Source of the DNA: Fodinisporobacter ferrooxydans
Lineage (GTDB): Bacteria; Bacillota; Bacilli; Tumebacillales; MYW30-H2
Direction: 5' to 3'
Length of the DNA stretch: 64,000 nucleotides
NCBI RefSeq assembly: GCF_022818495.1
Contig: NZ_CP089291.1
Span: 62,001 to 126,000, forward strand
Both the position numbers and the translations under genes were made by a program. Shown piece after piece: positions 1-64,000 of this stretch (its first letter is position 1; every line of letters starts with the position of its first letter). Below the pieces are notes generated by a model. That model was not told the DNA's origin and did no database searches. It worked only from the letters and a program-made list of their open reading frames with translations.

Positions 1-2300
1 TTCTGCGACCAATAGTTGATCGCATCCGTCGTGCTTCCTGGAGCAGCTACCGCTTTGAAATTACCAACGCCTATCGTGCCGGACGATCCATTCATTCCGT
101 TCGAGTTGTAATTCAAGTTCATCAATCCGCTCCACGGACTATTTATTCCGTTCGGCCGATTCACTAAATCATTGGTTGTTTGTGGCTGACCACGATACAT
201 AAGATCATGAATTGACTTTCCATTTGATGATGTACCTGTCAGATAGGGCTTTAGTTGCTGCATATAAGGCGCTAAAGCAATGATCGTACTTGCAACAATG
301 GGAGCTAATTCACTTCCAGACGCTGCATTCGAAATTTTGGTTTGCGCCAATCCTGCTTGAATTTGTGCCTGAGTCGGTACAGGTGGCCCGTATGCAGGTT
401 TTGGACTTTGTTGCTGTTTATGTTTCCACCAAGAATAAACCCCGGCTCCTCCGGCAGTGACTAATCCAGCCAATCCTAAAATGAGCCCAACAGGAAGACC
501 GACACCAGTTGCATCCGCCCCCGCTCCAACTGCTTCAAGTCCAGTGGCCACACCCATTGCTGCTTCTGTTCCTGCCGCCGCTTCCCCGCCTGCAATTACA
601 GAGCCCGTTGTTGTAGTTGCGGTATCAACTACAGCTGTATCTGCTATAGAAGTGTCAGCTACCGGAGAATCTGCAATAGTCGTGTCCTGTGCGGTTTGTA
701 CAGGCGTATTTATTCCGCCGCCACGACTAAATAATTTTGAGCCAATACGTTTGCCGATTTTTACAGCGCCTTTGCCTACCTTCCATGCAGTTGAACCAGC
801 GGTTATTGCTCCAATAGCTGATAACCCATAATACATTGGCAATCCACCTGCGTTTACTGCTTTAGCCATAAGCGCATCTTTCGGTGCATTTAAAGCAACG
901 GTATTCTGACCTAGAATATCTGCTGCATGGGAAAGCTCTTGCGACATATTTCTGTATTGGTCAGTTATATTTTGCGGTATGTTACCTGGTGAAGTTTTCG
1001 CTTGTTTCGCAAAGTCATCAATGGCTTTCTGGTTAAACGTTCCGTTCGATGTTTCTGCCGTATCCAAGAACTGCTTTACTACGTGTTGATTGCCGGCGCC
1101 CATCTTGCTGAGCATATAAGCCTGTTGGTCTTTATTTTTCGTTATCCCCGATACATAACTTAAAACGGCGGATAAGTTACCAGAACCGGATATTCCTTGA
1201 GAAGCCATATCGGACAGTTGGAAATAGCTCATTCCCGGATGTGCTTTTGATAAAGCTTGCCAGATCATCGCTTGTCCAGCGTATCCGCCACCCGGATTCC
1301 GGATCATATTGTTGAATCCGTTCATTAGAGGACCGACATTTGCAATAAGCCCCTGATTTCCACTTTTGTTTATGAGAGTTAACAATCCACCTAATTGCGT
1401 CATATCTCCAGCTTGACCAGCAGTTGCAACATTCATTTGCATGATCGATTGCAATTGGCTCATTACTTGCGGTTCTTTCCCTTGCATATTCCCGCGGATC
1501 ACAGCATTTGCCGTTAAATTCGCCAATTCCTGCGGCCTCATTTCCGCTTGTGAACCACCCGTTACGCCGCTAGTCCATGCATTCGAAAAATATTGCGTTA
1601 CACCGGATAAATCAAGCCCGTAGTTTCTCCCTACTTGCTCGATTGAACGCATTTGTTGGGTAAATTTATTCGTATCCATTCTTCCAGTCGCGGCACCATA
1701 CATTGTTGCAGACTGTAAAATAGCTTGATCCGAATACCCATACCCTTGCAATGCATTTGACATGTTGATGCCATATTGCTGAGAATTCACATTAGGCGCC
1801 ATACGTTTTGCAAGATCGCCATATCCATAAGACAATTGGGTTCCGGCATTCAATCCGGATTGAATGGTACTAAGTACATTCCAACCACCATATAACGCTG
1901 CTCCACGTCCCAAATAGGAAGAAACACGCTCAAATCCCCCAGCAGCCTGACTTCCAAAACGATTATGTATCCAGCCCGACATGCCGTTTTTATAGGAATT
2001 TGTGCTACCTAAATCCCTTTGCATAAGACCTATTTCATGACTGTAATTTGCAAAACTATCCGAATGAACGCCGGCCGTCCGCGCCATTCGTTCTGTAAGT
2101 TGAAGCATTTGTTGCATATAGCGCAACTGTTCACGTAGCTCTTTTGTTTGAGTTTCCGTTCCCCAACCCTTTTGTTGTCGTTGCGTAACAAATTCATTCA
2201 TGTTTTTAAGGTTTCTGGAGATGGTTTCAAGCGCGTCATCCACTTGCACCAATCCTGTGCTCTGAACATTTAAGCGAATTCCAATTTGTTTATCGGCCAT
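1..2300 (-). CDS. Tail tape measure protein, N-terminal part (cut by window edge)
   Basis: Open reading frame on the minus strand from an ATG at 2300 to the window edge, about 766 codons without a stop. It starts MADKQIGIRLNVQSTG, has a coiled-coil-like N-terminal region, long Gln/Asn/Gly/Ser-rich stretches, and a hydrophobic Gly/Ala-rich segment around codons 560-650 ending just before VYSWWKHKQQQ. This layout, and the place directly after the tail tube and chaperone genes, fits a tape measure protein, which sets tail length. The C-terminus lies outside the window. The start overlaps the preceding gene by 11 nt. Function is inferred from position and composition. Confidence 0.8.
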   Translation of the reverse strand, partial: MADKQIGIRLNVQSTGLVQVDDALETISRNLKNMNEFVTQRQQKGWGTETQTKELREQLRYMQQMLQLTERMARTAGVHSDSFANYSHEIGLMQRDLGSTNSYKNGMSGWIHNRFGSQAAGGFERVSSYLGRGAALYGGWNVLSTIQSGLNAGTQLSYGYGDLAKRMAPNVNSQQYGINMSNALQGYGYSDQAILQSATMYGAATGRMDTNKFTQQMRSIEQVGRNYGLDLSGVTQYFSNAWTSGVTGGSQAEMRPQELANLTANAVIRGNMQGKEPQVMSQLQSIMQMNVATAGQAGDMTQLGGLLTLINKSGNQGLIANVGPLMNGFNNMIRNPGGGYAGQAMIWQALSKAHPGMSYFQLSDMASQGISGSGNLSAVLSYVSGITKNKDQQAYMLSKMGAGNQHVVKQFLDTAETSNGTFNQKAIDDFAKQAKTSPGNIPQNITDQYRNMSQELSHAADILGQNTVALNAPKDALMAKAVNAGGLPMYYGLSAIGAITAGSTAWKVGKGAVKIGKRIGSKLFSRGGGINTPVQTAQDTTIADSPVADTSIADTAVVDTATTTTGSVIAGGEAAAGTEAAMGVATGLEAVGAGADATGVGLPVGLILGLAGLVTAGGAGVYSWWKHKQQQSPKPAYGPPVPTQAQIQAGLAQTKISNAASGSELAPIVASTIIALAPYMQQLKPYLTGTSSNGKSIHDLMYRGQPQTTNDLVNRPNGINSPWSGLMNLNYNSNGMNGSSGTIGVGNFKAVAAPGSTTDAINYWSQ

Positions 2301-2631
2301 CGATACCACCTCCAAAAACCTCATTCATATCTACCGGAACTAGATCATCCGAATTGACCGATTCCTTTTCGATGTCCAAAGTTGCTTCGCTTAATTTCTT
2401 GCCCATTGGAGCATTTTTAGGAATTTCAAAATCAATAAATTCATCATTTTCAACAAGTTCAACGATATGGTTGTATTCGTCCTCATCCATTGAAAATTGA
2501 CGTTCCAATTTACCGTCTTCAAGACTGACCTTTTGTTTGTTTCTAGTATCGGCAAGAATCTGATTGTAGGCATGTTCCAATAGCCATTCATATTCATACT
2601 CGTAATTTGTCAATTCGTCCGTTTTATCCAC
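2290..2631 (-). CDS. Tail assembly chaperone, T-like part (likely expressed by frameshift)
   Basis: Acidic 113-residue protein between the G-like gene and the tape measure gene, the slot of the GT-type tail assembly chaperone extension. A GTG could start it at 2631. The same frame, however, stays open upstream through 2632-2726 and into the end of the 2702-3040 gene, coding a plausible Trp/Tyr/Lys-rich stretch (RKWAKTDAGTYRYWYRHKHN). That suggests it is made as a fusion by a +1 (or -2) shift rather than by independent initiation. Confidence 0.6.
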   Translation of the reverse strand: MDKTDELTNYEYEYEWLLEHAYNQILADTRNKQKVSLEDGKLERQFSMDEDEYNHIVELVENDEFIDFEIPKNAPMGKKLSEATLDIEKESVNSDDLVPVDMNEVFGGGIDGR

Positions 2632-2701
2632 AGAAACCCTCGGAAGATTATGTTTATGACGATACCAGTATCTATAAGTACCCGCGTCCGTTTTGGCCCA
2701 T

Positions 2702-3040
2702 TTACGCTTGTTTTGATGAAACTCCTTTTCGAAAGGAATTTAACCACTCTACCGCCTTGTCGTATGCATCTTTAATAACGTCCTCATCGTATATTTCATC
2801 GTAATTCCAGGCATCTGCATTCTTATCCCGAGTTAACGGTGATTTTGTCATAACAATATCCAGAGTCGCAAACATATTTGCAAGTTCAGCTCCTTGCTGG
2901 CTCATGACTGTAAGGCCACCGGCGTATACGGAACGTCTGCGTTCGATTTCTAATTTTTTGGAAACTGAAGGAGTTTCAACCGTGATTTTACCAAGTTTCG
3001 TTTCAAGTTCAGTTGTTTGTTTTTGAGATAAGATATCCAT
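2702..3040 (-). CDS. Tail assembly chaperone, G-like protein
   Basis: 112-residue protein directly after the tail tube gene and before the tape measure gene, as lambda gpG and XkdN-type chaperones are. Tail chaperones coat the tape measure protein during assembly. The last codons read TTT CGA AAA GGA; a slip from TTT to TTC on Phe-tRNA would join this gene to the downstream frame at 2290-2631. Good Shine-Dalgarno (GGAGGACTT) upstream of ATG 3040. Confidence 0.65.
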   Translation of the reverse strand: MDILSQKQTTELETKLGKITVETPSVSKKLEIERRRSVYAGGLTVMSQQGAELANMFATLDIVMTKSPLTRDKNADAWNYDEIYDEDVIKDAYDKAVEWLNSFRKGVSSKQA

Positions 3041-3064
3041 ATGTTAAGTCCTCCTTTGGCATGT

Positions 3065-3087
3065 AAAAAGGCTCCTGTTTCCAGAAG
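3065..3087 (-). terminator. Terminator-like hairpin after tail tube gene
   Basis: On the minus strand AGGCTTC and GGAGCCT arms enclose a short loop and run into TTTTTA. It lies between the tube gene (stop 3089) and the chaperone gene, so it would weaken rather than end late transcription. Confidence 0.55.
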
Positions 3088-3088
3088 C

Positions 3089-3520
3089 CTATCCGATCAA
3101 AGTACCAGCAATATCCCGAGCCCGGAACGAATAATCATAAGTTGCAGCCCGTCCAGTATTAACTCCGATATCCATTGACGCGGGACTACAATCGATTGCT
3201 TTAAGCAACCATGCGCCGCTGGAGCGCGAATACAAACCAATGTCGAATACATTCCCTTGTAAAACGTCACGGACGCTGTTTGAAGGCATCAGTCCCGCGC
3301 TTAATAGATTTTTTTGAATCAACAGAATACCAGAAGCGGAAACTGTGATATGAGCAATGCCTGGTACGTATTCTACAACCACATTATCCCCAATTCCGCT
3401 TTCGTCAGTTAGACTAAAGTCTCCAGAAAACCGAGCCGTCTGCACAACCCCAATTTGCTGGCCATCAAATTCAATGACCAATAGGTTCGCACTTTGAACT
3501 TGTCTATTAATTGTAGGCAA
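3089..3520 (-). CDS. Phage tail tube protein
   Basis: 143 residues, beta-rich, starting MPTINRQVQSANLLVIEFDG. Size, the position straight after the sheath gene with a 14-nt gap, and the pattern of a conserved C-terminal Asp/Ala/Gly segment (YSFRARDIAGTLIG) fit the XkdM-type tube protein of contractile-tailed phages. The tube forms the inner channel within the sheath. The identification leans on gene order. Confidence 0.75.
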   Translation of the reverse strand: MPTINRQVQSANLLVIEFDGQQIGVVQTARFSGDFSLTDESGIGDNVVVEYVPGIAHITVSASGILLIQKNLLSAGLMPSNSVRDVLQGNVFDIGLYSRSSGAWLLKAIDCSPASMDIGVNTGRAATYDYSFRARDIAGTLIG

Positions 3521-3534
3521 CGTCTCTCACCCCT

Positions 3535-5277
3535 TTACGCAGCTTTCGTTGTGCTATACAAGCTAAATTTAGTAGTAAGTCCTGCGAAGTTAATAGGAGC
3601 GGGAATTGTTGCATTGTACGTAGACGTTACCGCACCTTGATTTAATTTCACAACAATGTTTCCGTAAGCATCGCTGATTTTATCTCCAACAACCGCGCCT
3701 TCCTCGTATAAGCTTCTCAATGTTCCATCAATGGCCGACATAACACGCCCCACACCTACCGGAGTTCCCGGAGTGCCGATCAATGCATCAACCGTATCGC
3801 CGACTGCGATAGAAACATAATCTTCATTTGCTACACAAGAAATCTCAACGTTAACAAGGTTGGTATCTTGCAACCAAGTTGTCACGCTGCGTACAAATCG
3901 ATAGGCATTTCCGAGACTGTTTTGCTGGAACTGAATGGCACATACGCCGCCATTAACGAGATTGTCATAATCGGAACTTTGAAGCGTCGATTGAAGTGTC
4001 CCTTCAAGTCCTTTACATTTCAACGATTGTCTCGTTAATGCTTGTACGATTGGCAAGCTTGAGAAAATAGCAGCTGCTTGTGCTGCAACATAATACGGCG
4101 CATATGTCGTTAACTGGAACGTAATTGGATCTACATCTTGAATACCAGGCCATACAAGTGTTGTGCGGCGACTGTTCAAGTTTTGCGCTCTCGTAAGAAC
4201 CTGTGATACGGTTTCACCCGCTAATCCACCGGCAAATTGCACACGGTTTTTACGGATATTCGGCTGAGACATGTAAGCGCAGTGGGAATCACCCATTGCA
4301 TGAATCGTTGATTGGTCCGTAAGTGGAACGATAATCCTAGCCAATCCTTCGTTTTGTAAAGCTAGAAAAGCATCAGACCAATCTGTGTTTGTTGGTGTTC
4401 CGTTGGTTCCACCTGTCAGATATGCAGGTGCTGTCATCGTGGATGGTAATAAACCAACACTATTCGGACGTGTCGCAGTAACAAGATTTGTTCCGTTATA
4501 GAAGTTTATGACTGCTTGCAAGATAGCTGTAACCGTGTATGCAGTTGCTTTACATGCCTGTGAACTTGCATCATCCAAGGCATTTGCCGACGGTCCATTT
4601 GGATTCGCACTAATCAAAGACGCTGTCCATCCCGTTTGTGAATTGATGTAGTTAATCACTTGTTGGATGGTTGTATACGTTGAGAAGTTAGCTGTCCACT
4701 GTACCGTTTCAGTTCCGGCAGGACCTGCTAAACCTTCGATATATCCACTTGCATTGGATACAGTTACAAGTCCGGAAGCCTGAGAACCAGTATATTGCAC
4801 ACTGAATGCCGCTTGGTACAGATTGTCTTGCGTAAGACTTGTATTGTCCAATGTCACATTCGCTTTAAGACCTTGGATGCTTCCAGCGGTAATTTGAGTG
4901 GTAATCCTGTCTGTATAAGAGCCATACCCAACGGATTCTAATTGAATGACGGTCGTTGCACCGTTCACCACATTGTAACTAGATTGCGTAGCAGGATCGA
5001 TTCGAACGAACTTTACGATTCCCGGGGAAACTGTAGGGTCATCCGATGGATTCAATGCGCGTAAAACAGCTGTTAATCCAGTCCCGGATTGCAACACATT
5101 TTGTGCAGTTGCTGGATCGGTAAATGTTAAAACAGTTTTCGGTTGTCCTCCTCCAGCGCTCCCTACAAGGACCAATTCACGCGTATTGGTATTCGCTGGA
5201 GTTGAAATTCCTGTATTATCGATCGCCGCAATAACTCCCGGTTGCGAAAGGGTTTCACCAGCATAGGTCCAAGGCAT
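3535..5277 (-). CDS. Phage tail sheath protein
   Basis: 580 residues, near the usual length of contractile tail sheath subunits. The N-terminus (MPWTYAGETLSQPGVIAAID) carries the typical 'PGV' start of sheath proteins and the C-terminal half has the conserved insertion-tolerant fold ending in a strand region with many aromatic residues (NAYRFVRSVTTWLQD). It shows that the phage has a contractile tail. The stop lies 14 nt before the tube gene, consistent with one transcript. Confidence 0.85.
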   Translation of the reverse strand: MPWTYAGETLSQPGVIAAIDNTGISTPANTNTRELVLVGSAGGGQPKTVLTFTDPATAQNVLQSGTGLTAVLRALNPSDDPTVSPGIVKFVRIDPATQSSYNVVNGATTVIQLESVGYGSYTDRITTQITAGSIQGLKANVTLDNTSLTQDNLYQAAFSVQYTGSQASGLVTVSNASGYIEGLAGPAGTETVQWTANFSTYTTIQQVINYINSQTGWTASLISANPNGPSANALDDASSQACKATAYTVTAILQAVINFYNGTNLVTATRPNSVGLLPSTMTAPAYLTGGTNGTPTNTDWSDAFLALQNEGLARIIVPLTDQSTIHAMGDSHCAYMSQPNIRKNRVQFAGGLAGETVSQVLTRAQNLNSRRTTLVWPGIQDVDPITFQLTTYAPYYVAAQAAAIFSSLPIVQALTRQSLKCKGLEGTLQSTLQSSDYDNLVNGGVCAIQFQQNSLGNAYRFVRSVTTWLQDTNLVNVEISCVANEDYVSIAVGDTVDALIGTPGTPVGVGRVMSAIDGTLRSLYEEGAVVGDKISDAYGNIVVKLNQGAVTSTYNATIPAPINFAGLTTKFSLYSTTKAA

Positions 5278-5278
5278 A

Positions 5279-5512
5279 TCATCTCACCTCTTTTTTCGCA
5301 AATTTTACAATAAGCGAATGCCAGTTTTCTTCTGTATCCGCAAAATGTTTCGCTTGTTCTTGCTCATGAAAAAATCCGGCCGTCAATTCAATTCCATATT
5401 TCTTTGCATAGGTGTCAGCGAATGTTCGAAGCGGCATGTAATACATTTCTTCAACCGTTTGATTTACGATCGGTTTAGAATTTGCCGCTGTCAGTTCTGA
5501 TTTATCAGCCAT
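5279..5512 (-). CDS. Small phage tail-region protein
   Basis: 77 residues, charged (rich in Lys, Glu, His), with no motif I recognise. It sits 1 nt upstream of the sheath gene and downstream of the split neck/tail gene, with a clear ribosome-binding site (GGGAGGTAC). Likely a real structural or assembly gene because of tight spacing on both sides. Confidence 0.6.
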   Translation of the reverse strand: MADKSELTAANSKPIVNQTVEEMYYMPLRTFADTYAKKYGIELTAGFFHEQEQAKHFADTEENWHSLIVKFAKKEVR

Positions 5513-5525
5513 AAAGTACCTCCCA

Positions 5526-5691
5526 CTATAAAGTAATGTTTTCTCCTGTTTTCTCGCTCATTCTTAGTTTTACAACTTTGACACCTTGAGGATATTGGAT
5601 GAAAATTGAATTCAATACATTTTTTTCTGTAAGAGCCGGTGGCAGGAATAGGGCTTGAAAGTCTTGATTTCCAAACTGTGGATAAAATGGT
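5526..5691 (-). pseudogene. 3' fragment of neck/tail gene split by IS110 element
   Basis: The reading frame IIPFYPQFGNQDFQAL... to ...SEKTGENITL (stop 5526) lacks a start of its own and abuts the inner end of the IS110 element. Joining it to the 5' fragment at 7426-8052 through a shared AT dinucleotide restores one continuous frame (SFTI-IPFYPQF). The complete gene would code for about 265 residues and lies where tail terminator or neck proteins are found. Confidence 0.75.
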
Positions 5692-5699
5692 ATGATCGC

Positions 5700-6003
5700 A
5701 CAGTGGATCTCCACGTTCTCCCTCGGGGTTTACCCTCCCATGTCACGCTGGGTCTATGCCCTTACATTCCTTCGTTCTACCTCTCAAGGGGTGGAGGCCG
5801 ATTCTTGCTCCTCGACTGGGTCGTTGCCCTTATGGATAAAATCCTTCGGCTTCTCCGGTGCTTCCGTTGTCAAAGTTGTGCACATCTGAATAATCGAGTT
5901 TTCAGTTTGTTGATAATGTTGAATTTGTGAAATATCCAGTTGTGGATATTTCATTTATTAAAAACCAGATACTAAGCTGTTGATACGTGTTCTATTTTTT
6001 ATT
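5700..6003 (-). ncRNA. Candidate bridge-RNA region of the IS110 element
   Basis: 304 nt without a gene between the transposase stop and the element end. IS1111-like elements carry their bridge (guide) RNA downstream of the transposase. The region has several hairpins, including an imperfect one at 5888-5907. It repeats two stretches of the target flanks: AATAATCG (5889-5896) also occurs at the right flank (7423-7430), and TGGATAAAAT (5833-5842) also occurs at the left flank (5679-5688). Such matches would be expected of target guides but are short enough to arise by chance. Confidence 0.35.
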
Positions 6004-7302
6004 TTATGCTGCACTTTGTTGTAGCTGGGCTTGTCGGACTGGCCCCAGTACATCGTTTGCGTTATACTCTTTCTGCTTTGTCCCCAATGTATAAAGTACG
6101 CGAACCAGTTTTCCACATAAGGCGATGATCGACTGCTTCTTTTTTAACGGATTCTGACTACGTGTCGTGTAATACTTGTGCAGCTCTTTAAATTCTTCGT
6201 TTTTGGCCACCATCGGTAGCATGGCGCGAAACAAGATGCCTCTTAATCGAGAACGACCCCGCTTGCTGATCCCCGTTTTCCCCTTCCGTTTTCCAGAACT
6301 ATTCTCAGTCAAATTCAGTCCAGCCAAGCGGATGATTTGCTGTCCGTGATCATAGTTGTTGAGATCGCCAACCTCCGCTAGGAAACCGGCGACGGTCAGA
6401 ACACCAACCCCTGGGATGCTCAGCATCTGCCGAGTTCCGGGGATCTTCTCAAGAATCTGCAAGACTTGCGCCATAATGGTTTCTTCCTGCTTGCCATACA
6501 GATCGTACTGCTGCAGCAAGATAGTCAGCTCGATTCGAGCCGCTGCCAGTCCCTCGGTAAGCCCGATGGAAGCCGTTGCGGTCGCATAGAGCTGCTCCGC
6601 TCTCTTAATGCCCACCCCACGCTTGATTTCCGTCTTCCAATGTGAGAGAACGCCTCTGGCGCCTACGGAGACAATCTCCTCTGGAGTTGGAAACTGACGC
6701 ATGGTCATGAGGGACGCTTTCCCTTCCCAGTCCTTAAATACCTGTGGATACTCTGGAAAGTAGCGGTCAAACCAGTTTGTGATCCGTGTTTTCACTTGAA
6801 TCAAGCTCACCATGACCTTCTCGCGAAGATTCATCAGAATGCGTAATTCTGCGTATTCCTTGGTCGGTAAGTTAGGTTCTGAGTACTTTCCATTCCGAAT
6901 GAGGTCGGCAATGACTTTTGCATCCTTGTAGTCGCTTTTGGTCTGTGAGTTGTCCTCGAGCTCCTTGCTCTTGTTCACATGATGCGGATTGACAACAACA
7001 ACCTGAATGCCTTGCTCCTTCAAAAACGCCGCTAACGGGAACCAGTAGTGTCCAGTCGGTTCAATGCCGAATATAATGTCTGTTTTCTCATGAATTCGGC
7101 CAAGCTCCTTCATCCACGCTGCCAGCTTCGTCAGCCCTTCCTGGTCGTTGTGAAACACACAGTCCTTCCCAAGCTCAATTCCACGGAAATCCACAGCTCG
7201 AGCTACGTGTATCTTCTTTGCGATGTCAGCTCCAACCACCAATGTGTTCTCGGTAATTCTTGTAATCCGTTGATTCTGTTTCTGCTTCGTCTTATACTTC
7301 AT
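6004..7302 (-). CDS. IS110-family transposase
   Basis: 432 residues. The N-terminal DEDD RuvC-like domain starts at VVGADIAKKIHVARAVD (catalytic Asp in GADIAK), with FGIEPTGHYW and VVVNPHHVNKSKE further on and SDYKDAKVIADL as later acidic motif. The C-terminal Transposase_20 domain holds the helix-hairpin-helix IPGVGVLTVAGFLAEVGD and the conserved serine region LNLTENSSGKRKGK. These are hallmarks of IS110 recombinases, which work with a bridge RNA. Full length, no frameshift, so the element may still be active. Confidence 0.95.
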   Translation of the reverse strand: MKYKTKQKQNQRITRITENTLVVGADIAKKIHVARAVDFRGIELGKDCVFHNDQEGLTKLAAWMKELGRIHEKTDIIFGIEPTGHYWFPLAAFLKEQGIQVVVVNPHHVNKSKELEDNSQTKSDYKDAKVIADLIRNGKYSEPNLPTKEYAELRILMNLREKVMVSLIQVKTRITNWFDRYFPEYPQVFKDWEGKASLMTMRQFPTPEEIVSVGARGVLSHWKTEIKRGVGIKRAEQLYATATASIGLTEGLAAARIELTILLQQYDLYGKQEETIMAQVLQILEKIPGTRQMLSIPGVGVLTVAGFLAEVGDLNNYDHGQQIIRLAGLNLTENSSGKRKGKTGISKRGRSRLRGILFRAMLPMVAKNEEFKELHKYYTTRSQNPLKKKQSIIALCGKLVRVLYTLGTKQKEYNANDVLGPVRQAQLQQSAA

Positions 7303-7425
7303 GTGAGCGCCTCTTTTCGTATGTAGGTATTGTTCTGCGTCGAACGTTTCCTAGTATACAAGAGGTGCTTTTTTCGTTCAAAGCTTAAATTACTTCATTA
7401 CAGGAATTGCTCCTCAGTTGCTAAT

Positions 7426-8052
7426 AATCGTAAACGAATCGTTTTGTGTGCTAAAACTTCCAGTGACAGAGTCCGATGTGATCGCTTGTGGTTGTGTTGT
7501 GAAGACACAATCATACTCGCCGTATAAATAAACTCCTCGTGCAAAAGAAAATATCGGTAAGAATCCTGGTGAAGGTTCGTAATCACCTAAACCAATACGA
7601 ATATTTCTCATTGCACCACCATTGTCAGATCCTAACCAATCATACTGAGACAAAAGAGACCATTTACACACCGCAGACAACCAAACGATTAAGTCTGCAT
7701 TTGTTGTATAAATGGTTCCTTTTATCGCGCCGTTGAATGGAGCTCCACGGTATTGCGTTATGATCCCTGAACCCGAATCTGTTGACGTATAATAATCGAG
7801 ACCGATACCCGTTTGGCTTTCTATTTGATCGTCGTTTCCAACTGTAATCCCGATAAACGGCAACTGTTCGGGCTTCATTGGAAACCCGGGAGCAATAATG
7901 ATCTGATTGTTTGCATTCCCAAACCATTGCTGTGCAGCGGATAATTCATTGGCATTTAGAGCTGTTAAAATATCCGCCAATTGACTTGGATTCGAACGAA
8001 TGCTAGCCAACCCATTTTGCAATGCTTGGAGCATATATGTTTCCGCCATCAT
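7426..8052 (-). pseudogene. 5' fragment of neck/tail gene split by IS110 element
   Basis: Codes about 209 native residues (MMAETYMLQALQNGLASIRS... to ...QNDSFTI) before running into the IS element, where it ends after three foreign codons (stop 7414). It resembles neck or tail terminator proteins of myophages by size and by place between capsid-associated genes and the sheath gene. I cannot assign it firmly. Its disruption probably prevents virion assembly unless the IS excises. Confidence 0.7.
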
Positions 8053-8058
8053 CCAGCA

Positions 8059-8514
8059 TCACGTCCTTTGTGAGACCGCTAATACTGAAATAGTCCCGCT
8101 AGTATAGGCTGTAATCGATGCGCGGATCGACTTATATAATCCGGAATACTGAGATATCTTTGGTGCCGTAATCTGTTCAATCTGCGTCCAATGAACACCA
8201 TCGAGTGTGCCTTCTATAAGAACGGTCGCGTTCATGGTTTCACCAGTTTCAACCGCCACTTGAACAGCATGTAAATTTCGACCTAAAGCATTAATCTCGG
8301 AATACGGATCCGCTTGACCAGTTGTAACCGCTGTTTGCTTGCTAAACAATGTAAACTCAAGCGGATATGCGGTCATATAAAACAACGGTTCGGAACTTTT
8401 AGCAGCAAAATTAGGCAGGTAGGGAAGAGCATTCCCACCCTGCCAAGCTGACACACCATTTGCCCCGGTTGTTGTCGGTTGCTGCCTTGATGTGTTATTC
8501 GGTTGAATCAGCAT
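8059..8514 (-). CDS. Virion-associated protein, unknown
   Basis: 151 residues, beta-rich with many Thr/Ser/Gly and a C-terminal half (ATVLIEGTLDGVHWTQIEQI) that looks like a jelly-roll or Ig-like strand pattern. The start overlaps the stop of the upstream gene (TAATG), so the two are translationally coupled. Located between the capsid gene and the tail genes; a decoration or connector role is possible but not shown. Confidence 0.6.
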   Translation of the reverse strand: MLIQPNNTSRQQPTTTGANGVSAWQGGNALPYLPNFAAKSSEPLFYMTAYPLEFTLFSKQTAVTTGQADPYSEINALGRNLHAVQVAVETGETMNATVLIEGTLDGVHWTQIEQITAPKISQYSGLYKSIRASITAYTSGTISVLAVSQRT

Positions 8515-8834
8515 TAAGCATCACCATCCGGACCAGTACCAGTTCCGTTGTCAATTAAATGTTGGTTTATTTTCTCAAGTATTTCAGGCTTTTTTGTTGC
8601 ATCCCCGAGATCAATTCCATTTTCGGATGCATATTTTTTCAATTGTGGAAGGTTCATTTTTGTGATGTCCGTTGTGTTAGACATTTGAAATTGAGTGGCA
8701 GATCCGAGCTGCAGGAGTTGTTCCCCTACAGCATCATCCACCTCTGCGATCCCGTCGGCATCAAAAAGGACACGATACGGTTCACCGTCAACGTGTCCAA
8801 CAAGTTCTCTATGAATTTTTGATTGTACGAACAA
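8514..8834 (-). CDS. Small protein with HeH/LEM-like domain
   Basis: 106 residues. The C-terminal half (ITKMNLPQLKKYASENGIDL, then TKKPEILEKINQHL) matches the HeH/SAP-like helix-extended loop-helix pattern found in many phage proteins next to capsid genes. The N-terminal part (VDGEPYRVLFDADGIAEVDD) is a short beta domain similar to head-tail joining proteins. Function unknown; the domain may bind DNA or capsid. Confidence 0.65.
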   Translation of the reverse strand: MFVQSKIHRELVGHVDGEPYRVLFDADGIAEVDDAVGEQLLQLGSATQFQMSNTTDITKMNLPQLKKYASENGIDLGDATKKPEILEKINQHLIDNGTGTGPDGDA

Positions 8835-8864
8835 AGGTTACACCACCTTATTAGATTTTATTGA

Positions 8865-10340
8865 TTAGCTTGTATAACCTGTGCGACCAATATTAATTAC
8901 AAGAAATTGACGTTCGATTGCTTTAATCGCCAGTGTGTGTAAATACAACAGTCCAAACGGAATGGTTGTGTTTTGAATGGCAAATGGCAGTTTGAGTAAT
9001 GGTGCCATTTGCGCCATCACTAAATTCTGTGGTGATTTTTCAACAAACAAACCAACATCGGTACCTGGCATAATACTGTTATCATCAACAAACGGAACGG
9101 TTGCAGTTCCAGTTGCAGCAACCTCGCCAATCCACTGTGCATCCGAACCATTTGATTGGGTGCCGCGATAGATCCGATACCCAAGCGCGCCTGTTACGTT
9201 GGTGATCGTAAGGGTAACTACATCATTCGCTAACGCATTTACACCTGTTGTATATAGGTACCCAACCGCCTCACCTTGTGCGTTAAATGCACCAACTGTG
9301 TAGTAAACCGTACCAGCATCACCGGATTGCCAGTTGGATGTTTGCCCGGCACCGGGAGCAGCAACTGCAGCCGTTACTGTTGTTACTGCACCTGGTGCGC
9401 CGGAATCTGCTGTTGTGAGAGGTGATCTTCCATTGTCAACCGGCTCCGTAAACACGTCTTGAATGAACGGTATCCATCCAATTTGTGTACGATACCCGTC
9501 GAGTGGAGTACCAGCTGCGAATCCGCCATCACGCGAAGACATGTCATTATTCCGCTCAGCTTGTTGTTTCATCAACTGTAAAGTAGCAATTGTATCTGGT
9601 GACAGGAATGCGCCAACATTACGTGCAGATGTCACAAACGCTTTTGCATAAAGCGCTGCAATTTCAGAAATCACATCAAATGTCATTGGTTTCCCGTGCA
9701 TATCGATGATATTTTTTGGACGGTTCGCTTTTAACTGACGATAGAACCCGTCATAAAAAATATCATTCCCACCCGAGTCCACAATGGTTGAGTTACCCCA
9801 GATCAGAGCACGCTCTACTCCACCAAGCAACTGCATGGTGCCATCGTATTCCTCTTCCTCGACTGGATTGTCAAACATCCCGCCAAGTGCCCCGGCCAAG
9901 TTAGCAATCACGGTTGTGCCCCGCTGAATGCCAAAGAACTTCACGGGAGCGGTGTTTCGTGCCCACGAACCATTTCCTACAGGGCCAATTCCCCCTTCCG
10001 CAAACGCCATAGTACCACGGCTCGAACCGTATTGATTTCTACGATTCCATTGGAAGATTGGGTTAATCGACGGCACACGTTCAATGAACCGTTGCTTTAC
10101 TAGTTGATCTTCCGTAAAAAGCACAGATGTCATGATGCTATCCAAGTTCTGCAATACCAAATTGGATCCATCTGCAAAGCCTGGTACAGCAGAAGTTGCT
10201 AGGGCCTTTGCAAGTGGCTTAGAGAGTTGAGCCATATAATTTTCAACGCCTGACCAATTCCCACCATAAGCAGATTTCGCAAGCTGGTTAAAGGACCTCG
10301 CTACAAATCGTTTCGTCAAATCTTTTTCTCTTACAGCCAT
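8865..10340 (-). CDS. Major capsid protein
   Basis: 491 residues, encoded directly downstream of the scaffold-like and prohead protease genes. The N-terminal and middle parts (e.g. PIFQWNRRNQYGSSRGTMAF, then ERALIWGNSTIVDSGGNDIF) fit HK97-fold capsid proteins of myophages, and residues from about 310 to 410 form a Thr/Gly/Ala-rich Ig-like insertion (TVYYTVGAFNAQGEAVGYLY). The Ig-like insert is likely surface exposed. Strong ribosome-binding site upstream (AGGAGG). Assigned from gene order and overall pattern. Confidence 0.8.
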   Translation of the reverse strand: MAVREKDLTKRFVARSFNQLAKSAYGGNWSGVENYMAQLSKPLAKALATSAVPGFADGSNLVLQNLDSIMTSVLFTEDQLVKQRFIERVPSINPIFQWNRRNQYGSSRGTMAFAEGGIGPVGNGSWARNTAPVKFFGIQRGTTVIANLAGALGGMFDNPVEEEEYDGTMQLLGGVERALIWGNSTIVDSGGNDIFYDGFYRQLKANRPKNIIDMHGKPMTFDVISEIAALYAKAFVTSARNVGAFLSPDTIATLQLMKQQAERNNDMSSRDGGFAAGTPLDGYRTQIGWIPFIQDVFTEPVDNGRSPLTTADSGAPGAVTTVTAAVAAPGAGQTSNWQSGDAGTVYYTVGAFNAQGEAVGYLYTTGVNALANDVVTLTITNVTGALGYRIYRGTQSNGSDAQWIGEVAATGTATVPFVDDNSIMPGTDVGLFVEKSPQNLVMAQMAPLLKLPFAIQNTTIPFGLLYLHTLAIKAIERQFLVINIGRTGYTS

Positions 10341-10376
10341 GAATACAGGCCTCCTTTTGTATGTAGTATCGAATGA

Positions 10377-11321
10377 TTACAGACGTTCTTGCACTTCATC
10401 AGGAAGTGATTCAACGAAAGACTGTAATTCATCTTGCGTACGTAACGTTCCTAACTTCGCAAGTGCCATTGGTTCGACAAGGCCGTCATTCATCGCGTCC
10501 GTAACAACATCTTCAATTTCAGACTTTCGTAGTTTACGTGCCTTGCTACTTCCTGCTTGTTTGTTTAAAACAACATATCCCGTTGCAGGAGACGTAGCCG
10601 GTTGTTTTTTGATTAACTCCAGATCAGCAGCCATTGCAGCATTGGATTTCAATAATTCGCGAACCGCTTTTGCAAGGAGAATGTTTTGATCTGCAATTTC
10701 TTGAATTTGAACATTCGTGTTTTTTGCCAAATAGCGAACATTTTTACTCAACTCTTGTAATGCAGGAGAAGCATCGAGAACATCTACATGCTCTTCCTCG
10801 AACTCATCGATGTTCTTAACAAAACGGCGTTCGTCAAAAGTACGAGTATTCTTTTTCACAGCACTCTTTAAGCTGTCTTTTTTGATACGTTTGTTTTTGT
10901 TGGTGATAATTTCTTCATCACCTTCCTGCCCGGGATCTTCCAAATCTTCCTCATTCTCTTCGTCAAGCTCGCCGCCGTTTGCTGCATTCTTCGACTTTTT
11001 CATATTTGCCATGTCATGTTTCTTTGTTTTTTTCCCTTTTTTCGATTTTTCTTCTTTGCCTTCCGCATCTTCTAGATCACAACCGCAATTCGGACAAAAA
11101 TTGCAATCTTCATCGCATTCTTCCCCGCATTCTGGACATTCAATAAGATCATCATCATCTTCTTCCGTTTCTTCATCCTCAACGTTTTTGTGTTTTGCGC
11201 CTTTGAATAAATCGCGCAAGAAGCCCAATCCTTTACCAGAAAACGTAATGGCATCATGTGCGCCGCCAGATGTCTGTTCACCCAAATCTTCTAAATGTTT
11301 TTTCAGTTTTGTTTTGTCCAT
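10377..11321 (-). CDS. Scaffold-like capsid assembly protein with Zn-ribbon
   Basis: 314 residues, highly charged. Residues about 60-85 hold a double zinc knuckle (CPECGEECDEDCNFCPNCGC), followed by long Glu/Lys-rich segments and a helical region near 180-230 (LSKNVRYLAKNTNVQIQEIA) predicted as coiled coil. It lies between protease and capsid genes where scaffolding proteins usually are. The zinc ribbon is unusual for a scaffold protein. Role inferred from position and composition. Confidence 0.55.
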   Translation of the reverse strand: MDKTKLKKHLEDLGEQTSGGAHDAITFSGKGLGFLRDLFKGAKHKNVEDEETEEDDDDLIECPECGEECDEDCNFCPNCGCDLEDAEGKEEKSKKGKKTKKHDMANMKKSKNAANGGELDEENEEDLEDPGQEGDEEIITNKNKRIKKDSLKSAVKKNTRTFDERRFVKNIDEFEEEHVDVLDASPALQELSKNVRYLAKNTNVQIQEIADQNILLAKAVRELLKSNAAMAADLELIKKQPATSPATGYVVLNKQAGSSKARKLRKSEIEDVVTDAMNDGLVEPMALAKLGTLRTQDELQSFVESLPDEVQERL

Positions 11322-11345
11322 TTGCTATCTCTCCTCGTAATCAAA

Positions 11346-12131
11346 TTAAAAAATCCCGCTTTTTGCGAGACTCTTCACAAATTTATAAGCTTCATCCTCA
11401 TCGTGACCATGGCATTTTACGAGATGTAAATATGCCGATTTAGCCCCTTTGACGAATCGACCGTGTTTGTCATAACAACCATTCTCACAATCACCCCAAA
11501 GCAAGTCTTCTAATGAGATACCCGTTAGTGCTTGTTTCGCTTTGGCGGATGGTTCCTGATTATCATCTAGATTTTGCAAATCTAATACACCTGCAGTAGT
11601 TGTAGCGGTTAGTGACTTTACAAGTGTTGCAAAGGAATCCGTATTCGCTGGTTTTGGTGTCAGTGCAACATCTTCTACCCTTGTTTTAATGAGTTTCTTA
11701 CCCCTTGTACCAAGGATAGCACCCTCCACTGAGAAACCGTGCTGTCTTTCATCGTCATCCTCTTCGGCCTTGAGCAATTCCCACGCCGCTCTACCAGGTT
11801 CCGTATCATACAATTCGCAAAGATGAAAAAATACAGGGCCATTAATTTTCTTCTTTGAAAGTTTTCCAATCTGCCGTGAATCCGTAATGATCTTGGCTTC
11901 GAGTGGTTTCCCGAGGAGATGTTGCGGCCCGGTCAAATGATCGTAATTTAAACGACCACTTTTCAGATATGGTTCAAAATCCATACCTGAAAGCACCATT
12001 TCCTCACCGTGTTTATCCTCACTCTCGGTAGAAGCTATCCCACGAATCAGGCGTTTGCGTTCTCCCTTTACCAATTCCTCATCACGTTCACATGCAACGA
12101 AAAAATGAAAATCTGCCATTAATTTTGTCAC
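11346..12131 (-). CDS. Prohead protease (HK97/U35 type)
   Basis: 261 residues. Typical motifs of phage prohead serine proteases: RGIASTESEDKHGEEM near residue 30, a His in RLNYDHLTG near 60-65 and the catalytic Ser in QHGFSVEGAI near 130-135. The C-terminal part (WGDCENGCYDKHGRFVKGAK) carries extra Cys/His residues. It matures the capsid after assembly. A GC hairpin with a T-run overlaps the 3' end at 11349-11370. Confidence 0.8.
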   Translation of the reverse strand: MTKLMADFHFFVACERDEELVKGERKRLIRGIASTESEDKHGEEMVLSGMDFEPYLKSGRLNYDHLTGPQHLLGKPLEAKIITDSRQIGKLSKKKINGPVFFHLCELYDTEPGRAAWELLKAEEDDDERQHGFSVEGAILGTRGKKLIKTRVEDVALTPKPANTDSFATLVKSLTATTTAGVLDLQNLDDNQEPSAKAKQALTGISLEDLLWGDCENGCYDKHGRFVKGAKSAYLHLVKCHGHDEDEAYKFVKSLAKSGIF

Positions 12132-12134
12132 CTC

Positions 12135-12461
12135 CTAGAATACAAGCAGGGTGACTGAATTGCTTGCGGTTGTGCATTTTAAGTACAGATTGTTAGCATC
12201 AGCATTTGCACCAGTGTAAACAACACCGCCGTTCCCGTTGCCAATCACGATATAACCGTTAGGAACATATCCAAGACCATGATACACAGTATCTTGCGTG
12301 TTAGCAGTAGCGTTAGATGTATATGTAACGATCTTACCGCCCAACAGGAATAACGAGTTGATGATGTCACCAGCTGTCGGCCTTCCTTTGTCACCTCTTG
12401 TGCCAAGTGAAGGAATGCTTTGATTGAAAGCTGCATATTGTTGATCTGTTAACTTTTGCAT
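12135..12461 (-). CDS. Small beta-rich virion protein
   Basis: 108 residues, Gly/Asn/Thr-rich, with a C-terminal half (HGLGYVPNGYIVIGNGNGGV) typical of strand-turn repeats in phage decoration or fibre proteins. It lies 3 nt upstream of the protease gene. A Shine-Dalgarno (GAGGGGGTGATAAC) precedes ATG 12461. Exact role unknown. Confidence 0.55.
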   Translation of the reverse strand: MQKLTDQQYAAFNQSIPSLGTRGDKGRPTAGDIINSLFLLGGKIVTYTSNATANTQDTVYHGLGYVPNGYIVIGNGNGGVVYTGANADANNLYLKCTTASNSVTLLVF

Positions 12462-12482
12462 GTTATCACCCCCTCTCTATGG

Positions 12483-13325
12483 CTACCTAATTTCAAAAAC
12501 CTTTTCTGCAAGTTCCATAAGATTTTTTTCAACCTCTGGCATGCAATAATTGAAAACTGATTCAATCAATGGATTTGCTTTCACGCCCGGATGGATCCAT
12601 GAATCTTCTGCGCTACCGACACGAACTTCTCTACCATTTGGCAGGATTTTTATTCTCGGCGTACTCACTCTTCGAAACGTTAAATACTGCGAATGTCTAG
12701 CAGCTCCAACACGATACATACCATCATAAATATTGGATTGATGTTGATATCCCGTCCAACTGTAAGCAGGCTTAGCATTCCAATCCAATGATTCCCCCCA
12801 CTTCATTTTTCCGTTCGAATCAAAAACGCTACGTTTCAGATTTTTTGCTTGGGCAAATACATTGTCAGGCATCCTCATTTTTATAGATATAACGCTTGAA
12901 CCACTATTACTATCTGTTGGTGTGTAATGCCGAAAAGGAACGGTGTTGTAACGGCCATTCCCGCTCTTTAATGGTCTTGATTTAGGACCGTTCAAAAGAC
13001 CAGTTTTCATGTCATAAGGTCCATAACCAGTTTCAATACGATCGGCACCATCATAATCGGTGGTAACCACACCGTATAATGGAGCCGGAAATTTCATAGA
13101 TTCACCGGTCCTGAGGCTCTTCGCATATGAATCATCAAATACTGTATAAGTCATTCCTGGCAACCTTGTGCCCTGAACAGCCGCCACCCAAACGTCTCTA
13201 ACGTATTGAGTCGCATTCTTTACCCCTTGATCTAACACTGATTTTGCTACTGATAAATCTGGCAATTCATTGATAACATCGGAGAATTGATTAAGGTCAA
13301 TTTCAAGATTGAACATCCCCGCCAT
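12483..13325 (-). CDS. Head-tail completion-like protein
   Basis: 280 residues. N-terminal helices (LSVAKSVLDQGVKNATQYVR) followed by a Gly/Tyr-rich region, and a C-terminal helix (NPLIESVFNYCMPEVEKNLMELAEKVF). The 'KANPLIESVFNY...' ending recalls HK97 gp10/tail completion families whose last helix packs against the connector. It overlaps nothing and is 4 nt from the upstream gene. Assignment is tentative. Confidence 0.45.
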   Translation of the reverse strand: MAGMFNLEIDLNQFSDVINELPDLSVAKSVLDQGVKNATQYVRDVWVAAVQGTRLPGMTYTVFDDSYAKSLRTGESMKFPAPLYGVVTTDYDGADRIETGYGPYDMKTGLLNGPKSRPLKSGNGRYNTVPFRHYTPTDSNSGSSVISIKMRMPDNVFAQAKNLKRSVFDSNGKMKWGESLDWNAKPAYSWTGYQHQSNIYDGMYRVGAARHSQYLTFRRVSTPRIKILPNGREVRVGSAEDSWIHPGVKANPLIESVFNYCMPEVEKNLMELAEKVFEIR

Positions 13326-13329
13326 ATCT

Positions 13330-14028
13330 TCACACTCCGAACGTTACAAAGTGCTTTTTTCTCAATATGACTCGCTGACCAAGATTCGTTCCGCGTTCCC
13401 GACGAGGCTGCGGTGGCGTGAATACGATCCAATCCATAAGCGCTTGATACTTTATGCTATAAACGGATCCAGCAGACGGTACATTACTACCTTGCCAAAT
13501 GATTTGTTTTAAAGGTTGAGTTTTATCCCAAGTAAAATCTACATCCGGAATGTAGTTTGTAATGACTCCAGTTGTAGGATCAACGGAAATACATTCAGAT
13601 ACAGACATGACTCCATACATCGTTGAATCGGTTGTTCCGGATCCTTTTATGATAAGTTCCCCTTCGAAAGGAATCCCTTCCGGCCATGTAAGCTGAATCT
13701 TGTCATAGTCAGAAAGTGTTACCTGTAAATCAGGAAGAAGTATTAAATCACCGGCTGCAGCGATACCAGCCTGTAGTAACTCTTTACTTTGAGTGATGTT
13801 CTCAACAACACCGAATATCTGACCTTTATCGATCCAAACTAACCCAATACCCTTGCATGCTTGGCAGTTAGGGTTTGCGCGGTTTGCATCTGGAATACTG
13901 GTTCCGGTCATCATCATTGAACCGGTGCAAGAGCATTTCATTCCAATGGAATAACTGACCCATTCCCCATGTTTCCTGATAAAGTCTTCTTGGCTAGATA
14001 TGTTTAACGTTGAGTTATCCCAAGGCAT
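13330..14028 (-). CDS. Structural connector-region protein with Cys motif
   Basis: 232 residues. Near residues 30-60 it has four Cys in two pairs (CSC ... CQACKG), suggesting a bound zinc ion. The rest is beta-rich (GQIFGVVENITQSKELLQAG, then PSAGSVYSIKYQALMDWIVF). Between the 453-residue neck-like gene and the completion-like gene, so probably part of the head-tail interface. Not recognised as a named family. Confidence 0.5.
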   Translation of the reverse strand: MPWDNSTLNISSQEDFIRKHGEWVSYSIGMKCSCTGSMMMTGTSIPDANRANPNCQACKGIGLVWIDKGQIFGVVENITQSKELLQAGIAAAGDLILLPDLQVTLSDYDKIQLTWPEGIPFEGELIIKGSGTTDSTMYGVMSVSECISVDPTTGVITNYIPDVDFTWDKTQPLKQIIWQGSNVPSAGSVYSIKYQALMDWIVFTPPQPRRERGTNLGQRVILRKKHFVTFGV

Positions 14029-14057
14029 TGAATTTAACCACCACCTTTCAAGGAATA

Positions 14058-14077
14058 AAAAACCACCATATGGTGGC
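14058..14077 (-). terminator. Terminator of the homing endonuclease gene
   Basis: Perfect palindrome CCACCATATGGTGG (14063-14076) followed on the minus strand by TTTTTTATT, straight after the endonuclease stop at 14077. Confidence 0.75.
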
Positions 14078-15120
14078 TATTCTTGTATCAGTTCTTGATC
14101 TGTGATCACTTCGAACTTATACCCAAGTTCTTCACATTTCCGTTTCGCAAGTTCTACTTTCCGTTGATTCAGTTCCTCGTCCAGGTAAATTTCTGGCTTA
14201 ATTTCAACCACTGTACATCCATCATGTCTAACTACAAGGAAATCAGGTACGTAGGAAATATTATCTGTTTCCCAAAAGATACCGTGCCGACGCGTCCAAA
14301 ATACGATGCTTTCGTCCTTTTCCAAACGATCCATGTACAATTTTTCATATTCACTATCATATGGTTCGTCTGAACCATTTTTCTTCTTAAAAACATCAAT
14401 ACAATATAGTTTTTTGCCTATAGCCAATTTTTCTGCCTGTGAAGGAAGTTTCATACTTGCATGCTCAAGAGCATTGTCCCACTTTCCCCAACGATCCAAA
14501 AATACATCGTATGAATAAATTCCATATCGTTCAATGTCACGTATGTTAGGAATTCGTCCAATATATTCACATACACGTTTCAATTCGATGATTAGAAGTT
14601 CATCCGGAATCTTTTTATTACCTCTTCGTTTTCCGTATCGAATACGGTACTGAGCTTCGCATTCTTGACTACAACATAGTTCCTTTTTACGTTGATGTTT
14701 ACTTTGTACACGTGATTCAAATTTTTTCTTGCAGATCGGACAAGTTCTTTCTTCCATAACAACCTTAGCCGCATCTGAACATTTACGTGAACAATACAAT
14801 CGCGTGCTATTTAGCGTCTTAGAGAACGATTTACCACATTGATGACAATTAATATCTATTCTGCCTGTTGGTTTTGGAAATGGACTTCCTTGTAATTTCC
14901 GTTTCTTATCTTCCCAATAACACGGACGAGAACAATATTTACTATCTTTCTTGTGTGGCTTAACTTCATACTGCTTCCCGCAATTAATGCATGTATTCAG
15001 CGAACGTTTCTTCATTGATTCATATAAACATTGACGCGAGCAAAATAAACCTTCACCAGCCACAACTTGATTAGCTCGTACTTCAAAAACCTTATCGCAA
15101 TGTTTGCATTTTCGCTCCAA
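14077..15120 (-). CDS. Free-standing homing-type endonuclease with Cys4 knuckles
   Basis: About 347 residues from a TTG at 15120, preferred because GAGGTGAG stands 5 nt upstream and longer starts would overlap the operators. The N-terminal half holds four treble-clef-like Cys pairs (CKHC, CINC, CHQC, CPIC, each followed by CS..C). The middle has the homing endonuclease-associated repeat (IPNIRDIERYGIYSYDVFLDRWG). The C-terminal half has a PD-(D/E)XK nuclease core (YDSEYEKLYMDRL, YVPDFLVVRHDG, VVEIKPE), as in TnsA/Vsr-like enzymes. It cuts into the structural gene order, has its own terminator and faces a divergent RHH gene. Confidence 0.75.
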   Translation of the reverse strand: MERKCKHCDKVFEVRANQVVAGEGLFCSRQCLYESMKKRSLNTCINCGKQYEVKPHKKDSKYCSRPCYWEDKKRKLQGSPFPKPTGRIDINCHQCGKSFSKTLNSTRLYCSRKCSDAAKVVMEERTCPICKKKFESRVQSKHQRKKELCCSQECEAQYRIRYGKRRGNKKIPDELLIIELKRVCEYIGRIPNIRDIERYGIYSYDVFLDRWGKWDNALEHASMKLPSQAEKLAIGKKLYCIDVFKKKNGSDEPYDSEYEKLYMDRLEKDESIVFWTRRHGIFWETDNISYVPDFLVVRHDGCTVVEIKPEIYLDEELNQRKVELAKRKCEELGYKFEVITDQELIQE

Positions 15121-15141
15121 TAGACTCACCTCGAAAAATAT

Positions 15142-15198
15142 GTTATCTTGATAACAATTTATCATACATTTAAAATGATAACAAGTTATCAAGATAAC
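15142..15198. promoter_or_regulatory. GATAAC operator palindromes between RHH gene and endonuclease gene
   Basis: Three perfect palindromes built from one half site: GTTATC-TT-GATAAC at 15142-15155, GATAAC-AA-GTTATC at 15177-15190 and GTTATC-AA-GATAAC at 15185-15198, the last two sharing a half site. They fill the divergent intergenic space, as expected for binding of a ribbon-helix-helix dimer array. Confidence 0.75.
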
Positions 15199-15214
15199 AA
15201 CAGGGGGTTTTTAG

Positions 15215-15355
15215 ATGGAACGAAAACAGGTTCTTTTTCGTTTGGACTCTGATTTGTTGAAAGAATTAAAAAAACTTGCAATAGAAAAAGAAACCAGTAT
15301 TCAAGAAATATTTGAATCCTATGCAAAAGAATGGGTTGAAAAAGCTAAATCGTAA
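15215..15355 (+). CDS. Ribbon-helix-helix transcriptional regulator
   Basis: 46 residues, MERKQVLFRLDSDLLKELKK then LAIEKETSIQEIFESYAKEW: one short strand and two helices, the complete RHH fold. ATG at 15215. Only plus-strand gene in this part of the late region, divergent from the endonuclease gene. Probably represses itself and the endonuclease through the GATAAC palindromes. The stop codon overlaps the 3' end of the convergent structural gene by 11 nt. Confidence 0.8.
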   Translation: MERKQVLFRLDSDLLKELKKLAIEKETSIQEIFESYAKEWVEKAKS

Positions 15356-16706
15356 TGTACTGCATCCCGCAAAAGCGGGATTTCATTTTTGGAATATTTT
15401 CAGATAGCCATGTCAAATAACTGCCGTAGTGCCCCCCGTAAACACCATACATTGCTGATGATGTGTAGCTGGCATTCTCTGAAATGCCGTCTCTCGATAC
15501 CCCTTGGCTCGAAAAACCAGCTCTATAGCTTGAACCTGCGGTATTTAACATCTCATAAACTGCTTTCTTGGCGATTGCCTCACGAACAACAGCTCTTTCA
15601 TTCCACAAATCGCGCAAACCAACTGTTGCATGATAATGCCAAAAACTTGGAATGCTTGCATAGTTGAATAGATACGAAAGAACGAATACACCATTATAAA
15701 AAGTCCAAACGACTTGTGATGCATTCGACGGTACCAACTCAACAATTCCTGTTCTTTCATCCCACACAGTCCAATCACGCGGTACGGTTGCCACTTGTCC
15801 ACGGTTAAACCAACCAGTTACCGATAGGTCTAACACGTTTGGATACGGTATTTTAAAAGACATCCACTTATTGAAGTTGCGCGGCTGATAGTACGTTTCT
15901 GGAATAGCAACTTCATCCACATATCCGACAGGATCCGTGTCTACAACATTCGGTTCGATCTTTGTTATGATCTGCTGCTGCACCCAATTCATAGCACGCC
16001 GAACTTGGAGAATCATTGCTCGGTCTGTAATGCGCCCATTATCGATCACCAGTGTTTCAGTAACATTCTGTGTTGGCAATTTCAATGGATCAACATTGAC
16101 AATAATGTCATCCTGTTGACGTTGATCCAGTAACAGCAATTGTTGAGGTTCTAACCCGTTAATCGGTACCTGTGGACCACCATTCCATGATAATGTACTT
16201 GGATTCCCCACAGTAAACGCTAATGGAAATGGACCTTTAAAATGGTTCGCTGTCACTTCTATGACTTCAACACCTGTTATTTGTTGCGGCTGAACCCGGG
16301 GTCTTAGGATTTCATAATCATAAAACGTTACTCCTTTTGCCCATTCAGTTGTAATTTCCTTAACCGTAACTATCGACACCGCAAACATACCGGATTGAAT
16401 AACGTTGCCGGATGGGTCTGTCACTTGAATCACATAATCCCCGGCTTTCCCCCGGTAAATATTAAGTGAATCCAAGCAATCACGATTAAGATCAAATATC
16501 ACCTGATATTGAGTGGCAGCCGCCAAAGTGATCTGTTTCGTAACTACAGCACCATATCCGTCCAAACGAAAAAGCGCCACTGATAAAGTAGCACCTTGCG
16601 TTGGATTGGATACTTGGATGGTTGCCGTTATGACTTGTAAATCCGGATAGTATCTTGAGTATTCGGTTTTGTCAACAAAAACAGAGGTGACAGTCATATT
16701 GATCAC
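15345..16706 (-). CDS. Phage structural protein, neck/portal-proximal
   Basis: 453 residues. The N-terminal 130 residues look like an Ig-type beta domain (TATIQVSNPTQGATLSVALF). The C-terminal part is rich in aromatic residues and includes a helical segment (HATVGLRDLWNERAVVREAI) similar to head-tail connector proteins of large Bacillus phages. It lies between morons and connector genes. Function not certain; virion location is inferred from neighbours. Confidence 0.55.
   Translation of the reverse strand: MINMTVTSVFVDKTEYSRYYPDLQVITATIQVSNPTQGATLSVALFRLDGYGAVVTKQITLAAATQYQVIFDLNRDCLDSLNIYRGKAGDYVIQVTDPSGNVIQSGMFAVSIVTVKEITTEWAKGVTFYDYEILRPRVQPQQITGVEVIEVTANHFKGPFPLAFTVGNPSTLSWNGGPQVPINGLEPQQLLLLDQRQQDDIIVNVDPLKLPTQNVTETLVIDNGRITDRAMILQVRRAMNWVQQQIITKIEPNVVDTDPVGYVDEVAIPETYYQPRNFNKWMSFKIPYPNVLDLSVTGWFNRGQVATVPRDWTVWDERTGIVELVPSNASQVVWTFYNGVFVLSYLFNYASIPSFWHYHATVGLRDLWNERAVVREAIAKKAVYEMLNTAGSSYRAGFSSQGVSRDGISENASYTSSAMYGVYGGHYGSYLTWLSENIPKMKSRFCGMQYITI
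15362..15385 (+). terminator. Terminator of the RHH gene
   Basis: ATCCCGC-AAAA-GCGGGAT followed by TTCATTTTT on the plus strand, 8 nt after the RHH stop. It lies inside the 3' coding end of the convergent structural gene. Confidence 0.8.
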
Positions 16707-16739
16707 CTACTTTGTATTATTTTTTTAGGTTCAACCATT

Positions 16740-16765
16740 ATGATAGATTGGTAGTCAACTATCAT
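16740..16765. promoter_or_regulatory. Inverted repeat before plus-strand small gene
   Basis: ATGATAG (16740-16746) and CTATCAT (16759-16765) form a 7-bp inverted repeat 21 nt upstream of the ATG at 16787. It could be an operator or a leader hairpin. Confidence 0.4.
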
Positions 16766-16786
16766 ATAAAGGGGGTGAACTCTGAT

Positions 16787-16993
16787 ATGAATCCGTTCGA
16801 TGGCTCTAGATCTATCCAAGAACGAATAAACGATCTTGAGATTGCAGTAATAACTCTTGTCAAATTACTGCAGAATAAAGGCATTTGGGACACCAATGAA
16901 TATGAAAAGGAGTACTTAAGTATCAAAAACAAAATTAGTTCTTTGACTCCTCTTGAGAAATCTTCTCTAATTCGGCAAGTTTCTCAAGAATAA
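16787..16993 (+). CDS. Small plus-strand protein, unknown
   Basis: 68 residues (MNPFDGSRSIQERINDLEIA...), helical, from an ATG preceded by GGGGGTGA. It is convergent with and overlaps the minus-strand 49-residue gene by 59 nt. Lone plus-strand genes in the late region are typical of morons. Function unknown. Confidence 0.5.
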   Translation: MNPFDGSRSIQERINDLEIAVITLVKLLQNKGIWDTNEYEKEYLSIKNKISSLTPLEKSSLIRQVSQE

Positions 16994-17084
16994 ACGAACC
17001 TTCTATTTTAACACCATTTGGACTGATCAATTTTTCTTTGATCAGTTCCTCTTTGATAATCTCTCTTACTCTTTGTTCATCCAT
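16935..17084 (-). CDS. Small MDEQRVREI-family protein
   Basis: 49 residues, starting MDEQRVREIIKEELIKEKLI. Its ATG begins 2 nt after the TAA of the immunity-like gene, so it is translationally coupled to it. The first nine residues match those of another small gene in this prophage (49613-49795), a sign of a dispersed family. Overlaps a convergent plus-strand gene. Function unknown. Confidence 0.55.
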   Translation of the reverse strand: MDEQRVREIIKEELIKEKLISPNGVKIEGSFILEKLAELEKISQEESKN

Positions 17085-17086
17085 GT

Positions 17087-17407
17087 TTAATCACAACACC
17101 TTGTATTATTTTTGACCGCTTGCTTCATCTTCGGCAAGACTTCATCCCGCAGCCATTTAACTGGATCAATCTTTAAATAGTCAAACCCAATTCCATGAGC
17201 ATGTTCTTTGATAAATTTTTCTTTCGCTTTTTTTGATATGTTTGACGAAAGAAAATGTTCTATCGCTTCCGCGTCTTCTTTAATACAATCCGGATGCTCA
17301 TCGTTCAAGTACTCCTGTAGCGCACTTTTATAATCTTCAATATCCAGATGAAAATTTGCACCTAAAAAATTTTCAACAAATTCTTTAGGTGTATTGAACA
17401 ATGCCAT
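17087..17407 (-). CDS. Probable immunity protein for the RNase toxin
   Basis: 106 residues from ATG 17407 (AAAGGG 8 nt upstream). Acidic and helical (TPKEFVENFLGANFHLDIED ... AEAIEHFLSSN). It lies 17 nt downstream of the RNase A-like toxin gene. Immunity proteins of CdiA-CT systems have this size, charge and position, and the opening 'EFVENFLG..F' resembles CdiI-type immunity families. The role is inferred mainly from linkage to the toxin. Confidence 0.6.
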   Translation of the reverse strand: MALFNTPKEFVENFLGANFHLDIEDYKSALQEYLNDEHPDCIKEDAEAIEHFLSSNISKKAKEKFIKEHAHGIGFDYLKIDPVKWLRDEVLPKMKQAVKNNTRCCD

Positions 17408-17424
17408 AATCTTCACCCTTTGAT

Positions 17425-18093
17425 TTATATTGGGTAGCCTGTCAAAATAAATTTATCGTTACCCTTCTTTTTCAACACTAACATTACTCGCGAACACTTT
17501 TGAGGTTTTGAGTTATGACTTGCAATTTTCCATCCGATAACATCCGGACCATCATAATTAAAAGTTAGAACCAATTTTGTTCGACGTTTTTTATCTTTCA
17601 TCCACAGGTTAATACTATTTTGAATTTGATGGTCTTGTAATGCTGAATCGACTATTCTTTCGGCTGTAGATCGATCTTTAAACTTTGATGCGGCTGTAAT
17701 TCCTTTATCATTCTTCATCCGCTCTCGAAGTTTCTTAAATCCAATATTAACGTGTCCTTTTAGCATATGACCGCCTTGCTTCTCATGATAAGCAAGACCG
17801 CCGCCAGGGCTTAAATGGCTATATGCTCCCATTATATCATGTTTGATTCCCTTTTTATTCCTGTTTCTTTTGGAACTGCCATAAATTTTATGCAAATCCC
17901 GGATATGTTGCCCACGAAAGCGACCGGAAAGTATGGTGCCATCCAAAGAAATCAAAACGTGATTCCCGTGAATCGTTACCCAATGTTCCCCGAGATATGG
18001 ATCTACATCAGGTAATCGTTTCTTGATAAGTAATCGGCCGTTATAGACAACTATTTGATTCCATATTGAAGGACTCGGACGTATCAAAAACAT
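17425..18093 (-). CDS. CdiA-CT-like RNase A-fold toxin, phage-borne
   Basis: 222 residues from ATG 18093, preceded by AGAGGGG. Residues 35-70 (EHWVTIHGNHVLISLDGTIL) match a linker found in phage-borne polymorphic toxins. Residues about 98-222 fit the bacterial CdiA-CT RNase A family: GGGLAYHEKQGGHMLKGHV with candidate catalytic His114, Arg123 or Arg125 in KLRER, and a C-terminal TGYP with Thr218 and Tyr220, in the places of the His/Arg/Thr/Tyr set known from the Yersinia kristensenii toxin. It would cleave RNA. Stands in the head-gene cluster near a MuF-type gene, and the gene after it probably codes immunity. Confidence 0.7.
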   Translation of the reverse strand: MFLIRPSPSIWNQIVVYNGRLLIKKRLPDVDPYLGEHWVTIHGNHVLISLDGTILSGRFRGQHIRDLHKIYGSSKRNRNKKGIKHDIMGAYSHLSPGGGLAYHEKQGGHMLKGHVNIGFKKLRERMKNDKGITAASKFKDRSTAERIVDSALQDHQIQNSINLWMKDKKRRTKLVLTFNYDGPDVIGWKIASHNSKPQKCSRVMLVLKKKGNDKFILTGYPI

Positions 18094-18159
18094 CTGCATC
18101 CCCTCTTTCATAACTCACGAATATCACGATTTTGCATTCGTGCTTTATTCTAAGAAAAA

Positions 18160-18180
18160 AACTCTCTATATTAGAGAGCA
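18160..18180 (-). terminator. Terminator between antirepressor and toxin genes
   Basis: CTCTCTAATATAGAGAG followed by TTTTTTTC on the minus strand. It ends the antirepressor transcript 12 nt after that gene and insulates the toxin gene. Confidence 0.75.
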
Positions 18181-18191
18181 TCAAAGGAGTA

Positions 18192-18977
18192 TTATTTCGC
18201 TTTTTCAAGTTCACGGTCTAAATTTGCAACGATTCCTCGCTTCGTCAGTAACTCGTGGATAAATAACCGACCTTTTTGCGTCCATCGAGTATTCATCTTT
18301 ACACTGCGTTGGCCGCTGTTATGTAGAACATCAATCGTCTGCGATTTTGTATATCCGTACGCATGGTACTTTTTATACAACAGCCATTGATCGTTTTGCT
18401 TATACTGAACCTTTTCCTCATTTAGGATTTTGTTGAGTTCCTGTCCGGTTAGTCCATAGTCTTTCGCAATCTGTGTAATCGTTACCGTATCGGTTGACTG
18501 AAGGATTTGGTCAAGATACGTAACCTTCGGTTCGTACTCTGCAACACGTTGTTCTAACATCAAGTTCTCGGTCTCTAATGCCCTTCTGCGCTTTTCTTCC
18601 TCAATCCACCTTTGAGCTCGTTGAACCGGATCATCAATTTCGTAGGAAGGTCGATTACTAAGCCTGATCTCTTTTCGCATCTGATTAAACTCTGCGATGT
18701 ACTTTTCTTTGAATTCCATTGCTTTTTGTCCAGTGTATCCCATAACCAAGAGGGTGAATCCATCTTGTGTCATAATATATTTAGGTAATTCCTTGTTCTG
18801 ACTGGTGTTATATGAGGAGAGCACGAAATTGTGCCTTCCAAATTCTTCACTGCAACCAAGTTCACGAATGTCTTGTAGAACACGTTTGTGATCTTTTCCA
18901 AACACTTCTGCTACCGTCAAGCTATCTGTTACCGGTTGTTTGTTCTGTACAAAAACGAGTTGATTCATTCCATTCAC
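18192..18977 (-). CDS. Rha/KilAC-type phage antirepressor
   Basis: 261 residues. The N-terminal Rha domain starts at LVFVQNKQPVTDSLTVAEVF with GKDHKRVLQDIRELGC and continues with YIMTQDGFTLLVMGYTGQKA. A charged helix near 105-150 leads to a KilAC/antirepressor C-terminal domain (TVTITQIAKDYGLTGQELNK ... RWTQKGRLFIHELL). Such proteins counter phage repressors or host regulators. It lies next to an XRE pair, its likely targets, within a moron block in the late region. Confidence 0.8.
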   Translation of the reverse strand: MNGMNQLVFVQNKQPVTDSLTVAEVFGKDHKRVLQDIRELGCSEEFGRHNFVLSSYNTSQNKELPKYIMTQDGFTLLVMGYTGQKAMEFKEKYIAEFNQMRKEIRLSNRPSYEIDDPVQRAQRWIEEEKRRRALETENLMLEQRVAEYEPKVTYLDQILQSTDTVTITQIAKDYGLTGQELNKILNEEKVQYKQNDQWLLYKKYHAYGYTKSQTIDVLHNSGQRSVKMNTRWTQKGRLFIHELLTKRGIVANLDRELEKAK

Positions 18978-18983
18978 CTTCCT

Positions 18984-19232
18984 TTAATAAACCAAGTGAT
19001 TGTGATCTGGTCGCATAAATGGCATTGATTCAACAATTTGCTTTTCGACTTTATACGCTAGTCTTTGGATTGAATCAAAAGCATGTTGTTTGGTATACAT
19101 TTCGTCGTCGGATAAAGAATTCAAAATACCCAGTAATTCCCCGTATAAATCGAGTTTATCCATGATATCCAAACAAACATTCTTCTGTTTTTCATTAAAG
19201 CCTATTGGTTCAACAAATATTCGGTTGTTCAT
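18984..19232 (-). CDS. Small helical protein, unknown
   Basis: 82 residues from ATG 19232 (MNNRIFVEPIGFNEKQK), chosen because GGGGATAG precedes it. Mostly helical with no motif I recognise. Seven nt upstream of the antirepressor gene and likely co-transcribed with it. Confidence 0.55.
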   Translation of the reverse strand: MNNRIFVEPIGFNEKQKNVCLDIMDKLDLYGELLGILNSLSDDEMYTKQHAFDSIQRLAYKVEKQIVESMPFMRPDHNHLVY

Positions 19233-19349
19233 TTCAGCTATCCCCTTGTCTAGCACACCTAAGATTTGCTAAAATGGATAGCAAATGCGCATAAGTGTGC
19301 GTTTATCGGTAAGTCACCTTGAGCTTCTTGGCGGGAGAGCAAGGTGGCT

Positions 19350-19574
19350 TTATTTTTGTAACGAACAAGTATCGCTCTCACGCATCAGTAATTCTCCAAC
19401 ATCAGCATCAAAAAATCGAAGCAACGAATCTAAAGTGTTGTACTGTATCCCATTGTTCTTATCAAAGTAAATCGCTGTAAGAGTAGTTCTGGATAAACCT
19501 GTTCTCTTTGATAACTCCGAAATGGATCTAATTTTTTTGTTTGCCATTAACTTCGCTAAGTTTGATTTAATCAT
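19350..19574 (-). CDS. XRE-family (HTH_26-like) regulator, minus partner
   Basis: 74 residues from ATG 19574 with AGGAGGTGA upstream. Helix-turn-helix in ISELSKRTGLSRTTLTAIYF, followed by the YozG-type LDSLLRFFDADVGELL. It is a clear paralogue of the divergent gene at 19743-20246 (both have SRTTLTA, then NGIQ or AGIQ and TLD). It probably represses from the shared intergenic region. Confidence 0.8.
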   Translation of the reverse strand: MIKSNLAKLMANKKIRSISELSKRTGLSRTTLTAIYFDKNNGIQYNTLDSLLRFFDADVGELLMRESDTCSLQK

Positions 19575-19583
19575 TTTTATCAC

Positions 19584-19742
19584 CTCCTATTTGTACGATT
19601 TAAACAATATTATATATAAAATGTACAATAAACTGTATATTTTATAGTTCATATAGTACATAAATATTTTTTGGTTGTCAATATCATTTGAACAAAAAAA
19701 TGGTTAAAATGTTCAATATACGCTGCTGAACGGGGTGCAAAT
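19584..19742. promoter_or_regulatory. Divergent promoter/operator region of the late-region XRE pair
   Basis: Very AT-rich space between two divergent paralogous XRE genes. It holds several GTAC-centred sites (near 19595, 19620 and 19658) and the inverted repeat TTGAACA (19688-19694) / TGTTCAA (19710-19716). Probably carries both promoters. Confidence 0.55.
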
Positions 19743-20246
19743 ATGATCAAATGTAATTTGGCTGTTTTATTAGCTGAACGCGGTCTAAAAATCGCTGATG
19801 TTTTTAAAGCTACTAAAATATCAAGAACGACTTTAACCGCTCTCTATTACAACACATCGGCAGGAATTCAATTTGATACTTTAGATAAATTGAGTGACTA
19901 TTTACGTGTTGAACCTGGCGACCTTATTAAGTATCTTGATTTTTCATTCAATATCATCGAATCTGATTATCAAATGCCTAATCTTTTCATGAAGATAGAA
20001 ATAGAAATACGGAATAAAAAAATCCAAGGAGAATCCATAATCACCGTATCTAACGATTGCGATGAATCTAGCGATAAAGAAATAACCATATCAATAAAAT
20101 ACCCTGATGATATTTATAATGAAATTTCAAAACTGCCTCAACTTTTCGTTGGAGAGCTCGAGACATCAATAGTAGATAAAGTTTTAAACATGATAGAGTT
20201 ACATAATGGTTCAAGGCCCAATACTTATCTTTTGATTGTGGAATGA
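19743..20246 (+). CDS. XRE-family regulator with C-terminal extension
   Basis: 167 residues. The N-terminal 65 residues are an HTH_26-like domain (IADVFKATKISRTTLTALYY) closely related to the divergent 74-residue gene. The C-terminal 100 residues are an unrecognised beta/alpha domain (LFMKIEIEIRNKKIQGESII ... GELETSIVDKVLNMIELHNG), perhaps for oligomerisation or sensing. A plus-strand gene in the minus-strand late region, hence a separately regulated moron. Confidence 0.75.
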   Translation: MIKCNLAVLLAERGLKIADVFKATKISRTTLTALYYNTSAGIQFDTLDKLSDYLRVEPGDLIKYLDFSFNIIESDYQMPNLFMKIEIEIRNKKIQGESIITVSNDCDESSDKEITISIKYPDDIYNEISKLPQLFVGELETSIVDKVLNMIELHNGSRPNTYLLIVE

Positions 20247-20263
20247 AAACAATTGATTTCATC

Positions 20264-20291
20264 AAAAAAGAGCCCAGATTGAGGCTCTTTT
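20264..20291. terminator. Bidirectional terminator
   Basis: AAAAGAGCC-cagattga-GGCTCTTTT between two convergent genes; A-run before and T-run after the stem allow termination on both strands. Confidence 0.85.
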
Positions 20292-20293
20292 GT

Positions 20294-20629
20294 TTATACC
20301 GAAGCAATTTCTGAAGATGCGCTTGGCCTACTACCTAACTTTGTAACTGGGGTTTTCCCTTTTTTGCTATAAATCTTCTTTGCAGCATAAAAAGAGCCGA
20401 TGCTGACAGTTCCATCTTCATCGACTTCATAATCGGCAATATAATATTTTCCGTCTTTCTCAACCACAAATTCATCTTCATACACATCAACAATATAAGG
20501 ATAATCAACCCAATAGTCACCCGTCTGACTTTTCTTACCGTATTTTTGTTGTACGATCGATGCTAATTCCTGTTGCAAATCATTATAGCTATAATTACCC
20601 AGCGATTTTTCCAATCGTGACTTAGCCAA
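20294..20629 (-). CDS. Small phage protein, unknown
   Basis: 111 residues with a central beta-rich segment (VDVYEDEFVVEKDGKYYIAD). Overlaps the upstream gene by 8 nt, so co-translated. No family recognised. Confidence 0.55.
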   Translation of the reverse strand: MAKSRLEKSLGNYSYNDLQQELASIVQQKYGKKSQTGDYWVDYPYIVDVYEDEFVVEKDGKYYIADYEVDEDGTVSIGSFYAAKKIYSKKGKTPVTKLGSRPSASSEIASV

Positions 20630-20846
20630 CTTCTACACCTCTATCCTTTGGTCTTTTATACGCTTTTTCAGTTGTTCCCTTTGGACTTGTAACATGATAA
20701 ACCTCAAGCCTGCCTTTACGTTCCCATTCGCGCAGCTGCTTACGATCTACACCACATGATTGTTTTAATGTGCTTGCAAGTACCGGCTGCCCTGTGTGCA
20801 GCTCAAAATGATCACAAATAGCCCAACATTGTCCGATTGATGTCAT
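20622..20846 (-). CDS. Small wHTH-like protein
   Basis: 74 residues. VLASTLKQSCGVDRKQLREWERKGRLEVYHV looks like a winged-helix or MerR-like DNA-binding motif. Starts within the stop of the upstream gene (TAATG overlap). Function unknown. Confidence 0.55.
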   Translation of the reverse strand: MTSIGQCWAICDHFELHTGQPVLASTLKQSCGVDRKQLREWERKGRLEVYHVTSPKGTTEKAYKRPKDRGVEVG

Positions 20847-21007
20847 TACTTAAACAGCCTCCAATCCAATTCTTTACCACAACCGCTGCACACTATTTTT
20901 TTTACATCTAAACTTACTGTATTGGTATGCGAACACTGACATTTCACCAATAATGCCGGTGTATTATCGTCTTTTCTTAACTGTTCCGTAACGGATATTG
21001 GACGCAT
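20846..21007 (-). CDS. Zn-ribbon micro-protein
   Basis: 53 residues (MRPISVTEQLRKDDNTPALL...). Two Cys pairs, CQCSH and CSGCGKE, form a minimal zinc ribbon of the Com-like kind, which in Mu regulates mom translation. Starts 2 nt from the MuF-type gene stop, with GAGGGATTAAC upstream. Role here unknown. Confidence 0.6.
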   Translation of the reverse strand: MRPISVTEQLRKDDNTPALLVKCQCSHTNTVSLDVKKIVCSGCGKELDWRLFK

Positions 21008-21008
21008 G

Positions 21009-22235
21009 TTAATCCCTCGTTTTCATACTATCTTTGACTGGCGTGATCATCTTGTAACCTTTTATGTAACGTACCATGTAGCAATGGCAGAAAGGATGTG
21101 CTAAAGCATTCGGTACCCATCCACCTTCTTCGCCGATCCTACTGGCTTTAAGGCCAATCTGCATGCCGCCTGTCTCCTGAACGTTCCGCAGGATTTCACT
21201 CAACTTAAATATCTTTGGTGTTCCATCTGGTTCTAGATAAAGCTCCTTACAGTATTTGCAAGCTGTAGGCTGAACGTGATAGTACACATCGATTTCATCC
21301 GGATCGCCGCCGCCCTCCACTTGAATGTTGACGAGACGGCCTAAATTTGTTGCATACCGAATTTCTGATACAGCGACCCTATCCCAGTCCCGACTCATAT
21401 CTGCCGCTTTAAAACGGTTCTTTAACTCTGTTGATAGTTCGCGCCATCCTTTTACTTGCTTATCGGTTGAAAGCAGATGCTGAACCTCTTCCGGGCTTAA
21501 ACGTTCTGCATTATACGTGGTATGCTTTAGGTCGCCACTGAAATACCCTTGCACAATATCATGCAGTGCAGACTTGTTATTGTTTAATATGACTTCCTCC
21601 GCTACATCTCCAAATTTCACACCGCATGATTTGATGTACTTAGCGGCATTTTGCTTGGCCGCATCCAGTACCAATCGATCCATTCGACTTAACGGAAGCT
21701 TTTTCACCATTCGAACCATTTCAGCATAGGTGCTACTGTTTGTAAGAACATCCGCTAATCTGCCAGCCACATACGCCTGTCGAATCCACGTTTCCAAGTC
21801 TTCGTCTGGCTTTTCGATTCCTGCTTTGGCCCATCGTTTTTGAAGATCCTTAGGAATGTTGTAACGAATGCCAATTGCTGCACGAAAATGGCTTTCGATC
21901 AGCATTTTCAGTTCGTCGATCTGCTCTTGACTCAAAAGAGGAGGCGGCTCGTTTTCGGCTTTCCGTAGAAATGATTTGCCTTTTCTTGATACATAAGCAA
22001 ACCATTTATCAATGTTGCGGAACAAAGTCATCAGAAGCGAATTAAATTCTTCGTTCATTTTTGAAACGATAGAACGTATGTATTTTTCAGGTATTGGTTC
22101 ATCGTGATTGTGATCCTCAGACTTTTTCAGGTTCTCCAAAACCTCGTGTGCAATGCCTTCGCTATTCATTACACCAATCAAAGCTTTTGCAAGTTCAATG
22201 TTATTGATGTTTTTACGTTTCAAAACGACTTGCAT
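21009..22235 (-). CDS. MuF-type minor head (head morphogenesis) protein
   Basis: 408 residues from ATG 22235 (GAGAGGG upstream). The last third has the MuF/SPP1 gp7 pattern: SRDWDRVAVSEIRYATNLGR, then VQPTACKYCKELYLEPDGTP and the C-terminal ALAHPFCHCYMVRYI with conserved Cys residues. It acts at the portal during head assembly and DNA ejection. Lies right after the portal gene as usual. MuF proteins in temperate phages are often tied to polymorphic toxins, matching the RNase gene 3 kb downstream. Confidence 0.8.
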   Translation of the reverse strand: MQVVLKRKNINNIELAKALIGVMNSEGIAHEVLENLKKSEDHNHDEPIPEKYIRSIVSKMNEEFNSLLMTLFRNIDKWFAYVSRKGKSFLRKAENEPPPLLSQEQIDELKMLIESHFRAAIGIRYNIPKDLQKRWAKAGIEKPDEDLETWIRQAYVAGRLADVLTNSSTYAEMVRMVKKLPLSRMDRLVLDAAKQNAAKYIKSCGVKFGDVAEEVILNNNKSALHDIVQGYFSGDLKHTTYNAERLSPEEVQHLLSTDKQVKGWRELSTELKNRFKAADMSRDWDRVAVSEIRYATNLGRLVNIQVEGGGDPDEIDVYYHVQPTACKYCKELYLEPDGTPKIFKLSEILRNVQETGGMQIGLKASRIGEEGGWVPNALAHPFCHCYMVRYIKGYKMITPVKDSMKTRD

Positions 22236-22249
22236 CAGAATCACCCTCT

Positions 22250-23851
22250 CTAATCAATGATCTCGATCACCAATACCTTTTCTTCACTCTTGGATAAACT
22301 TTTGTTTAAATCCTTTGAGTCTGATTGTTTTACTTGATCTGCTGTACTTTTTTCTTCTCCCTCATTCGCGACTGGAGCTGGGCCGTTTAAATTCGTTTGC
22401 TGCTCTTGTCCAGCTTGCATTGCCTGAATATATACGGAATTGTTCGGCACATCCCCATAAGGCAAATCACCTTTTAATCCTTGCGCTCGCCGCCACTCAT
22501 TTATGGTCATTCCAACGGACGCTTGCTGATTTAATACTTCAATGCGCCGCGCTTCATCCTCGGTATCGACTTCGAAAATCATGACCAAATCATCGTAGCG
22601 CGGCTGTATGATCGTCCGTGTAATCCAATTCGCTAACCCATGGCAAATGGACTGAAACCCTTCTTCGTGAGACTGCTTGATAATATCGTCTTCACTGTTA
22701 TTACCAATCGATAAGCCACCGGCACCGCCTTTATCAACGCTAAAGTTTACGATACTGGGGTGAGCGCGATATGCAGCAGTTTTCAGTTGAATATTCATCC
22801 GCATAAGTTCCGGAAATTGAATATCCTTTGGTAACTCACGGATTTTTAACAACTCTGCTTTGAACTCCTGGTCAGCCGTTATAACCGGTATCTTCTGATA
22901 GTCACCCGATCCGGATTGATCTAACACTTGGCGTTGAAACGCTCCCAGTCCAATAGGATCGTAGTCGCCATAAATCAAAAGCAATGATTCGGGGCTATCC
23001 TGATTGAATAAACCGTCATTATACGCCCAGGCATTGAGCCAAGTAACGGTTGCTGCTATCGACTGCTCTAATAAACTCCCGGCTCCGTATGCCCATTTGT
23101 CAATTTCAACGGATGGGTTTGTAATGTCAATTGCCATTTCATCTTTCGTCCAAGTAGCAACCGGCATACCATCGACCACTTGAACATAAGCAGCATTCGT
23201 TAGATCAATCTTCGTTTCGTAATAGAAACTCTGTATGGCCCGTTCTCGGTCGTTCATCTTCTTGTTCTCCATATATTCCATGAGAACAAGCAACATTGGC
23301 CGCACCGTAGTTCCATCAATCATGTGATATTGAATCGGATTTCCTGTACGGTCTCGGGTGATAACCAATGCTTTGCGATCATACGTGAGTTCCTGATCAA
23401 CTGAAATGGCTGCGAAATCCCGGAACCCCCCGGGATGGATATCTTGGTTAACGTTATCAATGATTCGCTCCATCTCTTTGCAACGACGAATCACGTCTTC
23501 AGTGGGCTTAAAGTTCGGATCCGCATAATTTTCATGTACCACTCGAAACCCGATTTGCTTACCGGGTACGATAACACGTTTGGCAATATGTTTCATCTGG
23601 ATGATTCGGGCATTGATGATTATCTTATCGATCAACGATTTATCCCGGGCTTCGCGTAAATGTTCGAATTGCAAAGTGTTGGCAGGCTTTGTATACCCGT
23701 AACCAGTAGCACCTTGAGTCATGGACATATAGGAGAAAAACTTTCCTCTTGCAGCCCTTCCTCGTTGTTCCCTCTGCGCTTCTTCTAAACGTTTGGCCAT
23801 TGACACCGACTCCGGTACAAGAAGGCCTTTGTAATTCGACCAGTTTGGCAT
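22250..23851 (-). CDS. Portal protein
   Basis: 533 residues between terminase and the MuF-type gene. Recognisable portal features include the N-terminal HLREARDKSLIDKIIINARI, a central DGLFNQDSPESLLLIYGDYD region, and GGAGGLSIGNNSEDDIIKQS typical of large SPO1/Bacillus-type portals. It forms the dodecameric DNA channel at the head vertex. C-terminal residues 480-533 are polar and disordered-looking. Confidence 0.8.
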   Translation of the reverse strand: MPNWSNYKGLLVPESVSMAKRLEEAQREQRGRAARGKFFSYMSMTQGATGYGYTKPANTLQFEHLREARDKSLIDKIIINARIIQMKHIAKRVIVPGKQIGFRVVHENYADPNFKPTEDVIRRCKEMERIIDNVNQDIHPGGFRDFAAISVDQELTYDRKALVITRDRTGNPIQYHMIDGTTVRPMLLVLMEYMENKKMNDRERAIQSFYYETKIDLTNAAYVQVVDGMPVATWTKDEMAIDITNPSVEIDKWAYGAGSLLEQSIAATVTWLNAWAYNDGLFNQDSPESLLLIYGDYDPIGLGAFQRQVLDQSGSGDYQKIPVITADQEFKAELLKIRELPKDIQFPELMRMNIQLKTAAYRAHPSIVNFSVDKGGAGGLSIGNNSEDDIIKQSHEEGFQSICHGLANWITRTIIQPRYDDLVMIFEVDTEDEARRIEVLNQQASVGMTINEWRRAQGLKGDLPYGDVPNNSVYIQAMQAGQEQQTNLNGPAPVANEGEEKSTADQVKQSDSKDLNKSLSKSEEKVLVIEIID

Positions 23852-23886
23852 ATGTCAATGACCCCTTTCCTATGTATTTGTTGCTA

Positions 23887-24183
23887 TTACGACGGTTTTA
23901 CTTCGACTGTCTCTTGTTCTGCAGAAACATCTTGGTTTGATGTTTGTTCATCTGTTTGATCATTTGTCGGTGATGATACATCTTGATCATGAAACAAGTC
24001 TTGACCGATACCAGCCATTTCTTGCAGTGTGCTTAAACGAGTATATAACGAATTGTATTGATACTTCCCCTGTTCAATCGCTTGGTCAATTTGCTGCTTT
24101 TGCTGAATGAACTGATTCAACTGTTGACGAGTTTGCTCCACTTGAGTTTGAGTTTCATTGATCATATCTTGAATTTTTGACAT
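23887..24183 (-). CDS. Coiled-coil small protein
   Basis: 98 residues. The first 60 form a Gln/Ile-rich coiled coil (TQTQVEQTRQQLNQFIQQKQ); the tail is acidic and Thr/Gln-rich. Between terminase and portal genes; possible scaffold or packaging accessory. Unrecognised family. Confidence 0.55.
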   Translation of the reverse strand: MSKIQDMINETQTQVEQTRQQLNQFIQQKQQIDQAIEQGKYQYNSLYTRLSTLQEMAGIGQDLFHDQDVSSPTNDQTDEQTSNQDVSAEQETVEVKPS

Positions 24184-24290
24184 ACGTTTCGTCCTCCAAT
24201 TTATTCAAAATAAAAAGACCTCATTTTAATGTGTCTTTAGCAAATACAACGCATAATAAATAATTATGCGAGGTGTTTTGTTAGTGAAAG

Positions 24291-24730
24291 TGGCTTTAAT
24301 TGAACCTCTCACGACTGAAGTCGCGAGATTCCTGCTTCATCGAAGACCGCATTCCTCGCGGAATGTCTTACATCTTCTCCACAGGCTCACCCCGTAGTTC
24401 CTACGGTGTTTACTTAGCCAAAGCGTTTTATGCAGACTCTTGCAAGATGCGAAGCCCTTCTTCTTTGATATTTCGTGCCGCATTTTGATCTCTATCGTGT
24501 TCGCACCCACAGTTTGCACAGACCCATACTCGATCTGACAGGCTTAACATGACATGCTTCTCTTTGCAATCATTACATAGTTTGCTGGATGGAAAAAAAC
24601 GATCTACAAACACCACTCGTTTGTTGCCCCAATTTGCTTTGTATACCACAAATTGTTTAAACATTCCCCAACCAACATCGGCAATGCTACGTGCCAGCTT
24701 ACGATTTCGAATCAATCCAATTCCGTACGC
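24291..24730 (-). mobile_element. IS200/IS605-type remnant (tnpB 3' end and right end)
   Basis: Contains the 3' third of tnpB and the element right end, including the hairpin CTCACGACT-ga-AGTCGCGAG (24307-24326), the kind of imperfect subterminal palindrome bound by TnpA. The 5' part of tnpB and any tnpA are missing. The segment between the tnpB stop and the hairpin would encode the scaffold part of an omega RNA. Left boundary near 24720-24730 is where homology stops. Confidence 0.75.
24428..24730 (-). pseudogene. tnpB: Truncated TnpB (C-terminal domain)
   Basis: About 100 codons of the C-terminal part: NRKLARSIADVGWGMFKQFV, then the RuvC region VVFVDRFFPSSKLCNDCKEK, zinc ribbon Cys (CNDC ... 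CANCGC) and the last catalytic Asp in DRDQNAARNI. A stop codon stands immediately upstream in frame, so the N-terminal half is gone. Cannot act as a nuclease alone. Confidence 0.85.
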
Positions 24731-24969
24731 CTAGAAGCAAGTACTGGTGCTGGTTTGCGTAAGGGGTCAACGCCATTATGACAATCGTCGCATTCACATC
24801 CAACTGCCCCATGTGAAAGCTTAACCATCGATGAAGCCAGCCAACGTTTGCCGCCTTGTGAAAACTCTCTGCGGCAACGATTGCATGTAAAAGGAAAGAG
24901 AGAATCGTGTTCCTGCCATAGTACCTGTTGCACCTTGTTGCCCCGGAATCCTTGAAATGCTCTTGGCAT
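24712..24969 (-). CDS. Cys-rich protein upstream of the IS605 remnant, 3' end altered
   Basis: 85 residues with two zinc-binding pairs, CNRCRREF and CECDDCHNG. Lies 16 nt downstream of the terminase large subunit. The last few codons (RRTELD) are formed by the mobile element remnant, so the native C-terminus may have differed slightly. Function unknown. Confidence 0.5.
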   Translation of the reverse strand: MPRAFQGFRGNKVQQVLWQEHDSLFPFTCNRCRREFSQGGKRWLASSMVKLSHGAVGCECDDCHNGVDPLRKPAPVLASRRTELD

Positions 24970-24985
24970 TGATTAACACCTTCTT

Positions 24986-26545
24986 TTAAGCATATAGTTC
25001 ATTGGGGTTTACTTTTGGTTTTGCTAAGCTGATTGCCGTTTCTAATGCATCACATATATCGTCATGCGCCGCATTGGCAGAATATGTAACAAGTTGCTCA
25101 TATGTTTTCTTAAATTTCTGATGTATTTTTCTGTTTGGCAATCTGGTCTGATCAATATATGCAGGCTCGCCGTCTAAAGCTTCACGTAAATACACTTGAC
25201 CATTCTCAAAGTAGGGTGACATGTTCATGATCCGTGTGTACTTGTCTCCACGATGGTCAAATCCTTTAACCGGTATGAGCGCGTCTTTTACCACCTGTTG
25301 CTTTAAAGCCCGCTGATATGCCACCGTTTCAATTCCCACACGCTCCGGTAGCCATTCCTGATATTTTGATATCACCATTTTCGGTTGCTCGGTGAACTCT
25401 AAATGACCATGCCACACATCAAGCAGAAGGATCTTATATGTTGGTGTTACTCCGATTGTAAAGTCTACAAAGTCATCAGCTGACTCTTTGGTACTAATCG
25501 CCGGATCCACACCCTGCCAGATCGTCATTGGTTCACCCATAAAGTACCAACGCTCTTCTTCAGCATTGAATGATATTTGATTCTTGGAATACCATTTAAT
25601 CCAGTAAGCCTTAAAAGCACCGCCTTCAAGATCTTGTGGGCGTTGCTGATACAATGGATTCCATTCATAACTTCCGATCGATGCGCGAATAGAATAATAA
25701 CGCTTTAAAGGGAACTTTTCCGGCCACAGAGGATCTCCTTCACTTCGTCCAAGGATATCATCATCACCTTCGGCCAATGCTGGAAAACTTACGATCTCCC
25801 AATCTTCAGCGTATTCATCTCCAGATTCCATCGATGCAATTAAACGACCGGTTAGATCCTCTGGATGCCACCTGGTTTGAATCACGATAATGGCTCCATC
25901 TGATTCTAAACGGGTATAGGCCGTAGAAGTGAACCATTCCCATACTGCCTCACGCATCACAGGAGAATTTGCTTCTTTGCGATCCTTATGTGGATCATCG
26001 ATGATTAGAATATTGGCTCCTTTACCAGTCATGGAACCACCCACACCAGCACAACCATAACCACCAGTAAGCTTTTCGCCAGTTTTCGAGTTTTCTAATC
26101 CCCACTCTTCAACTGCTTTTGAATCACTCGCTAGTCTTAGATTAAATATCTTAGTCCCTTGCTCATCAATTTGCTGCCTTGTTTGCCGGCTAAATTTTTT
26201 AACCAAGCTGAAGCTATAGGATGCCGTCATTACACGATGATCAGGATGCCTACCTAAGTACCAGGCAGGAAAATGAGCTGTTGCCGATTGGCTTTTAAAA
26301 TGTCGAGGAGGCATCGATACAAGCAATCGTTTGATTTCGCCGCGTTCCACCTGCATGAGTTTCTGATCCAAAATCAGTTGGTGTTTTGCATCCCAAGCCC
26401 ACGAATATCTAGGTGAAACATAATGTTTATATCCGGTTAAATTAGCCCTTGCTGCCCCTATTTTCCAAACTTCGTCCGAAAATTGTAGCGACAAGTTCTG
26501 GATTTGATTCGATGATGGATTGAGTAATGTTGTATTGTTGTTCAT
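24986..26545 (-). CDS. terL: Terminase large subunit
   Basis: 519 residues. ATPase domain with a deviant Walker A region (SMPPRHFKSQSATAHFPAWY), Walker B LIIDDPHKDRKEA and the coupling motif VIQTRWHPEDLTGRL. The C-terminal RNase H-like nuclease has WQGVDPAISTKES and a late Asp (AAHDDICDALETAI). It packages phage DNA together with the small subunit and portal. The N-terminus overlaps the small subunit gene by 104 nt in another frame. Confidence 0.9.
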   Translation of the reverse strand: MNNNTTLLNPSSNQIQNLSLQFSDEVWKIGAARANLTGYKHYVSPRYSWAWDAKHQLILDQKLMQVERGEIKRLLVSMPPRHFKSQSATAHFPAWYLGRHPDHRVMTASYSFSLVKKFSRQTRQQIDEQGTKIFNLRLASDSKAVEEWGLENSKTGEKLTGGYGCAGVGGSMTGKGANILIIDDPHKDRKEANSPVMREAVWEWFTSTAYTRLESDGAIIVIQTRWHPEDLTGRLIASMESGDEYAEDWEIVSFPALAEGDDDILGRSEGDPLWPEKFPLKRYYSIRASIGSYEWNPLYQQRPQDLEGGAFKAYWIKWYSKNQISFNAEEERWYFMGEPMTIWQGVDPAISTKESADDFVDFTIGVTPTYKILLLDVWHGHLEFTEQPKMVISKYQEWLPERVGIETVAYQRALKQQVVKDALIPVKGFDHRGDKYTRIMNMSPYFENGQVYLREALDGEPAYIDQTRLPNRKIHQKFKKTYEQLVTYSANAAHDDICDALETAISLAKPKVNPNELYA

Positions 26546-27371
26546 TACTTAAATTCTCACCACCGCTTAGTCCTTTTTGTTCAAGTTCTATACGCAAGCG
26601 TTCCTTGGCAATTTCGATTTTTTCTAATTCGTTAAGATAACTCAATTTGTCACGTATTGCTTTATTTTTACGCTCGGTTGTCCTAGTTAAAGCCTCTTCA
26701 TGTTTTAACAAATCATCGATTACACGGAATTCATTTTCGGTAATCTCTGTAACCACAAGTTCATCTTTTTTAAAAGGAACTGAAGTGGTCGAACCTGAAT
26801 ATTCATCATACACGGTACCAATGTCTTTAATGGACATTCGCTCTTTCAATACCTTACGCTGCTTTTCAGTAAGTCCCTCTTGCAGCTGTCGGATCCTCAA
26901 CATAATCTGTTGTTCTCTGAACGAATACAGTATGATGATATCATCGAGTTGTTTTAGAGGATCGACATTCACCCTCTCAATCGCTTCAGCTTGTTCCGGA
27001 GTTAATGCGTCCATCCATAAAGATTGATACTCACCTGTTTTAACAGCATTCGTGTTATGAACAGGAGCAGCTCCACCCCGATTTCCAACAGCATTTTTAT
27101 TTCCGATAGGAGCTCCACCACCGATATTGCCAACGGCGTTCTTATTTCCGATAGGAGCACCCTTTTTCTTCTCATTAGTAACGTTACCTTTGGATTCAAT
27201 AGTAACGTTACCATTCAAACGATCATCCCATTTGTCTTGGTTTTTCCACTTGCGAATTTGAATATCAGACAGTCCTAGCTCAGCAGCTATATCCTTTAAC
27301 AGCTTTTTGCCGCCGGATGCTTGCCATATATCAAATGCTTTACCACGATCAGGACTTCTTGCGCGGGCCAT
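26442..27371 (-). CDS. terS: Terminase small subunit with tandem NKNAVGN repeats
   Basis: 309 residues from ATG 27371. N-terminal helix-turn-helix (LLKDIAAELGLSDIQIRKWK) typical of phage terminase small subunits, then tandem GAPIGNKNAVGN copies (about residues 70-105), a known linker of this family, and a long helical C-terminal half. Recognises the packaging site. The last 35 codons overlap terL. Confidence 0.85.
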   Translation of the reverse strand: MARARSPDRGKAFDIWQASGGKKLLKDIAAELGLSDIQIRKWKNQDKWDDRLNGNVTIESKGNVTNEKKKGAPIGNKNAVGNIGGGAPIGNKNAVGNRGGAAPVHNTNAVKTGEYQSLWMDALTPEQAEAIERVNVDPLKQLDDIIILYSFREQQIMLRIRQLQEGLTEKQRKVLKERMSIKDIGTVYDEYSGSTTSVPFKKDELVVTEITENEFRVIDDLLKHEEALTRTTERKNKAIRDKLSYLNELEKIEIAKERLRIELEQKGLSGGENLSNEQQYNITQSIIESNPELVATIFGRSLENRGSKG

Positions 27372-27403
27372 TACATGATCACCCACCTCCGAAATAAAAG
27401 AAC

Positions 27404-27427
27404 AGCCAATGGAGGCTGTTTTAAATT
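27404..27427 (-). terminator. Terminator upstream of terS
   Basis: ACAGCC-tccatt-GGCTGT then TCTTTTATTT on the minus strand, between the 90-residue gene and terS. Confidence 0.7.
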
Positions 27428-27429
27428 AA

Positions 27430-27702
27430 TCAATGCTTTTGCTCAACTTTCTCATATGTAGCTTCAAATATATCTGGCTTGCATGGATATTTCTCACCTT
27501 TTACGCCGGTTATTATGTAATCACCTGGTGAAACTTCCATGTCACCTTCTAACGTACTGATATAATACTTTCCGTTCGGTTCAACCCATTTCTTTAATCC
27601 ATCAAACACAATATCTCCACCCGGATTTACACCATCTATGTGTTTGCCAGGAAACCATTGTTCAGCTTCAACAACGACAGGTTTTTTACGATACTTTGCC
27701 AT
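27430..27702 (-). CDS. Conserved small phage protein (MAKYRKKPVVVEAEQW family)
   Basis: 90 residues from ATG 27702 with AGAGGGTAATTG upstream. The start AKYRKKPVVVEAEQW and the later GDYIITGVKGEKYPCKPDIF are widespread among Firmicutes phages in early and mid regions. A small beta fold of unknown function. Confidence 0.75.
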   Translation of the reverse strand: MAKYRKKPVVVEAEQWFPGKHIDGVNPGGDIVFDGLKKWVEPNGKYYISTLEGDMEVSPGDYIITGVKGEKYPCKPDIFEATYEKVEQKH

Positions 27703-27726
27703 TTCAATTACCCTCTTCCGAAAATT

Positions 27727-27750
27727 GAAAAAGCCACTCATTTGAGTGAC
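27727..27750 (-). terminator. Terminator-like hairpin
   Basis: CACTC-aaat-GAGTG followed by GCTTTTTC on the minus strand, directly after the 100-residue gene. Confidence 0.65.
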
Positions 27751-27756
27751 TTTGAA

Positions 27757-28059
27757 CTATGACCCATTCTTTTGTGTAGCGAGTTTAAACAGTTGCTTGT
27801 TATTTGTATCTAACGAGAGATTGACTAAGTGATCTTTTATCAAATCGTCAGCTACCTTCGAATTAACCACGCTTGCAAACTCAATATCACTCTCACATAC
27901 CCACCAACTATCTTTTCGTTGCGGAACCCGAACGCAATAGTTTTGGAAATGGTCAATGTGTCGATCGACGACCTGCACTATTCCAGCAGAATTTATAGGC
28001 AATCCTAAATTTAATGTATCAGCTATAATTACCACTTCATTCCCGGGCTTAAATTTCAT
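27757..28059 (-). CDS. Small SH3-like phage protein
   Basis: 100 residues. The N-terminal part (FKPGNEVVIIADTLNLGLPI ... SWWVCESDIEF) looks like a small SH3-like barrel. C-terminal helical tail. Unknown function; ribosome-binding site AGAGGGATTATCC upstream. Confidence 0.55.
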   Translation of the reverse strand: MKFKPGNEVVIIADTLNLGLPINSAGIVQVVDRHIDHFQNYCVRVPQRKDSWWVCESDIEFASVVNSKVADDLIKDHLVNLSLDTNNKQLFKLATQKNGS

Positions 28060-28138
28060 GGATAATCCCTCTTCCCATTCGCAACTAAAGGAATTTCAGT
28101 ATTAATTACCAAATATTCGCTAGTGTTTAAGTTTGTTT

Positions 28139-28405
28139 TCAGTGATGTCCGATCCAACCGCCAATACGATGGCAAAGCACGTCACGCCCTCTAATTTCCT
28201 TCATGAAGCGACATTTATAACATATTTTAGTGTCAATCGATCTGCCTGTTTCTGGGCATTTACCTGATATACGTTCTCTCTGCTGCTTATAAAAATTTCT
28301 CCAGTAGGCATCATCACGTTTGATAGCTTCCCGTTCCTTCTGTGTTAAATGAAACGTCCCTTTCCCAACGCAATCACTCCCTGGAAAAAAATAATAAGCA
28401 CCCAA
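28139..28405 (-). CDS. Small Cys-rich protein
   Basis: 88 residues from a TTG at 28405; no better start is in frame. It has a zinc-finger-like Cys set (KCPETGRS ... ICYKCRFM ... VLCHRIGGW). The start region overlaps a hairpin with a T-run (28385-28408: GCATCC-tttt-GGGTGC), so translation could also begin later at a weak codon. Function unknown. Confidence 0.45.
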   Translation of the reverse strand: MGAYYFFPGSDCVGKGTFHLTQKEREAIKRDDAYWRNFYKQQRERISGKCPETGRSIDTKICYKCRFMKEIRGRDVLCHRIGGWIGHH

Positions 28406-28532
28406 AAGGATGCATTTGACTTACCCATATCTAATATTTTGGTGAACTCGGCTAATTGCCAAATCCTTAGTTGCAGTGAGAGTTTGCAGGCTGTTTTAAA
28501 AATGAGTTACACATTCACGCAAAATGGTGAAT

Positions 28533-29075
28533 TTATATTTTAAATCGCTTCAACGCTTGGTCCATCGTGTCCTGATTAATGCCGATGTAACGTAAAGTAA
28601 TGCTCGGCGATGAGTGATTAAAAATCTCCTGCAGCAATGCCACATCTTTTGTCTGCTGATAAAAATGGTACCCAAACGTCTTTCGTAACGTGTGAGTACC
28701 AATTTCCTCTAAACCGAATATATTTGCAATCTCATTCAACATCTTATATGCTCGACTGCGGCCAATCGGTTTGTTCTTACCTTGTCTGCTTCGTATGAGA
28801 TATTGATGATCATCTTTACCTTCGATGAATGATTTAAGTTCTCGTTTTAATATCGGGCTAATTTGAATACGTTTTTGTTTACCTGTTTTGGTTTCACGTA
28901 AGCTGATATGAGATCCCTTCATGTCGCCAACTTTAAGTTTGAGAATGTCCGATATCCGCAGGCCTGTATAAATACCAACAAGAAACATAATGTAATTGCG
29001 CTCATTCGTTTTCTTAAGATAACGTTTGATCTCATCCAAAGTATCCGTATCGCGAATCGGCTGCACGAAGTTCAC
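28533..29075 (-). CDS. Small tyrosine recombinase
   Basis: 180 residues, only the catalytic domain of a tyrosine recombinase: Arg in GLRISDILKLK, the Lys in TKTGKQKRIQIS, HTLRKTFGYHF, His in EIFNHSSPSIT and catalytic Tyr in LRYIGINQ. Such short integrase-like proteins occur near terminase genes in Bacillus phages and are thought to help in resolution or late gene control rather than lysogenic integration. The serine recombinase at 53307 is the likely integrase. Confidence 0.85.
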   Translation of the reverse strand: MNFVQPIRDTDTLDEIKRYLKKTNERNYIMFLVGIYTGLRISDILKLKVGDMKGSHISLRETKTGKQKRIQISPILKRELKSFIEGKDDHQYLIRSRQGKNKPIGRSRAYKMLNEIANIFGLEEIGTHTLRKTFGYHFYQQTKDVALLQEIFNHSSPSITLRYIGINQDTMDQALKRFKI

Positions 29076-29140
29076 TCATATCACCTCGCTTCCAAATAAA
29101 AAAATCGCCGCATATAGTGACTTTACTACTATTTATAAAA

Positions 29141-29190
29141 CAAAAAGAAGTGGATCACCCTTGAATCGGAAGCTAAGTGATCTACTTCTT
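29141..29190 (-). terminator. Terminator of the tRNA-like RNA
   Basis: On the minus strand AAGAAGTAGATCAC pairs with GTGATCCACTTCTT around a 19-nt loop, followed by TTTTG. Begins about 28 nt after the tRNA-like 3' end. Confidence 0.85.
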
Positions 29191-29217
29191 TCTAACAATT
29201 GAATCATTACGTTTTAA

Positions 29218-29468
29218 GATGCCGGTGAGGATTTGCACCTTACATAAGGGCTTTTTCGCTTGGATCTCGGTTCCTCGGGATTTCCGCCCGTTCCCTTACC
29301 GCGCCCGTTGCCATTATATTTTGGGCGTGGACAGCAGTGCGCACTCACTGGTTCCTAGGTTCTTTCATCCTCTCAAAAGGAATCCTAGTGGCTGTTAATT
29401 CAGCTCGTACTGAATGGCCCAGTCTTCATCCTCTCACACCTAGCGTCTACCTTTTCCGCCACAGCATC
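29218..29468 (-). ncRNA. 251-nt structured RNA with tRNA-Leu-like ends
   Basis: Read on the minus strand, GATGCTG (29468-29462) pairs with CGGCATC (29224-29218) as a 7-bp acceptor stem. Then follow U8 G9 and a 3-bp D-stem GCG/CGC with the G18G19 loop as in class II tRNA-Leu. An anticodon-like stem TAGGT/ACCTA encloses about 77 nt instead of a 7-nt loop. The next 110 nt contain strong stems (CCACGCCC/GGGCGCGG, TAAGGG/CCCTTA, ATTCAG/CTGAAT). A T-arm-like element with loop UGCAAAU precedes the acceptor. An extended -10 promoter sits right in front and a terminator behind. It is not a usable tRNA; class unknown to me. Confidence 0.7.
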
Positions 29469-29475
29469 CAATGCT

Positions 29476-29484
29476 ATTATATCA
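29476..29484 (-). promoter_or_regulatory. Extended -10 promoter of the tRNA-like RNA
   Basis: TGATATAAT on the minus strand (TG-N-TATAAT), 7 nt before the first base of the acceptor-like stem; no good -35, as usual for extended -10 promoters. Confidence 0.75.
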
Positions 29485-29517
29485 CAAAAAGCATCTCTCC
29501 CCACCATAGAGATGCTT
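29484..29517 (-). terminator. Terminator upstream of the tRNA-like RNA
   Basis: 10-bp perfect stem AAGCATCTCT/AGAGATGCTT followed by TTTG on the minus strand; isolates the tRNA-like RNA promoter from upstream transcripts. Confidence 0.85.
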
Positions 29518-29518
29518 C

Positions 29519-29667
29519 GCTTCCTACCAAAGCTCAGGAAGCACCCGTTCACCGGCCCCAAACACCGCTGGTGAACTTGGCATTCACTTTTTACTGCCCA
29601 GCCTGCTTTTGCGTTGTAACACGCAATGGCTATGATATGCGCAAGTAAGCATGAATATGTCGGCAGT
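29519..29667 (-). ncRNA. Second structured noncoding segment (hairpin series)
   Basis: No gene here. On the minus strand there are ACTGCC/GGCAGT (29667-29593) enclosing an inner GCGT/ACGC stem, then GTTCACC/GGTGAAC (29576-29547) and GCTTCCT/AGGAAGC (29542-29519), ending in the 29484-29517 terminator. Probably a leader or small RNA transcribed after the late regulator gene. Its 5' end is not clear. Confidence 0.45.
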
Positions 29668-29671
29668 ACAA

Positions 29672-29697
29672 TAAATCAGGCGCCCGTATGGACGCCA
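29672..29697 (-). terminator. Terminator after the ArpU-like gene region
   Basis: GGCGTCC-atac-GGGCGCC followed by TGATTTATT on the minus strand, 120 nt after the ArpU-like stop. Confidence 0.6.
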
Positions 29698-29819
29698 TCA
29701 GAAAGGGGTTAGGATCATCGGTGAAATCTTCGACACTATCATCATACCACGCCCTATATTGTTTTTTACCCACACGTTTCTGCCATATTTACCATCACTT
29801 TTCTTTCACTTCCCTGCCA

Positions 29820-30275
29820 TTATTTTTGCTCATGCATGACCTCAATCCTTAAACTAAACGCTAATTTGTAAATTGCCCTTGCCTTCACACGATAATATTT
29901 TCGTTCACTTAAAGATAATTCTGTAGCCACGCAATAATCTGGAATTTCGTCTTGTTCGAGATATTTCTTTGTGATAATCTTTCTTTCCAATGGTCCAAGA
30001 CGACCTACGGCGCGTTCCACCTGCTCCACGACCTGACGACGATGTTCATACTCATCAACGTTATAGACTGCAGCTTCCTCCACTGCGCTACGGTTGTTGT
30101 TTTGCCCGTGGATAAAGTCTGCATCCGTCCGGGGAAAGGAATGGCTAACAGGCGGCATACGCGGAACAAACCCTACCTCTTTGTAGAATCTCGCGGTCTC
30201 TAATGCACGTTCTACAGCATCTCTCGTAGCTTGTCGATCGATCTCCGGCAACTCAAAACTTAATTGTTGAACCAT
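29820..30275 (-). CDS. ArpU-family late transcription regulator
   Basis: 151 residues. Starts MVQQLSFELPEIDRQATRDA, the signature of ArpU-family proteins, and ends with a sigma region 4-like HTH (LGPLERKIITKKYLEQDEIP, then CVATELSLSERKYYRVKARA). It controls packaging and lysis genes in Firmicutes phages and lies, as expected, just before the late region. Good ribosome-binding site (GGGAGGGATTGCA). Confidence 0.85.
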   Translation of the reverse strand: MVQQLSFELPEIDRQATRDAVERALETARFYKEVGFVPRMPPVSHSFPRTDADFIHGQNNNRSAVEEAAVYNVDEYEHRRQVVEQVERAVGRLGPLERKIITKKYLEQDEIPDYCVATELSLSERKYYRVKARAIYKLAFSLRIEVMHEQK

Positions 30276-30297
30276 TGCAATCCCTCCCTTTTGTCCT

Positions 30298-30450
30298 TTA
30301 TGACTTGTTACTCGCGCTAAATCCCTCGTATTTCACGCACCTCGGAAACATACACGCCCAGACCGTACCGCTCTTTGCTGATCCCCAACAACAACCCTTA
30401 CAATGCACCGGCACTTTAACTTCAACCTTGATCTCCCGTTGAATCTTCAC
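30298..30450 (-). CDS. Cys-rich micro-protein
   Basis: 50 residues from GTG 30450 after GGGGTGATGCA: MKIQREIKVEVKVPVHCKGC followed by CWGSAKSGTVWACMFPRC. Four Cys may bind zinc. Common type of tiny gene upstream of ArpU-like regulators. Function unknown. Confidence 0.5.
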   Translation of the reverse strand: MKIQREIKVEVKVPVHCKGCCWGSAKSGTVWACMFPRCVKYEGFSASNKS

Positions 30451-30469
30451 TGCATCACCCCGCTTAAAT

Positions 30470-30511
30470 AAAAAGGACGCCAGCAGCCGTTTGGCTTTCT
30501 AGCGTCCTCCG
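30470..30511 (-). terminator. Terminator between early operon and ArpU block
   Basis: GGACGC ... GCGTCC stem with a long loop, then TTTTTATTT on the minus strand. Confidence 0.75.
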
Positions 30512-30520
30512 GTTTTCCGG

Positions 30521-30691
30521 TCAGACTACCTTATGCTTTTCCGATCTCTCCACCTGTATCAGTCGGCCATCTTGGTATGTTAGGATCAGACTTCCATATC
30601 GCGGTGGAACAATCTCCTTTTCAAGTGCGGTACCAGGATTGATGACCACCGATTTATCGCTCATGATGACTTGGTTTGCTTTTATAACCAT
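30521..30691 (-). CDS. DUF2292-like small protein
   Basis: 56 residues from ATG 30691 (GAGGTGAATCGC upstream). The C-terminal PRYGSLILTYQDGRLIQVER is the DUF2292/YezD signature. Function unknown, often encoded near assimilation genes in hosts and in phage early operons. Confidence 0.7.
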   Translation of the reverse strand: MVIKANQVIMSDKSVVINPGTALEKEIVPPRYGSLILTYQDGRLIQVERSEKHKVV

Positions 30692-30701
30692 GCGATTCAC
30701 C

Positions 30702-30968
30702 TCACAATTCAGTTTCTATCCATCGAACGCATACAGATGCTACGTGTATCAGTTCATCACGTAATTCTTTCATACTCATCAAGATTGGAGCTGATGAATT
30801 GTGATTGTTTCTACATGACTGGTTAAGCTCATATACCGCTCGAGCGACTTCTCCAAACTCTTCCGCTAATACCGCTAATCCGTGATCAATACCATACCAG
30901 TCGGGATGCAACTCGTTTTGTCGATCACGTTCTTTGTTGATACGATCGAATATTTCCTGTCGTGTCAA
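30702..30968 (-). CDS. MazG-like NTP pyrophosphohydrolase domain protein
   Basis: 88 residues. EEFGEVARAVYELNQSC followed by LRDELIHVASVCVRWIE matches the EExxE and ExxD helices of the all-alpha NTP-PPase (MazG-like) fold. Phage versions may lower (p)ppGpp or hydrolyse unwanted nucleotides. Overlaps the upstream gene by 44 nt. Confidence 0.7.
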   Translation of the reverse strand: MTRQEIFDRINKERDRQNELHPDWYGIDHGLAVLAEEFGEVARAVYELNQSCRNNHNSSAPILMSMKELRDELIHVASVCVRWIETEL

Positions 30969-31128
30969 TCCTCTCTCCTTCTTTCTTCAATCGCGCTTCC
31001 AGATATGCAATCCAAGCGTCCTTCGTCTCGATCTCAAGCGCATCCACTACTAGTAATCTAGCTTCTTCTAATTCTCGTAACTTTTTGGCACCAAGGATGC
31101 CTACCGCTTTTTCTCTTGCTGTTAACAC
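30925..31128 (-). CDS. Small helical protein, unknown
   Basis: 67 residues, starting MLTAREKAVGILGAKKLREL, charged and helical. Overlaps neighbours on both sides (44 nt and 7 nt), consistent with a packed early operon. No motif recognised. Confidence 0.5.
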   Translation of the reverse strand: MLTAREKAVGILGAKKLRELEEARLLVVDALEIETKDAWIAYLEARLKKEGERIDTTGNIRSYQQRT

Positions 31129-31265
31129 TGCTTATCCTCGCGATCTATTTCACGTTTTTTATAACAATATGGGCATGGTGGAAAATATTCATAATTACAC
31201 AAGCAGCGGTATGCAGTTTCTATCTGTTTATTCGTATATTGTGGTTCCTTACCATTCATTGGCAT
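31122..31265 (-). CDS. Cys-rich micro-protein
   Basis: 47 residues from ATG 31265 with GAGGAGTGTGAG upstream: contains CLCNYEYFPPCPYCYKK, a probable zinc site. Overlaps the end of the 33-residue gene upstream by 17 nt. Confidence 0.5.
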   Translation of the reverse strand: MPMNGKEPQYTNKQIETAYRCLCNYEYFPPCPYCYKKREIDREDKQC

Positions 31266-31350
31266 TGATCTCACACTCCTCGCATAAATTGATTTGCCGC
31301 CGATCCTCGTCACCCTTGCGCATGCGGCCACACTTTAAACAGATGTACAT
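31249..31350 (-). CDS. Zn-ribbon micro-protein
   Basis: 33 residues, MYICLKCGRMRKGDEDRRQI then LCEECEINANEW: two Cys pairs spaced as in a minimal zinc ribbon. Overlaps genes on both sides. Too short to assign a role. Confidence 0.5.
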   Translation of the reverse strand: MYICLKCGRMRKGDEDRRQINLCEECEINANEW

Positions 31351-31550
31351 TTTGGAACTCCCAGCGCTTTGCGTGCTATTCCTATTGCGTCTGAACGCCA
31401 CTCTGCATTAGCAATATCCTTCAAGACTCCATTTAACCGTTCCACTTCTTCCAGCAGCTTCGGAATATCTTCTCTTGCGTGTGAGATGAAACGTGCATCC
31501 TCTATGTATAATCCAGACGCGACAGTGACGTTCCCGTCATCCCCGAATAC
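31335..31550 (-). pseudogene. 3' part of an early gene split by the Mu-like transposon
   Basis: Codes GDDGNVTVASGLYIEDARFI ... GVPKCTSV. Removing the transposon and one copy of CGAATAC joins it in frame to the 5' part at 35120-35228 (QGGLRVF-GDDGNV). The whole protein of about 110 residues is a paralogue of the adjacent 125-residue gene (35225-35602): both have ATPG(S/P)W near the start and FISHARED(I/V)P before a coiled-coil segment. Confidence 0.85.
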
Positions 31551-31635
31551 TGTGAATGAGCACTTTGTTTCCGCAGGAAACAAGTGCTCATTTGCACATT
31601 GGAACAGATTACCGCTATTTTAATGCCGCCTCAAT

Positions 31636-32241
31636 TTGCTAAACTTTTTGCAAATTATAAGGGCGGTGTTTCGAGTGATTATTACCCATCATTTTCCAGT
31701 TGATCTTCCCTGTTATTTTCAGCTCGGCAGGGCCAATAATTTCCCTGTGATTGAATCTTGCCCGATTTGTAAGTCCCAACAGAAGTTAAAACGCCATGGT
31801 TTTTATAACCGCTACGCGATCGAGACCGATGCAGAATATCGGATTCCCATTTGCCGTTACAAATGTCCGAATCCCAAATGTAACAAAACATTCGCTATTC
31901 TTCCGGATTTTCTGCTTCCCTACTTTCAGAACACGCTCTCTTCCATCTTGCAGACCTTACAACTATTCTGGGCTTATTGTGTACTGCTATTTAGCCGCCA
32001 GTTAGTTTGTTTTTACCGGAAACGGTTGATGGCCAAAAGCAAAATCATCGAGATGTTCTTTCGTCTTGAGGGGAACAAACAGATCTTCCCAGAAGATCCC
32101 ATAGAAAAAGCCATAATGCTTCTGAATATGATTGAAACTCTCCCCAGAGTCACCTTCATTCGAAAGTGGCACAATCATTACATTAGCAGCTTTATGGCAC
32201 ATTCATTTTATCACGGATCACCCGTGGCCAAAACAGAATAA
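31636..32241 (+). CDS. DUF6431-type transposon protein
   Basis: 201 residues. A zinc-ribbon-like N-terminal part (CPICKSQQKLKRHGFYNRYA ... CRYKCPNPKCNKTFAILPDF) similar to the leading domains of transposases that read target or end DNA, followed by a helical part. First gene of the transposon. DUF6431 proteins accompany this transposase/ATPase pair in Firmicutes. Start may be the GTG or ATT nearer 31675. Role probably in end or target binding. Confidence 0.7.
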   Translation: MLNFLQIIRAVFRVIITHHFPVDLPCYFQLGRANNFPVIESCPICKSQQKLKRHGFYNRYAIETDAEYRIPICRYKCPNPKCNKTFAILPDFLLPYFQNTLSSILQTLQLFWAYCVLLFSRQLVCFYRKRLMAKSKIIEMFFRLEGNKQIFPEDPIEKAIMLLNMIETLPRVTFIRKWHNHYISSFMAHSFYHGSPVAKTE

Positions 32242-32386
32242 TGTTTCCACATACCTTTTTCCTCGTCAGGGACCGTGTACGGGTTTTATAATGCATCGTA
32301 ATGGTTAGCCGGCTAGCCTTCGAAAAGGAAGAACGAGAAAGCGCGCCAGTTCTTTCCAATTTAGACAATGGGAGGCTACTTAACCA

Positions 32387-33652
32387 ATGGATGAACAAAA
32401 CCGGGAACGCGTGGCCCTTTTTCGCTATGGGATCATCGCTCCCTTGCTCAATGAACAGGTGGATCGCGCCACATATTTGGCTGAGGTGTCTGCCAAAACC
32501 CACGAAGTCCCTTACTATGGTTCCAAAGAATTTACACCCAAGACAATCTTAGCTTGGCTAAGGCAATATCGCCGTAATGGTTTTGACGCGTTAAAGCCCC
32601 AGGCACGTTCGGATCGAGGACAATCCCGATCGTTATCCGGTGAATTACAGCTGCACTTGGTATCCCTGCGTAAAGAAAATCAAGGAATGCCAGTGACGGT
32701 GTTTTATGACCAATTGGTGCAACAAGGAGAGATTTTACCGCAGGATGTATCTTATACCTCTATCTATCGCTTACTGAAAAAGGAGGGATTGCTGGGGAAG
32801 GGGATAGTGCGTTCGCCCGAACGAAAACGGTTTTCTCATGATACGGTCAATATGCTCTGGCAAACCGACCTGTCAGATGGGCCATATCTTCGTACAGGCG
32901 ACAAAAAAATCAAGACGTATTTAATTGCGGTGATCGATGATTGCTCTCGCCTATGCACATTTGCGCAATTTGTCCCATCCGAGAAATTTGACGGGCTACG
33001 CACAGTCTTGAAAGAAGCTTTGCTTCGCAGAGGCATTCCCAAGATGCTGTATACCGACAACGGCAAGATCTTTCGTTCCGATACGCTGCATTTGGCTTGT
33101 GCAGAATTAGGCATACACCTCCTGCACACGCAGCCCTATGATGCCGCTAGCAAAGGGAAAATAGAACGCCTGTTCGGAACGATTAAGACGCGTTTCTATT
33201 CGCTGTTAAAAGCAAAACCGGCTTCTTCATTGGAAGAACTGAATGAACGGTTTTGGAAGTGGTTGGAGGAAGACTACCATCGCAAGCCACATTCTTCTCT
33301 CAATGGAAAAATGCCGCTCGAAGTGTACTTGTCCCAGATTGATCAAGTACGGATGGTCGACGACCCTGCCAAATTAGATCCTATCTTTCTTAAACGGGAG
33401 AATCGAACTGTCAAACATGACGGAACGTTTTCGCTCAATAACCAGCTGTATGAAGTTCCCGAGCGATTTATAGGTCAAAAGATCGAGATTCGTTACGATG
33501 AACAAGGCGTGCATATCTATGAGGACGGGAAACCAGTCGCTCGCGCTTCTGAAGTGAATTTTCATGATAATGCTCATGTAAAACGAAAACGACCCGCCAT
33601 CTCCTTCGCTGATATGCAAGGGATGGACAGGAAAGGAGAAGATAGGGAATGA
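32387..33652 (+). CDS. DDE transposase (rve/Mu-type)
   Basis: 421 residues. N-terminal HTH (KTILAWLRQYRRNGFDALKP), then the rve RNase H fold with catalytic Asp in WQTDLSDGPYL, Asp in MLYTDNGKIF and Glu in AASKGKIERLFGTIK. C-terminal Mu-like beta barrel (TFSLNNQLYEVPERFIGQKI). Performs strand transfer with the ATPase encoded next; start overlaps of 4 nt between the two genes show coupling. Confidence 0.9.
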   Translation: MDEQNRERVALFRYGIIAPLLNEQVDRATYLAEVSAKTHEVPYYGSKEFTPKTILAWLRQYRRNGFDALKPQARSDRGQSRSLSGELQLHLVSLRKENQGMPVTVFYDQLVQQGEILPQDVSYTSIYRLLKKEGLLGKGIVRSPERKRFSHDTVNMLWQTDLSDGPYLRTGDKKIKTYLIAVIDDCSRLCTFAQFVPSEKFDGLRTVLKEALLRRGIPKMLYTDNGKIFRSDTLHLACAELGIHLLHTQPYDAASKGKIERLFGTIKTRFYSLLKAKPASSLEELNERFWKWLEEDYHRKPHSSLNGKMPLEVYLSQIDQVRMVDDPAKLDPIFLKRENRTVKHDGTFSLNNQLYEVPERFIGQKIEIRYDEQGVHIYEDGKPVARASEVNFHDNAHVKRKRPAISFADMQGMDRKGEDRE

Positions 33653-34458
33653 TCATGGCATTCTATTCCCTTTCCAAAATCCCTTTTGCCAAGGAAACCA
33701 AAGGTATGTCGCCCTATACTTCCCGTTCCTTTCAAGAAGCAATGGGATGTTTAACCTACATGAAGCAGGTTCGCGGCATGGCACTTGTTGTCGGCGACCC
33801 GGGAGCCGGTAAAACCTACGCCTTGGGTGCATTTGCCGAAGGCTTGGGCCAATCGCTCTACAAGGTCATCTATTTCCCGTTGTCTACAGGAACAGTAACT
33901 GACTTTTACCGTGGATTGGCCTTCGGCCTAGGAGAACAGCCACAAAGTCGGAAAGTGGATCTGTTTCGCCAAATCCAACAGGCGATTAGCCGTTTGTTCT
34001 ACGAACAAAAGATTACGCCGGTTTTCATCCTTGACGAGATGCAAATGGCCAAAGATGTCTTTTTACAAGATTTGAGCCTGCTCTTTAATTTTCACATGGA
34101 TACCCAGAATCCTTTTGTCCTTCTTATATGCGGCTGGCCTTACTTACGGGACCGTCTGTCGTTAAACCCACATAGATCCTTATCCCAGCGGCTTTTGGTT
34201 CGACATCAGGTCGAGCCGCTGGATAAGGAAGAGGTCAAGGGATATATGGAGCATCACCTTGCCTATGCCGGGGCGAAATATCCGATTTTCACGGAAGACG
34301 CAATAGAAGCTGTTAGTGCCTGTTCCAATGGATATCCACGCCTGATTAATTTATTGGCTATGCACGCCCTATTATATGGCAGCCAAAACAAAAAAGAACA
34401 GATCGATGCCGAAGTCATCCGGATCATCGCCCCGGAGTGCGGTCTGGCATTGAGATAG
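33649..34458 (+). CDS. AAA ATPase, ExeA/TniB/MuB type
   Basis: 269 residues. Walker A VVGDPGAGKTYALG, Walker B PVFILDEMQMAKD, sensor region LLICGWPYLRDRL and the arginine-rich SLSQRLLVRHQVEPL. In related transposons this ATPase selects target DNA and activates the transposase. Start ATG overlaps the transposase stop. Confidence 0.85.
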   Translation: MIMAFYSLSKIPFAKETKGMSPYTSRSFQEAMGCLTYMKQVRGMALVVGDPGAGKTYALGAFAEGLGQSLYKVIYFPLSTGTVTDFYRGLAFGLGEQPQSRKVDLFRQIQQAISRLFYEQKITPVFILDEMQMAKDVFLQDLSLLFNFHMDTQNPFVLLICGWPYLRDRLSLNPHRSLSQRLLVRHQVEPLDKEEVKGYMEHHLAYAGAKYPIFTEDAIEAVSACSNGYPRLINLLAMHALLYGSQNKKEQIDAEVIRIIAPECGLALR

Positions 34459-34528
34459 CTTGGATGGCTTAGAACGAGTCAAAGGGGACAACCCTGATCC
34501 CCAAATATTCTCAGGAAAGGAAAGAATC

Positions 34529-34765
34529 ATGATGACCCGAACCCAAAAACCAGGAATCCTCGTCTATTGTCCTGCCAAGGAACGCTGGCAAATCCAAAAG
34601 ATAGACCATTCTTACGACCTTCACTGCGGCGATTGTTTCGAGATTAAGGTAGGCTATGAGTATATCCCTTGTAGAATAGAACTTGGCTGTGAATGGCTGT
34701 TATACCTTCGGGAAACTCGATTTTATTTACATCCAAAACAGAAATACGAAGTGAAAGTCGATTAA
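34529..34765 (+). CDS. DUF5348-type transposon protein
   Basis: 78 residues from ATG 34529 (AGGAAAGGAAAG upstream). Small beta-rich protein (HCGDCFEIKVGYEYIPCRIE), the fourth gene usual in this transposon type. Function unknown. Confidence 0.65.
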   Translation: MMTRTQKPGILVYCPAKERWQIQKIDHSYDLHCGDCFEIKVGYEYIPCRIELGCEWLLYLRETRFYLHPKQKYEVKVD

Positions 34766-34793
34766 CAAAGAGTGACAAGTGATTACTTCTTAG

Positions 34794-34840
34794 ACCCAGT
34801 AGAAAGGCAATAGCTAAATGCTATTGCCTTTCTACTGGGT
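34794..34840. repeat. 20-bp perfect inverted repeat (transposon hairpin)
   Basis: ACCCAGTAGAAAGGCAATAG (34794-34813) and its exact complement (34821-34840) around a 7-nt loop, 28 nt after the DUF5348 stop. Likely a terminator or barrier. The following 34841-35119 shows only transposon end repeats and no gene. Confidence 0.8.
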
Positions 34841-35119
34841 GCAACAAGCGATAGCGCGTTAGGAAAAAAGCAAACTTGATCACGTATTAGACGAGTATAT
34901 AGGGAATGAACGATTTGAACAAGAGCGGAATTGGGATAAAGTGTAGTTGAAGTAGGATGGATTGGATAATAGTGGAATGAAATACTCGCCAGAAGACCGC
35001 GAAAGCGTGCAAATTTTTTAATCATTGGCTAATTTATTCTGAAAAAGGGGCCTAAAATCTTTCGATATGGGACCTAAATAATTTGCAAATCCTAAGCCGA
35101 TTTATTGTGCAAATTCACA

Positions 35120-35228
35120 CGAATACACGTAAGCCACCTTGGTACGCATAATTGTGGTTTGTATGCCACGAACCCGGCGTAGCTTTGGCACATCGTTCGC
35201 GAATTTCTTTCAGTTCATCTTTTGTCAT
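35120..35228 (-). pseudogene. 5' part of an early gene split by the transposon
   Basis: From ATG 35228 (GGAGGGTGACAACAA upstream) codes MTKDELKEIRERCAKATPGS ... QGGLRVF and then enters the transposon. In-frame continuation lies at 31335-31550. Its ATG overlaps the stop of the paralogous upstream gene. Confidence 0.85.
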
Positions 35229-35602
35229 TTGTTGTCACCCTCCAATGCTTCAGTGGCAATTTCTACAGCACCACAATAGCCTCTATAATCATCACAACAA
35301 TGTCTAAAGCTAGAAATTTGCTTTAATACTTGCTGTAATCGTTCGTTTTCTGCTTTTAACCGTTTCACTTCCGCTGCCAACCTCGGCACATCTTCGCGTG
35401 CATGCGATATGAAAATGTCGTCATTATTAGCGGAACAAATATCAATGATTAAATCCGGTTTTTCTTGATAGGCATAATCACCAGCTATGATCACTTTCGT
35501 TCCTTCGTTGCCATGAAGCATCCACGGCCCTGGCGTAGCCGCCTCACACCGTGCCAGTATCTCATTCAATTCCTGATCCGTTATAGGTTTATGTTCGCTC
35601 AT
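35225..35602 (-). CDS. Phage early protein with SHAREDVPRL motif
   Basis: 125 residues. ITDQELNEILARCEAATPGP at the N-terminus, FISHAREDVPRLAAEVKRLK followed by a coiled coil, then a Cys-containing end. Members of this family are frequent in phage early operons and lack a known activity. Adjacent tandem paralogue (split by the transposon) shows duplication. Confidence 0.7.
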   Translation of the reverse strand: MSEHKPITDQELNEILARCEAATPGPWMLHGNEGTKVIIAGDYAYQEKPDLIIDICSANNDDIFISHAREDVPRLAAEVKRLKAENERLQQVLKQISSFRHCCDDYRGYCGAVEIATEALEGDNK

Positions 35603-35685
35603 GCCGTCACATCCTTTCGCTCAAATTCGATTTCAACACGTGGTTTTGCTCTATAAATCTCAAAGTCTATGATCTGTGGCAACAC
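35599..35685 (-). CDS. Possible 28-residue micro-protein
   Basis: GTG at 35685, reading LPQIIDFEIYRAKPRVEIEF... and ending in an ATGA overlap with the next gene. The frame looks protein-like, and may be the tail of a gene displaced by the endonuclease insertion. No clear ribosome-binding site. Confidence 0.3.
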   Translation of the reverse strand: MLPQIIDFEIYRAKPRVEIEFERKDVTA

Positions 35686-35696
35686 ATATGAGTAAA

Positions 35697-36638
35697 TTAA
35701 TCTTCCTCCCACCCTATAATCAAACCACTGAATTTACAAATCTCTTTGTATTCTTTTTTACATATCAACTCAATACGTACATTTGGGAAATATTTCTTCA
35801 TTCGGTCTAATTTAGTCCGACTTTTTTGATCCATATAACCTTTAACTTCCCAATAATACGAATCTGAATCTTCTGTATCCCATATCTTAAAATCAGGAGT
35901 ATACGAACGAGTTCCTCGTTTAATCTTTTCAAACCAAAAAGTATCTGGTTCATATTCCCATTTATAAATTTTCTTTTGATCTTTAAGGAAATTTAAATAG
36001 CGTGCAACGTTTGCTTCCCAGCGACTTCTTACATACATGCCGATATCATCACGAAATCCAGAATGTGCTCTCGATCTTATTGATTCAGGCCTTTCTCTTG
36101 CTCTTTTTACCGCTGATTTAGATGCTCTATCGCTAATTTCTTGCCTAAACTCTTCTGAATTTACAATATGTTCCGGATTATTCCACATTCTTTTTGATGA
36201 TTCAGAAATATTTTCTCTTGCTTTTAATCCGTGAGTATGGCCTTTAAAGCCCCTTGGATGTTCATGTGTCTCAAACCATTCTTTTCGGATGTCTTTTAAT
36301 AACTCGATGGTTTCTTGCGAATGAGGCCTGCTTTGTTCGCAAAGCCCTAATTCCCAAGCTCTACAAGCTATGGAATTCTTTGATCTTTTCATTGCTTTTG
36401 CAATTTTATTTAGATCTATCGGTTTACCATTCAAGCTTTCATATAAAGATCGCAATTTTCCATCTTCCGCTTTAGTCCATCGCACTAAGTTAATAAATCC
36501 TAATTTGTGACATTTGCTTCTGACGGAATTTCTTGTTCTGCCTAATTTTTGCGAAAGTTCAATATGATCCATTGACTTATAATTAGATTTTAAAAATTCA
36601 ATTTCTTTTTCAGTCCATCTTCCTAGCATATCTATCAC
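35697..36638 (-). CDS. Homing-type endonuclease with HTH repeats
   Basis: 313 residues. The first 110 residues are two or three SANT/Myb-like or HTH repeats (RWTEKEIEFLKSNYKSMDHI ... RTRNSVRSKCHKLGF). A NUMOD-like middle (HTHGLKARENISESSKRMW) follows. The C-terminal PD-(D/E)XK-type domain shows RSRWEANVARYLNFLK, YTPDFKIWD and YYWEVKGYMD. It resembles EDxHD homing endonucleases such as I-Bth0305I. Probably a selfish insertion in the early operon. Confidence 0.75.
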   Translation of the reverse strand: MIDMLGRWTEKEIEFLKSNYKSMDHIELSQKLGRTRNSVRSKCHKLGFINLVRWTKAEDGKLRSLYESLNGKPIDLNKIAKAMKRSKNSIACRAWELGLCEQSRPHSQETIELLKDIRKEWFETHEHPRGFKGHTHGLKARENISESSKRMWNNPEHIVNSEEFRQEISDRASKSAVKRARERPESIRSRAHSGFRDDIGMYVRSRWEANVARYLNFLKDQKKIYKWEYEPDTFWFEKIKRGTRSYTPDFKIWDTEDSDSYYWEVKGYMDQKSRTKLDRMKKYFPNVRIELICKKEYKEICKFSGLIIGWEED

Positions 36639-36719
36639 ATCACATCCTACTACCGCTATTATCGTTGAAATTACGGTACATATGATTCTGACTTGGAGGC
36701 AACGGGAGAATGAGACGAT

Positions 36720-36989
36720 TCATTCTCCATCAACTATTAATGCTTGACGTGCTATTTTGTAAAAATCACGGTAAGAATCTGCTTTATCCCAGATTTTCAA
36801 AATTCCCAATAGCGCTTCACTTAACCGTTTAATTTCCGCTTGTGCCTGTTCAAGTTGTTTTTCCAATTTCACAATATAATCACAAGTGACACAAACATAT
36901 CCGTTATCTGTAAATACGACGAAATCATCGTTCGTTAGCATCTTATTGCACTGATAACATTTAGTCCCTGACCACGGTAATAAAGCCAT
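36720..36989 (-). CDS. Zn-ribbon plus coiled-coil early protein
   Basis: 89 residues. N-terminal CYQCNKMLTNDDFVVFTDNG followed by CVTC, then a coiled coil (IVKLEKQLEQAQAEIKRLSE) and a helical end (YRDFYKIARQALIVDGE) like the family at 35225. Unknown function. Confidence 0.6.
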   Translation of the reverse strand: MALLPWSGTKCYQCNKMLTNDDFVVFTDNGYVCVTCDYIVKLEKQLEQAQAEIKRLSEALLGILKIWDKADSYRDFYKIARQALIVDGE

Positions 36990-37001
36990 TATTCCAACTC
37001 C

Positions 37002-37139
37002 TTATCGAGTCCATCTTTTATTGATTTTTGCTTTAAACAATAGAATGTCTTTGTCGTAACTGTATACTGTAAACCCCATCACCTTTTCAGCAACCAACGC
37101 ATCCCGTTCCCACTCCGTCATCTCCGACCATTTTTTCAC
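37002..37139 (-). CDS. Small phage protein, unknown
   Basis: 45 residues from GTG 37139: MKKWSEMTEWERDALVAEKV MGFTVY, resembling the start of the phage 'ABA sandwich' (BC1872-like) family but lacking the rest. GTGA overlap with the upstream gene. Confidence 0.5.
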   Translation of the reverse strand: MKKWSEMTEWERDALVAEKVMGFTVYSYDKDILLFKAKINKRWTR

Positions 37140-37297
37140 TTCTCAACCCTCCATTCCGCAGCTGCAGCTAAATGACCCAGACTGATGTCATAGTACGGCT
37201 TTGCACACTGCGGCTTTTTGACAACAACCGCCGAACCTTTAGGCTTGTCCAACATTGCTTGAAGCTGCTTTCGTTTCCTCGCTGAACGTGTCGCCAT
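37136..37297 (-). CDS. Small basic phage protein
   Basis: 53 residues (MATRSARKRKQLQAMLDKPK...). Basic N-terminus, then VVVKKPQCAKPYYDISLGHL. Spaced 4 nt from one neighbour and overlapping the other. No family recognised. Confidence 0.5.
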   Translation of the reverse strand: MATRSARKRKQLQAMLDKPKGSAVVVKKPQCAKPYYDISLGHLAAAAEWRVEK

Positions 37298-37301
37298 ACG
37301 A

Positions 37302-37481
37302 TCACTCCGTTTCAGGTAAATGTGTCAGAGTAAAACTGCCGCTTCCAACATCTAAAAGGTTCTCATCCGTTATGCAGATCGTACAAACGATTTCACCATG
37401 ATCTACATCTTCAGAGTCTTCAACACCGAATGTCACATTGCATTCTGAGCAATGATACAGATGCATATCAAACTGTTCCAT
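37302..37481 (-). CDS. Zn-finger micro-protein
   Basis: 59 residues from ATG 37481: HLYHCSECNVTFGVEDSEDV then VCTICITDEN. Two Cys pairs form a likely zinc site. Part of the run of tiny Cys-rich genes in this operon. Confidence 0.55.
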   Translation of the reverse strand: MEQFDMHLYHCSECNVTFGVEDSEDVDHGEIVCTICITDENLLDVGSGSFTLTHLPETE

Positions 37482-37504
37482 AATCCATCATTCTCCCTTC
37501 TACA

Positions 37505-38914
37505 TCACATCGAAAATGCCAACTGTCCAGGCGCTGTTTGTTTATATCGTTCAAACGAAATCGCACTTCCGGATCCCGGACACAACTCCGGTAAATTTAC
37601 ACGAACTAAATGTTCGGCAAACGGTGGTGGAACTGAATTTCCGCATCTTGCAACTTGTGCTGACTTTGGATATGCTTTTCCGTCAGCATCTCGATCGATG
37701 ATGTAATTGCTTGGAAAACCTTGAGCTGCAAACAATTCATGTGGTTCTAGCATTCTCATGCCTATATCAACAATTTGATAGTCTTGTCCGTGAATTGTTA
37801 CTAACCCGAACCGATCCTTTGTTGGAATCGTATGTAATGGTTCGGTTAGCACTTGCCCTTCTCCGGTGCCGTAATATTTTACAAGAAACGCTCTTACTTC
37901 TCCGAAATGTAACCCGCCAGCTGTTATAGTCTGTATTGGATTGGTAACTGGTTGTCCGATGTTGTCACCTTTCATCTTGACCAAATGCGAAGTTACAAGT
38001 GCATATCGATTCGATGTATCCAAAGTCATTATGGGTTTATCTAAAACCTGACCGCGAACTTCATGATTTGCTGTTTCGCTATGATACTGTGCAAGGAAAG
38101 CAACAACTTCACCAGAATGGTCATTCGCTTTCCAAGTAACTGGAGCGATAAAAGGCTTTGGATTGTTAATGATAAATTTCCATAAACCTCGTGCAATTCG
38201 CCGTAATGTTTTATCGACTAGCGGTTTTTTCCGTTCAAAGATACTTGGACACGGAATCGACCAATCAATAATCTCGGCTGCTGTATGCCAAGGGTTAAGT
38301 TTTCCTGTTTTCACTGCTATACTTTCCGGATCTCCATGAGTTGGTTCAGGCCATATGATTGGACGACCATCACATCTCGCTATTAAAAAGAATCGTTTCC
38401 GGATAGTTGGCGCTCCGTAATCCGAAGCGGTCAATTCATTCCAATCAACCTTATATCCTTGCCGTTTCAGTGCATTAACGAATACATTGAACGTTCGTCC
38501 TTTTTGTTTCTTATCCGGAAATCCATCAGCAGTTAGCGGTCCCCATTCTTGAAATTCAACAACATTCTCCAACATAATTACCCTCGGCTGTACGGTTGCT
38601 CCCCACCGAACACCAACCCATGCTAGACCTCGTACGTTGTTATCTCTTGGTTTGCCGCCCTTGGCTCTACTATGATGTTTGCAATCCGGTGAGAACCAAC
38701 AGAGTGCAACCTGACGGCCTTTTACAACCTCGCGCGGATCGACATCCCAAACAGATTCGCAGTAATGTTTTGTTTCCGGGTGATTGGCACGATGCATTGC
38801 AATGGCAGCTGGATCATGATTGATAGCAATATCAACGCTGCGCCCGATTGCCAGTTCTATGCCGGTACTTGCTCCCCCGCCACCGGCGAACGAATCAACG
38901 ATAATTTCATACAC
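37505..38914 (-). CDS. C5-cytosine DNA methyltransferase
   Basis: 469 residues from GTG 38914. Motif I VDSFAGGGGASTGIELA, motif IV LCWFSPDCKHHSRAKGG (SPDC in place of the usual PCQ, still with the catalytic Cys), motif VI IMLENVVEFQEWG, motif VIII TIRKRFFLIARC, motif X CGNSVPPPFAEHLVRVN. Methylates cytosine in an unknown sequence, probably protecting phage DNA from restriction. No partner nuclease gene nearby, so an orphan enzyme. Confidence 0.9.
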   Translation of the reverse strand: MYEIIVDSFAGGGGASTGIELAIGRSVDIAINHDPAAIAMHRANHPETKHYCESVWDVDPREVVKGRQVALCWFSPDCKHHSRAKGGKPRDNNVRGLAWVGVRWGATVQPRVIMLENVVEFQEWGPLTADGFPDKKQKGRTFNVFVNALKRQGYKVDWNELTASDYGAPTIRKRFFLIARCDGRPIIWPEPTHGDPESIAVKTGKLNPWHTAAEIIDWSIPCPSIFERKKPLVDKTLRRIARGLWKFIINNPKPFIAPVTWKANDHSGEVVAFLAQYHSETANHEVRGQVLDKPIMTLDTSNRYALVTSHLVKMKGDNIGQPVTNPIQTITAGGLHFGEVRAFLVKYYGTGEGQVLTEPLHTIPTKDRFGLVTIHGQDYQIVDIGMRMLEPHELFAAQGFPSNYIIDRDADGKAYPKSAQVARCGNSVPPPFAEHLVRVNLPELCPGSGSAISFERYKQTAPGQLAFSM

Positions 38915-39104
38915 GCTGCTTCCCCTCCCGCGGCTCCCGATATCGTACGGACCATCCTGACATTGCAGGGACAATTTGAACCTGCTTATATTGCTGCTTT
39001 AATTGCTTACCGTATGCTATGGCTGCATTTTTATTTGGCAATGGCAATGTAGTAAACCAGCCAAAATCTTGTGTGACTTGCTTTCGATACGTATTCCTAG
39101 CCAC
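38907..39104 (-). CDS. Small early protein, unknown
   Basis: 65 residues (MARNTYRKQVTQDFGWFTTL...), basic, overlapping the methyltransferase start and the upstream gene end by 8 nt each. A short alpha/beta fold possible. Function unknown. Confidence 0.55.
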   Translation of the reverse strand: MARNTYRKQVTQDFGWFTTLPLPNKNAAIAYGKQLKQQYKQVQIVPAMSGWSVRYREPREGKQRV

Positions 39105-39414
39105 GATTTCCGAACACTCCTTCGCGTCTAGGTTTGATTTTCTCTTTCCGTACTCGATCGATGATTAGGACTGCGATTTCATCGGTATCCCGATCTAACC
39201 TTCGAGACATCGCTTGGATCGAAATCCCATCTTCCCACATGCGCTCAACCCGTTCGATGTCTTTCATATCCCAGATGAAATCCATATCTTCCAACGCGAT
39301 ATACAGTTGCTTTCGTTCCTGCGTCATATGGCTGGTTGCAATGAGTTTGACAGGGTCTTGGTGATATCCGGATGCCCGTTTGGACGTTTTTCTTTCGGCT
39401 ACCGCATTAGTCAT
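39097..39414 (-). CDS. HTH-containing early protein
   Basis: 105 residues. IERVERMWEDGISIQAMSRR followed by LDRDTDEIAVLIIDRVRK looks like a helix-turn-helix of the terS or resolvase kind. Overlaps both neighbours by a few nt. Confidence 0.6.
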   Translation of the reverse strand: MTNAVAERKTSKRASGYHQDPVKLIATSHMTQERKQLYIALEDMDFIWDMKDIERVERMWEDGISIQAMSRRLDRDTDEIAVLIIDRVRKEKIKPRREGVFGNRG

Positions 39415-39496
39415 CTTGGCATTCCCCTTCTTGAATCATATTTTCAAGAAAAATCCGTTCGATTTGCTCTTGTGTGAAAATGCCTTCGAGTTCCAT
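39407..39496 (-). CDS. 29-residue early micro-protein
   Basis: MELEGIFTQEQIERIFLENM... from ATG 39496 with GGAGGGATGATC upstream. Helical; 2 nt from the helicase loader stop and overlapping the next gene. Similar tiny genes often follow dnaC-like loaders in Bacillus phages. Confidence 0.5.
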   Translation of the reverse strand: MELEGIFTQEQIERIFLENMIQEGECQDD

Positions 39497-39498
39497 GA

Positions 39499-40311
39499 TC
39501 ATCCCTCCAGTCGATAATTTAATTTCATGCCGGCCGCCTTTTCTTCTGGTGTAAGTTCCATAATCACTAAGAAATGTTTGCACATTTCGTAGATCCGCGA
39601 CGCAATCGCCTGGTCAATGTCCATGAGTTGATCGACCGTTTTTTCAGAACTAACCATGATCGGCTTGTTGTTCAGGTACCGGTAATTGATCACCCCAAAG
39701 AATTGCTCCAGTTGGAAATCCGTTGGTGTTTTCCGACCTTTGAAAAGATCATCCCAGTATAAAACGTCAACGTTTTTCATGTATCCGATTTTTGTCTCCA
39801 GTTCATCCAAGTTGTCTTTTAGATTGTTAAAACCTTCGACGTGCGGAAAGTATAAAACGCTGATACCTTTCGTCAAGAGGTTGTTGCAAGCTGCCACTAG
39901 CAGATGTGTTTTTCCGGTCCCGGGAACACCAAGGAGCGCAATGCTGTTTTGCCGATCATACCGAACGTGATCAAACTGTCGATAATAGTTCGATGCGGTT
40001 TCATAGGCTCGCATCACACATGCCGGACGACCGTCTTTCAAGAAATTTTTGAATCCAAGTTTCCGCAGTTCGTCCGTCAGTTCGCTTGTTCGCATTAATC
40101 GCCGCGCCCGGCGTTGCTCCACACAATCACACATGCGCCAAATATCATTGTCGTTATCATCCTTCACAAGATAGCCCGCTTCATCGTTGCACTTTTTACA
40201 AAATATCGTCGCCGAGTTCGATTGGTTCATAGGCCTGTTGTTGCTGTTTTCTTCTAACCATTTCGTCGACGCTAAACGTGTCCGCTCGAGGATTGTTTGG
40301 AGATCGTCCAT
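39499..40311 (-). CDS. DnaC/DnaI-like helicase loader ATPase
   Basis: 270 residues from ATG 40311 (AAAGGAGTAAACGCA upstream). N-terminal Cys pair region (CKKCNDEAGYLVKDDNDNDI, CDC) as in DnaI-type loaders, AAA+ domain with Walker A LLGVPGTGKTHLL, Walker B VDVLYWDDLFKG and sensor KPIMVSSEK. Loads the host replicative helicase at the phage origin together with the initiator encoded upstream. Overlaps the initiator gene by 116 nt. Confidence 0.85.
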   Translation of the reverse strand: MDDLQTILERTRLASTKWLEENSNNRPMNQSNSATIFCKKCNDEAGYLVKDDNDNDIWRMCDCVEQRRARRLMRTSELTDELRKLGFKNFLKDGRPACVMRAYETASNYYRQFDHVRYDRQNSIALLGVPGTGKTHLLVAACNNLLTKGISVLYFPHVEGFNNLKDNLDELETKIGYMKNVDVLYWDDLFKGRKTPTDFQLEQFFGVINYRYLNNKPIMVSSEKTVDQLMDIDQAIASRIYEMCKHFLVIMELTPEEKAAGMKLNYRLEG

Positions 40312-41344
40312 TGCGTTTACTCCTTTCATTGTCGAATTGCACAATTGAACCTCCAGGTTGTCCGCGTGATTTTTCTATTTCCAAACCTCGCTGGAACAGT
40401 TCATAAATCTTTGGCACGCAGTACGAAAATGTATTGATCCCGGCCCCTTCGTAGTGATCGAAGCTGTCGTTAATGCCGGAGATAATGATATCGATCGGCA
40501 CTTTGTCTCTGTACAACTGAATTGCTTGTTGGAATGCTTTTCCCTTAGTTGCATAAGGTTTCCCCGTTCGAATTGTCATGTGAGCATCAATCGCCTCTAG
40601 CAATTCCTGTTCCCCGAAAAACTGTTCGTCGTGGGGGGATATAGGGGGGTTAGTAGTAGTAGTAGTATATTTCTTTAATATTTCTTTACGCGCCGCAGAG
40701 GACGCGCCAGAACTGGTCTCACGAGCATCGTCGGTTGGTATTTTACCAACTACCAAGTTGGTATTTTGCCAACTTTCGTCCGCTAAAGTTGGTATTTTAC
40801 CAACCGTTTTTTCATCATGAGTTGGTATTTTACCAACTACCAAGTTGGTATTTTGCCAACTTTCGTCCGCTAAAGTTGGTATTTTACCAACCGTTTTTTC
40901 ATCATGAGTTGGTATTTTACCAACTTCGTTTTGTGGTTCTGTTGGTAAATTGCCAACCCTTTCGCTATTCGTAACAGTTGGTGTTTTACCAACTCGGTCA
41001 GTAAGATTTCTTTTCAGTACCTCTGTCCACTTATCTCCATTGACCGATTTCAGGCTCACTCTCCACTGATCGTAGTCTTTGTTAAGTGTGATACGTTCAC
41101 CATCGATGAAAATTACTTTTGCGTATTCAAGGTGTAGAAGTTCCTTCTTGATGTCTGACTTATGTACGCCGACCAATTCAAAATCAGAAGGTCGAAGGAG
41201 GGCACTTTTCTTTCCGCAACCATATGACATCCTAATAATCAGATCGAGTATGTTCCGCTGACGTTTCGAAAAATCCGTCTGCATAATCGAGCTGTAAAGT
41301 TCATTTGAAATTCGTGTATACTCGTCCGGTTGCGGGTTTGCCAT
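40196..41344 (-). CDS. Phage replication initiator (O-like) with iterons in its gene
   Basis: 382 residues. The N-terminal winged helix (YTRISNELYSSIMQTDFSKR ... RMSYGCGKKSALLRPSDF) matches phage replication protein O. The middle (about residues 110-215) is a low-complexity linker of VGKIPT repeats encoded by the iterons. The C-terminal part (QELLEAIDAHMTIRTGKPYA ... GAGINTFSYCVPKIYELF) is a DnaD-like domain. Binds the origin within its own gene and recruits the loader, as in lambda. Confidence 0.85.
   Translation of the reverse strand: MANPQPDEYTRISNELYSSIMQTDFSKRQRNILDLIIRMSYGCGKKSALLRPSDFELVGVHKSDIKKELLHLEYAKVIFIDGERITLNKDYDQWRVSLKSVNGDKWTEVLKRNLTDRVGKTPTVTNSERVGNLPTEPQNEVGKIPTHDEKTVGKIPTLADESWQNTNLVVGKIPTHDEKTVGKIPTLADESWQNTNLVVGKIPTDDARETSSGASSAARKEILKKYTTTTTNPPISPHDEQFFGEQELLEAIDAHMTIRTGKPYATKGKAFQQAIQLYRDKVPIDIIISGINDSFDHYEGAGINTFSYCVPKIYELFQRGLEIEKSRGQPGGSIVQFDNERSKRNGRSPNNPRADTFSVDEMVRRKQQQQAYEPIELGDDIL
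40734..40993. repeat. Phage origin: nine 17-bp palindromic iterons
   Basis: Nine copies of GTTGGTATTTTACCAAC or near variants start at 40734, 40757, 40788, 40821, 40844, 40875, 40908, 40941 and 40977, spaced 23, 31, 33, 23, 31, 33, 33 and 36 nt. The first six form a tandem 87-bp duplication. Each is a palindrome and codes VGKIPT or QNTNL in the initiator. Position inside the initiator gene parallels the lambda origin. Confidence 0.85.
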
Positions 41345-41365
41345 GCTCTCCCCTCCTTCCCTTTG

Positions 41366-41638
41366 CTATGGCAACTGCAATGCTTGTCCATCCTGAATCG
41401 TTGAATCTTTCATATGGTTCATCTTCTCGATCTGATAAATCACATCGCGTGGATCGTAACGGTCATACTCGTGGTGACTGGTGACGATGGACCAGAGTGT
41501 GTCACTGCCTTGCACCGTATACGTTTTACTTGGTTTGTCCGGTACCGGTGACTTTGCATCACCAGTTCCGGTATATAAGGAAAACAATGTGCAGAGAGCG
41601 AGTCCTGCGATTGCTATGTGAGTTAGGTTGAGTTTCAT
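41366..41638 (-). CDS. Secreted LysM protein, YneA-like
   Basis: 90 residues. N-terminal hydrophobic segment (LTHIAIAGLALCTLFSLYTG) as signal peptide or anchor, then one LysM domain (YTVQGSDTLWSIVTSHHEYD ... IQDGQALQLP). The size and order match YneA, the SOS-induced inhibitor of cell division in Bacillus. In the early operon it may block host division during induction. Alternatively a simple wall-binding protein. Confidence 0.65.
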   Translation of the reverse strand: MKLNLTHIAIAGLALCTLFSLYTGTGDAKSPVPDKPSKTYTVQGSDTLWSIVTSHHEYDRYDPRDVIYQIEKMNHMKDSTIQDGQALQLP

Positions 41639-41647
41639 AAAAGCCTC

Positions 41648-42514
41648 CTACACAAGCGTTTGTTGTTCTTCTGGAACAACTTCTGATTCTTCTTGTTGAG
41701 GTTGTGTTTCTAAATCATCGGCATTGTATTCAATGATCGGCACTTCGGATGTTGCTGTTTCTGTGATATCTTTACGTACTGATTCATCAGATCGCACCAC
41801 TTGTTCCGCCATTTCGATACTGATGGGCAACCACTTCCACCCTGACCTTACTACCGTTTTCTTACACATTTCGATGTAATCCGATACCCATGGTCCGTTG
41901 TTTGCCGACTTGCTACGTGCTCTATGCAGGTCAATCTCTTGTTTCGGCATGTAGTGTATGTAATGACCGCCGTCTTTGAATTTTGCCACCATATATGCCC
42001 CACGAATCATTCCTGGTTGATCAAATCGTTCATCAGAACGTGTGTGCCATGGAATGTGTTTTAGATTCTCATCAAGTCCGTAAATCAGTTCAAAGAAGTC
42101 GTTTTCGTATACTTCATGTGCCGAAATGGATTGGATATTACCGGAACGTCTCGCGAGGTCGATCATTCCTTTGTAACCGATGATAAACTGCACTTCCGAT
42201 GTTCCAGTGCGATTGTTTTTAAATGGCAAAAAGTAACAATGTCCAAGTAATCCTGGTTCAAGTCCTAGAGTTGCTGATTGCATTACGGATGCCATCAGAC
42301 TCGGTATGGTGCATTCCAACAGTTTCGGGTTGGTACGGATTGTTGTAAGTGCGATCCGCAGGAGCCGTTCCTTATCGATATGTTTAGGTAGAACTTCTGC
42401 AAATGTAGGCTCCATTTTTTTTAGATATGCTGCGATTGTTTGGCTCGGCGTGGCCGCTTGTGAAGCGCCTTCCGCTTGGCTTACCAGTTTGTTTTTGTTA
42501 TCTGCACGTGTCAT
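41648..42514 (-). CDS. recT: RecT single-strand annealing protein
   Basis: 288 residues with RecT motifs: LRIALTTIRTNPKLLECTIP, SLMASVMQSATLGLEPGLLG, EVQFIIGYKGMIDLARRSGN and the C-terminal VSDYIEMCKKTVVRSGWKWL. Anneals single strands produced by the exonuclease encoded 12 nt upstream. Acidic C-terminal tail as usual. Confidence 0.9.
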   Translation of the reverse strand: MTRADNKNKLVSQAEGASQAATPSQTIAAYLKKMEPTFAEVLPKHIDKERLLRIALTTIRTNPKLLECTIPSLMASVMQSATLGLEPGLLGHCYFLPFKNNRTGTSEVQFIIGYKGMIDLARRSGNIQSISAHEVYENDFFELIYGLDENLKHIPWHTRSDERFDQPGMIRGAYMVAKFKDGGHYIHYMPKQEIDLHRARSKSANNGPWVSDYIEMCKKTVVRSGWKWLPISIEMAEQVVRSDESVRKDITETATSEVPIIEYNADDLETQPQQEESEVVPEEQQTLV

Positions 42515-42526
42515 GATTTATCCCCC

Positions 42527-43465
42527 TTACTTCACCGAGAATCTACGAGACAGACTTTCTTTTACATATTGTCCATAAAGATCCGGGTGATCTTTTTTGA
42601 ATTTGGTAGAATCAAATCGATTGGATGCAACGGATTTCCAAATCACTTTCCGTTCCCCGATCCAACCCGATTCGTGTTCTCCAAGCATATCTTTTAGCTT
42701 GTTAGCTGCTTCGTCTTTCCGCTCACCGGCCGACTTTTCTTCTGTTTGCCAATACTCGAAATCTTCAAGTAACCTTTTTGCATCGGATGGTAGTTCAACG
42801 TAGGTGTCCGGGATGGATTTTGGATATAATGTATTGAGCAAGTTGCTGGATGCGTCCGAACCATCTATCATTGGCGGTATCCGCTTGACTACATGTTCAT
42901 TCCAGAATTTTCTTTCCGCTTGAATAACCGCTTGAATTACCTCTTCATCCCGCTCGATAGGCTTGTACACAAATTTGTTGCCGCCAACTAAACAAGCAAT
43001 CCACCAACGTTCATATCCAGTAACGGCCATGTAATGTTGACACTGCAGCTCATACGACCACGGAACCTTATCTTCTGCCCATTCGTCTGATAAGTAAGCA
43101 GAGGCAGTTTTCGCTTCGAAACCTTCTTGTTTACCGACGATCACACGGTCAAGGTTCGCCAGCATCCAAGGATAGTCAGGATGGCGAAGAATTGCATTTC
43201 TGCGCCTCACTTTCATTTCGCTTCGTTTTTCAAATTCTTTTGCTACTACATCCTCAAGTAAAGTTCCGAAATACGCCGCTTCCCCCGCTTCCTTTGGTTC
43301 GAATTCGCCGATCTTCTCCAGATACAACTCCACCGGGCTTTTATACTTTGAGAATCCAGTAATAACCGCAACATCACTGCCTCCTAATCCATTTTTCCGA
43401 GCCGCCAGCCATTCCTCGTGACTCATATTGACCGTTGATGCCAAAACATCCGCGCGCATAGCCAT
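42527..43465 (-). CDS. YqaJ/lambda Exo-type exonuclease
   Basis: 312 residues from ATG 43465. YqaJ motif LAARKNGLGGSDVAVITGFS, catalytic VEGL-equivalents in DRVIVGKQEGFEAKTASAYL (Glu-x-Lys) and HYMAVTGYERWWIACLVGGN. Resects DNA ends to give single strands for RecT. The pair forms a recombination module. Confidence 0.9.
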   Translation of the reverse strand: MAMRADVLASTVNMSHEEWLAARKNGLGGSDVAVITGFSKYKSPVELYLEKIGEFEPKEAGEAAYFGTLLEDVVAKEFEKRSEMKVRRRNAILRHPDYPWMLANLDRVIVGKQEGFEAKTASAYLSDEWAEDKVPWSYELQCQHYMAVTGYERWWIACLVGGNKFVYKPIERDEEVIQAVIQAERKFWNEHVVKRIPPMIDGSDASSNLLNTLYPKSIPDTYVELPSDAKRLLEDFEYWQTEEKSAGERKDEAANKLKDMLGEHESGWIGERKVIWKSVASNRFDSTKFKKDHPDLYGQYVKESLSRRFSVK

Positions 43466-43466
43466 A

Positions 43467-43715
43467 TCAATACCGCCCCTCTGTGTAAGAATAATATTCA
43501 TTCCTTGCATCTTCTGGCGTTTTACACTCATCCCAGCAATTCACACAATACTTGCCAGCAATCCCCTCGTTCACTTGCTCGAAATGATGCAGTTCCCGGC
43601 AGTTGTCACACTCCTTGTATTGCTCGATGCAGTCCAAACAAACGAGACCTTCCGCTGTTAATTCTGTGTTTCGTTCTTTCGTTTCTTGGTTGCAGGCAAC
43701 ACAAATTGCTGTCAT
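43467..43715 (-). CDS. Zn-finger protein with two treble-clef-like motifs
   Basis: 82 residues from ATG 43715 after GGTGAATGCA. CVACNQETKERNTELTAEGL with CLDC, then CDNC and CVNCWDEC: at least two zinc sites. Longer upstream frame crosses a strong hairpin and is less likely. Unknown function. Confidence 0.6.
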   Translation of the reverse strand: MTAICVACNQETKERNTELTAEGLVCLDCIEQYKECDNCRELHHFEQVNEGIAGKYCVNCWDECKTPEDARNEYYSYTEGRY

Positions 43716-43769
43716 TGCATTCACCACGTTGTCCATGGTAGAATGCAAGCAAATAGGTTTTTCGAATGG

Positions 43770-43806
43770 GAGCTTGTCGATCTTGTCCATCGACAAGCTC
43801 TTTTTA
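43770..43806 (+). terminator. Strong hairpin, plus-strand T-run
   Basis: GAGCTTGTCGAT-cttgtcc-ATCGACAAGCTC followed by TTTTTATC on the plus strand. It would stop rightward antisense transcription entering the early operon, or form a leader structure in the minus-strand mRNA. Confidence 0.6.
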
Positions 43807-43816
43807 TCTGCGTAAC

Positions 43817-44005
43817 TCATGAGGCCTGAACCCCCTTCAACATTTGTTTTTGAAGATCCATCACTGTCTGATTCCTCATCTCTTCAACCTTGCAGCCAGC
43901 GCATTCGGTTAATCGGAATGTGTTGTAATGACCGCACTCGATGCACTTCTGATCAAATTTCTGTATTTCAGGATGCACATGCATGTTGATGGGTAGCTGA
44001 TTCAA
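43817..44005 (-). CDS. Small Zn-ribbon protein
   Basis: 62 residues from TTG 44005, chosen because GAGGAGGGG stands 7 nt upstream. CIECGHYNTFRLTECAGC is a compact zinc ribbon. Overlaps the DUF6011-like gene upstream. Confidence 0.55.
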   Translation of the reverse strand: MNQLPINMHVHPEIQKFDQKCIECGHYNTFRLTECAGCKVEEMRNQTVMDLQKQMLKGVQAS

Positions 44006-44156
44006 CTGGTTTCCCCTCCTCGCTAAGTTCAATTGATAACTGCTTGTCCAAGTTTTGTTTTCCTTTCTTCCGGCAAACAGGACCAGTTCCTAAACGGCGA
44101 CTTCTTTTACCACTTAATGGTCGACCGCAAATCACGCAATTCTCGTATTCTTTCAA
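43968..44156 (-). CDS. DUF6011-like small protein
   Basis: 62 residues: CVICGRPLSGKRSRRLGTGP followed by VCRKKGKQN, the usual DUF6011 signature (Cys pair, Arg/Gly-rich turn, Cys). Frequent in phage early operons, function unknown. Confidence 0.65.
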   Translation of the reverse strand: MKEYENCVICGRPLSGKRSRRLGTGPVCRKKGKQNLDKQLSIELSEEGKPVESATHQHACAS

Positions 44157-44167
44157 TGTGGGACCTC

Positions 44168-44470
44168 CTATCCAATTGCTACAAGATCCGCTCGCAATCG
44201 GTTGATGATTCGCTCATAGGTTATATATTTCTTAGCCATCTGATTTTCAAATCCACAAAACTCAGCGACGGCACTACTTACGATCTCGTGGTATCCTGTA
44301 TACATCCCCCAACGTTTTACGATATCAAGATTGAAATACTCCCCGTTCTCATGTCGGGAAACTACTGACCGATCCACTCGTAAATAATCCGCCAATACTT
44401 GTTGTGTCCAACCTTTTTCAAGGCGGCACCATCGAAGCAATTCCCCTAGTTCCTCCGCTCTCAAATCCAC
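44168..44470 (-). CDS. XRE-family regulator (early operon)
   Basis: About 100 residues from GTG 44470 (AAGGGGG upstream; TTG 44464 is an alternative). HTH in WTQQVLADYLRVDRSVVSRH, ENGEYFNLDIVKRWGMYTGY after it. Preceded by 290 nt with almost no gene (44561-44754 shows nothing recognisable). Might regulate early genes. Confidence 0.7.
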   Translation of the reverse strand: MDLRAEELGELLRWCRLEKGWTQQVLADYLRVDRSVVSRHENGEYFNLDIVKRWGMYTGYHEIVSSAVAEFCGFENQMAKKYITYERIINRLRADLVAIG

Positions 44471-44754
44471 CACCCCCTTTGATGTGCAAAATTTGCACAA
44501 AATGGTATCTAGTTTGTGATGGCCTGCGATTGTACGATAAGGATGTACCACGCAAGACATCCTCGCACCATTACCTCAAATGTGTTACATACCTTCCACT
44601 TACTGATTACAACCGCTTATGTCGGCTTCTGACACCCAATTGTCGGTAGCTGACTCACTTCACCTACTTTCGACGCGATCTACGGCATCCAGCAGCATTC
44701 AACGGCAATCGACAAACTTCAGCTAAAAAAATCACCAACTTTTCAGTCGGTTTG

Positions 44755-44847
44755 TTAACTAGCATGTCCACCGCCGTTGCCCCTGGCATCAGCTGCCGGG
44801 AGCAAACTACCTTCCTCAACATTTCGCAAGAATCGCATCTCGCTCAT
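44755..44847 (-). CDS. Possible 30-residue micro-protein
   Basis: MSEMRFLRNVEEGSLLPAAD... overlaps the 3' end of the next gene upstream by 32 nt. Weak evidence: frame ends in low-complexity Gly/His. Confidence 0.3.
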   Translation of the reverse strand: MSEMRFLRNVEEGSLLPAADARGNGGGHAS

Positions 44848-44998
44848 TACGCAGTTCCAAGATTCGTTCGCGTATGAACGTCTGACGTTCCGAATCCGTG
44901 TTGCTTTTCGCATACTCCAAAGCCAAATGAGAATGTTCAACCGCTATTTCCGCAAGACGATCTTGGTCTGATTCAGGTAAGCGATGTATGTTAACCAA
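44816..44998 (-). CDS. Small helical early protein
   Basis: 60 residues from TTG 44998 with AGAGGGGGCG upstream: MVNIHRLPESDQDRLAEIAV..., helical and charged. No family recognised. Five nt from the upstream gene. Confidence 0.5.
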   Translation of the reverse strand: MVNIHRLPESDQDRLAEIAVEHSHLALEYAKSNTDSERQTFIRERILELRNERDAILAKC

Positions 44999-45003
44999 AT
45001 CTT

Positions 45004-45195
45004 TTACGCCCCCTCTCGTTCTGAATTTCGAAGAATTCCAATCGCCACTTCTGCAACTTGACGGACAACAGGGTTACCTTTTTCAAATTCACGTTCAAAC
45101 CACTCACGCCGTTCTTCTGGCGTCATCGTTATCACACCCGAAGGAGAATAAACTGTGATCTTGGAATTCCCAATCTCGTTGACCAAAGTAACCAT
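45004..45195 (-). CDS. Small early protein
   Basis: 63 residues (MVTLVNEIGNSKITVYSPSG VITMTPEERREWF...). Strand-rich start and helical end. Good ribosome-binding site (GGGGAGGGGGTAGC). Function unknown. Confidence 0.55.
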   Translation of the reverse strand: MVTLVNEIGNSKITVYSPSGVITMTPEERREWFEREFEKGNPVVRQVAEVAIGILRNSEREGA

Positions 45196-45247
45196 GCTAC
45201 CCCCTCCCCTTTACAGATGTATATGACTCTCCGCTCGTCCATGTTTC

Positions 45248-45424
45248 TTAGAATTGTTTGAGCGTCATTTCTTCGTGGATGCTTCTTGCGATGACCATCA
45301 ATTCATTTGCTGCATCCTCTTTGGTGTAATGGGAGTCATCGACAAGTTCTATGATGACTCCATTAATTTGATTCAGGATGTTACCAAGTGCAGCGCATTG
45401 GCTGAGATTCACGAGTCCTTGCAT
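45248..45424 (-). CDS. Small helical early protein
   Basis: 58 residues from ATG 45424, after GGGGGTTGTGTG: MQGLVNLSQCAALGNILNQI ... ARSIHEEMTLKQF. Helical, unknown function. Eleven nt after the 103-residue gene. Confidence 0.55.
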   Translation of the reverse strand: MQGLVNLSQCAALGNILNQINGVIIELVDDSHYTKEDAANELMVIARSIHEEMTLKQF

Positions 45425-45435
45425 CACACAACCCC

Positions 45436-45747
45436 CTAAGCGGTTTTTGAATGCTCTTGGCTTTCCGCAACAATCAAATCCAAAATCTGATTCGCAATGT
45501 CAATTGCATGTGGTGCTAAATCATCCGTCATGTTCACAGCACGTTTCAGGCCCAATGCATACCGGATTAATGGAGACATACCACTAATGATCTTGTGACG
45601 TTTGCCAGGATCAAGATCTGCCAACCTTTCCTGCATGGCATGCCGCACCCGATCCCATGCGCTTCTTGTCTGTCGCTCCTGTTCCATTTCCTGTAGCAGC
45701 TCCGATTTGATTTGTGCTTTTAACTCTGCAAGTTCTTGCTGAGTCAT
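45436..45747 (-). CDS. Helical early protein, second gene after Cro
   Basis: 103 residues. MTQQELAELKAQIKSELLQE opens a coiled coil; the rest is helical (SPLIRYALGLKRAVNMTDDL). Overlaps the Cro-like gene stop by 4 nt. Probably early and co-expressed with it. Confidence 0.6.
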   Translation of the reverse strand: MTQQELAELKAQIKSELLQEMEQERQTRSAWDRVRHAMQERLADLDPGKRHKIISGMSPLIRYALGLKRAVNMTDDLAPHAIDIANQILDLIVAESQEHSKTA

Positions 45748-45959
45748 CCAGTTCTCGCCTCCTTGATTTGATCTTGAAGGAGATCGGTGATAGGGACTTT
45801 TAAAGAATCAGCAATCTTTTCCAAAAGAGGAAAGGAGGGATTTCTATCTTCGTTTTCTAAACGACTGATGTGTTCTTGAGTAACCCCTACGCGTTCCGCC
45901 AATTCCGTTTGCGTCATGTTTCTGCTTTCTCTTATTCGCTTGATGTTTTTTCCGTACAC
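45744..45959 (-). CDS. Cro-like XRE regulator (cassette 1, minus)
   Basis: 71 residues from GTG 45959 with AGGAGGTGGTCAC. XRE HTH MTQTELAERVGVTQEHISRL then ENEDRNPSFPLLEKIADSLK. First gene of the leftward early operon, driven by a perfect TTGACA-N17-TATAAT promoter. Corresponds to Cro or early regulator of the main lysis-lysogeny switch. Confidence 0.85.
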   Translation of the reverse strand: MYGKNIKRIRESRNMTQTELAERVGVTQEHISRLENEDRNPSFPLLEKIADSLKVPITDLLQDQIKEARTG

Positions 45960-45982
45960 GTGACCACCTCCTTATGAATTAA

Positions 45983-46130
45983 ATTATATGATCCTAAAGT
46001 CATATTGTCAATAAGTTTTTATGCCTATAAGATCAATTATTTTATTCACCATCATGTAAGTAGTACCAACACTTGACGGCACTTTAATGAACAATTACGA
46101 TGAAGTTATAAAATATGTCTTATAGACATA
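45983..46130. promoter_or_regulatory. Switch region of cassette 1: promoter and three operators
   Basis: Minus-strand promoter TTGACA (46011-46006), 17 bp, TATAAT (45988-45983). Operator-like sites: TATGATCCTAAAGTCATA (45987-46004) in the spacer, TATGCCTATAAGATCA (46020-46035), and the 17-bp palindrome TATGTCTTATAGACATA (46114-46130) next to the repressor gene. Confidence 0.85.
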
Positions 46131-46150
46131 AATGCCGATAGGAGTTAAAA

Positions 46151-46450
46151 ATGGACATCGGACAACGAATTAAAATATTCCGCAAACAATACGGATATAC
46201 AGCTTTAGAATTAGCTGAAGCACTACAAGTTTCGCAATCTCATATAAGTAGACTTGAAAACGGCACTCGACTACCATCTATTGATTTTTTGATGGAGTTT
46301 TGCGATTTCCTCAACATCACCCTTGGAGAGTTTTTTTACGACGGCCTGTCTGACTTACCAGACGATATTCAACAGCTTCTTACAGAAGCCAAAAGTCTTA
46401 CTCCAGAGAAGCGAGATTTGATCATAAAACTCATTCAAGCGATGCGGTAA
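46151..46450 (+). CDS. CI-like XRE repressor (cassette 1, plus)
   Basis: 99 residues. HTH YTALELAEALQVSQSHISRL, ENGTRLPSIDFLMEFCDFLN, then a SinR-like C-terminal helix pair (LPDDIQQLLTEAKSLTPEKR DLIIKLIQAM). Probably represses the early promoter. Its C-terminal part is shared with the next gene and with a fragment at 47416. Confidence 0.85.
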   Translation: MDIGQRIKIFRKQYGYTALELAEALQVSQSHISRLENGTRLPSIDFLMEFCDFLNITLGEFFYDGLSDLPDDIQQLLTEAKSLTPEKRDLIIKLIQAMR

Positions 46451-46455
46451 TACAT

Positions 46456-46776
46456 ATGAAAGTTACAGAATTTGTTGGAAACCGTATTAAAGAATTGAGA
46501 AAACGGTTTGATATAAACGCAAAAGAATTAGCTTTATCAATCGGTGTATCTCAAAGTTTTCTTTCAGCTATTGAAAATGGTGTGAAAAAATGCTCGCTTG
46601 AAACCATTGATAAAATCTGTTCCACCCTTAACATCACTCTCAGCGAATTCTTCGCTGATGACACACAAGAATTGCCTCCAGACATACATAACTTGCTTCG
46701 TACCATCCAGACCCTTACTCCAACCCAACGGGAGCTTTTGGACAAGTTCCTGCGTGAAATGAAAGGAAGTGAATGA
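46456..46776 (+). CDS. Second XRE repressor in tandem
   Basis: 106 residues, tandem paralogue of the preceding gene 5 nt upstream: INAKELALSIGVSQSFLSAI as HTH and LTPTQRELLDKFLREMKGSE at the end. The same DNA region thus codes two repressors in one transcript, which may form heterodimers. Confidence 0.8.
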   Translation: MKVTEFVGNRIKELRKRFDINAKELALSIGVSQSFLSAIENGVKKCSLETIDKICSTLNITLSEFFADDTQELPPDIHNLLRTIQTLTPTQRELLDKFLREMKGSE

Positions 46777-47213
46777 TAGTGGCTTTTGACAAATTAACCG
46801 AATCAGTAAACAACCGAAAATTTTTCCTTAAGGTTCAAAAAGAAGTACTGGATACAGCGAAATCTTATATAGCAGGCGCCAGAGAAGAATTAACGCCTTA
46901 CTTAAATAATGCAAAACTTCAGTGCGCTTTTAATTCCGATAGCATGTCGTTATCCATCATTGATCCATCAAAAACCATCTATCAGAATGATTTAACATAC
47001 TCTTTCAAAATTAGATTTTCTAACAGTGAAAACCAATGGAAGCTGATAGTTTCTCACTACGGTTTAAGAAACGTATTTAAAACCGATCTTGGACAAGTTC
47101 CCCATACGTACGTTGGGCTTTCGCAAAAGCAAGTATCAGATTTTTACGTAAATATCGGGAACAATCTATTGGAATTCATCCTAAAAACATTCAAAGATAT
47201 CGAGACAACTTAG
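46773..47213 (+). CDS. Unknown protein co-transcribed with the repressors
   Basis: 146 residues, ATGA overlap with the preceding gene (a GTG at 46782 is an alternative start). Helical N-terminus, beta-rich middle (LTYSFKIRFSNSENQWKLIV) and helical end. No family recognised. Being in the lysogenic transcript, it is expressed in the lysogen. Confidence 0.6.
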   Translation: MIVAFDKLTESVNNRKFFLKVQKEVLDTAKSYIAGAREELTPYLNNAKLQCAFNSDSMSLSIIDPSKTIYQNDLTYSFKIRFSNSENQWKLIVSHYGLRNVFKTDLGQVPHTYVGLSQKQVSDFYVNIGNNLLEFILKTFKDIETT

Positions 47214-47221
47214 CATTTCCA

Positions 47222-47395
47222 TCATTGAACTGAACGATGATTAAAAGCAAAATCATTCACGACCGCTTGCAGATCTTCAGCACTCCAATTTTTTTCTTCA
47301 GCGAGCGCCAATATAGATAAGCATCTTTCAATATGCGATTGATTTTCTTTTGATTTTTTTTCAAATTCATTGCGTAAAATTTTAATGTCATCCAT
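47222..47395 (-). CDS. Small helical protein of a decayed cassette
   Basis: 57 residues from ATG 47395 with GGGAGGT upstream: MDDIKILRNEFEKKSKENQS ... AEDLQAVVNDFAFNHRSVQ. Minus strand, facing the truncated repressor at 47416; together they look like the remains of another divergent cassette. Confidence 0.6.
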   Translation of the reverse strand: MDDIKILRNEFEKKSKENQSHIERCLSILALAEEKNWSAEDLQAVVNDFAFNHRSVQ

Positions 47396-47415
47396 TTTTT
47401 TACCTCCCTACTTGA

Positions 47416-47544
47416 TACTTCTTCGACGAATCTGACGAGCTATCATCCGATCTCTTGCAACTTATTGATACAGCCAAGAAACTCACCTCAGAGGAACGTA
47501 AGAAAGTAACTGAAATGCTTCAAACCTTCCTTGAAAGGAGGTGA
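47416..47544 (+). pseudogene. C-terminal fragment of an XRE repressor
   Basis: 43 codons with an in-frame stop just before: YFFDESDELSSDLLQLIDTA then KKLTSEERKKVTEMLQTFLE RR. This matches the C-terminal tail of the two repressors at 46151 and 46456 (EFFxD..xLPxDIxxLL...LTPexR). The HTH part is gone. Still linked to the next gene by AGGAGGTGA, which serves as its ribosome-binding site. Confidence 0.8.
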
Positions 47545-47549
47545 AATAA

Positions 47550-47783
47550 ATGACTATATCTGAGAAGAACAGCATCCTTCCGTGCCCTAAATGTGGAACA
47601 AATCAATTTTTTCGAAACAACAGACCTAGTGCACTTGTTAACTTGAAAGAAGGAACAAACGGAGTTCCCGAAATTGATAACGAAACTATTTTTCCGGTCC
47701 GTGTTTGGCATTGTAAATCCTGCCATTACATGGAGCTTAGTTGGGAAAACCCTATTTCGTTTACCACGGACTCACCCGAATAG
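47550..47783 (+). CDS. Zn-ribbon protein
   Basis: 77 residues: CPKCGTNQFFRNNRPSALVN ... VWHCKSCHYMELSW, a two-pair zinc ribbon. ATG 6 nt after the repressor remnant. Its 3' end overlaps the convergent minus gene by 23 nt. Unknown function. Confidence 0.65.
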   Translation: MTISEKNSILPCPKCGTNQFFRNNRPSALVNLKEGTNGVPEIDNETIFPVRVWHCKSCHYMELSWENPISFTTDSPE

Positions 47784-47967
47784 AACCATCTGCATCTCGT
47801 ACCTCTGTTTTAACAGCCGTCGTTGCCGCGGCGGCTCCTTTGGTTTCATCCAAGTAAATCCCAAGCATTTGAGGAAGTGCTTCCACTTCACCGCTGTAGG
47901 AATCACCTTTCATTACTCTGATACACCAGTCTCTAAGTGCTGCAATAACTTCCTGACGTTTTTCCAT
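47761..47967 (-). CDS. Small partner protein (cassette 2, minus)
   Basis: 68 residues from ATG 47967 (AGGAGGGAGAGGG upstream): MEKRQEVIAALRDWCIRVMK ... LGIYLDETKGAAAATTAV. Translated after the XRE gene of cassette 2. Ends inside the convergent Zn-ribbon gene. Unknown. Confidence 0.6.
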   Translation of the reverse strand: MEKRQEVIAALRDWCIRVMKGDSYSGEVEALPQMLGIYLDETKGAAAATTAVKTEVRDADGSIRVSPW

Positions 47968-47981
47968 CCCTCTCCCTCCTT

Positions 47982-48224
47982 TCATGCCGTTGTGGCTTGT
48001 TCCATTGCTGACGAATTGCTAGAATCTGTGTTACAATCTTGAACAAGGAGTTCACGACTCTTAATGCCGAACAAGTCCTCCAACTTGTAAGCAACTCCTA
48101 ATGAAACTCCACGCTCACCGTTTTCGATGTAACGGTAAGCTCGTTCTGTGATACCGACGATGGTTGCGACATCTCGGTAGGACATGCCTTTTGCGGTACG
48201 TGCCTGACGCAATTTTTGTCTCAT
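47982..48224 (-). CDS. XRE regulator (cassette 2, minus)
   Basis: 80 residues: MSYRDVATIVGITERAYRYI as HTH, ENGERGVSLGVAYKLEDLFG, and the tail LLVQDCNTDSSNSSAMEQ, nearly identical to that of cassette 3. Driven by TTGACA-N18-TATACT. Confidence 0.85.
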   Translation of the reverse strand: MRQKLRQARTAKGMSYRDVATIVGITERAYRYIENGERGVSLGVAYKLEDLFGIKSRELLVQDCNTDSSNSSAMEQATTA

Positions 48225-48248
48225 ACATCACCACCCCTTAAGTTTGTA

Positions 48249-48304
48249 AGAACCAATGGTTCTAACTTGATTTTAGTATAGTTGGAACTAATGGTTCTTG
48301 TCAA
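48249..48304. promoter_or_regulatory. Switch region of cassette 2
   Basis: Minus promoter TTGACA (48304-48299), 18 bp, TATACT (48280-48275). Two operators: AGAACCAATGGTTCT (48249-48263, perfect) and GGAACTAATGGTTCT (48284-48298), the latter filling the promoter spacer. Confidence 0.9.
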
Positions 48305-48323
48305 GCGCAGAAGGAGAAATTTT

Positions 48324-48542
48324 ATGGCTAATTTTTCTGAACGCATGACCGAACTATTTGAAACCCGAAACGTAACAAAACGTGCTCTTTCACAAGCTGT
48401 CGATGTGTCTGAGCGAATGATTCAATACTATGTGACCGGTAAGAAAAGCCCCACGATGGAAACTCTTATAGCACTCGCCGATTACTTCCAAGTCTCCCTC
48501 GACTACCTCGTAGGGCGTTCAGATGAACCCGAGAGGAGGTGA
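48324..48542 (+). CDS. XRE repressor (cassette 2, plus)
   Basis: 72 residues from ATG 48324 (AAGGAG upstream): TKRALSQAVDVSERMIQYYV HTH, tail YFQVSLDYLVGRSDEPERR identical to that of cassette 3. Likely binds the AGAACC palindromes. Confidence 0.85.
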   Translation: MANFSERMTELFETRNVTKRALSQAVDVSERMIQYYVTGKKSPTMETLIALADYFQVSLDYLVGRSDEPERR

Positions 48543-48546
48543 GACA

Positions 48547-48723
48547 ATGAGCATCGGAACCAACGAACACACAATACAAATCGATCTTCAAAACGCCCTC
48601 AAGCGGTACGTACCAAATCTAGATCAACAAACGATTCAAGGACTCGCAAAAGCAATTACTGAAGTGATAGATCGAAATAACCGAAATATCGAATACGATC
48701 TTAAAAGACAGTTAAACTTCTAA
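48547..48723 (+). CDS. Small partner protein (cassette 2, plus)
   Basis: 58 residues from ATG 48547 with GAGGAGGTGAGACA: MSIGTNEHTIQIDLQNALKR ... helical end. Overlaps the convergent cassette 3 minus gene by 4 nt. Unknown. Confidence 0.6.
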   Translation: MSIGTNEHTIQIDLQNALKRYVPNLDQQTIQGLAKAITEVIDRNNRNIEYDLKRQLNF

Positions 48724-48866
48724 AACATACCTTTGATTCTTGCGTAATTCTCGATGCAGCGTGTTAATTCAGCATGAAGTTGAGCTAACGCTTTAAAATC
48801 ATTACACGCTGCAATGCTTTTTTCTAAAGATGCAATCTGACTTTCTAGTACCTTTAAAACATCCAT
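48720..48866 (-). CDS. Small partner protein (cassette 3, minus)
   Basis: 48 residues from ATG 48866 with GGGGGTGAGAGGG: MDVLKVLESQIASLEKSIAA ... a helical hairpin. Its ribosome-binding region is shared in sequence with the cassette 4 partner, showing duplication. Confidence 0.6.
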   Translation of the reverse strand: MDVLKVLESQIASLEKSIAACNDFKALAQLHAELTRCIENYARIKGMF

Positions 48867-48879
48867 CCCTCTCACCCCC

Positions 48880-49125
48880 TCACGCCGAGCTTGAGGCTTG
48901 TTCCATAGCTGACGAATTGCCGGAATCTGTGTTACAATCAGGAACAAGAAGTACCTCATCAGGAACACCAAATAATTCTCTTAACTTTTTAACCGTTTCG
49001 TAACTTGGATTGCGTGTACCAGCTTCAATGTGTCGATAAGCCCGTTCTGTCATGCCTAACAGTTCGGCTGTGTATTTTTGCGACCATTTACGTTTATTGC
49101 GTTCTTGTCTGAGCCTAGGTCTCAT
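48880..49125 (-). CDS. XRE regulator (cassette 3, minus)
   Basis: 81 residues: WSQKYTAELLGMTERAYRHI HTH, EAGTRNPSYETVKKLRELFG, tail LLVPDCNTDSGNSSAMEQ shared with cassette 2. Driven by a perfect TTGACA-N17-TATAAT. Confidence 0.85.
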   Translation of the reverse strand: MRPRLRQERNKRKWSQKYTAELLGMTERAYRHIEAGTRNPSYETVKKLRELFGVPDEVLLVPDCNTDSGNSSAMEQASSSA

Positions 49126-49147
49126 TCATCACCACCACCTTGTTTTC

Positions 49148-49203
49148 AGGTACATTTCGTACCTCACACTTTGGATTATACAGGTACATATTGTTCCTGT
49201 CAA
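49148..49203. promoter_or_regulatory. Switch region of cassette 3
   Basis: Minus promoter TTGACA (49203-49198), 17 bp, TATAAT (49180-49175). Operators AGGTACATTTCGTACCT (49148-49164) and AGGTACATATTGTTCCT (49182-49198), the second in the promoter spacer. Confidence 0.9.
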
Positions 49204-49219
49204 CGGATTGGAGAAAAAA

Positions 49220-49438
49220 ATGTCATTGTTCGGTGCCCGTCTTCGTGAACTACGTCGAAATACTGGCGTTTCCCAGAAGGAATTAGCTAATCATATTGGC
49301 GTAACTGAGCGTGCGCTACGTTTCTATGAAACTGGCGACCGCGAACCTACTATTGATCAACTTATTGCTTTAGCCCAATACTTCCAAGTCTCCCTCGACT
49401 ACTTAGTAGGTCGTTCAGATGAACCCGAGAGGAGGTGA
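49220..49438 (+). CDS. XRE repressor (cassette 3, plus)
   Basis: 72 residues from ATG 49220: VSQKELANHIGVTERALRFY HTH, tail YFQVSLDYLVGRSDEPERR identical to cassette 2 although the HTH differs. Identical tail plus different recognition helix suggests recombination or domain shuffling. Confidence 0.85.
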   Translation: MSLFGARLRELRRNTGVSQKELANHIGVTERALRFYETGDREPTIDQLIALAQYFQVSLDYLVGRSDEPERR

Positions 49439-49443
49439 AAGAC

Positions 49444-49689
49444 ATGGAAATCACCATCGAAATGCTTCTTAAAGAAATTTTACGTTTACAAGCAACACAA
49501 ACGGCACTTGCGGAAGTTTTAATGCGTGACTATAACATTAAACTTCCTCCGGATTGGATAGACCTGTTTCACAAGTACCAAATCGAGTATGCTCCTCGTT
49601 TAGGACTGCAAATCATTCCACACGAAATGTCGTCCCAGGAGCCAATGCTAAAACCGAACCTTCGTCTAGTCCGCAAAGAAGACGAGTAA
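49444..49689 (+). CDS. Small partner protein (cassette 3, plus)
   Basis: 81 residues from ATG 49444 (GAGGAGGTGAAAGAC): MEITIEMLLKEILRLQATQT ... LRLVRKEDE. Helical. The last 77 nt overlap the convergent cassette 4 minus partner. Confidence 0.6.
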   Translation: MEITIEMLLKEILRLQATQTALAEVLMRDYNIKLPPDWIDLFHKYQIEYAPRLGLQIIPHEMSSQEPMLKPNLRLVRKEDE

Positions 49690-49795
49690 AACGTTTCATA
49701 TCAGATTCAGCGTGGTCGGTTGTTTGCGCAGCCGACTCCTCTTGACGCCTTTTTAACTCCTCGAGCACAATCTCCCTTACCCGTTGTTCATCCAT
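49613..49795 (-). CDS. Small MDEQRVREI-family partner (cassette 4, minus)
   Basis: 60 residues from ATG 49795 with GGGGGTGAGAGGG: MDEQRVREIVLEELKRRQEE... . Same start as the 49-residue protein at 16935-17084. Unknown function. Confidence 0.6.
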   Translation of the reverse strand: MDEQRVREIVLEELKRRQEESAAQTTDHAESDMKRFTRLLCGLDEGSVLALAPGTTFRVE

Positions 49796-49808
49796 CCCTC
49801 TCACCCCC

Positions 49809-50057
49809 TCACGCCGAGCTTGCGGCTTGTTCGTTTTTTGCATTATTAAGCGTTTCGCTTAATTGTTGATCAAAAAAAATTCTTACATCCACATCTAACG
49901 CTTCTGCAATCATGCGAATAGAATCAACATTCGGTTTGCGTCTTCCTGTCGCAATTCCGCAATACCAAGACACTGATCTTCCGCATTTTTTTGCAATGTG
50001 TGTCTTCGTTACGCCTTTCTTTTTTCTGATTTCCTCAATTTTCATATGAACAGGCAT
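49809..50057 (-). CDS. XRE regulator (cassette 4, minus)
   Basis: 82 residues from ATG 50057 (GGGAGGTGATGA upstream): VTKTHIAKKCGRSVSWYCGI HTH, then RRKPNVDSIRMIAEALDVDV. Driven by TTGACA-N17-TATACT. Tail ends EQAASSA, like cassette 3 (MEQASSSA). Confidence 0.8.
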   Translation of the reverse strand: MPVHMKIEEIRKKKGVTKTHIAKKCGRSVSWYCGIATGRRKPNVDSIRMIAEALDVDVRIFFDQQLSETLNNAKNEQAASSA

Positions 50058-50078
50058 CAATATTCATCACCTCCCTAT

Positions 50079-50176
50079 AAGCGTAACGCTTAATTTATGT
50101 TTTTAGTATAACTAAGCGTATCGCATATGTCAACACAAAATTAGGCTTATCGCTTAATTTATTTAACGTAACGCTC
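50079..50176. promoter_or_regulatory. Switch region of cassette 4
   Basis: Minus promoter TTGACA (50133-50128), 17 bp, TATACT (50110-50105). Four operator-like sites of the AAGCGTAACGCTT type: 50079-50091 (perfect), 50114-50126 (in the spacer), 50143-50155 and 50164-50176. Confidence 0.9.
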
Positions 50177-50208
50177 AATATTGTTATATTTAACTTGAGG
50201 TGAAGCCA

Positions 50209-50643
50209 GTGACAGATTTAGGTTCTCGTTTAAAGGATGCAAGAGAAAAAATGCGTTTAACTCAAATGGAAGTTGCTAATAAATTAGGAATTTCTAACGG
50301 TACTCTTTCTGGATACGAACGGAATTATAGAGATCCTGACACTGAAACTTTAAAAAAACTGGCCGATCTGTATGAAGTATCTGTTGATTATTTATTGAAT
50401 GGAAAAACCGAAACGACATCGATCAGTCTCCCGGATCTCTCACCAAAAGAAGAGCGGGACATAGCACACGAGGTTGAAAAACTCATGTCGGGTCTCGAAT
50501 CAGATGAATCAATGACATTCTACGGCGAACCAATGGACGAAGAAAGCAAAGAGCTTCTTAGAATCTCACTTGAAAATTCCTTGACTTTAGCGAAGAAAAT
50601 GGCAAAACAAAAATTCACCCCTAAGAAATACAGGAAAAAATAA
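50209..50643 (+). CDS. ImmR/CI-like XRE repressor (cassette 4, plus)
   Basis: 144 residues from GTG 50209 (GAGGTGAAGCCA upstream). HTH LTQMEVANKLGISNGTLSGY, then YERNYRDPDTETLKKLADLY EVSVDYLLNG and a C-terminal charged region (DEESKELLRISLENSLTLAK). The length and the nearby ImmA-type protease gene suggest an ImmR/ImmA pair, in which the protease destroys the repressor on induction. Confidence 0.8.
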   Translation: MTDLGSRLKDAREKMRLTQMEVANKLGISNGTLSGYERNYRDPDTETLKKLADLYEVSVDYLLNGKTETTSISLPDLSPKEERDIAHEVEKLMSGLESDESMTFYGEPMDEESKELLRISLENSLTLAKKMAKQKFTPKKYRKK

Positions 50644-50695
50644 CCTAGTTACAAGGGGACTGAAATAAAGAATAGCGGAGAAAGGGCGAACTTAA

Positions 50696-51037
50696 ATGAA
50701 TAACGAACTTAAATCTCTTTTGCAATCTGTACTTACTGAAGCGCTTGAACCCATTCATAAGGAACTTCAAACTCTAAATTCTCGTGTTGGTACCATCGAA
50801 TCTGAACTCAAGGAATTCCGCCAAGAGACAGAAGCGAACTTCCAAGTCTTGAAAGCAGGAAATGAAGGATTGCGTGAACAAGTGTCCCAACGTGCGAAAG
50901 AAACGAAAGATCAGATCCAACACGCCCAAGAAACCGTACTCCATGAAATCAATGACATCAAACTGGATGTTGAATTTACGTATGAAAAAACGGCCAGAAA
51001 TGAACTTGCTTTGAAAAGACTTCAAGCGAAGCAGTAA
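50696..51037 (+). CDS. Coiled-coil protein
   Basis: 113 residues, coiled coil along nearly the whole length (LEPIHKELQTLNSRVGTIES ... AKETKDQIQHAQETVLHEIN). Found downstream of repressor genes in other Firmicutes phages; function unknown. Its stop lies inside the first copy of the direct repeat that carries the CRISPR-like element. Confidence 0.65.
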   Translation: MNNELKSLLQSVLTEALEPIHKELQTLNSRVGTIESELKEFRQETEANFQVLKAGNEGLREQVSQRAKETKDQIQHAQETVLHEINDIKLDVEFTYEKTARNELALKRLQAKQ

Positions 51038-51041
51038 TATC

Positions 51042-51124
51042 GTCGCATCCCACACAGGTGCGTGGATTGAAACAAGCGAAGCAGTGATTTCATAGTTCGC
51101 ATCCCGTGCGAGTGGGTGGATGGA
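51042..51124 (+). CRISPR. Solitary type I-C-like CRISPR repeat with a degenerate second copy
   Basis: 51042-51073 begins GTCGCATCCCACACAGGTGC and ends GTGGATTGAAAC, 32 nt, with the CGCA/TGCG stem and GTGGATTGAAAC 3' handle of type I-C repeats. A degenerate copy (GTTCGCATCCCGTGCGAGTG... from 51095) follows after 21 nt. Each copy is preceded by CAAGCGAAGCAGT, so a segment of about 50 bp was duplicated. No cas genes and no normal-length spacer are in the window. Probably not an immune array. Confidence 0.7.
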
Positions 51125-51590
51125 TGGAAAGATGATAAAAAGAACAGTCGCCAGACTCATCAAACAACACAGAACCAACAACCCCTTTGAAATTGCATCA
51201 CAGAAGAATATTGTGGTTCTCTTCGAACAACTCGGTCAAACATTCGGTTATTTTCATACTTTCAATCGCATCCGTACGATCCACATCAATTGCGACTTGG
51301 ACAAGCACTGGCAAAGATTTGTATGTGCTCATGAACTTGGCCATTCCATATTGCACAAAAACGTAAATACACCGTTTCTAAGGAAGAACACCCTCTTTTC
51401 AGTTGATCGCATCGAACGTGAGGCTAACGGTTTTGCTGTTTGTCTACTAACTTACGAAGAGAAAATCTCCTATGGTGAAACGATTGAAAGTTTTTATTCA
51501 AGGAGCGGCGTGCCGAATGAGATGATTGAGAAAGGCGTTTTCGATCGTGCTCTTATCGCTTGTGAGCAAAAGGCTTCTTATATGGATTAA
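51120..51590 (+). CDS. ImmA/IrrE-type metallopeptidase
   Basis: 156 residues. Zinc-protease motif HELGH in FVCAHELGHSILH and the downstream Glu/Asn region EREANGFAVCLL, typical of ImmA (M78). In ICEBs1 and phi105-like phages it cleaves the repressor to induce. The likely substrate is the ImmR-like repressor encoded 480 nt upstream. Start could be the later ATG at 51132. Confidence 0.85.
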   Translation: MDGKMIKRTVARLIKQHRTNNPFEIASQKNIVVLFEQLGQTFGYFHTFNRIRTIHINCDLDKHWQRFVCAHELGHSILHKNVNTPFLRKNTLFSVDRIEREANGFAVCLLTYEEKISYGETIESFYSRSGVPNEMIEKGVFDRALIACEQKASYMD

Positions 51591-51700
51591 TCAGCACAGA
51601 AACGGCACCAAAGAAACAGAAATGGTAGTCGTTTTTGCGGTTTTATGGAGTATGTCGAATTTTGTCTATTTTTATGAATATGAAATGGAGAAAGTGTATA

Positions 51701-52555
51701 ATGAGAAACAAAACCTATAATATGTATTTAGCAAAAATGAATATTACTCGTGATTTGTTTAACCACAATAAGATTGATGAATTAATAAACAGAATTGTTG
51801 ATGTATTGTCATCAGAATTTGAACCTATTGAAATTATCAATCGAGGATCAGTTTGGTGGTGGGCATTTGAACTCATCGAACATTTTGAATTTGAAGATAA
51901 TCGTTTTTTGATTTGTTATCTGAATAAATTCAAAGACGATCAATTTATTAAATACGATAGGACAACTTTCGGAACGACATCATATACTATAAATGATCAT
52001 GTGGTCGATCGTTCGATATTCATATTTAACCCAGAAACAGAATTAATATTATTTGAACATCGACCTAAAATCAGCATTAATCAATTCTGTTATTTATTCT
52101 CGAAATTAGTAGAAAAAAGAACAGGAATACTGGAAGTTGTTACACATGTTTTAAAAAATGAAGAAAATTTCATTAATCGAATTAAAGGATTGAGTAGAAT
52201 CACAGCGGCAAAATTTTCACTCGTTCCTTCTAATCCTGATAACAACCCTCTTTTTGAACGGCTCGACAAATCACTTAGAATAGTACAAGCAACTCACTCA
52301 GAATTAAAAATTAAAGGAGATTCATTAAAATATGACAACACATTGTTAGAAGAAGGTGTATTGAGTGTTGTTAATGGTAATGGGAAAGCGGTAATCAAAG
52401 GGGAAAAGGATGGTCACATAGAAGCAATTGATTCGGAGTCGTTTCTTATTCATGAACAGTTCCATTCATCAGATACCTTTGTGAAAGAACATCTTCGTGA
52501 TATACTATTGAAAAAAATAAGACTGAAAAAAAGAAGTGATCGAAATGACAAATGA
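51701..52555 (+). CDS. Unknown cytosolic protein of a two-gene accessory module
   Basis: 284 residues from ATG 51701 (GGAGAAAG upstream). AT-rich gene with no clear domain; helical start (TYNMYLAKMNITRDLFNHNK), beta-rich middle and a charged C-terminal part (IEAIDSESFLIHEQFHSSDT FVKEHL). Overlaps the next gene by 11 nt. Location between immunity genes and integrase is a usual place for superinfection-exclusion or anti-phage genes. Function is not known. Confidence 0.6.
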   Translation: MRNKTYNMYLAKMNITRDLFNHNKIDELINRIVDVLSSEFEPIEIINRGSVWWWAFELIEHFEFEDNRFLICYLNKFKDDQFIKYDRTTFGTTSYTINDHVVDRSIFIFNPETELILFEHRPKISINQFCYLFSKLVEKRTGILEVVTHVLKNEENFINRIKGLSRITAAKFSLVPSNPDNNPLFERLDKSLRIVQATHSELKIKGDSLKYDNTLLEEGVLSVVNGNGKAVIKGEKDGHIEAIDSESFLIHEQFHSSDTFVKEHLRDILLKKIRLKKRSDRNDK

Positions 52556-53087
52556 TGATTTACAATTCAAAAAAGTTTTTTTGAATTATTTGAAGGTTAT
52601 AAATTTTAAGCTCTTTTCAATGATAGAGGTTTTTTTAGCATTGTCAGTAAGTGCAATTGTTGTTATTCTACTGAATCATACGACAAACCACGCTGCAGCT
52701 TCAACTCAAATTTTTTATTTGATATTCACTGCTTCTGCGACGATATTAGGAATTGTTGTTGCAGGATTTGCTATTTATGCTACGGTTGCTGATAAACAAT
52801 TTATTGTTTTTTTACACAAAAGCAATGCGTTAAGCGGACTTCTTTTTCCATTTTGGTTAGGATCTATAATTTGGGCATTCCTGATTTGTACTTCCTTGAT
52901 TTTTAATTTACCTGGATTGAATTTAACATGCAAAACATTGAATATTTTGGTTTTTTTGTTTTCTTTCTTTTTTGTGTTGGCTATTGGATACACAATAAGT
53001 TTAGTTGGATCAATATTTAAAGCTGGAATGTATCGAGCGGAATTTGAATTAGTCACTGAGAATAAACAAGAAAACAACACTGACTGA
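52545..53087 (+). CDS. Membrane protein of the two-gene accessory module
   Basis: 180 residues from ATG 52545. Four likely membrane segments: LFSMIEVFLALSVSAIVVIL, IFYLIFTASATILGIVVAGF, LLFPFWLGSIIWAFLICTSL and ILVFLFSFFFVLAIGYTISL. Translationally coupled to the preceding gene. Candidate superinfection exclusion or membrane effector; alternatives open. Confidence 0.6.
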   Translation: MTNDDLQFKKVFLNYLKVINFKLFSMIEVFLALSVSAIVVILLNHTTNHAAASTQIFYLIFTASATILGIVVAGFAIYATVADKQFIVFLHKSNALSGLLFPFWLGSIIWAFLICTSLIFNLPGLNLTCKTLNILVFLFSFFFVLAIGYTISLVGSIFKAGMYRAEFELVTENKQENNTD

Positions 53088-53306
53088 ATGACTATTTTTT
53101 TGAAAATAAAATAGAACATATGTTTCTATTATTGGATTACAGCGGAGCAATAAATGGTTATCTCATTGAAACTTTAGATAAAAATGCATAACGGGCTCTC
53201 TATCTTTTTGTCAATTATACGAACATACATTCTATTGTATCTTTCATTCTATCCATCACTGTTGTCCTATATAATAATTACTAGATTAACGAAAGGAGCC
53301 GATTCC

Positions 53307-54857
53307 ATGTCATCCTATCCAACGGATCTCACACATGTTGCTTTATATCTCAGGAAGAGTCGAGCGGATATGGAAGCAGAAGCGCGTGGAGAAGGTGAAA
53401 CACTCTCCAAGCATCGTCGTGCTCTTTTTGAAATGGCAAAAAAATACCGGTATGCCATCGAGGACGTTTATGAAGAGATTGTGAGCGGTGAACGGATCAT
53501 CGACCGCCCGGAGATGCAAAAACTTATACATACGGTACGTGAAGGAAAATACAAGGCTGTTCTCTGCATGGATCTTGACCGTCTTGGCCGTGGAAATATG
53601 GTAGACCAGGGTTTGATTCAGGATGCCTTCAAAAGCTCCAATACGCTCATAATAACGCCGCGTAAAGTATACAATCTCCAGGATGAAATGGACGAAGAAT
53701 GGTCAGAATTTGAAGCGTTTATGGCTCGCCGGGAGCTTAAAATCATTACCAGACGGATGCAACGCGGTCGTAAACAAAGTGCAGCTGAAGGGAAGAGTAT
53801 TTCAAAAAAGCCTCCTTACGGATATTTACGTGACGACTCATTAAAATTGTATCCGGATCCTGAAACGTCACCAGTGGTAAAAATGATTTTTGGACTTGCT
53901 GCGGAAGGAAAAGGACGCCGAACCATCGCTGCTAAATTGACAGATATGGATATCCCTACTCCCTCTGGTAAAGCGAATTGGGATGGCAGTACGATCACAG
54001 CCATCATAACAAATGAAGTCTATCTCGGTCATATCATCTGGGGCCGGATGAACTATAAGAAAAATCAACAATCCGATGGCAGCTATGTCCGTAAACGCGC
54101 TGACGAAAGCGACTGGATCGTACATGAGAATGCTCATGAACCTTTGGTTGATGCAGAAACGTTTGAACGCGCACGTTTCAATGCGACTAAACAAAAGCCT
54201 AAAGTGCCTGAAACAAGAGAATTATCGAGTCCACTTGCTGCCTTGATTTTCTGCAAAAATTGTGGTCATGCTATGCGCCGTCAAAAAACATACAATCGAC
54301 CTTTTAATTCCCTGCTTTGCAATACTTACGGCTGTACAACCCGGGGCGCTCGGTTCGAGATCGTTGAGGAACGCTTATTGCATACTTTAAAAGATATGCT
54401 TCACGGAATCGAACTTTCTCCATCGATGGATAATGGCCAGCACAGAAATAAACTTGAATCTATGATTGAAATGACAAAGAAAAAAGTCGATAGTTTACAA
54501 GAAAGTATATCCGAGCTACAAAAGCAACGAAATAACCTTCATGATCTTCTAGAACGTGGTGTCTATGATGTGGATACATTCCTGGAAAGAAATCGAGTGG
54601 TAAATGATCGTCTTGAGCAATTGAATGGTGAATTGGATAGTTCAACATCTGAATTAGTATTGTTGAACGATGAATCACAAAAGCAAAATGACTTGGCTCC
54701 CAGGATATCACAGGTACTCGCTTCCTATGAGGCGGCTCAAACTGCTCAGGAGAAAAATGATCTCTTAAGAAGCATAATTGAAAGGGCTGTTTACGTGAGG
54801 CCACAAGAGTGGAGGAAAAAGGATCAGTTTGATTTAGAGGTGTATCTTCGTGTGTAG
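53307..54857 (+). CDS. Large serine recombinase (phage integrase)
   Basis: 516 residues from ATG 53307 (AAAGGAG upstream). Resolvase domain with catalytic Ser18 in YLRKSRADME and Arg in MDLDRLGRGNM, recombinase domain (PPYGYLRDDSLKLYPDPETS ... NWDGSTITAIITNEVYLGHI), zinc ribbon (CKNCGHAMRR ... CNTYGC) and a C-terminal coiled coil. Integrates and, with a directionality factor, excises the prophage. Ends about 20 nt from the junction with host yhbH. Confidence 0.95.
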   Translation: MSSYPTDLTHVALYLRKSRADMEAEARGEGETLSKHRRALFEMAKKYRYAIEDVYEEIVSGERIIDRPEMQKLIHTVREGKYKAVLCMDLDRLGRGNMVDQGLIQDAFKSSNTLIITPRKVYNLQDEMDEEWSEFEAFMARRELKIITRRMQRGRKQSAAEGKSISKKPPYGYLRDDSLKLYPDPETSPVVKMIFGLAAEGKGRRTIAAKLTDMDIPTPSGKANWDGSTITAIITNEVYLGHIIWGRMNYKKNQQSDGSYVRKRADESDWIVHENAHEPLVDAETFERARFNATKQKPKVPETRELSSPLAALIFCKNCGHAMRRQKTYNRPFNSLLCNTYGCTTRGARFEIVEERLLHTLKDMLHGIELSPSMDNGQHRNKLESMIEMTKKKVDSLQESISELQKQRNNLHDLLERGVYDVDTFLERNRVVNDRLEQLNGELDSSTSELVLLNDESQKQNDLAPRISQVLASYEAAQTAQEKNDLLRSIIERAVYVRPQEWRKKDQFDLEVYLRV

Positions 54858-54886
54858 TTTGGATACATCATGGAGAATTATACTGG
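54858..54886. other. Right attachment junction of the prophage
   Basis: Between the recombinase stop and the point where yhbH coding sequence becomes recognisable (FGYGEVNQY codons at about 54880-54905 on the minus strand). The core cannot be fixed without the other end, which lies outside the window. Confidence 0.7.
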
Positions 54887-55896
54887 TTCACTTCACCATA
54901 TCCAAACAGATTGCACATTTCCATCAGTTGCTTGACAAGACGGACACACTTTTCATTGTCGGACGATAAGTTATCACCATCAGAAAAGTGCACCGGATAG
55001 ATGTTGTATAGATCCGGATTGTATTGTTTTTGTATCATATCCAATGCGAGCTGGTAGGCGGATGAGCAAATGGTTCCGCCACTCTCCCCTTTTGTGAAAA
55101 ATTCATCCTCAGTGACAACTTTCGCTTCCGTGTGGTGTGCAATAAATCGAATGTCAACATGTTCATATTTGGTGCGCAAAAAACGCACCATCCAGAAAAA
55201 AAACGTGCGGGCGATATATTTCTCAAAAACGCCCATTGATCCGCTCGTATCCATCATTGCCAGGATAACTGCATTGGAATGGGGAATTTTTACTTCTTCC
55301 CACGTTTTAAACCGCAGATCATCCGGCGAAATTTTCTGAAGACCGGGATTTCCGGCAAGGGCGTTTCGTTTCAAAGTTTCTAAAATCGTGCGTTTTTTAT
55401 CAATATTTCCAATTAATCCTTTTTTGCGAATATCATTAAACCGTATATCCGGAATGGTGATTTCATCATTTTGTTTTCGTTTTAAATTGGGAAGTTCAAA
55501 ATCTTCAAAAATAATGGCTTGCAGTTCCTCGACGGAGACTTCCGCTTCATAGTAATCCACGCCCGGCTGATCTCCAGCGCCTTCTCCTTTTCCCGGACCT
55601 TGTGCAGGTTGGCCATCCTTTCCTAACACATCCCCCACTTTGCTTTTGCCGCTTCCTTGGCCTCCATGGGGGGATTTGTTGTAGTTATAGCGAAATCTGT
55701 ATTCCTCAAGGGAACGAATGGGGACCTTCACGATCTGCCGCCCATCAGTCATGATAATGCTTTCTTCACTCACAAGATCCCCAAGGTTTTTTTTGATTGC
55801 CTCTTTCACCTTTTCCTGATGGCGCTGCTGGTCTTGATGTCCTTTGCGATGTAGGGACCAATCCTCCCGTGATAGCGTAAACCGTTGATTTTCCAT
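54868..55896 (-). CDS. yhbH: Truncated YhbH/DUF444 (UPF0229) protein
   Basis: 342 residues, where B. subtilis YhbH is about 396. N-terminal [20 protein letters not shown], a VWA-like MIDAS motif MMDTSGSMG and [15 protein letters not shown] are conserved. The frame matches the family up to FGYGEVNQY and then ends at NSP with a phage-encoded stop, so the last 50 or so residues are cut off by the prophage. The gene belongs to the prkA operon expressed in sporulation or stress. It is probably non-functional unless the prophage excises. Confidence 0.85.
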
Positions 55897-55945
55897 ATTC
55901 GCCCCTCCTTCCTGAATTCTGGGCTTTCCCCTAAAATGGTCATTA

Positions 55946-55986
55946 AGCCCCCAAGACCTTCGGAACTCCGAACAACTTGGAGGCTT
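55946..55986 (-). promoter_or_regulatory. Stem-loop between prkA and yhbH
   Basis: AAGCC and CCAAG blocks pair with CTTGG and GGCTT around a CGGAGTTCCG core; no T-run follows. May stabilise or attenuate the operon mRNA. Confidence 0.5.
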
Positions 55987-56016
55987 AAAGAAATACTGAC
56001 TACCGAATCAGATCCA

Positions 56017-57915
56017 CTATCGGTTCAGAAGACTGCCCACGTACTGCAATAATTCGTTGGCACAAATCGGACAATATCCGTGTTCTTCCATTAACCGTTT
56101 GGAAACTTCATTGATTTTTTTCAATTGACTTGCATCTGGTGTCTTGTTGGACGTTGTAATCTTTACAACATCTTTGAGATCGGCAAATAACTTCTTCTCG
56201 ATCGCCTCGCGCAACCGTTCATGGGAATTGTATTCAAATTTTTTCCCTTTCCTTGCATATGTGGAAATCCGAATGAGGATTTCTTCCCGGAACGCTTTTT
56301 TCGCATTTTCCGAAATGCCGATTTGTTCTTCAATCGAGCGCATCAGCTTCTCATCAGGATCGATTTCTTCACCTGTAATGGGGTCTCTGAGCTTCTGCCA
56401 GTTGCAATACGCCTCCACATTATCGAGGTAATTCTCCAACAATGTCCTTGCAGACTCCTCAAATGAGAAAACAAATGCTTTCTGTACTTCTTTCTTCGCC
56501 ATATCATCATATTCTTTCCGTGCAACTGCAATAAAGTTGAGCAATCGCTCTTTATCTTCTTTGGAAATGGACGCATGTTGATCCAATCCTTCTTTGATCG
56601 CCCGCAATACGTCAAGTGCGTTGATACAAGCGGTATCACGGCGAATCAAAGCACTGGAGATCCGATTGATCACATAGCGCGGGTCAATGCCGCTCATTCC
56701 TTCATCGGTTGCTTCCGACTTCAATTCGTGGAGATCCTTATCCTTAAAGCCTTCCACAGATTCTCCGTCGTACAAGCGCATTTTCTTCACCAAATCCATA
56801 CCCTGCTTTTTGGATTCCTTTAAACGGGTCATCACGGAGAAAATGGCTGCTGTCCGCAATGCGTGTGGAGCGATGTGAACCTCTTTGAGATCGCTTTGTT
56901 TCACCAATTTTTCGTATATTTTGATTTCATCCGATACACGAAGGTTATACGGAATCGGCATGACAATCATCCGGGATTGCAATGCCTCGTTTTTCTTATT
57001 GGATATAAATGCTTTGTATTCCGTTTCGTTGGTATGTGCTACGATCATTTCATCCGCAGATATCAAAGCGAATCTCCCAGCTTTGAAATTTCCTTCTTGT
57101 GTCAGGCTGAGCAAATGCCAGAGGAATTTTTCATCGCATTTCAACATCTCTTGGAATTCCATGAGTCCGCGATTCGCTTTGTTCAGTTCGCCGTCAAACC
57201 GATAGGCCCTGGGGTCCGATTCCGATCCGAATTCGGAAATGGTCGAAAAGTCAATGCTGCCTGTCAGATCTGCGATATCTTGGGATTTGGGATCGGATGG
57301 ACTGAATGTTCCGATTCCGACCCTTTCATCTTCTGATAAGAGCACGCGTTCGACGACGACATCTTCAATGCGATTGTGATACTCTGTTTGCAGCTTCATC
57401 CGACACGATGGACAAAGATTTCCTTCAATTTTTATGCCATACTCTCGTTCAAACTCCGGCCGTAATTCATTGGGAATCAGATGCAAAGGTTCTTCATGCA
57501 TCGGGCAACCCTTGATACCATATAGAGCGCCGGCATCTGTTTTCGAGTACCGTTCCAATCCACGTTTTAACAGTGTAACGATGGTTGACTTGCCACCGCT
57601 TACGGGTCCCATAAGCAACAAAATCCGTTTGCGTACATCCAGCCTGCGAGCAGCCGAGTGAAAATATTCTTCCACCAGCCGTTCCAATGCATCATTTAGA
57701 CCAAAAATTTCATGGTCAAAAAAATGATACGTTTTCTTTCCATAGTCATCCTCTTCTATTCCAGCCGTAGCAATCATATCGTAGATTCGTGCATGTGCAG
57801 TCATCGCTACTTTTGGATTCTGCCTGACGATATCCATATACTCCCGAAATGAACCTTCCCAAGCGAGTTGCTCTTCTTGCGCCCGATAGGCAACCAGTCG
57901 ATCCAGGAACTCCAT
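56017..57915 (-). CDS. prkA: PrkA serine protein kinase / AAA protein
   Basis: 632 residues, full length for the family. AAA domain with Walker A LMGPVSGGKSTIVT, the Cys-pair insert SCRMKLQTEYH with CPMHEE, and the C-terminal PrkA domain (RDTACINALDVLRAIKEGLD ... GREFEYNSHERLREAIEKKL-like). In spore formers it is needed for efficient sporulation. First gene of the prkA-yhbH(-spoVR) operon; yhbH follows 120 nt downstream. Confidence 0.95.
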   Translation of the reverse strand: MEFLDRLVAYRAQEEQLAWEGSFREYMDIVRQNPKVAMTAHARIYDMIATAGIEEDDYGKKTYHFFDHEIFGLNDALERLVEEYFHSAARRLDVRKRILLLMGPVSGGKSTIVTLLKRGLERYSKTDAGALYGIKGCPMHEEPLHLIPNELRPEFEREYGIKIEGNLCPSCRMKLQTEYHNRIEDVVVERVLLSEDERVGIGTFSPSDPKSQDIADLTGSIDFSTISEFGSESDPRAYRFDGELNKANRGLMEFQEMLKCDEKFLWHLLSLTQEGNFKAGRFALISADEMIVAHTNETEYKAFISNKKNEALQSRMIVMPIPYNLRVSDEIKIYEKLVKQSDLKEVHIAPHALRTAAIFSVMTRLKESKKQGMDLVKKMRLYDGESVEGFKDKDLHELKSEATDEGMSGIDPRYVINRISSALIRRDTACINALDVLRAIKEGLDQHASISKEDKERLLNFIAVARKEYDDMAKKEVQKAFVFSFEESARTLLENYLDNVEAYCNWQKLRDPITGEEIDPDEKLMRSIEEQIGISENAKKAFREEILIRISTYARKGKKFEYNSHERLREAIEKKLFADLKDVVKITTSNKTPDASQLKKINEVSKRLMEEHGYCPICANELLQYVGSLLNR

Positions 57916-58118
57916 CCTCTTTCTCCCCCTCGTTGAACCGGGCCTGTGCGCTTCGCAAAGCCGGTCTTGTTTATCAAAATATAGTAGAGAGGCTTCTTCA
58001 ATATGCCAACATGTTGAATAACTTTGGATAGTTCAAGCAAGTCGTATAATATATGTATGCATGGCTTTTCTTGCAGTTGCCACTTGTTTGCATTCACCGA
58101 CAATTATTTCAAAACAAA

Positions 58119-58147
58119 AAAAACCATCCCCGGCATTTTTAGGAGAT
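58119..58147 (-). terminator. Terminator of trmL
   Basis: CCATCTCC-taaaaatgcc-GGGGATGG followed by eight T on the minus strand, 40 nt after the trmL stop. Confidence 0.85.
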
Positions 58148-58189
58148 GGTATACGATATGCAAGCCGTTCAATTGACTATACGAGTGGT

Positions 58190-58669
58190 TCATTCCAATC
58201 GATCAGTTCCTGTCTGCAATCCGGGGAATCCCAATTGCCGCATTGCTTCAAATGCCACGATCGCCACTGCATTGGACAGATTGAGAGAGCGAGCGTCTGC
58301 TTTCATTGGAATGCGGATACATGTTTCCGCATTTGCCCGCAGCAACTCTTCCGGCAATCCCTTTGTTTCTTTGCCGAATACGAGAAAGTCATCCGCTTGA
58401 TATGCTACATCCGCATAGCTGTATTTTGCCTTTGTCGTCGCATACCAAAAACGTCCATCCGGGTATTTGTTTTGCAATTCGGCAAAGGAATCATGGTATT
58501 CGATATCCGCCAGGTACCAATAATCCAATCCTGCACGTTTCAGATATTTATCATCCGTCGAAAATCCCAAAGGACGCACTAGGTGCAAACGAATGCCCGT
58601 ACCTGCACACGTCCGTACGATATTCCCTGTATTTGGCGGAATTTCTGGTTCGACTAACACAATATGCAT
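58190..58669 (-). CDS. trmL: tRNA (cytidine/uridine-34 2'-O)-methyltransferase TrmL
   Basis: 159 residues, SPOUT fold: MHIVLVEPEIPPNTGNIVRT at the N-terminus, LVFGKETKGLPEELL in the knot and SLNLSNAVAIVAFEAMRQLG at the C-terminus. Methylates the wobble position of tRNA-Leu. Single gene with own terminator. Confidence 0.95.
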   Translation of the reverse strand: MHIVLVEPEIPPNTGNIVRTCAGTGIRLHLVRPLGFSTDDKYLKRAGLDYWYLADIEYHDSFAELQNKYPDGRFWYATTKAKYSYADVAYQADDFLVFGKETKGLPEELLRANAETCIRIPMKADARSLNLSNAVAIVAFEAMRQLGFPGLQTGTDRLE

Positions 58670-58833
58670 ATTCCTTCAACGTTCCTCTCTGCAAACTTCC
58701 CTACTATTATACCAAAGCAAGCCCGAAATTTCTCACGCGTACCATGATTGCCGCCATCAAAAAGTATGCGAAATGTACCTTTAAAACACTCTGGCTTCTG
58801 GCTTTGGCCTCTGGACTCCGGCCTCTGTAAGAT

Positions 58834-59820
58834 TTAAAACTGATCCGGCAATTGGAAAAATAAATACTTTGTATTCTCCGTCCAGGCATAGCTGTCCCGA
58901 TATTCCCAATACCGCCGATGACTCTCCACCGTATGTGCATTGACAAGGGGGCGATTGTACACATCAAACGCCACGATAACCGTATTATGTGTAAAGTGTC
59001 CATCCCCATCCCAGTCATAACAGATGACATCGCCGATCTTCAATTCCCTTGGGTCCTCTACGATTGTCGCATGCCAATGCCCGTTTCCGCCCAAAAACCA
59101 GCGTAAACTGTTGGCAACACTCCAGGAGTAGCTCCAGTTATCATTGGCGCCTCCCCCATGTTGATACCACCATCCTTTGCTGCGGTTTCCCATATGTACC
59201 ATGGGGGCACGACCGGCATGAATACATTGGGAGACAAAATTTGTGCAATCGACTTCAAATTTCCGATATCCCGGATTAAAACGGTCCCACCATTTTTCTG
59301 CATATTTCATCACTTGCATACGGTCATACAAATGTTTTCTAGTACGATTTTGTTTGAGAAATTCCTGATTTTCGTCTTCACTCCCCCCGTTTCCAAGTGA
59401 ATTTTCTATCATTTCTGCAGACTGCGAGTGATGCTTTCCTTCCACTTGTGTTCGACACCGGATAATTTGCCAATTTCCATGATAGGGGGTGATTTCAAGT
59501 ACGTGGCGATAGATCCTGGCTTCATCCTCATAATTGGCTCCATCCCGATAGATCCATTGAATTCGCTCGGCGACTTCTACGGTCGCCAATTCCCGCTTTT
59601 CATCCCAATCAAAAGCGACAATCGCCACATCCGTCGACGTCTTTTTCGTTCGCATGTTGCGAGCCTGACAAAGTTTATGATGTGCCGGTATTTCTCGAAA
59701 AATAAGATCTTCATGAGATCGGTGCCATTCGAAAAGATGCTCGGGATCACCTGTCAACCAAGCATGGTTTTTTCCCCGAAAATACGCCTGTACAAATGCT
59801 TCCATCTCCTGATTTTTCAT
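58834..59820 (-). CDS. Amidase_6 domain protein
   Basis: 328 residues. The C-terminal Amidase_6 domain (RMQVMKYAEKWWDRFNPGYR, catalytic Cys in FEVDCTNFVSQCIHAG, His in GHFTHNTVIVAFD) is a papain-like amidase common in spore formers. The N-terminal 150 residues are a nuclear-transport-factor-like domain. No signal peptide seen, so likely cytosolic or spore-related. Confidence 0.85.
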   Translation of the reverse strand: MKNQEMEAFVQAYFRGKNHAWLTGDPEHLFEWHRSHEDLIFREIPAHHKLCQARNMRTKKTSTDVAIVAFDWDEKRELATVEVAERIQWIYRDGANYEDEARIYRHVLEITPYHGNWQIIRCRTQVEGKHHSQSAEMIENSLGNGGSEDENQEFLKQNRTRKHLYDRMQVMKYAEKWWDRFNPGYRKFEVDCTNFVSQCIHAGRAPMVHMGNRSKGWWYQHGGGANDNWSYSWSVANSLRWFLGGNGHWHATIVEDPRELKIGDVICYDWDGDGHFTHNTVIVAFDVYNRPLVNAHTVESHRRYWEYRDSYAWTENTKYLFFQLPDQF

Positions 59821-60199
59821 GGTTCCGCTCCTTCGCTCACCGATAAATGATCCCTTGCGTCTCCCCTGCCGAGAATCGGTTCAACCGTTCGATGACACTC
59901 GGACCTGTCATTCGCGGCAAATGATCGCCAATTGCCGAAATCCACCATTAAAAGAAATCCGCCAATCGAAAGAAATCTTGCCATTGAAAGAGGTCTCACC
60001 AGAAATGCCATTGGCAATGCGCAATGCCATTCGAAATATCTCTGCGCCCCATGGTTGGCATGATATCGCTCTGTACTAGGAACCCTATGCAAAAACGGAT
60101 TGTACAAATGAGAGAAAAAATATCTTTACGAAATAAACATTTTTGTTATACTGATATACGAAACTTAGTTTTACTAGATGCAACGTTGGAGGAATGAAT
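59821..60199. promoter_or_regulatory. Divergent region before the IclR gene
   Basis: 379 nt without a credible gene. Towards the IclR gene it has TTTACG (60125-60130), 16 bp, TATACT (60147-60152) and the small palindrome AAACTTAGTTT (60161-60171), a possible autoregulatory operator. The stretch 59925-60030 has several similar GCCAAT/GCCATT-GAAAGA-like units. Confidence 0.55.
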
Positions 60200-60943
60200 A
60201 TGGAACAGGAAAAAAATACGGTTCGTGCCGTTGAACGAGCTCTTGATATCCTCCTCTGCTTTACTGGTACGGAAAGTGAACTGGGACTGAGCGAAATTTC
60301 CAAACAAGTCGGGTTGCACAAAAGCACAGTCCATCGATTGCTGGCTTCTCTGGAAAGCCGGGGATTTATCCGGAAGCATCCGCAAAGCGAAAAATATCGC
60401 CTTGGCTGGAGTGTTCTGGAATTGGTAAAGCATGCATTCCAGTCCAACGAACTTGCATCCATCGTTTTGCCGGAAATGGTTCAACTTCGCGATCGAATTA
60501 ATGAAACGATCAGCTTGTATATACGAGCCGGACATGAACGGATTCGCATCCAGGCAGTCGAAAGCCATCACCCCATTCGCAGTGTTGCAAATATCGGACA
60601 TCGATTTCCGCTCTATATTGGCGCATCCGGAAAAGTCTTGCTGGCATTTTCCGATGATTCTGTCCGACAATCTGTTTTTCTGGAAATGAATGAACGCTTT
60701 TCCAAAACCGAACTGGAAAAGCAACTGAATGACATTCAGGAAAAAGGGTTTGCCGTCAGCATTGAGGAACGGGAACCTGGAGGAGCTGCCGTTGCGGCGC
60801 CTATTCTGGACCGCCATGGCCAGTTGATTGCCGCGTTATCCGTATCCGGGCCTGTTGACCGCTTTCATGCACAGGCAGTGGAGCAATTTTCCAAGGAAGT
60901 AATCGCTGCGGCGGAACAGATTTCCAAGATGCTCTTGTACTAA
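60200..60943 (+). CDS. IclR-family transcriptional regulator
   Basis: 247 residues from ATG 60200 (TTGGAGGAATGAAT upstream). N-terminal winged helix (LGLSEISKQVGLHKSTVHRL LASLESRGFI) and C-terminal effector-binding domain (HRFPLYIGASGKVLLAFSDD ... AAVAAPILDRHGQLIAALSV). Effector unknown; may control the adjacent dehydrogenase gene. Confidence 0.9.
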   Translation: MEQEKNTVRAVERALDILLCFTGTESELGLSEISKQVGLHKSTVHRLLASLESRGFIRKHPQSEKYRLGWSVLELVKHAFQSNELASIVLPEMVQLRDRINETISLYIRAGHERIRIQAVESHHPIRSVANIGHRFPLYIGASGKVLLAFSDDSVRQSVFLEMNERFSKTELEKQLNDIQEKGFAVSIEEREPGGAAVAAPILDRHGQLIAALSVSGPVDRFHAQAVEQFSKEVIAAAEQISKMLLY

Positions 60944-61068
60944 TTTCTTTTGGAAATCACACACTATGAGAAATGCTGGGCTTAGGCCCTTTTTCTTTGG
61001 CCCTCATACGTGTTTGATTATATATGTATAAAAATACAATGGAATCTTTCGGTAGGAGTGGAAAACAG

Positions 61069-62145
61069 ATGAAAAAACATACAGTAATCGTTATGGAAGG
61101 CGACCAAACAGGCCAAGAACTGCTGGAGGAATCACTGCGAGTTCTCGATCCATCTGTAACAGGTGTTGCTATCGAATTTCAGCGTTTTGATTTAAGTTTG
61201 GAAAATCGCCGCAACACAAAGAATCAGGTGGTATTTGAAGCTGCTGCCGCTATGCGGGAAACCGGATTTGGACTGAAAGCCGCTACGATTACACCGGAGA
61301 CCAAAGGGGATGTCGGCAGTCCCAATGCGATTTTGCGTGAAGAAATTGACGGTACCGTGATTATCCGTACCGGTCGCAGAATTCCGGGCATTCAGCCGAC
61401 AGCCGGCGTGTATTCACCGATTTCGGTTGTCCGTATGGCCGTTGACGATGCATATGGAGCAAAAGAATGGCGAGAAGGCGATGGTTTGGATGAAATCGCC
61501 TATCGGACGGAAAAAATCACGCGCAAGACTTGTCGCGGCGTAGCGGAAGTCGCTTTCCAGACAGCGCAAAAAATGCGGGCAAAAGTTTTCGGCGGTCCCA
61601 AATATACAGTAAGCCCCGTATATGAAGGCATGTTAAAAGAAGAAATGGATGCTGCAGCCAAGCGCTATCCGCAAATCAAATACGAACCGCAATTGATTGA
61701 CGCCACATACGCATTATTGATGACGACAACAGGAGATCCGCTTGTGATCCCTGCATTAAACCGGGACGGAGATTGCTTAAGTGATTTGGTATTGCAAATG
61801 TTCGGTACAATCGCCGGTTCTGAATCGATCCTGTTAAGCTTCAACGAGGATTGGACGCCAAAAGTGGTGATGGCGGAAGCTCCACATGGCACCGCTCCCG
61901 GGCTTTTCAAAAAAAATGTCGCCAATCCGATGGCGATGATTCTGGCTGGTGCATCATTGCTGTCGTATTTTAACGATGATGCAGCATCTCTTGCATCCCG
62001 CGCCATTTATGAAGCGACATTGGAAGCGATCGTTGACGGTGTGCGGACGGCAGATCTTCATGGCAGCGCAGGGACGACAGAATTTACGGATGAAGTCATC
62101 CGGCGGGTACGAACAAAAATTGAAGTATGGAGCACATTGGGTTAA
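61069..62145 (+). CDS. Isocitrate/isopropylmalate-type dehydrogenase
   Basis: 358 residues from ATG 61069 (GGTAGGAGTGG upstream). VIVMEGDQTGQELLEESLRV at the start, GSPNAILREEIDGTVIIRTG as substrate loop, the metal-binding GDCLSDLVLQMFGTIAGSES and the nucleotide signature EAPHGTAPGL. Substrate (isocitrate, homoisocitrate or isopropylmalate) cannot be set from sequence alone, though the SPN..LR pattern favours isocitrate. Confidence 0.85.
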   Translation: MKKHTVIVMEGDQTGQELLEESLRVLDPSVTGVAIEFQRFDLSLENRRNTKNQVVFEAAAAMRETGFGLKAATITPETKGDVGSPNAILREEIDGTVIIRTGRRIPGIQPTAGVYSPISVVRMAVDDAYGAKEWREGDGLDEIAYRTEKITRKTCRGVAEVAFQTAQKMRAKVFGGPKYTVSPVYEGMLKEEMDAAAKRYPQIKYEPQLIDATYALLMTTTGDPLVIPALNRDGDCLSDLVLQMFGTIAGSESILLSFNEDWTPKVVMAEAPHGTAPGLFKKNVANPMAMILAGASLLSYFNDDAASLASRAIYEATLEAIVDGVRTADLHGSAGTTEFTDEVIRRVRTKIEVWSTLG

Positions 62146-62186
62146 ATGTCGATTGTTTTCGATACAATTTCCATGAAAATAGGGAG

Positions 62187-62216
62187 ATAAGGGCAGAAAT
62201 GTTTCTGTCCTTTTCT
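62187..62216 (+). terminator. Terminator of the dehydrogenase gene
   Basis: AAGGGCAGAAA-tg-TTTCTGTCCTT followed by TTCTTTTT on the plus strand. The rest up to 62436 is AT-rich with no gene. Confidence 0.85.
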
Positions 62217-62436
62217 TTTTCCATCTAAAAAACACCCTCTGTCAGAAAAATGTTATATGCGATTCCATTTCAAATAACTCTCTATTAATAAATTTTATCT
62301 ACTAACAATTTTTATAACATATTAAAAATTGGTATGTTTTCCTCCAGAACGTGAATACTACGTTTTGTCATTTAGCAGATTTCAGATGCAATGCTAACGA
62401 TTCCGACAATAGAATGCGTTTCAGGAGTGAAAACAT

Positions 62437-63774
62437 GTGGACACAGTACTCATTAGCCGGATGATGATCGGCATTACACTAGGCTTTCATATCATTTTTG
62501 CCACTCTTGGCGTAGGCATTCCTTTTATGATCCTGTTGGCCGAGTGGTTCGGGATGATTCGAAAGGATCCGCAATACAGCCTGCTGGCGAGGCGGTGGGC
62601 GCGCGGTTATTCGATTACTGTCGCAGTTGGCGTTGTGACGGGAACGATCATCGGATTGCAGTTATCTTTATTTTTCCCTGGGTTTATGCGGATTGCCGGA
62701 CATGTCATATCTTTGCCGCTGTTTTTGGAGACGTTCGCGTTTTTTTTCGAAGCGATCTTTCTCGGCATATACTTATACACTTGGGATCGTTTCAAAAAGC
62801 CGGTCACACATCTGTTGTTGTTGTTTCCCGTTGTCATCGGCTCGGGATTGTCCGCCTTTTTTATCACAACCGTCAATGCTTTCATGAATACGCCACAAGG
62901 ATTCACCATTCGAAACGGAGTCATACTTGAAATCGATCCGCTCAAATCGATGTTCAATCCTGCCACGCCTACGGAAACAACACATGTCATTGCATCGGCC
63001 TATATGACTTGTGCCGCCGTTTTGGCCGCAATCAGCGCATTTTATATCTTGCGCGGCAAACGGATCGATTACTACCGGAAAGCTCTGCGCTTGACTGCCG
63101 GAACTACGTTCGTGTTGACACTGGCAACATCGATTATCGGCGATCTGTCGGGAAAATTTTTAGCAAACCAGCAGCCGGAAAAATTAGCGGCAGCAGAATG
63201 GCTGTTTCATTCGGAATCACCTGCCGACCTATTGATCGGCGGCGTGCTTGACCCTGTTACACAGCAAGTGAAATATGGGATTAAAATTCCCGGACTGCTC
63301 AGTTTCCTTGCACACGATGATTTTCATTCAAAGGTTATTGGTTTAAATGAATTCCCCAGGGATTTATGGCCGCCGCTCTTTGTGCATTATCTATTTGATT
63401 TGATGGTTTCCGTCGGAATATTCAGCGCGGCTGTCACCGCTTTTTTTGTATGCATTCGCTATCTGATCAGCCGCCTGGAATGGAATCGCTGGCTTTTGCG
63501 CGCACTCCTGATCAATGGACCGCTGTCGATGCTGGCGATTGAATTTGGTTGGACGTATGCGGAAATCGGCCGTCAACCATGGATTTTAAGGGGGTATATG
63601 AAAGTGGCGGAAGCGGCCACCACATCCCCGCAAGCCGGCAGCATGCTCGTTGTATTCTGCGCCCTCTACCTCGTCCTTGGAATCCTTAGTTCCTATATTT
63701 TGATGCGCATGGCAAGCAGCAATCCGGTGGAAAATGAAATGGAAAAACGGGGAGTGAAATGGAATGCCATATGA
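62437..63774 (+). CDS. cydA: Cytochrome bd-type quinol oxidase subunit I
   Basis: 445 residues from GTG 62437 (AGGAGTGAAAAC upstream). Typical helices with the heme ligand His in LGFHIIFATLGVGIPF, the quinol region and GRQPW in EFGWTYAEIGRQPWILRG. The short Q-loop and length place it among the CIO/YthA-type bd oxidases. Membrane protein of the aerobic chain, with subunit II encoded next. Confidence 0.95.
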   Translation: MDTVLISRMMIGITLGFHIIFATLGVGIPFMILLAEWFGMIRKDPQYSLLARRWARGYSITVAVGVVTGTIIGLQLSLFFPGFMRIAGHVISLPLFLETFAFFFEAIFLGIYLYTWDRFKKPVTHLLLLFPVVIGSGLSAFFITTVNAFMNTPQGFTIRNGVILEIDPLKSMFNPATPTETTHVIASAYMTCAAVLAAISAFYILRGKRIDYYRKALRLTAGTTFVLTLATSIIGDLSGKFLANQQPEKLAAAEWLFHSESPADLLIGGVLDPVTQQVKYGIKIPGLLSFLAHDDFHSKVIGLNEFPRDLWPPLFVHYLFDLMVSVGIFSAAVTAFFVCIRYLISRLEWNRWLLRALLINGPLSMLAIEFGWTYAEIGRQPWILRGYMKVAEAATTSPQAGSMLVVFCALYLVLGILSSYILMRMASSNPVENEMEKRGVKWNAI

Positions 63775-64000
63775 ATTGATCGGAATTTCCGTTTTATGGA
63801 TATTTCTTTATGGGTATGTAATCACCGCTTCCATTGATTTTGGCGCCGGATTTTTTTCCTACTACGGTAAAATGACAGGCAAAGGCGAAATGATTCATGC
63901 GGTCATTTCCCGCTATCTTTCACCCGTGTGGGAAGTGACGAATGTTTTTTTGGTGTTCTTTTTTGTCGGCATTGTCGGGTTTTTTCCGGAAACGGCATAT
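63764..64000 (+). CDS. cydB: Cytochrome bd-type quinol oxidase subunit II, 5' part
   Basis: 79 codons from ATG 63764 to the window edge, overlapping cydA by 11 nt. MPYELIGISVLWIFLYGYVI then TASIDFGAGFFSYYG, the usual N-terminal helix and DFGAG motif of CydB, then YLSPVWEVTNVFLVFFFVGI. C-terminus outside the window. Confidence 0.95.
   Translation, partial: MPYELIGISVLWIFLYGYVITASIDFGAGFFSYYGKMTGKGEMIHAVISRYLSPVWEVTNVFLVFFFVGIVGFFPETAY

Follow-up and report, generated by a model that had tools for sequence, protein, structure and literature searches.

The window, as we call the whole 64,000-nucleotide stretch of Fodinisporobacter ferrooxydans contig NZ_CP089291.1 analyzed here, carries a prophage in which four consecutive divergent pairs of XRE genes, all different in operator, occupy positions 45744-50643 (pair starts 45744-/46151+, 47982-/48324+, 48880-/49220+, and 49809-/50200+). 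All nine XRE genes of this interval, including an extra plus-strand gene in cassette 1, pass the Pfam HTH_3 cut-off, confirming the four head-to-head pairs within 5 kb that a sequence-only reading of this DNA had reported; and each of the four, with operator palindromes flanked by two divergent HTH genes, has the layout of a CI/Cro lysogeny switch. Cassette 1 comprises a 71 aa Cro-like protein (45744..45959, minus strand; HTH_3 E 4.1e-19), its promoter TTGACA-17-TATAAT (45983..46011, minus), a predicted operator TATGTCTTATAGACATA (46114..46130) which at up to 3 mismatches is the sole such site in the window, a 99 aa CI-like protein (46151..46450, plus; HTH_3; 39.8% identity with a Brevibacillus phage Jimmer2 regulator), and the second XRE protein of the plus operon (46456..46776, plus; HTH_3; 43% identity with the 46151-46450 product). 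Between cassettes 1 and 2 lies the remnant of a fifth cassette (47222..47544), in which a minus-strand small ORF (47222-47395) stands beside a plus-strand XRE C-terminal tail (47416-47544) that lacks an HTH and matches the cassette 1 CI-like tail at 48% over 29 aa.

Cassettes 2 and 3, of about 0.6 kb apiece, are paralogous, with 52.5% identity between the minus proteins and 54.2% between the plus proteins. In each, a strong promoter serves the Cro-like gene and contains operators whose sequence is peculiar to that cassette, and a CI-like gene completes the unit; their 72 aa CI-like proteins extend scarcely beyond a single HTH, and we place both in a short-spacer accessory class. In cassette 2, the Cro-like gene (47982..48224, minus; HTH_3) and the CI-like gene (48324..48542, plus; HTH_3) flank two predicted operators, AGAACCAATGGTTCT and GGAACTAATGGTTCT (48249..48298, 35 nt apart), the second of which lies in the spacer of the Cro-side promoter TTGACA-18-TATACT (48275..48304, minus); a possible third operator, TGAACAAGGAGTTCA (48040..48054), lies within the Cro-like gene 209 nt from O1, and by itself is not significant (rank 0.21). 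Cassette 3 repeats this plan, with a Cro-like gene (48880..49125, minus; HTH_3), a CI-like gene (49220..49438, plus; HTH_3), predicted operators AGGTACATTTCGTACCT and AGGTACATATTGTTCCT (49148..49198, 34 nt apart), a Cro-side promoter TTGACA-17-TATAAT (49175..49203, minus), and a third predicted operator, AGGAACAAGAAGTACCT (48940..48956), within the Cro-like gene 208 nt from O1. The protein tails which the sequence-only reading assigned to cassettes 2 to 4 are indeed both common to 2 and 3, but cassette 4 has just the final residues of the minus protein; cassettes 3 and 4 also have a 44-nt DNA border in common (98% identical). The same prophage contains an IS110 transposase, as well as a Mu-type transposase with an AAA partner.

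Cassette 4 is of another kind. Its Cro-like gene (49809..50060, minus; HTH_3), the counterpart of the Cro repressor of Anoxybacillus phage A403, harbors a distal predicted operator TAAGCGTTTCGCTTA (49847..49861) 231 nt from O1; four further predicted operators (50078, 50113, 50142, and 50163, within 50078..50177) lie in the spacer together with the Cro-side promoter TTGACA-17-TATACT (50105..50133, minus); and the 147 aa main CI repressor (50200..50643, plus) is followed by an ImmA/IrrE-type metalloprotease (51120..51590, plus; Peptidase_M78 E 2.6e-17) and a large serine recombinase or integrase (53184..54857, plus; Recombinase E 9.7e-26, Resolvase E 3.5e-16). The repressor is 60.5% identical to the A403 immunity repressor, 49.3% to that of GBSV1, and 31.7% to that of phi105. 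Cassette 4 and A403 share i) the repressor recognition helix; ii) the same four operators in the same order and at similar spacing; iii) a homologous repressor with an M78 protease behind it and a divergent cro; and iv) an identical gene order of divergent Cro, Zn peptidase, and site-specific recombinase. By sequence, cassette 4 has the operator specificity of A403 and is the ancestral main lysogeny switch of the prophage, with repressor, ImmA-type protease, and recombinase as in A403. The two differ in that A403 has one XRE pair in the compared stretch, its cro being followed by a small gene and then an antirepressor gene; in their place the window has three further pairs and a remnant.

A promoter scan of 45400-51200 found 17 sites that match at 9 or more of 12 positions (mean of 11.7 in shuffles, sd 3.9), of which exactly four have 11 or 12 matches, one in each spacer and all reading the minus, Cro-like gene; the near-consensus promoter claimed for every minus gene is therefore real, as is the differing operator palindrome in every spacer (46114-46130, 48249-48263, 49148-49164, and 50078-50092). 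The second operator lies between -35 and -10 in cassettes 2, 3, and 4. A strict scan of the same interval found no minus-strand terminator, and a looser one found a single weak, terminator-like minus-strand site at 46195. The earlier statement that no cassette but the first leads into the early operon is right by adjacency, but the strict scan gives no terminator that would stop the others.

Such arrays are not confined to the window. A profile of the nine window proteins served to call pairs (266 pairs, 140 of them unique), and loci were taken from among the matches listed by similarity to the window cassettes, 80 of 310 confirmed loci being kept; 34 non-redundant loci, picked by this similarity, have two to four such pairs, mainly in Alicyclobacillaceae prophages and viral contigs. 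The literature search contradicts nothing in the earlier remark that the layout lacks a described precedent, but the 34 loci deprive it of uniqueness. Neighboring pairs have the same orientation in 49 of 50 cases; in 30 of 33 arrays, it is the pair with the longest spacer that occupies the CI/integrase end; and in all three loci with RecE/RecT matches (the window, L200, and L207), the accessory pairs separate the main switch from the RecE/RecT genes.

The shared orientation of neighboring pairs fits both the explanation that we prefer and its main rival, and the placement of the longest-spacer and accessory pairs speaks for that rival, namely a serial induction circuit acting as an OR gate with several inputs, in which cassette 4 would respond to DNA damage through the ImmA-type protease. 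Since all Cro-side promoters are aimed at the early operon and no strong terminator intervenes, release of any cassette would read through to the early genes, running antisense to the CI-like genes of the other cassettes. Yet the weak site at 46195 stands in that path, the cassette 2 and 3 proteins have no visible sensor domain, and a circuit would not account for the exchange of specificities within an unchanging architecture; we regard this alternative as unlikely.

In the wider class, 46 of 65 short-spacer pairs have doublet palindromes above the 95% shuffle threshold, and 63% of these above-threshold pairs (15% of shuffles) have a doublet spacing of 33-37 nt; a promoter with at least 10 of 12 matches is found on the Cro side in 56 of the 65 but on the CI side in only 3. 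On the Cro side, a third operator exceeds the 95% cross control in 9 of 47 cassettes, as compared with 5 on the CI side (Wilcoxon p 0.026); such an operator is enriched at 200-240 nt over the 47 cassettes with z 5.9 (five other distance windows at most 2.2), a value that is partly post hoc because the range was picked after the Cro-side/CI-side result. The distal operators of cassettes 3 and 4 beat all 46 cross controls, that of cassette 2 does not.

The recognition helices of the two proteins of a cassette correspond well beyond random expectation, mainly at positions that contact DNA: in 64 short-spacer pairs, 3.30 of 6 contact positions are identical between partners (1.67 when permuted; z 14.9), and 43 pairs remaining after redundancy removal at 60% still give z 13.1. 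The matching is highest at positions 29, 30, and 34, with z of only 2.3 for helix 2 and 1.6 for the C-terminal part. Counted on the alignment, the partners of window cassettes 1 to 4 agree at 4, 3, 5, and 2 of 6 contact positions; the match is weaker in the 16 accessory cassettes of the Alicyclobacillaceae and the window (3.25 vs 2.48, z 3.5), where the true partner is unbeaten in 6 of 16. Operator similarity likewise follows the recognition helix across 40 cassettes (Mantel r 0.44, partial 0.40, p 0.0005), but this code is not one to one, since GGTAC half-sites occur also with another CI helix, TPRLITFYE/TPRVITFYE. For the class, the helix matching is strong by sequence, and both proteins of a cassette may read a single operator. 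Each cassette is built as an autonomous switch that has a specificity of its own.

Whole cassettes, or just the cores that determine specificity, have been exchanged in place between prophages whose remainder is 83-93% identical. Specifically, i) between G120 and G087, the left flank is 83% identical, the swapped unit 31-58%, the CI tail of that unit 95%, and the next cassette 91-93%; and ii) locus L022 of G019 has 1.23 kb with two cassettes where L023 of G073 has 0.60 kb with one, between flanks that are 89.8% and 93.2% identical, the breaks falling no more than 5 nt from the Cro stop codons on the left and, on the right, in an orphan XRE gene at its 3′ end. Alignments of this kind show that prophages gain and lose units and exchange them at a fixed position. 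Specificities recur as well: the cassette 2 half-site is found in G019 and G073 cassettes, and the cassette 3 half-site in G019, G120, and G302 cassettes. Of the stored set of specificities proposed in the sequence-only reading, the switch make-up and the differing specificities have held up; the exchange of units, the cassette 4 operators in the A403 main switch, and the cassette 2 and 3 half-sites in Alicyclobacillus cassettes lend it further support. A recombination hotspot piling up immunity units without current function is another explanation, and both the broken remnant cassette and the transposases of the prophage fit neutral accretion of this sort; against it, helix-helix and helix-operator matching persists in diverse cassettes and the Cro-side promoters stay near consensus, which together suggest selection and make neutral accretion improbable.

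Could the cassettes instead regulate small cargo genes or small antirepressors? In the secondary immunity regions of P22 and N15, an antirepressor is controlled by a second repressor. In the window, small unannotated ORFs follow the Cro-like genes of cassette 1 (45436..45747, minus; it opens the way to the early operon, matches no PHROG at E 0.1, and has Pfam matches only below cut-off), cassette 2 (47761..47985, minus, no family assigned by PHROG or Pfam), cassette 3 (48720..48866, minus), and cassette 4 (49613..49795, minus); others follow the CI-like genes of cassettes 2 (48547..48723, plus) and 3 (49435..49689, plus), the last four being taken from the ORF list and scanned against PHROG and Pfam. 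Antirepressor genes do adjoin an accessory pair in some IMG/VR loci (L050, L053, L054, L062-L068, and L136), but no antirepressor family was found by PHROG or Pfam among the ten window small ORFs scanned, although an unannotated one may still encode an antirepressor; the small ORFs of cassettes 2 and 3 are not conserved (42 and 47% DNA identity); and gaps of 1-6 nt between cassettes (8 of 49, some loci duplicating one another) leave no room for cargo there. Nor are the cassettes TF-smORF modules, in which, as described by Silpe et al. 2023 (PMC10432266), the factor switches on a divergently placed small ORF that inactivates cI: these too are small modular prophage regulators, unlike in sequence and each specific for its own target, but in each of the four cassettes here both divergent genes encode XRE proteins. 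We consider regulation of cargo, whether of the P22/N15 or the TF-smORF kind, quite improbable.

We were unable to trace cassettes 2 and 3 to the main switch of another phage. Among 20 accessory cassettes (2 and 3 included) compared with 75 long-spacer pairs, never more than 6 of 12 contact positions match; we therefore dropped the idea that cassettes 2 and 3 are captured main switches, and the earlier suggestion that they repress the main switches of heteroimmune phages is unsupported. The absence of accessory helices from the compared main switches counts against the simplest version of captured immunities. The proposed search of phage genomes for the operators succeeded for cassette 4, whose sites are those of the A403 main switch, but not for cassette 2: a doublet pattern that matches the window's own doublet occurs in at least 120 IMG/VR stretches, and the 80 loci kept include no cassette 2-type unit, an XRE gene lying within 350 nt in 4 of them, in every case for a large CI (about 250-290 aa) of a different helix type. 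The cassette 3 doublet occurs at 34 IMG/VR loci, many of which resemble coding repeats; 32 have no nearby XRE gene, one adjoins a G302-like cassette, and one adjoins an XRE gene opposite a gene without XRE match. In the host genome, exact matches to the cassette 2 core are limited to its O1, and allowing one mismatch adds its O2 and 8 other sites (1 for the reversed control pattern), too few to call as host targets; the cassette 3 core matches exactly at its O1 and nowhere else, while 5 other sites differ by two bases and 8 do for the control. Across 41 family genomes, the I-cassette operator has exact matches (3 sites) in the two I cassettes already known and in no other place, and one mismatch adds three sites with no XRE gene in the 3-kb locus; plasmids searched beside the operator probes gave no match.

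Several known systems resemble parts of the array. In lambdoid phages, the immunity region is exchangeable, with repressor, cro, and operators replaced as one unit and a single unit per phage; replacement is likewise joint here, but several units stand in a row and are swapped singly. As described in PMC7250872, the TP901-1 CI/MOR switch spans less than 1 kb, with divergent HTH genes, an operator over the lytic promoter, and a distal OD inside mor, and many lactococcal and streptococcal phage switches have this topology with unlike operator sequences. Compared with TP901-1 by description only, cassettes 2, 3, and 4 similarly have an operator overlapping the lytic promoter, and cassettes 3 and 4 a distal site inside the Cro-like gene; but O1 and O2 both lie on the Cro-side promoter, and several switches stand in tandem. 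TP901-1 CI has about 180 aa with dimerization and multimerization regions, and cassettes 2 and 3, with their 72 aa CI-like proteins, are therefore not classed as TP901-1-type CI/MOR; in that type, cI is also repressed by a CI:MOR complex. In L5-type mycobacteriophages, PMC6550527 describes repressor sites (stoperators) that block elongation, a precedent for an occupied cassette halting early transcription; there one repressor has many sites, whereas here many repressors have a few sites each.

We favor, with confidence about evenly balanced, a modular array of TP901-1-like CI/Cro switches which would confer several superinfection-immunity specificities, its swapping driven by selection for novel ones. 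Self-contained switches would have entered the DNA that separates the main cro gene from the early operon; each CI-like protein would keep its own Cro-side promoter shut in the lysogen and would shut, in trans, the like unit of an incoming phage, whose early transcription would have to pass the shut unit. Action in trans on matching units is what would give the array several specificities. Against this reading, a shared cassette is no bar to co-residence, since two prophages in the G073 genome each have cassette E with unlike main switches; among four genomes with co-resident prophages (G073, G120, G222, and G302) this one alone has a cassette in common between them, and four are too few to use.

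We wish to stress that the usual view allows one repressor and one specificity per phage. More tentatively, and with somewhat greater doubt than conviction, we suggest that temperate phages of Bacillota keep heritable, editable immunity libraries, in which tandem 0.6-kb cassettes in the path of early transcription are singly exchanged. If this is true, one cassette swap would move a phage to another immunity group, or into several at once; and if the arrays so work, a phage could hold several specificities and alter them one by one. The arrays also supply many natural helix/operator pairs from which the site choice of XRE proteins and the origin of immunity groups may be read.

The genome carrying the window (C1:62001-126000) is a single contig of 4.86 Mb, and the left part of the window is a prophage with genes for tail sheath, major head protein, portal, terminase, helicase loaders, RecT and RecE, followed on its right side by an ImmA-type protease and a serine recombinase; the four divergent XRE pairs (cassettes 1 to 4, each a minus-strand Cro-like and a plus-strand CI-like gene) lie between RecE/RecT and the protease. 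The near-consensus promoters and operator palindromes that the sequence-only reading assigned to all four were borne out by promoter and palindrome scans; the protein tails it described as common to cassettes 2 to 4 are shared by cassettes 2 and 3, but not by cassette 4. Only the tail is left of a fifth cassette (47416-47544). An IS110-type transposase gene (6004-7302, minus strand) separates the tail sheath gene from the phage gene that follows and may have damaged the prophage; a DUF6431 protein, a Mu-type transposase with integrase core and an AAA partner are encoded consecutively at 31636-34765 (plus strand), opposite in orientation to the neighboring phage genes; and two XRE genes whose helices match (SQPGYQKIEN/SQPGYSKIES) form one more divergent pair immediately left of the window (G000:C1:58661-59125; 8653-9384 of locus L029).

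Judged by sequence comparison, the homolog of a known phage's switch is cassette 4, not cassette 1. Specifically, i) Anoxybacillus phage A403 has an immunity repressor with 60.5% identity to that of cassette 4, and both contain SNGTLSGYERNYRDPDT, the stretch with the recognition helix; ii) the two loci agree in gene order, each with divergent Cro, Zn peptidase and site-specific recombinase; and iii) four operators are common to the two spacers and follow one another in identical order, at 50078, 50113, 50142 and 50163 in the window and at 4501, 4534, 4563 and 4584 in the A403 locus (L253). The regions differ behind cro, where A403 has a small gene, an antirepressor gene and additional genes on the minus strand, whereas the window has cassettes 3 and 2, the remnant of the fifth cassette, and cassette 1.

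Such arrays recur. With cassette 3 as query, protein matches at E 1e-6 were found in 32 genomes out of 121, a count that includes the source genome of the window, and the four strongest outside its own genome (G120, G019, G087 and G073) all lie within arrays of three or four pairs; the accessory CI-like type, that of short-spacer pairs such as cassettes 2 and 3, is present in 16 of the 41 genomes (E 1e-22) of family f11, which we infer to be the Alicyclobacillaceae. Three scans of IMG/VR yielded 1, 26 and 80 viral loci (the last being 80 kept of 310; 107 in all), and 24 of these 107 loci, some overlapping or near-identical, have at least two pairs; among larger loci, removing redundancy from the 44 with at least two pairs leaves 34 arrays, of which 22 have two pairs, 8 have three and 4 have four, and one, L129, contains two calls of one gene. 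Neighboring pairs share one orientation in 49 of 50 cases, L145 being mixed. In 30 of 33 arrays the pair at the CI/integrase end has the longest spacer; the exceptions are L026, L129 and the window, where the longest spacer belongs to cassette 1. Two divergent XRE pairs each are found in the isolated phages Marinitoga camini virus 1 and Jimmer2 (a Brevibacillus phage, L254); Jimmer2 has, beside its two switches, two more CI-like genes similar to the cassette 4 repressor (6146-6511 and 7260-7631), which are without a divergent XRE partner and appear to be spare repressors standing alone. Six arrays (L022 5979-6233; L023 8417-8668; L024, L025, L026 and L027) encode a conserved orphan XRE protein (containing TTQAQIARVELGTRQPTL) that separates the main switch from the accessory cassettes; it occurs in 4 of the 15 genomes in genus g12. 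Viral loci L053 and L062-L068 carry an antirepressor gene near the accessory Cro-like gene, several with a larger XRE protein closer to the integrase, which makes a two-level switch. No description of tandem CI/Cro arrays was found in the titles, abstract openings and passages searched in a literature collection with few subscription journals, among them passages of PMC10432266, PMC7250872, PMC6550527, PMC6426606, PMC4168068, PMC4997575 and PMC8303945.

The two proteins of a pair have matching recognition helices. Of six positions taken as DNA contacts by analogy to 434 repressor, 3.30 are identical within short-spacer pairs versus 1.67 with reshuffled partners (n=64, z 14.9), and 3.40 versus 1.66 after removal of relatives above 60% identity (n=43, z 13.1). 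In the latter set matching peaks at positions 29, 30 and 34 (z 7.1, 9.0 and 8.0), falls to z 2.3 in helix 2 and z 1.6 in the C-part, where it is weak, and reaches z 4-5 at positions 8, 37 and 40, just outside the recognition helix. Long-spacer pairs, the main-switch type, also match (z about 10); the 16 accessory cassettes from the window and the Alicyclobacillaceae match more weakly (3.25 versus 2.48, z 3.5) because their helices resemble one another. Counted on the alignment, window cassettes 1, 2, 3 and 4 have 4, 3, 5 and 2 of 6 positions identical. Each cassette, as these helices indicate, is probably one specificity.

Of 65 short pairs, 46 have a best repeated palindrome above the 95% threshold set by shuffling, 56 have a promoter with at least 10 of 12 matches on the Cro side, and 3 have one on the CI side; the second operator, among the 20 cassettes listed, mostly begins 6-9 nt from the -10 box, within the -35/-10 spacer of the Cro-side promoter. 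Operator similarity tracks that of the helix (n=40; r 0.44, or 0.40 once the remainder of the HTH is accounted for by regression; p 0.0005). Half-site AGAACC pairs with helices TERAYRYIE/SERM.QYY in the window, G019 and G073 arrays, and GGTAC with TERALRFYE in the window and G019; an AGGTAC doublet also occurs in a viral contig carrying TPRAWRFYETGDREP, and GGTAC also accompanies TPRLITFYE and TPRVITFYE (G120, G302). A third site, enriched across the cassette class, is clear within the Cro-like genes of cassettes 3 and 4 (208 and 231 nt from O1, an operator of the spacer) but not, by the same operator test, in that of cassette 2; it resembles operator OD of TP901-1, which lies in the distal part of mor (PMC7250872). 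In L215 (5502-6239 and 6323-6553), an XRE gene that has a cassette 3-type helix and operator doublet is divergent not from a Cro-like gene but from a gene of 245 aa that may encode an antirepressor; in L288, L297, L319 and L340, a cassette 2-type GAAC..GTTC doublet is located within a CI-like gene of 250-293 aa or at its start, and since these genes have a different helix (TPKAVSKWFN or alike), the half-site match may be independent of cassette 2.

Both tails are 86% identical between cassettes 2 and 3, but their HTH and spacer DNA reaches 46-50%, no more than unrelated DNA gives on alignment. Between G120 and G087 a single cassette has been replaced in place (left flank 83% identical, Cro gene and spacer 31-48%, CI HTH 58%, CI tail 95%, neighboring cassette 91-93%). 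Two cassettes in G019 (L022 4784-6012, 1.23 kb) occupy the site of one in G073 (L023, 0.60 kb), between flanks 89.8 and 93.2% identical, with left breaks at most 5 nt from the Cro stop codons and right breaks some 35 nt into the gene for the orphan XRE protein.

The comparisons establish, at the level of sequence, switches that are private, matched, exchangeable, and fixed in place and orientation. A strict scan found no strong terminator on the Cro strand of the array, and a looser scan found one weak site; given the uniform orientation, every cassette therefore lies in the path of early transcription, and an occupied cassette could block it. The CI-like proteins would be produced in lysogeny and act in trans, and an occupied cassette could halt early transcription much as stoperators stop transcription in L5-type phages (PMC6550527). 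The uniform orientation and lack of a strong Cro-strand terminator also allow a multi-input induction circuit. Two results count against the immunity reading in its strong form: accessory-type helices are absent from the long-spacer pairs of the sample, and no further cassette of the cassette 2 type is among the matches listed in the IMG/VR operator searches. Immunity would be the simplest function of an array whose cassettes lie in the early transcription path and could block it when occupied, and these two results imply that the targets of the accessory cassettes would be the cassettes of other array-bearing phages.
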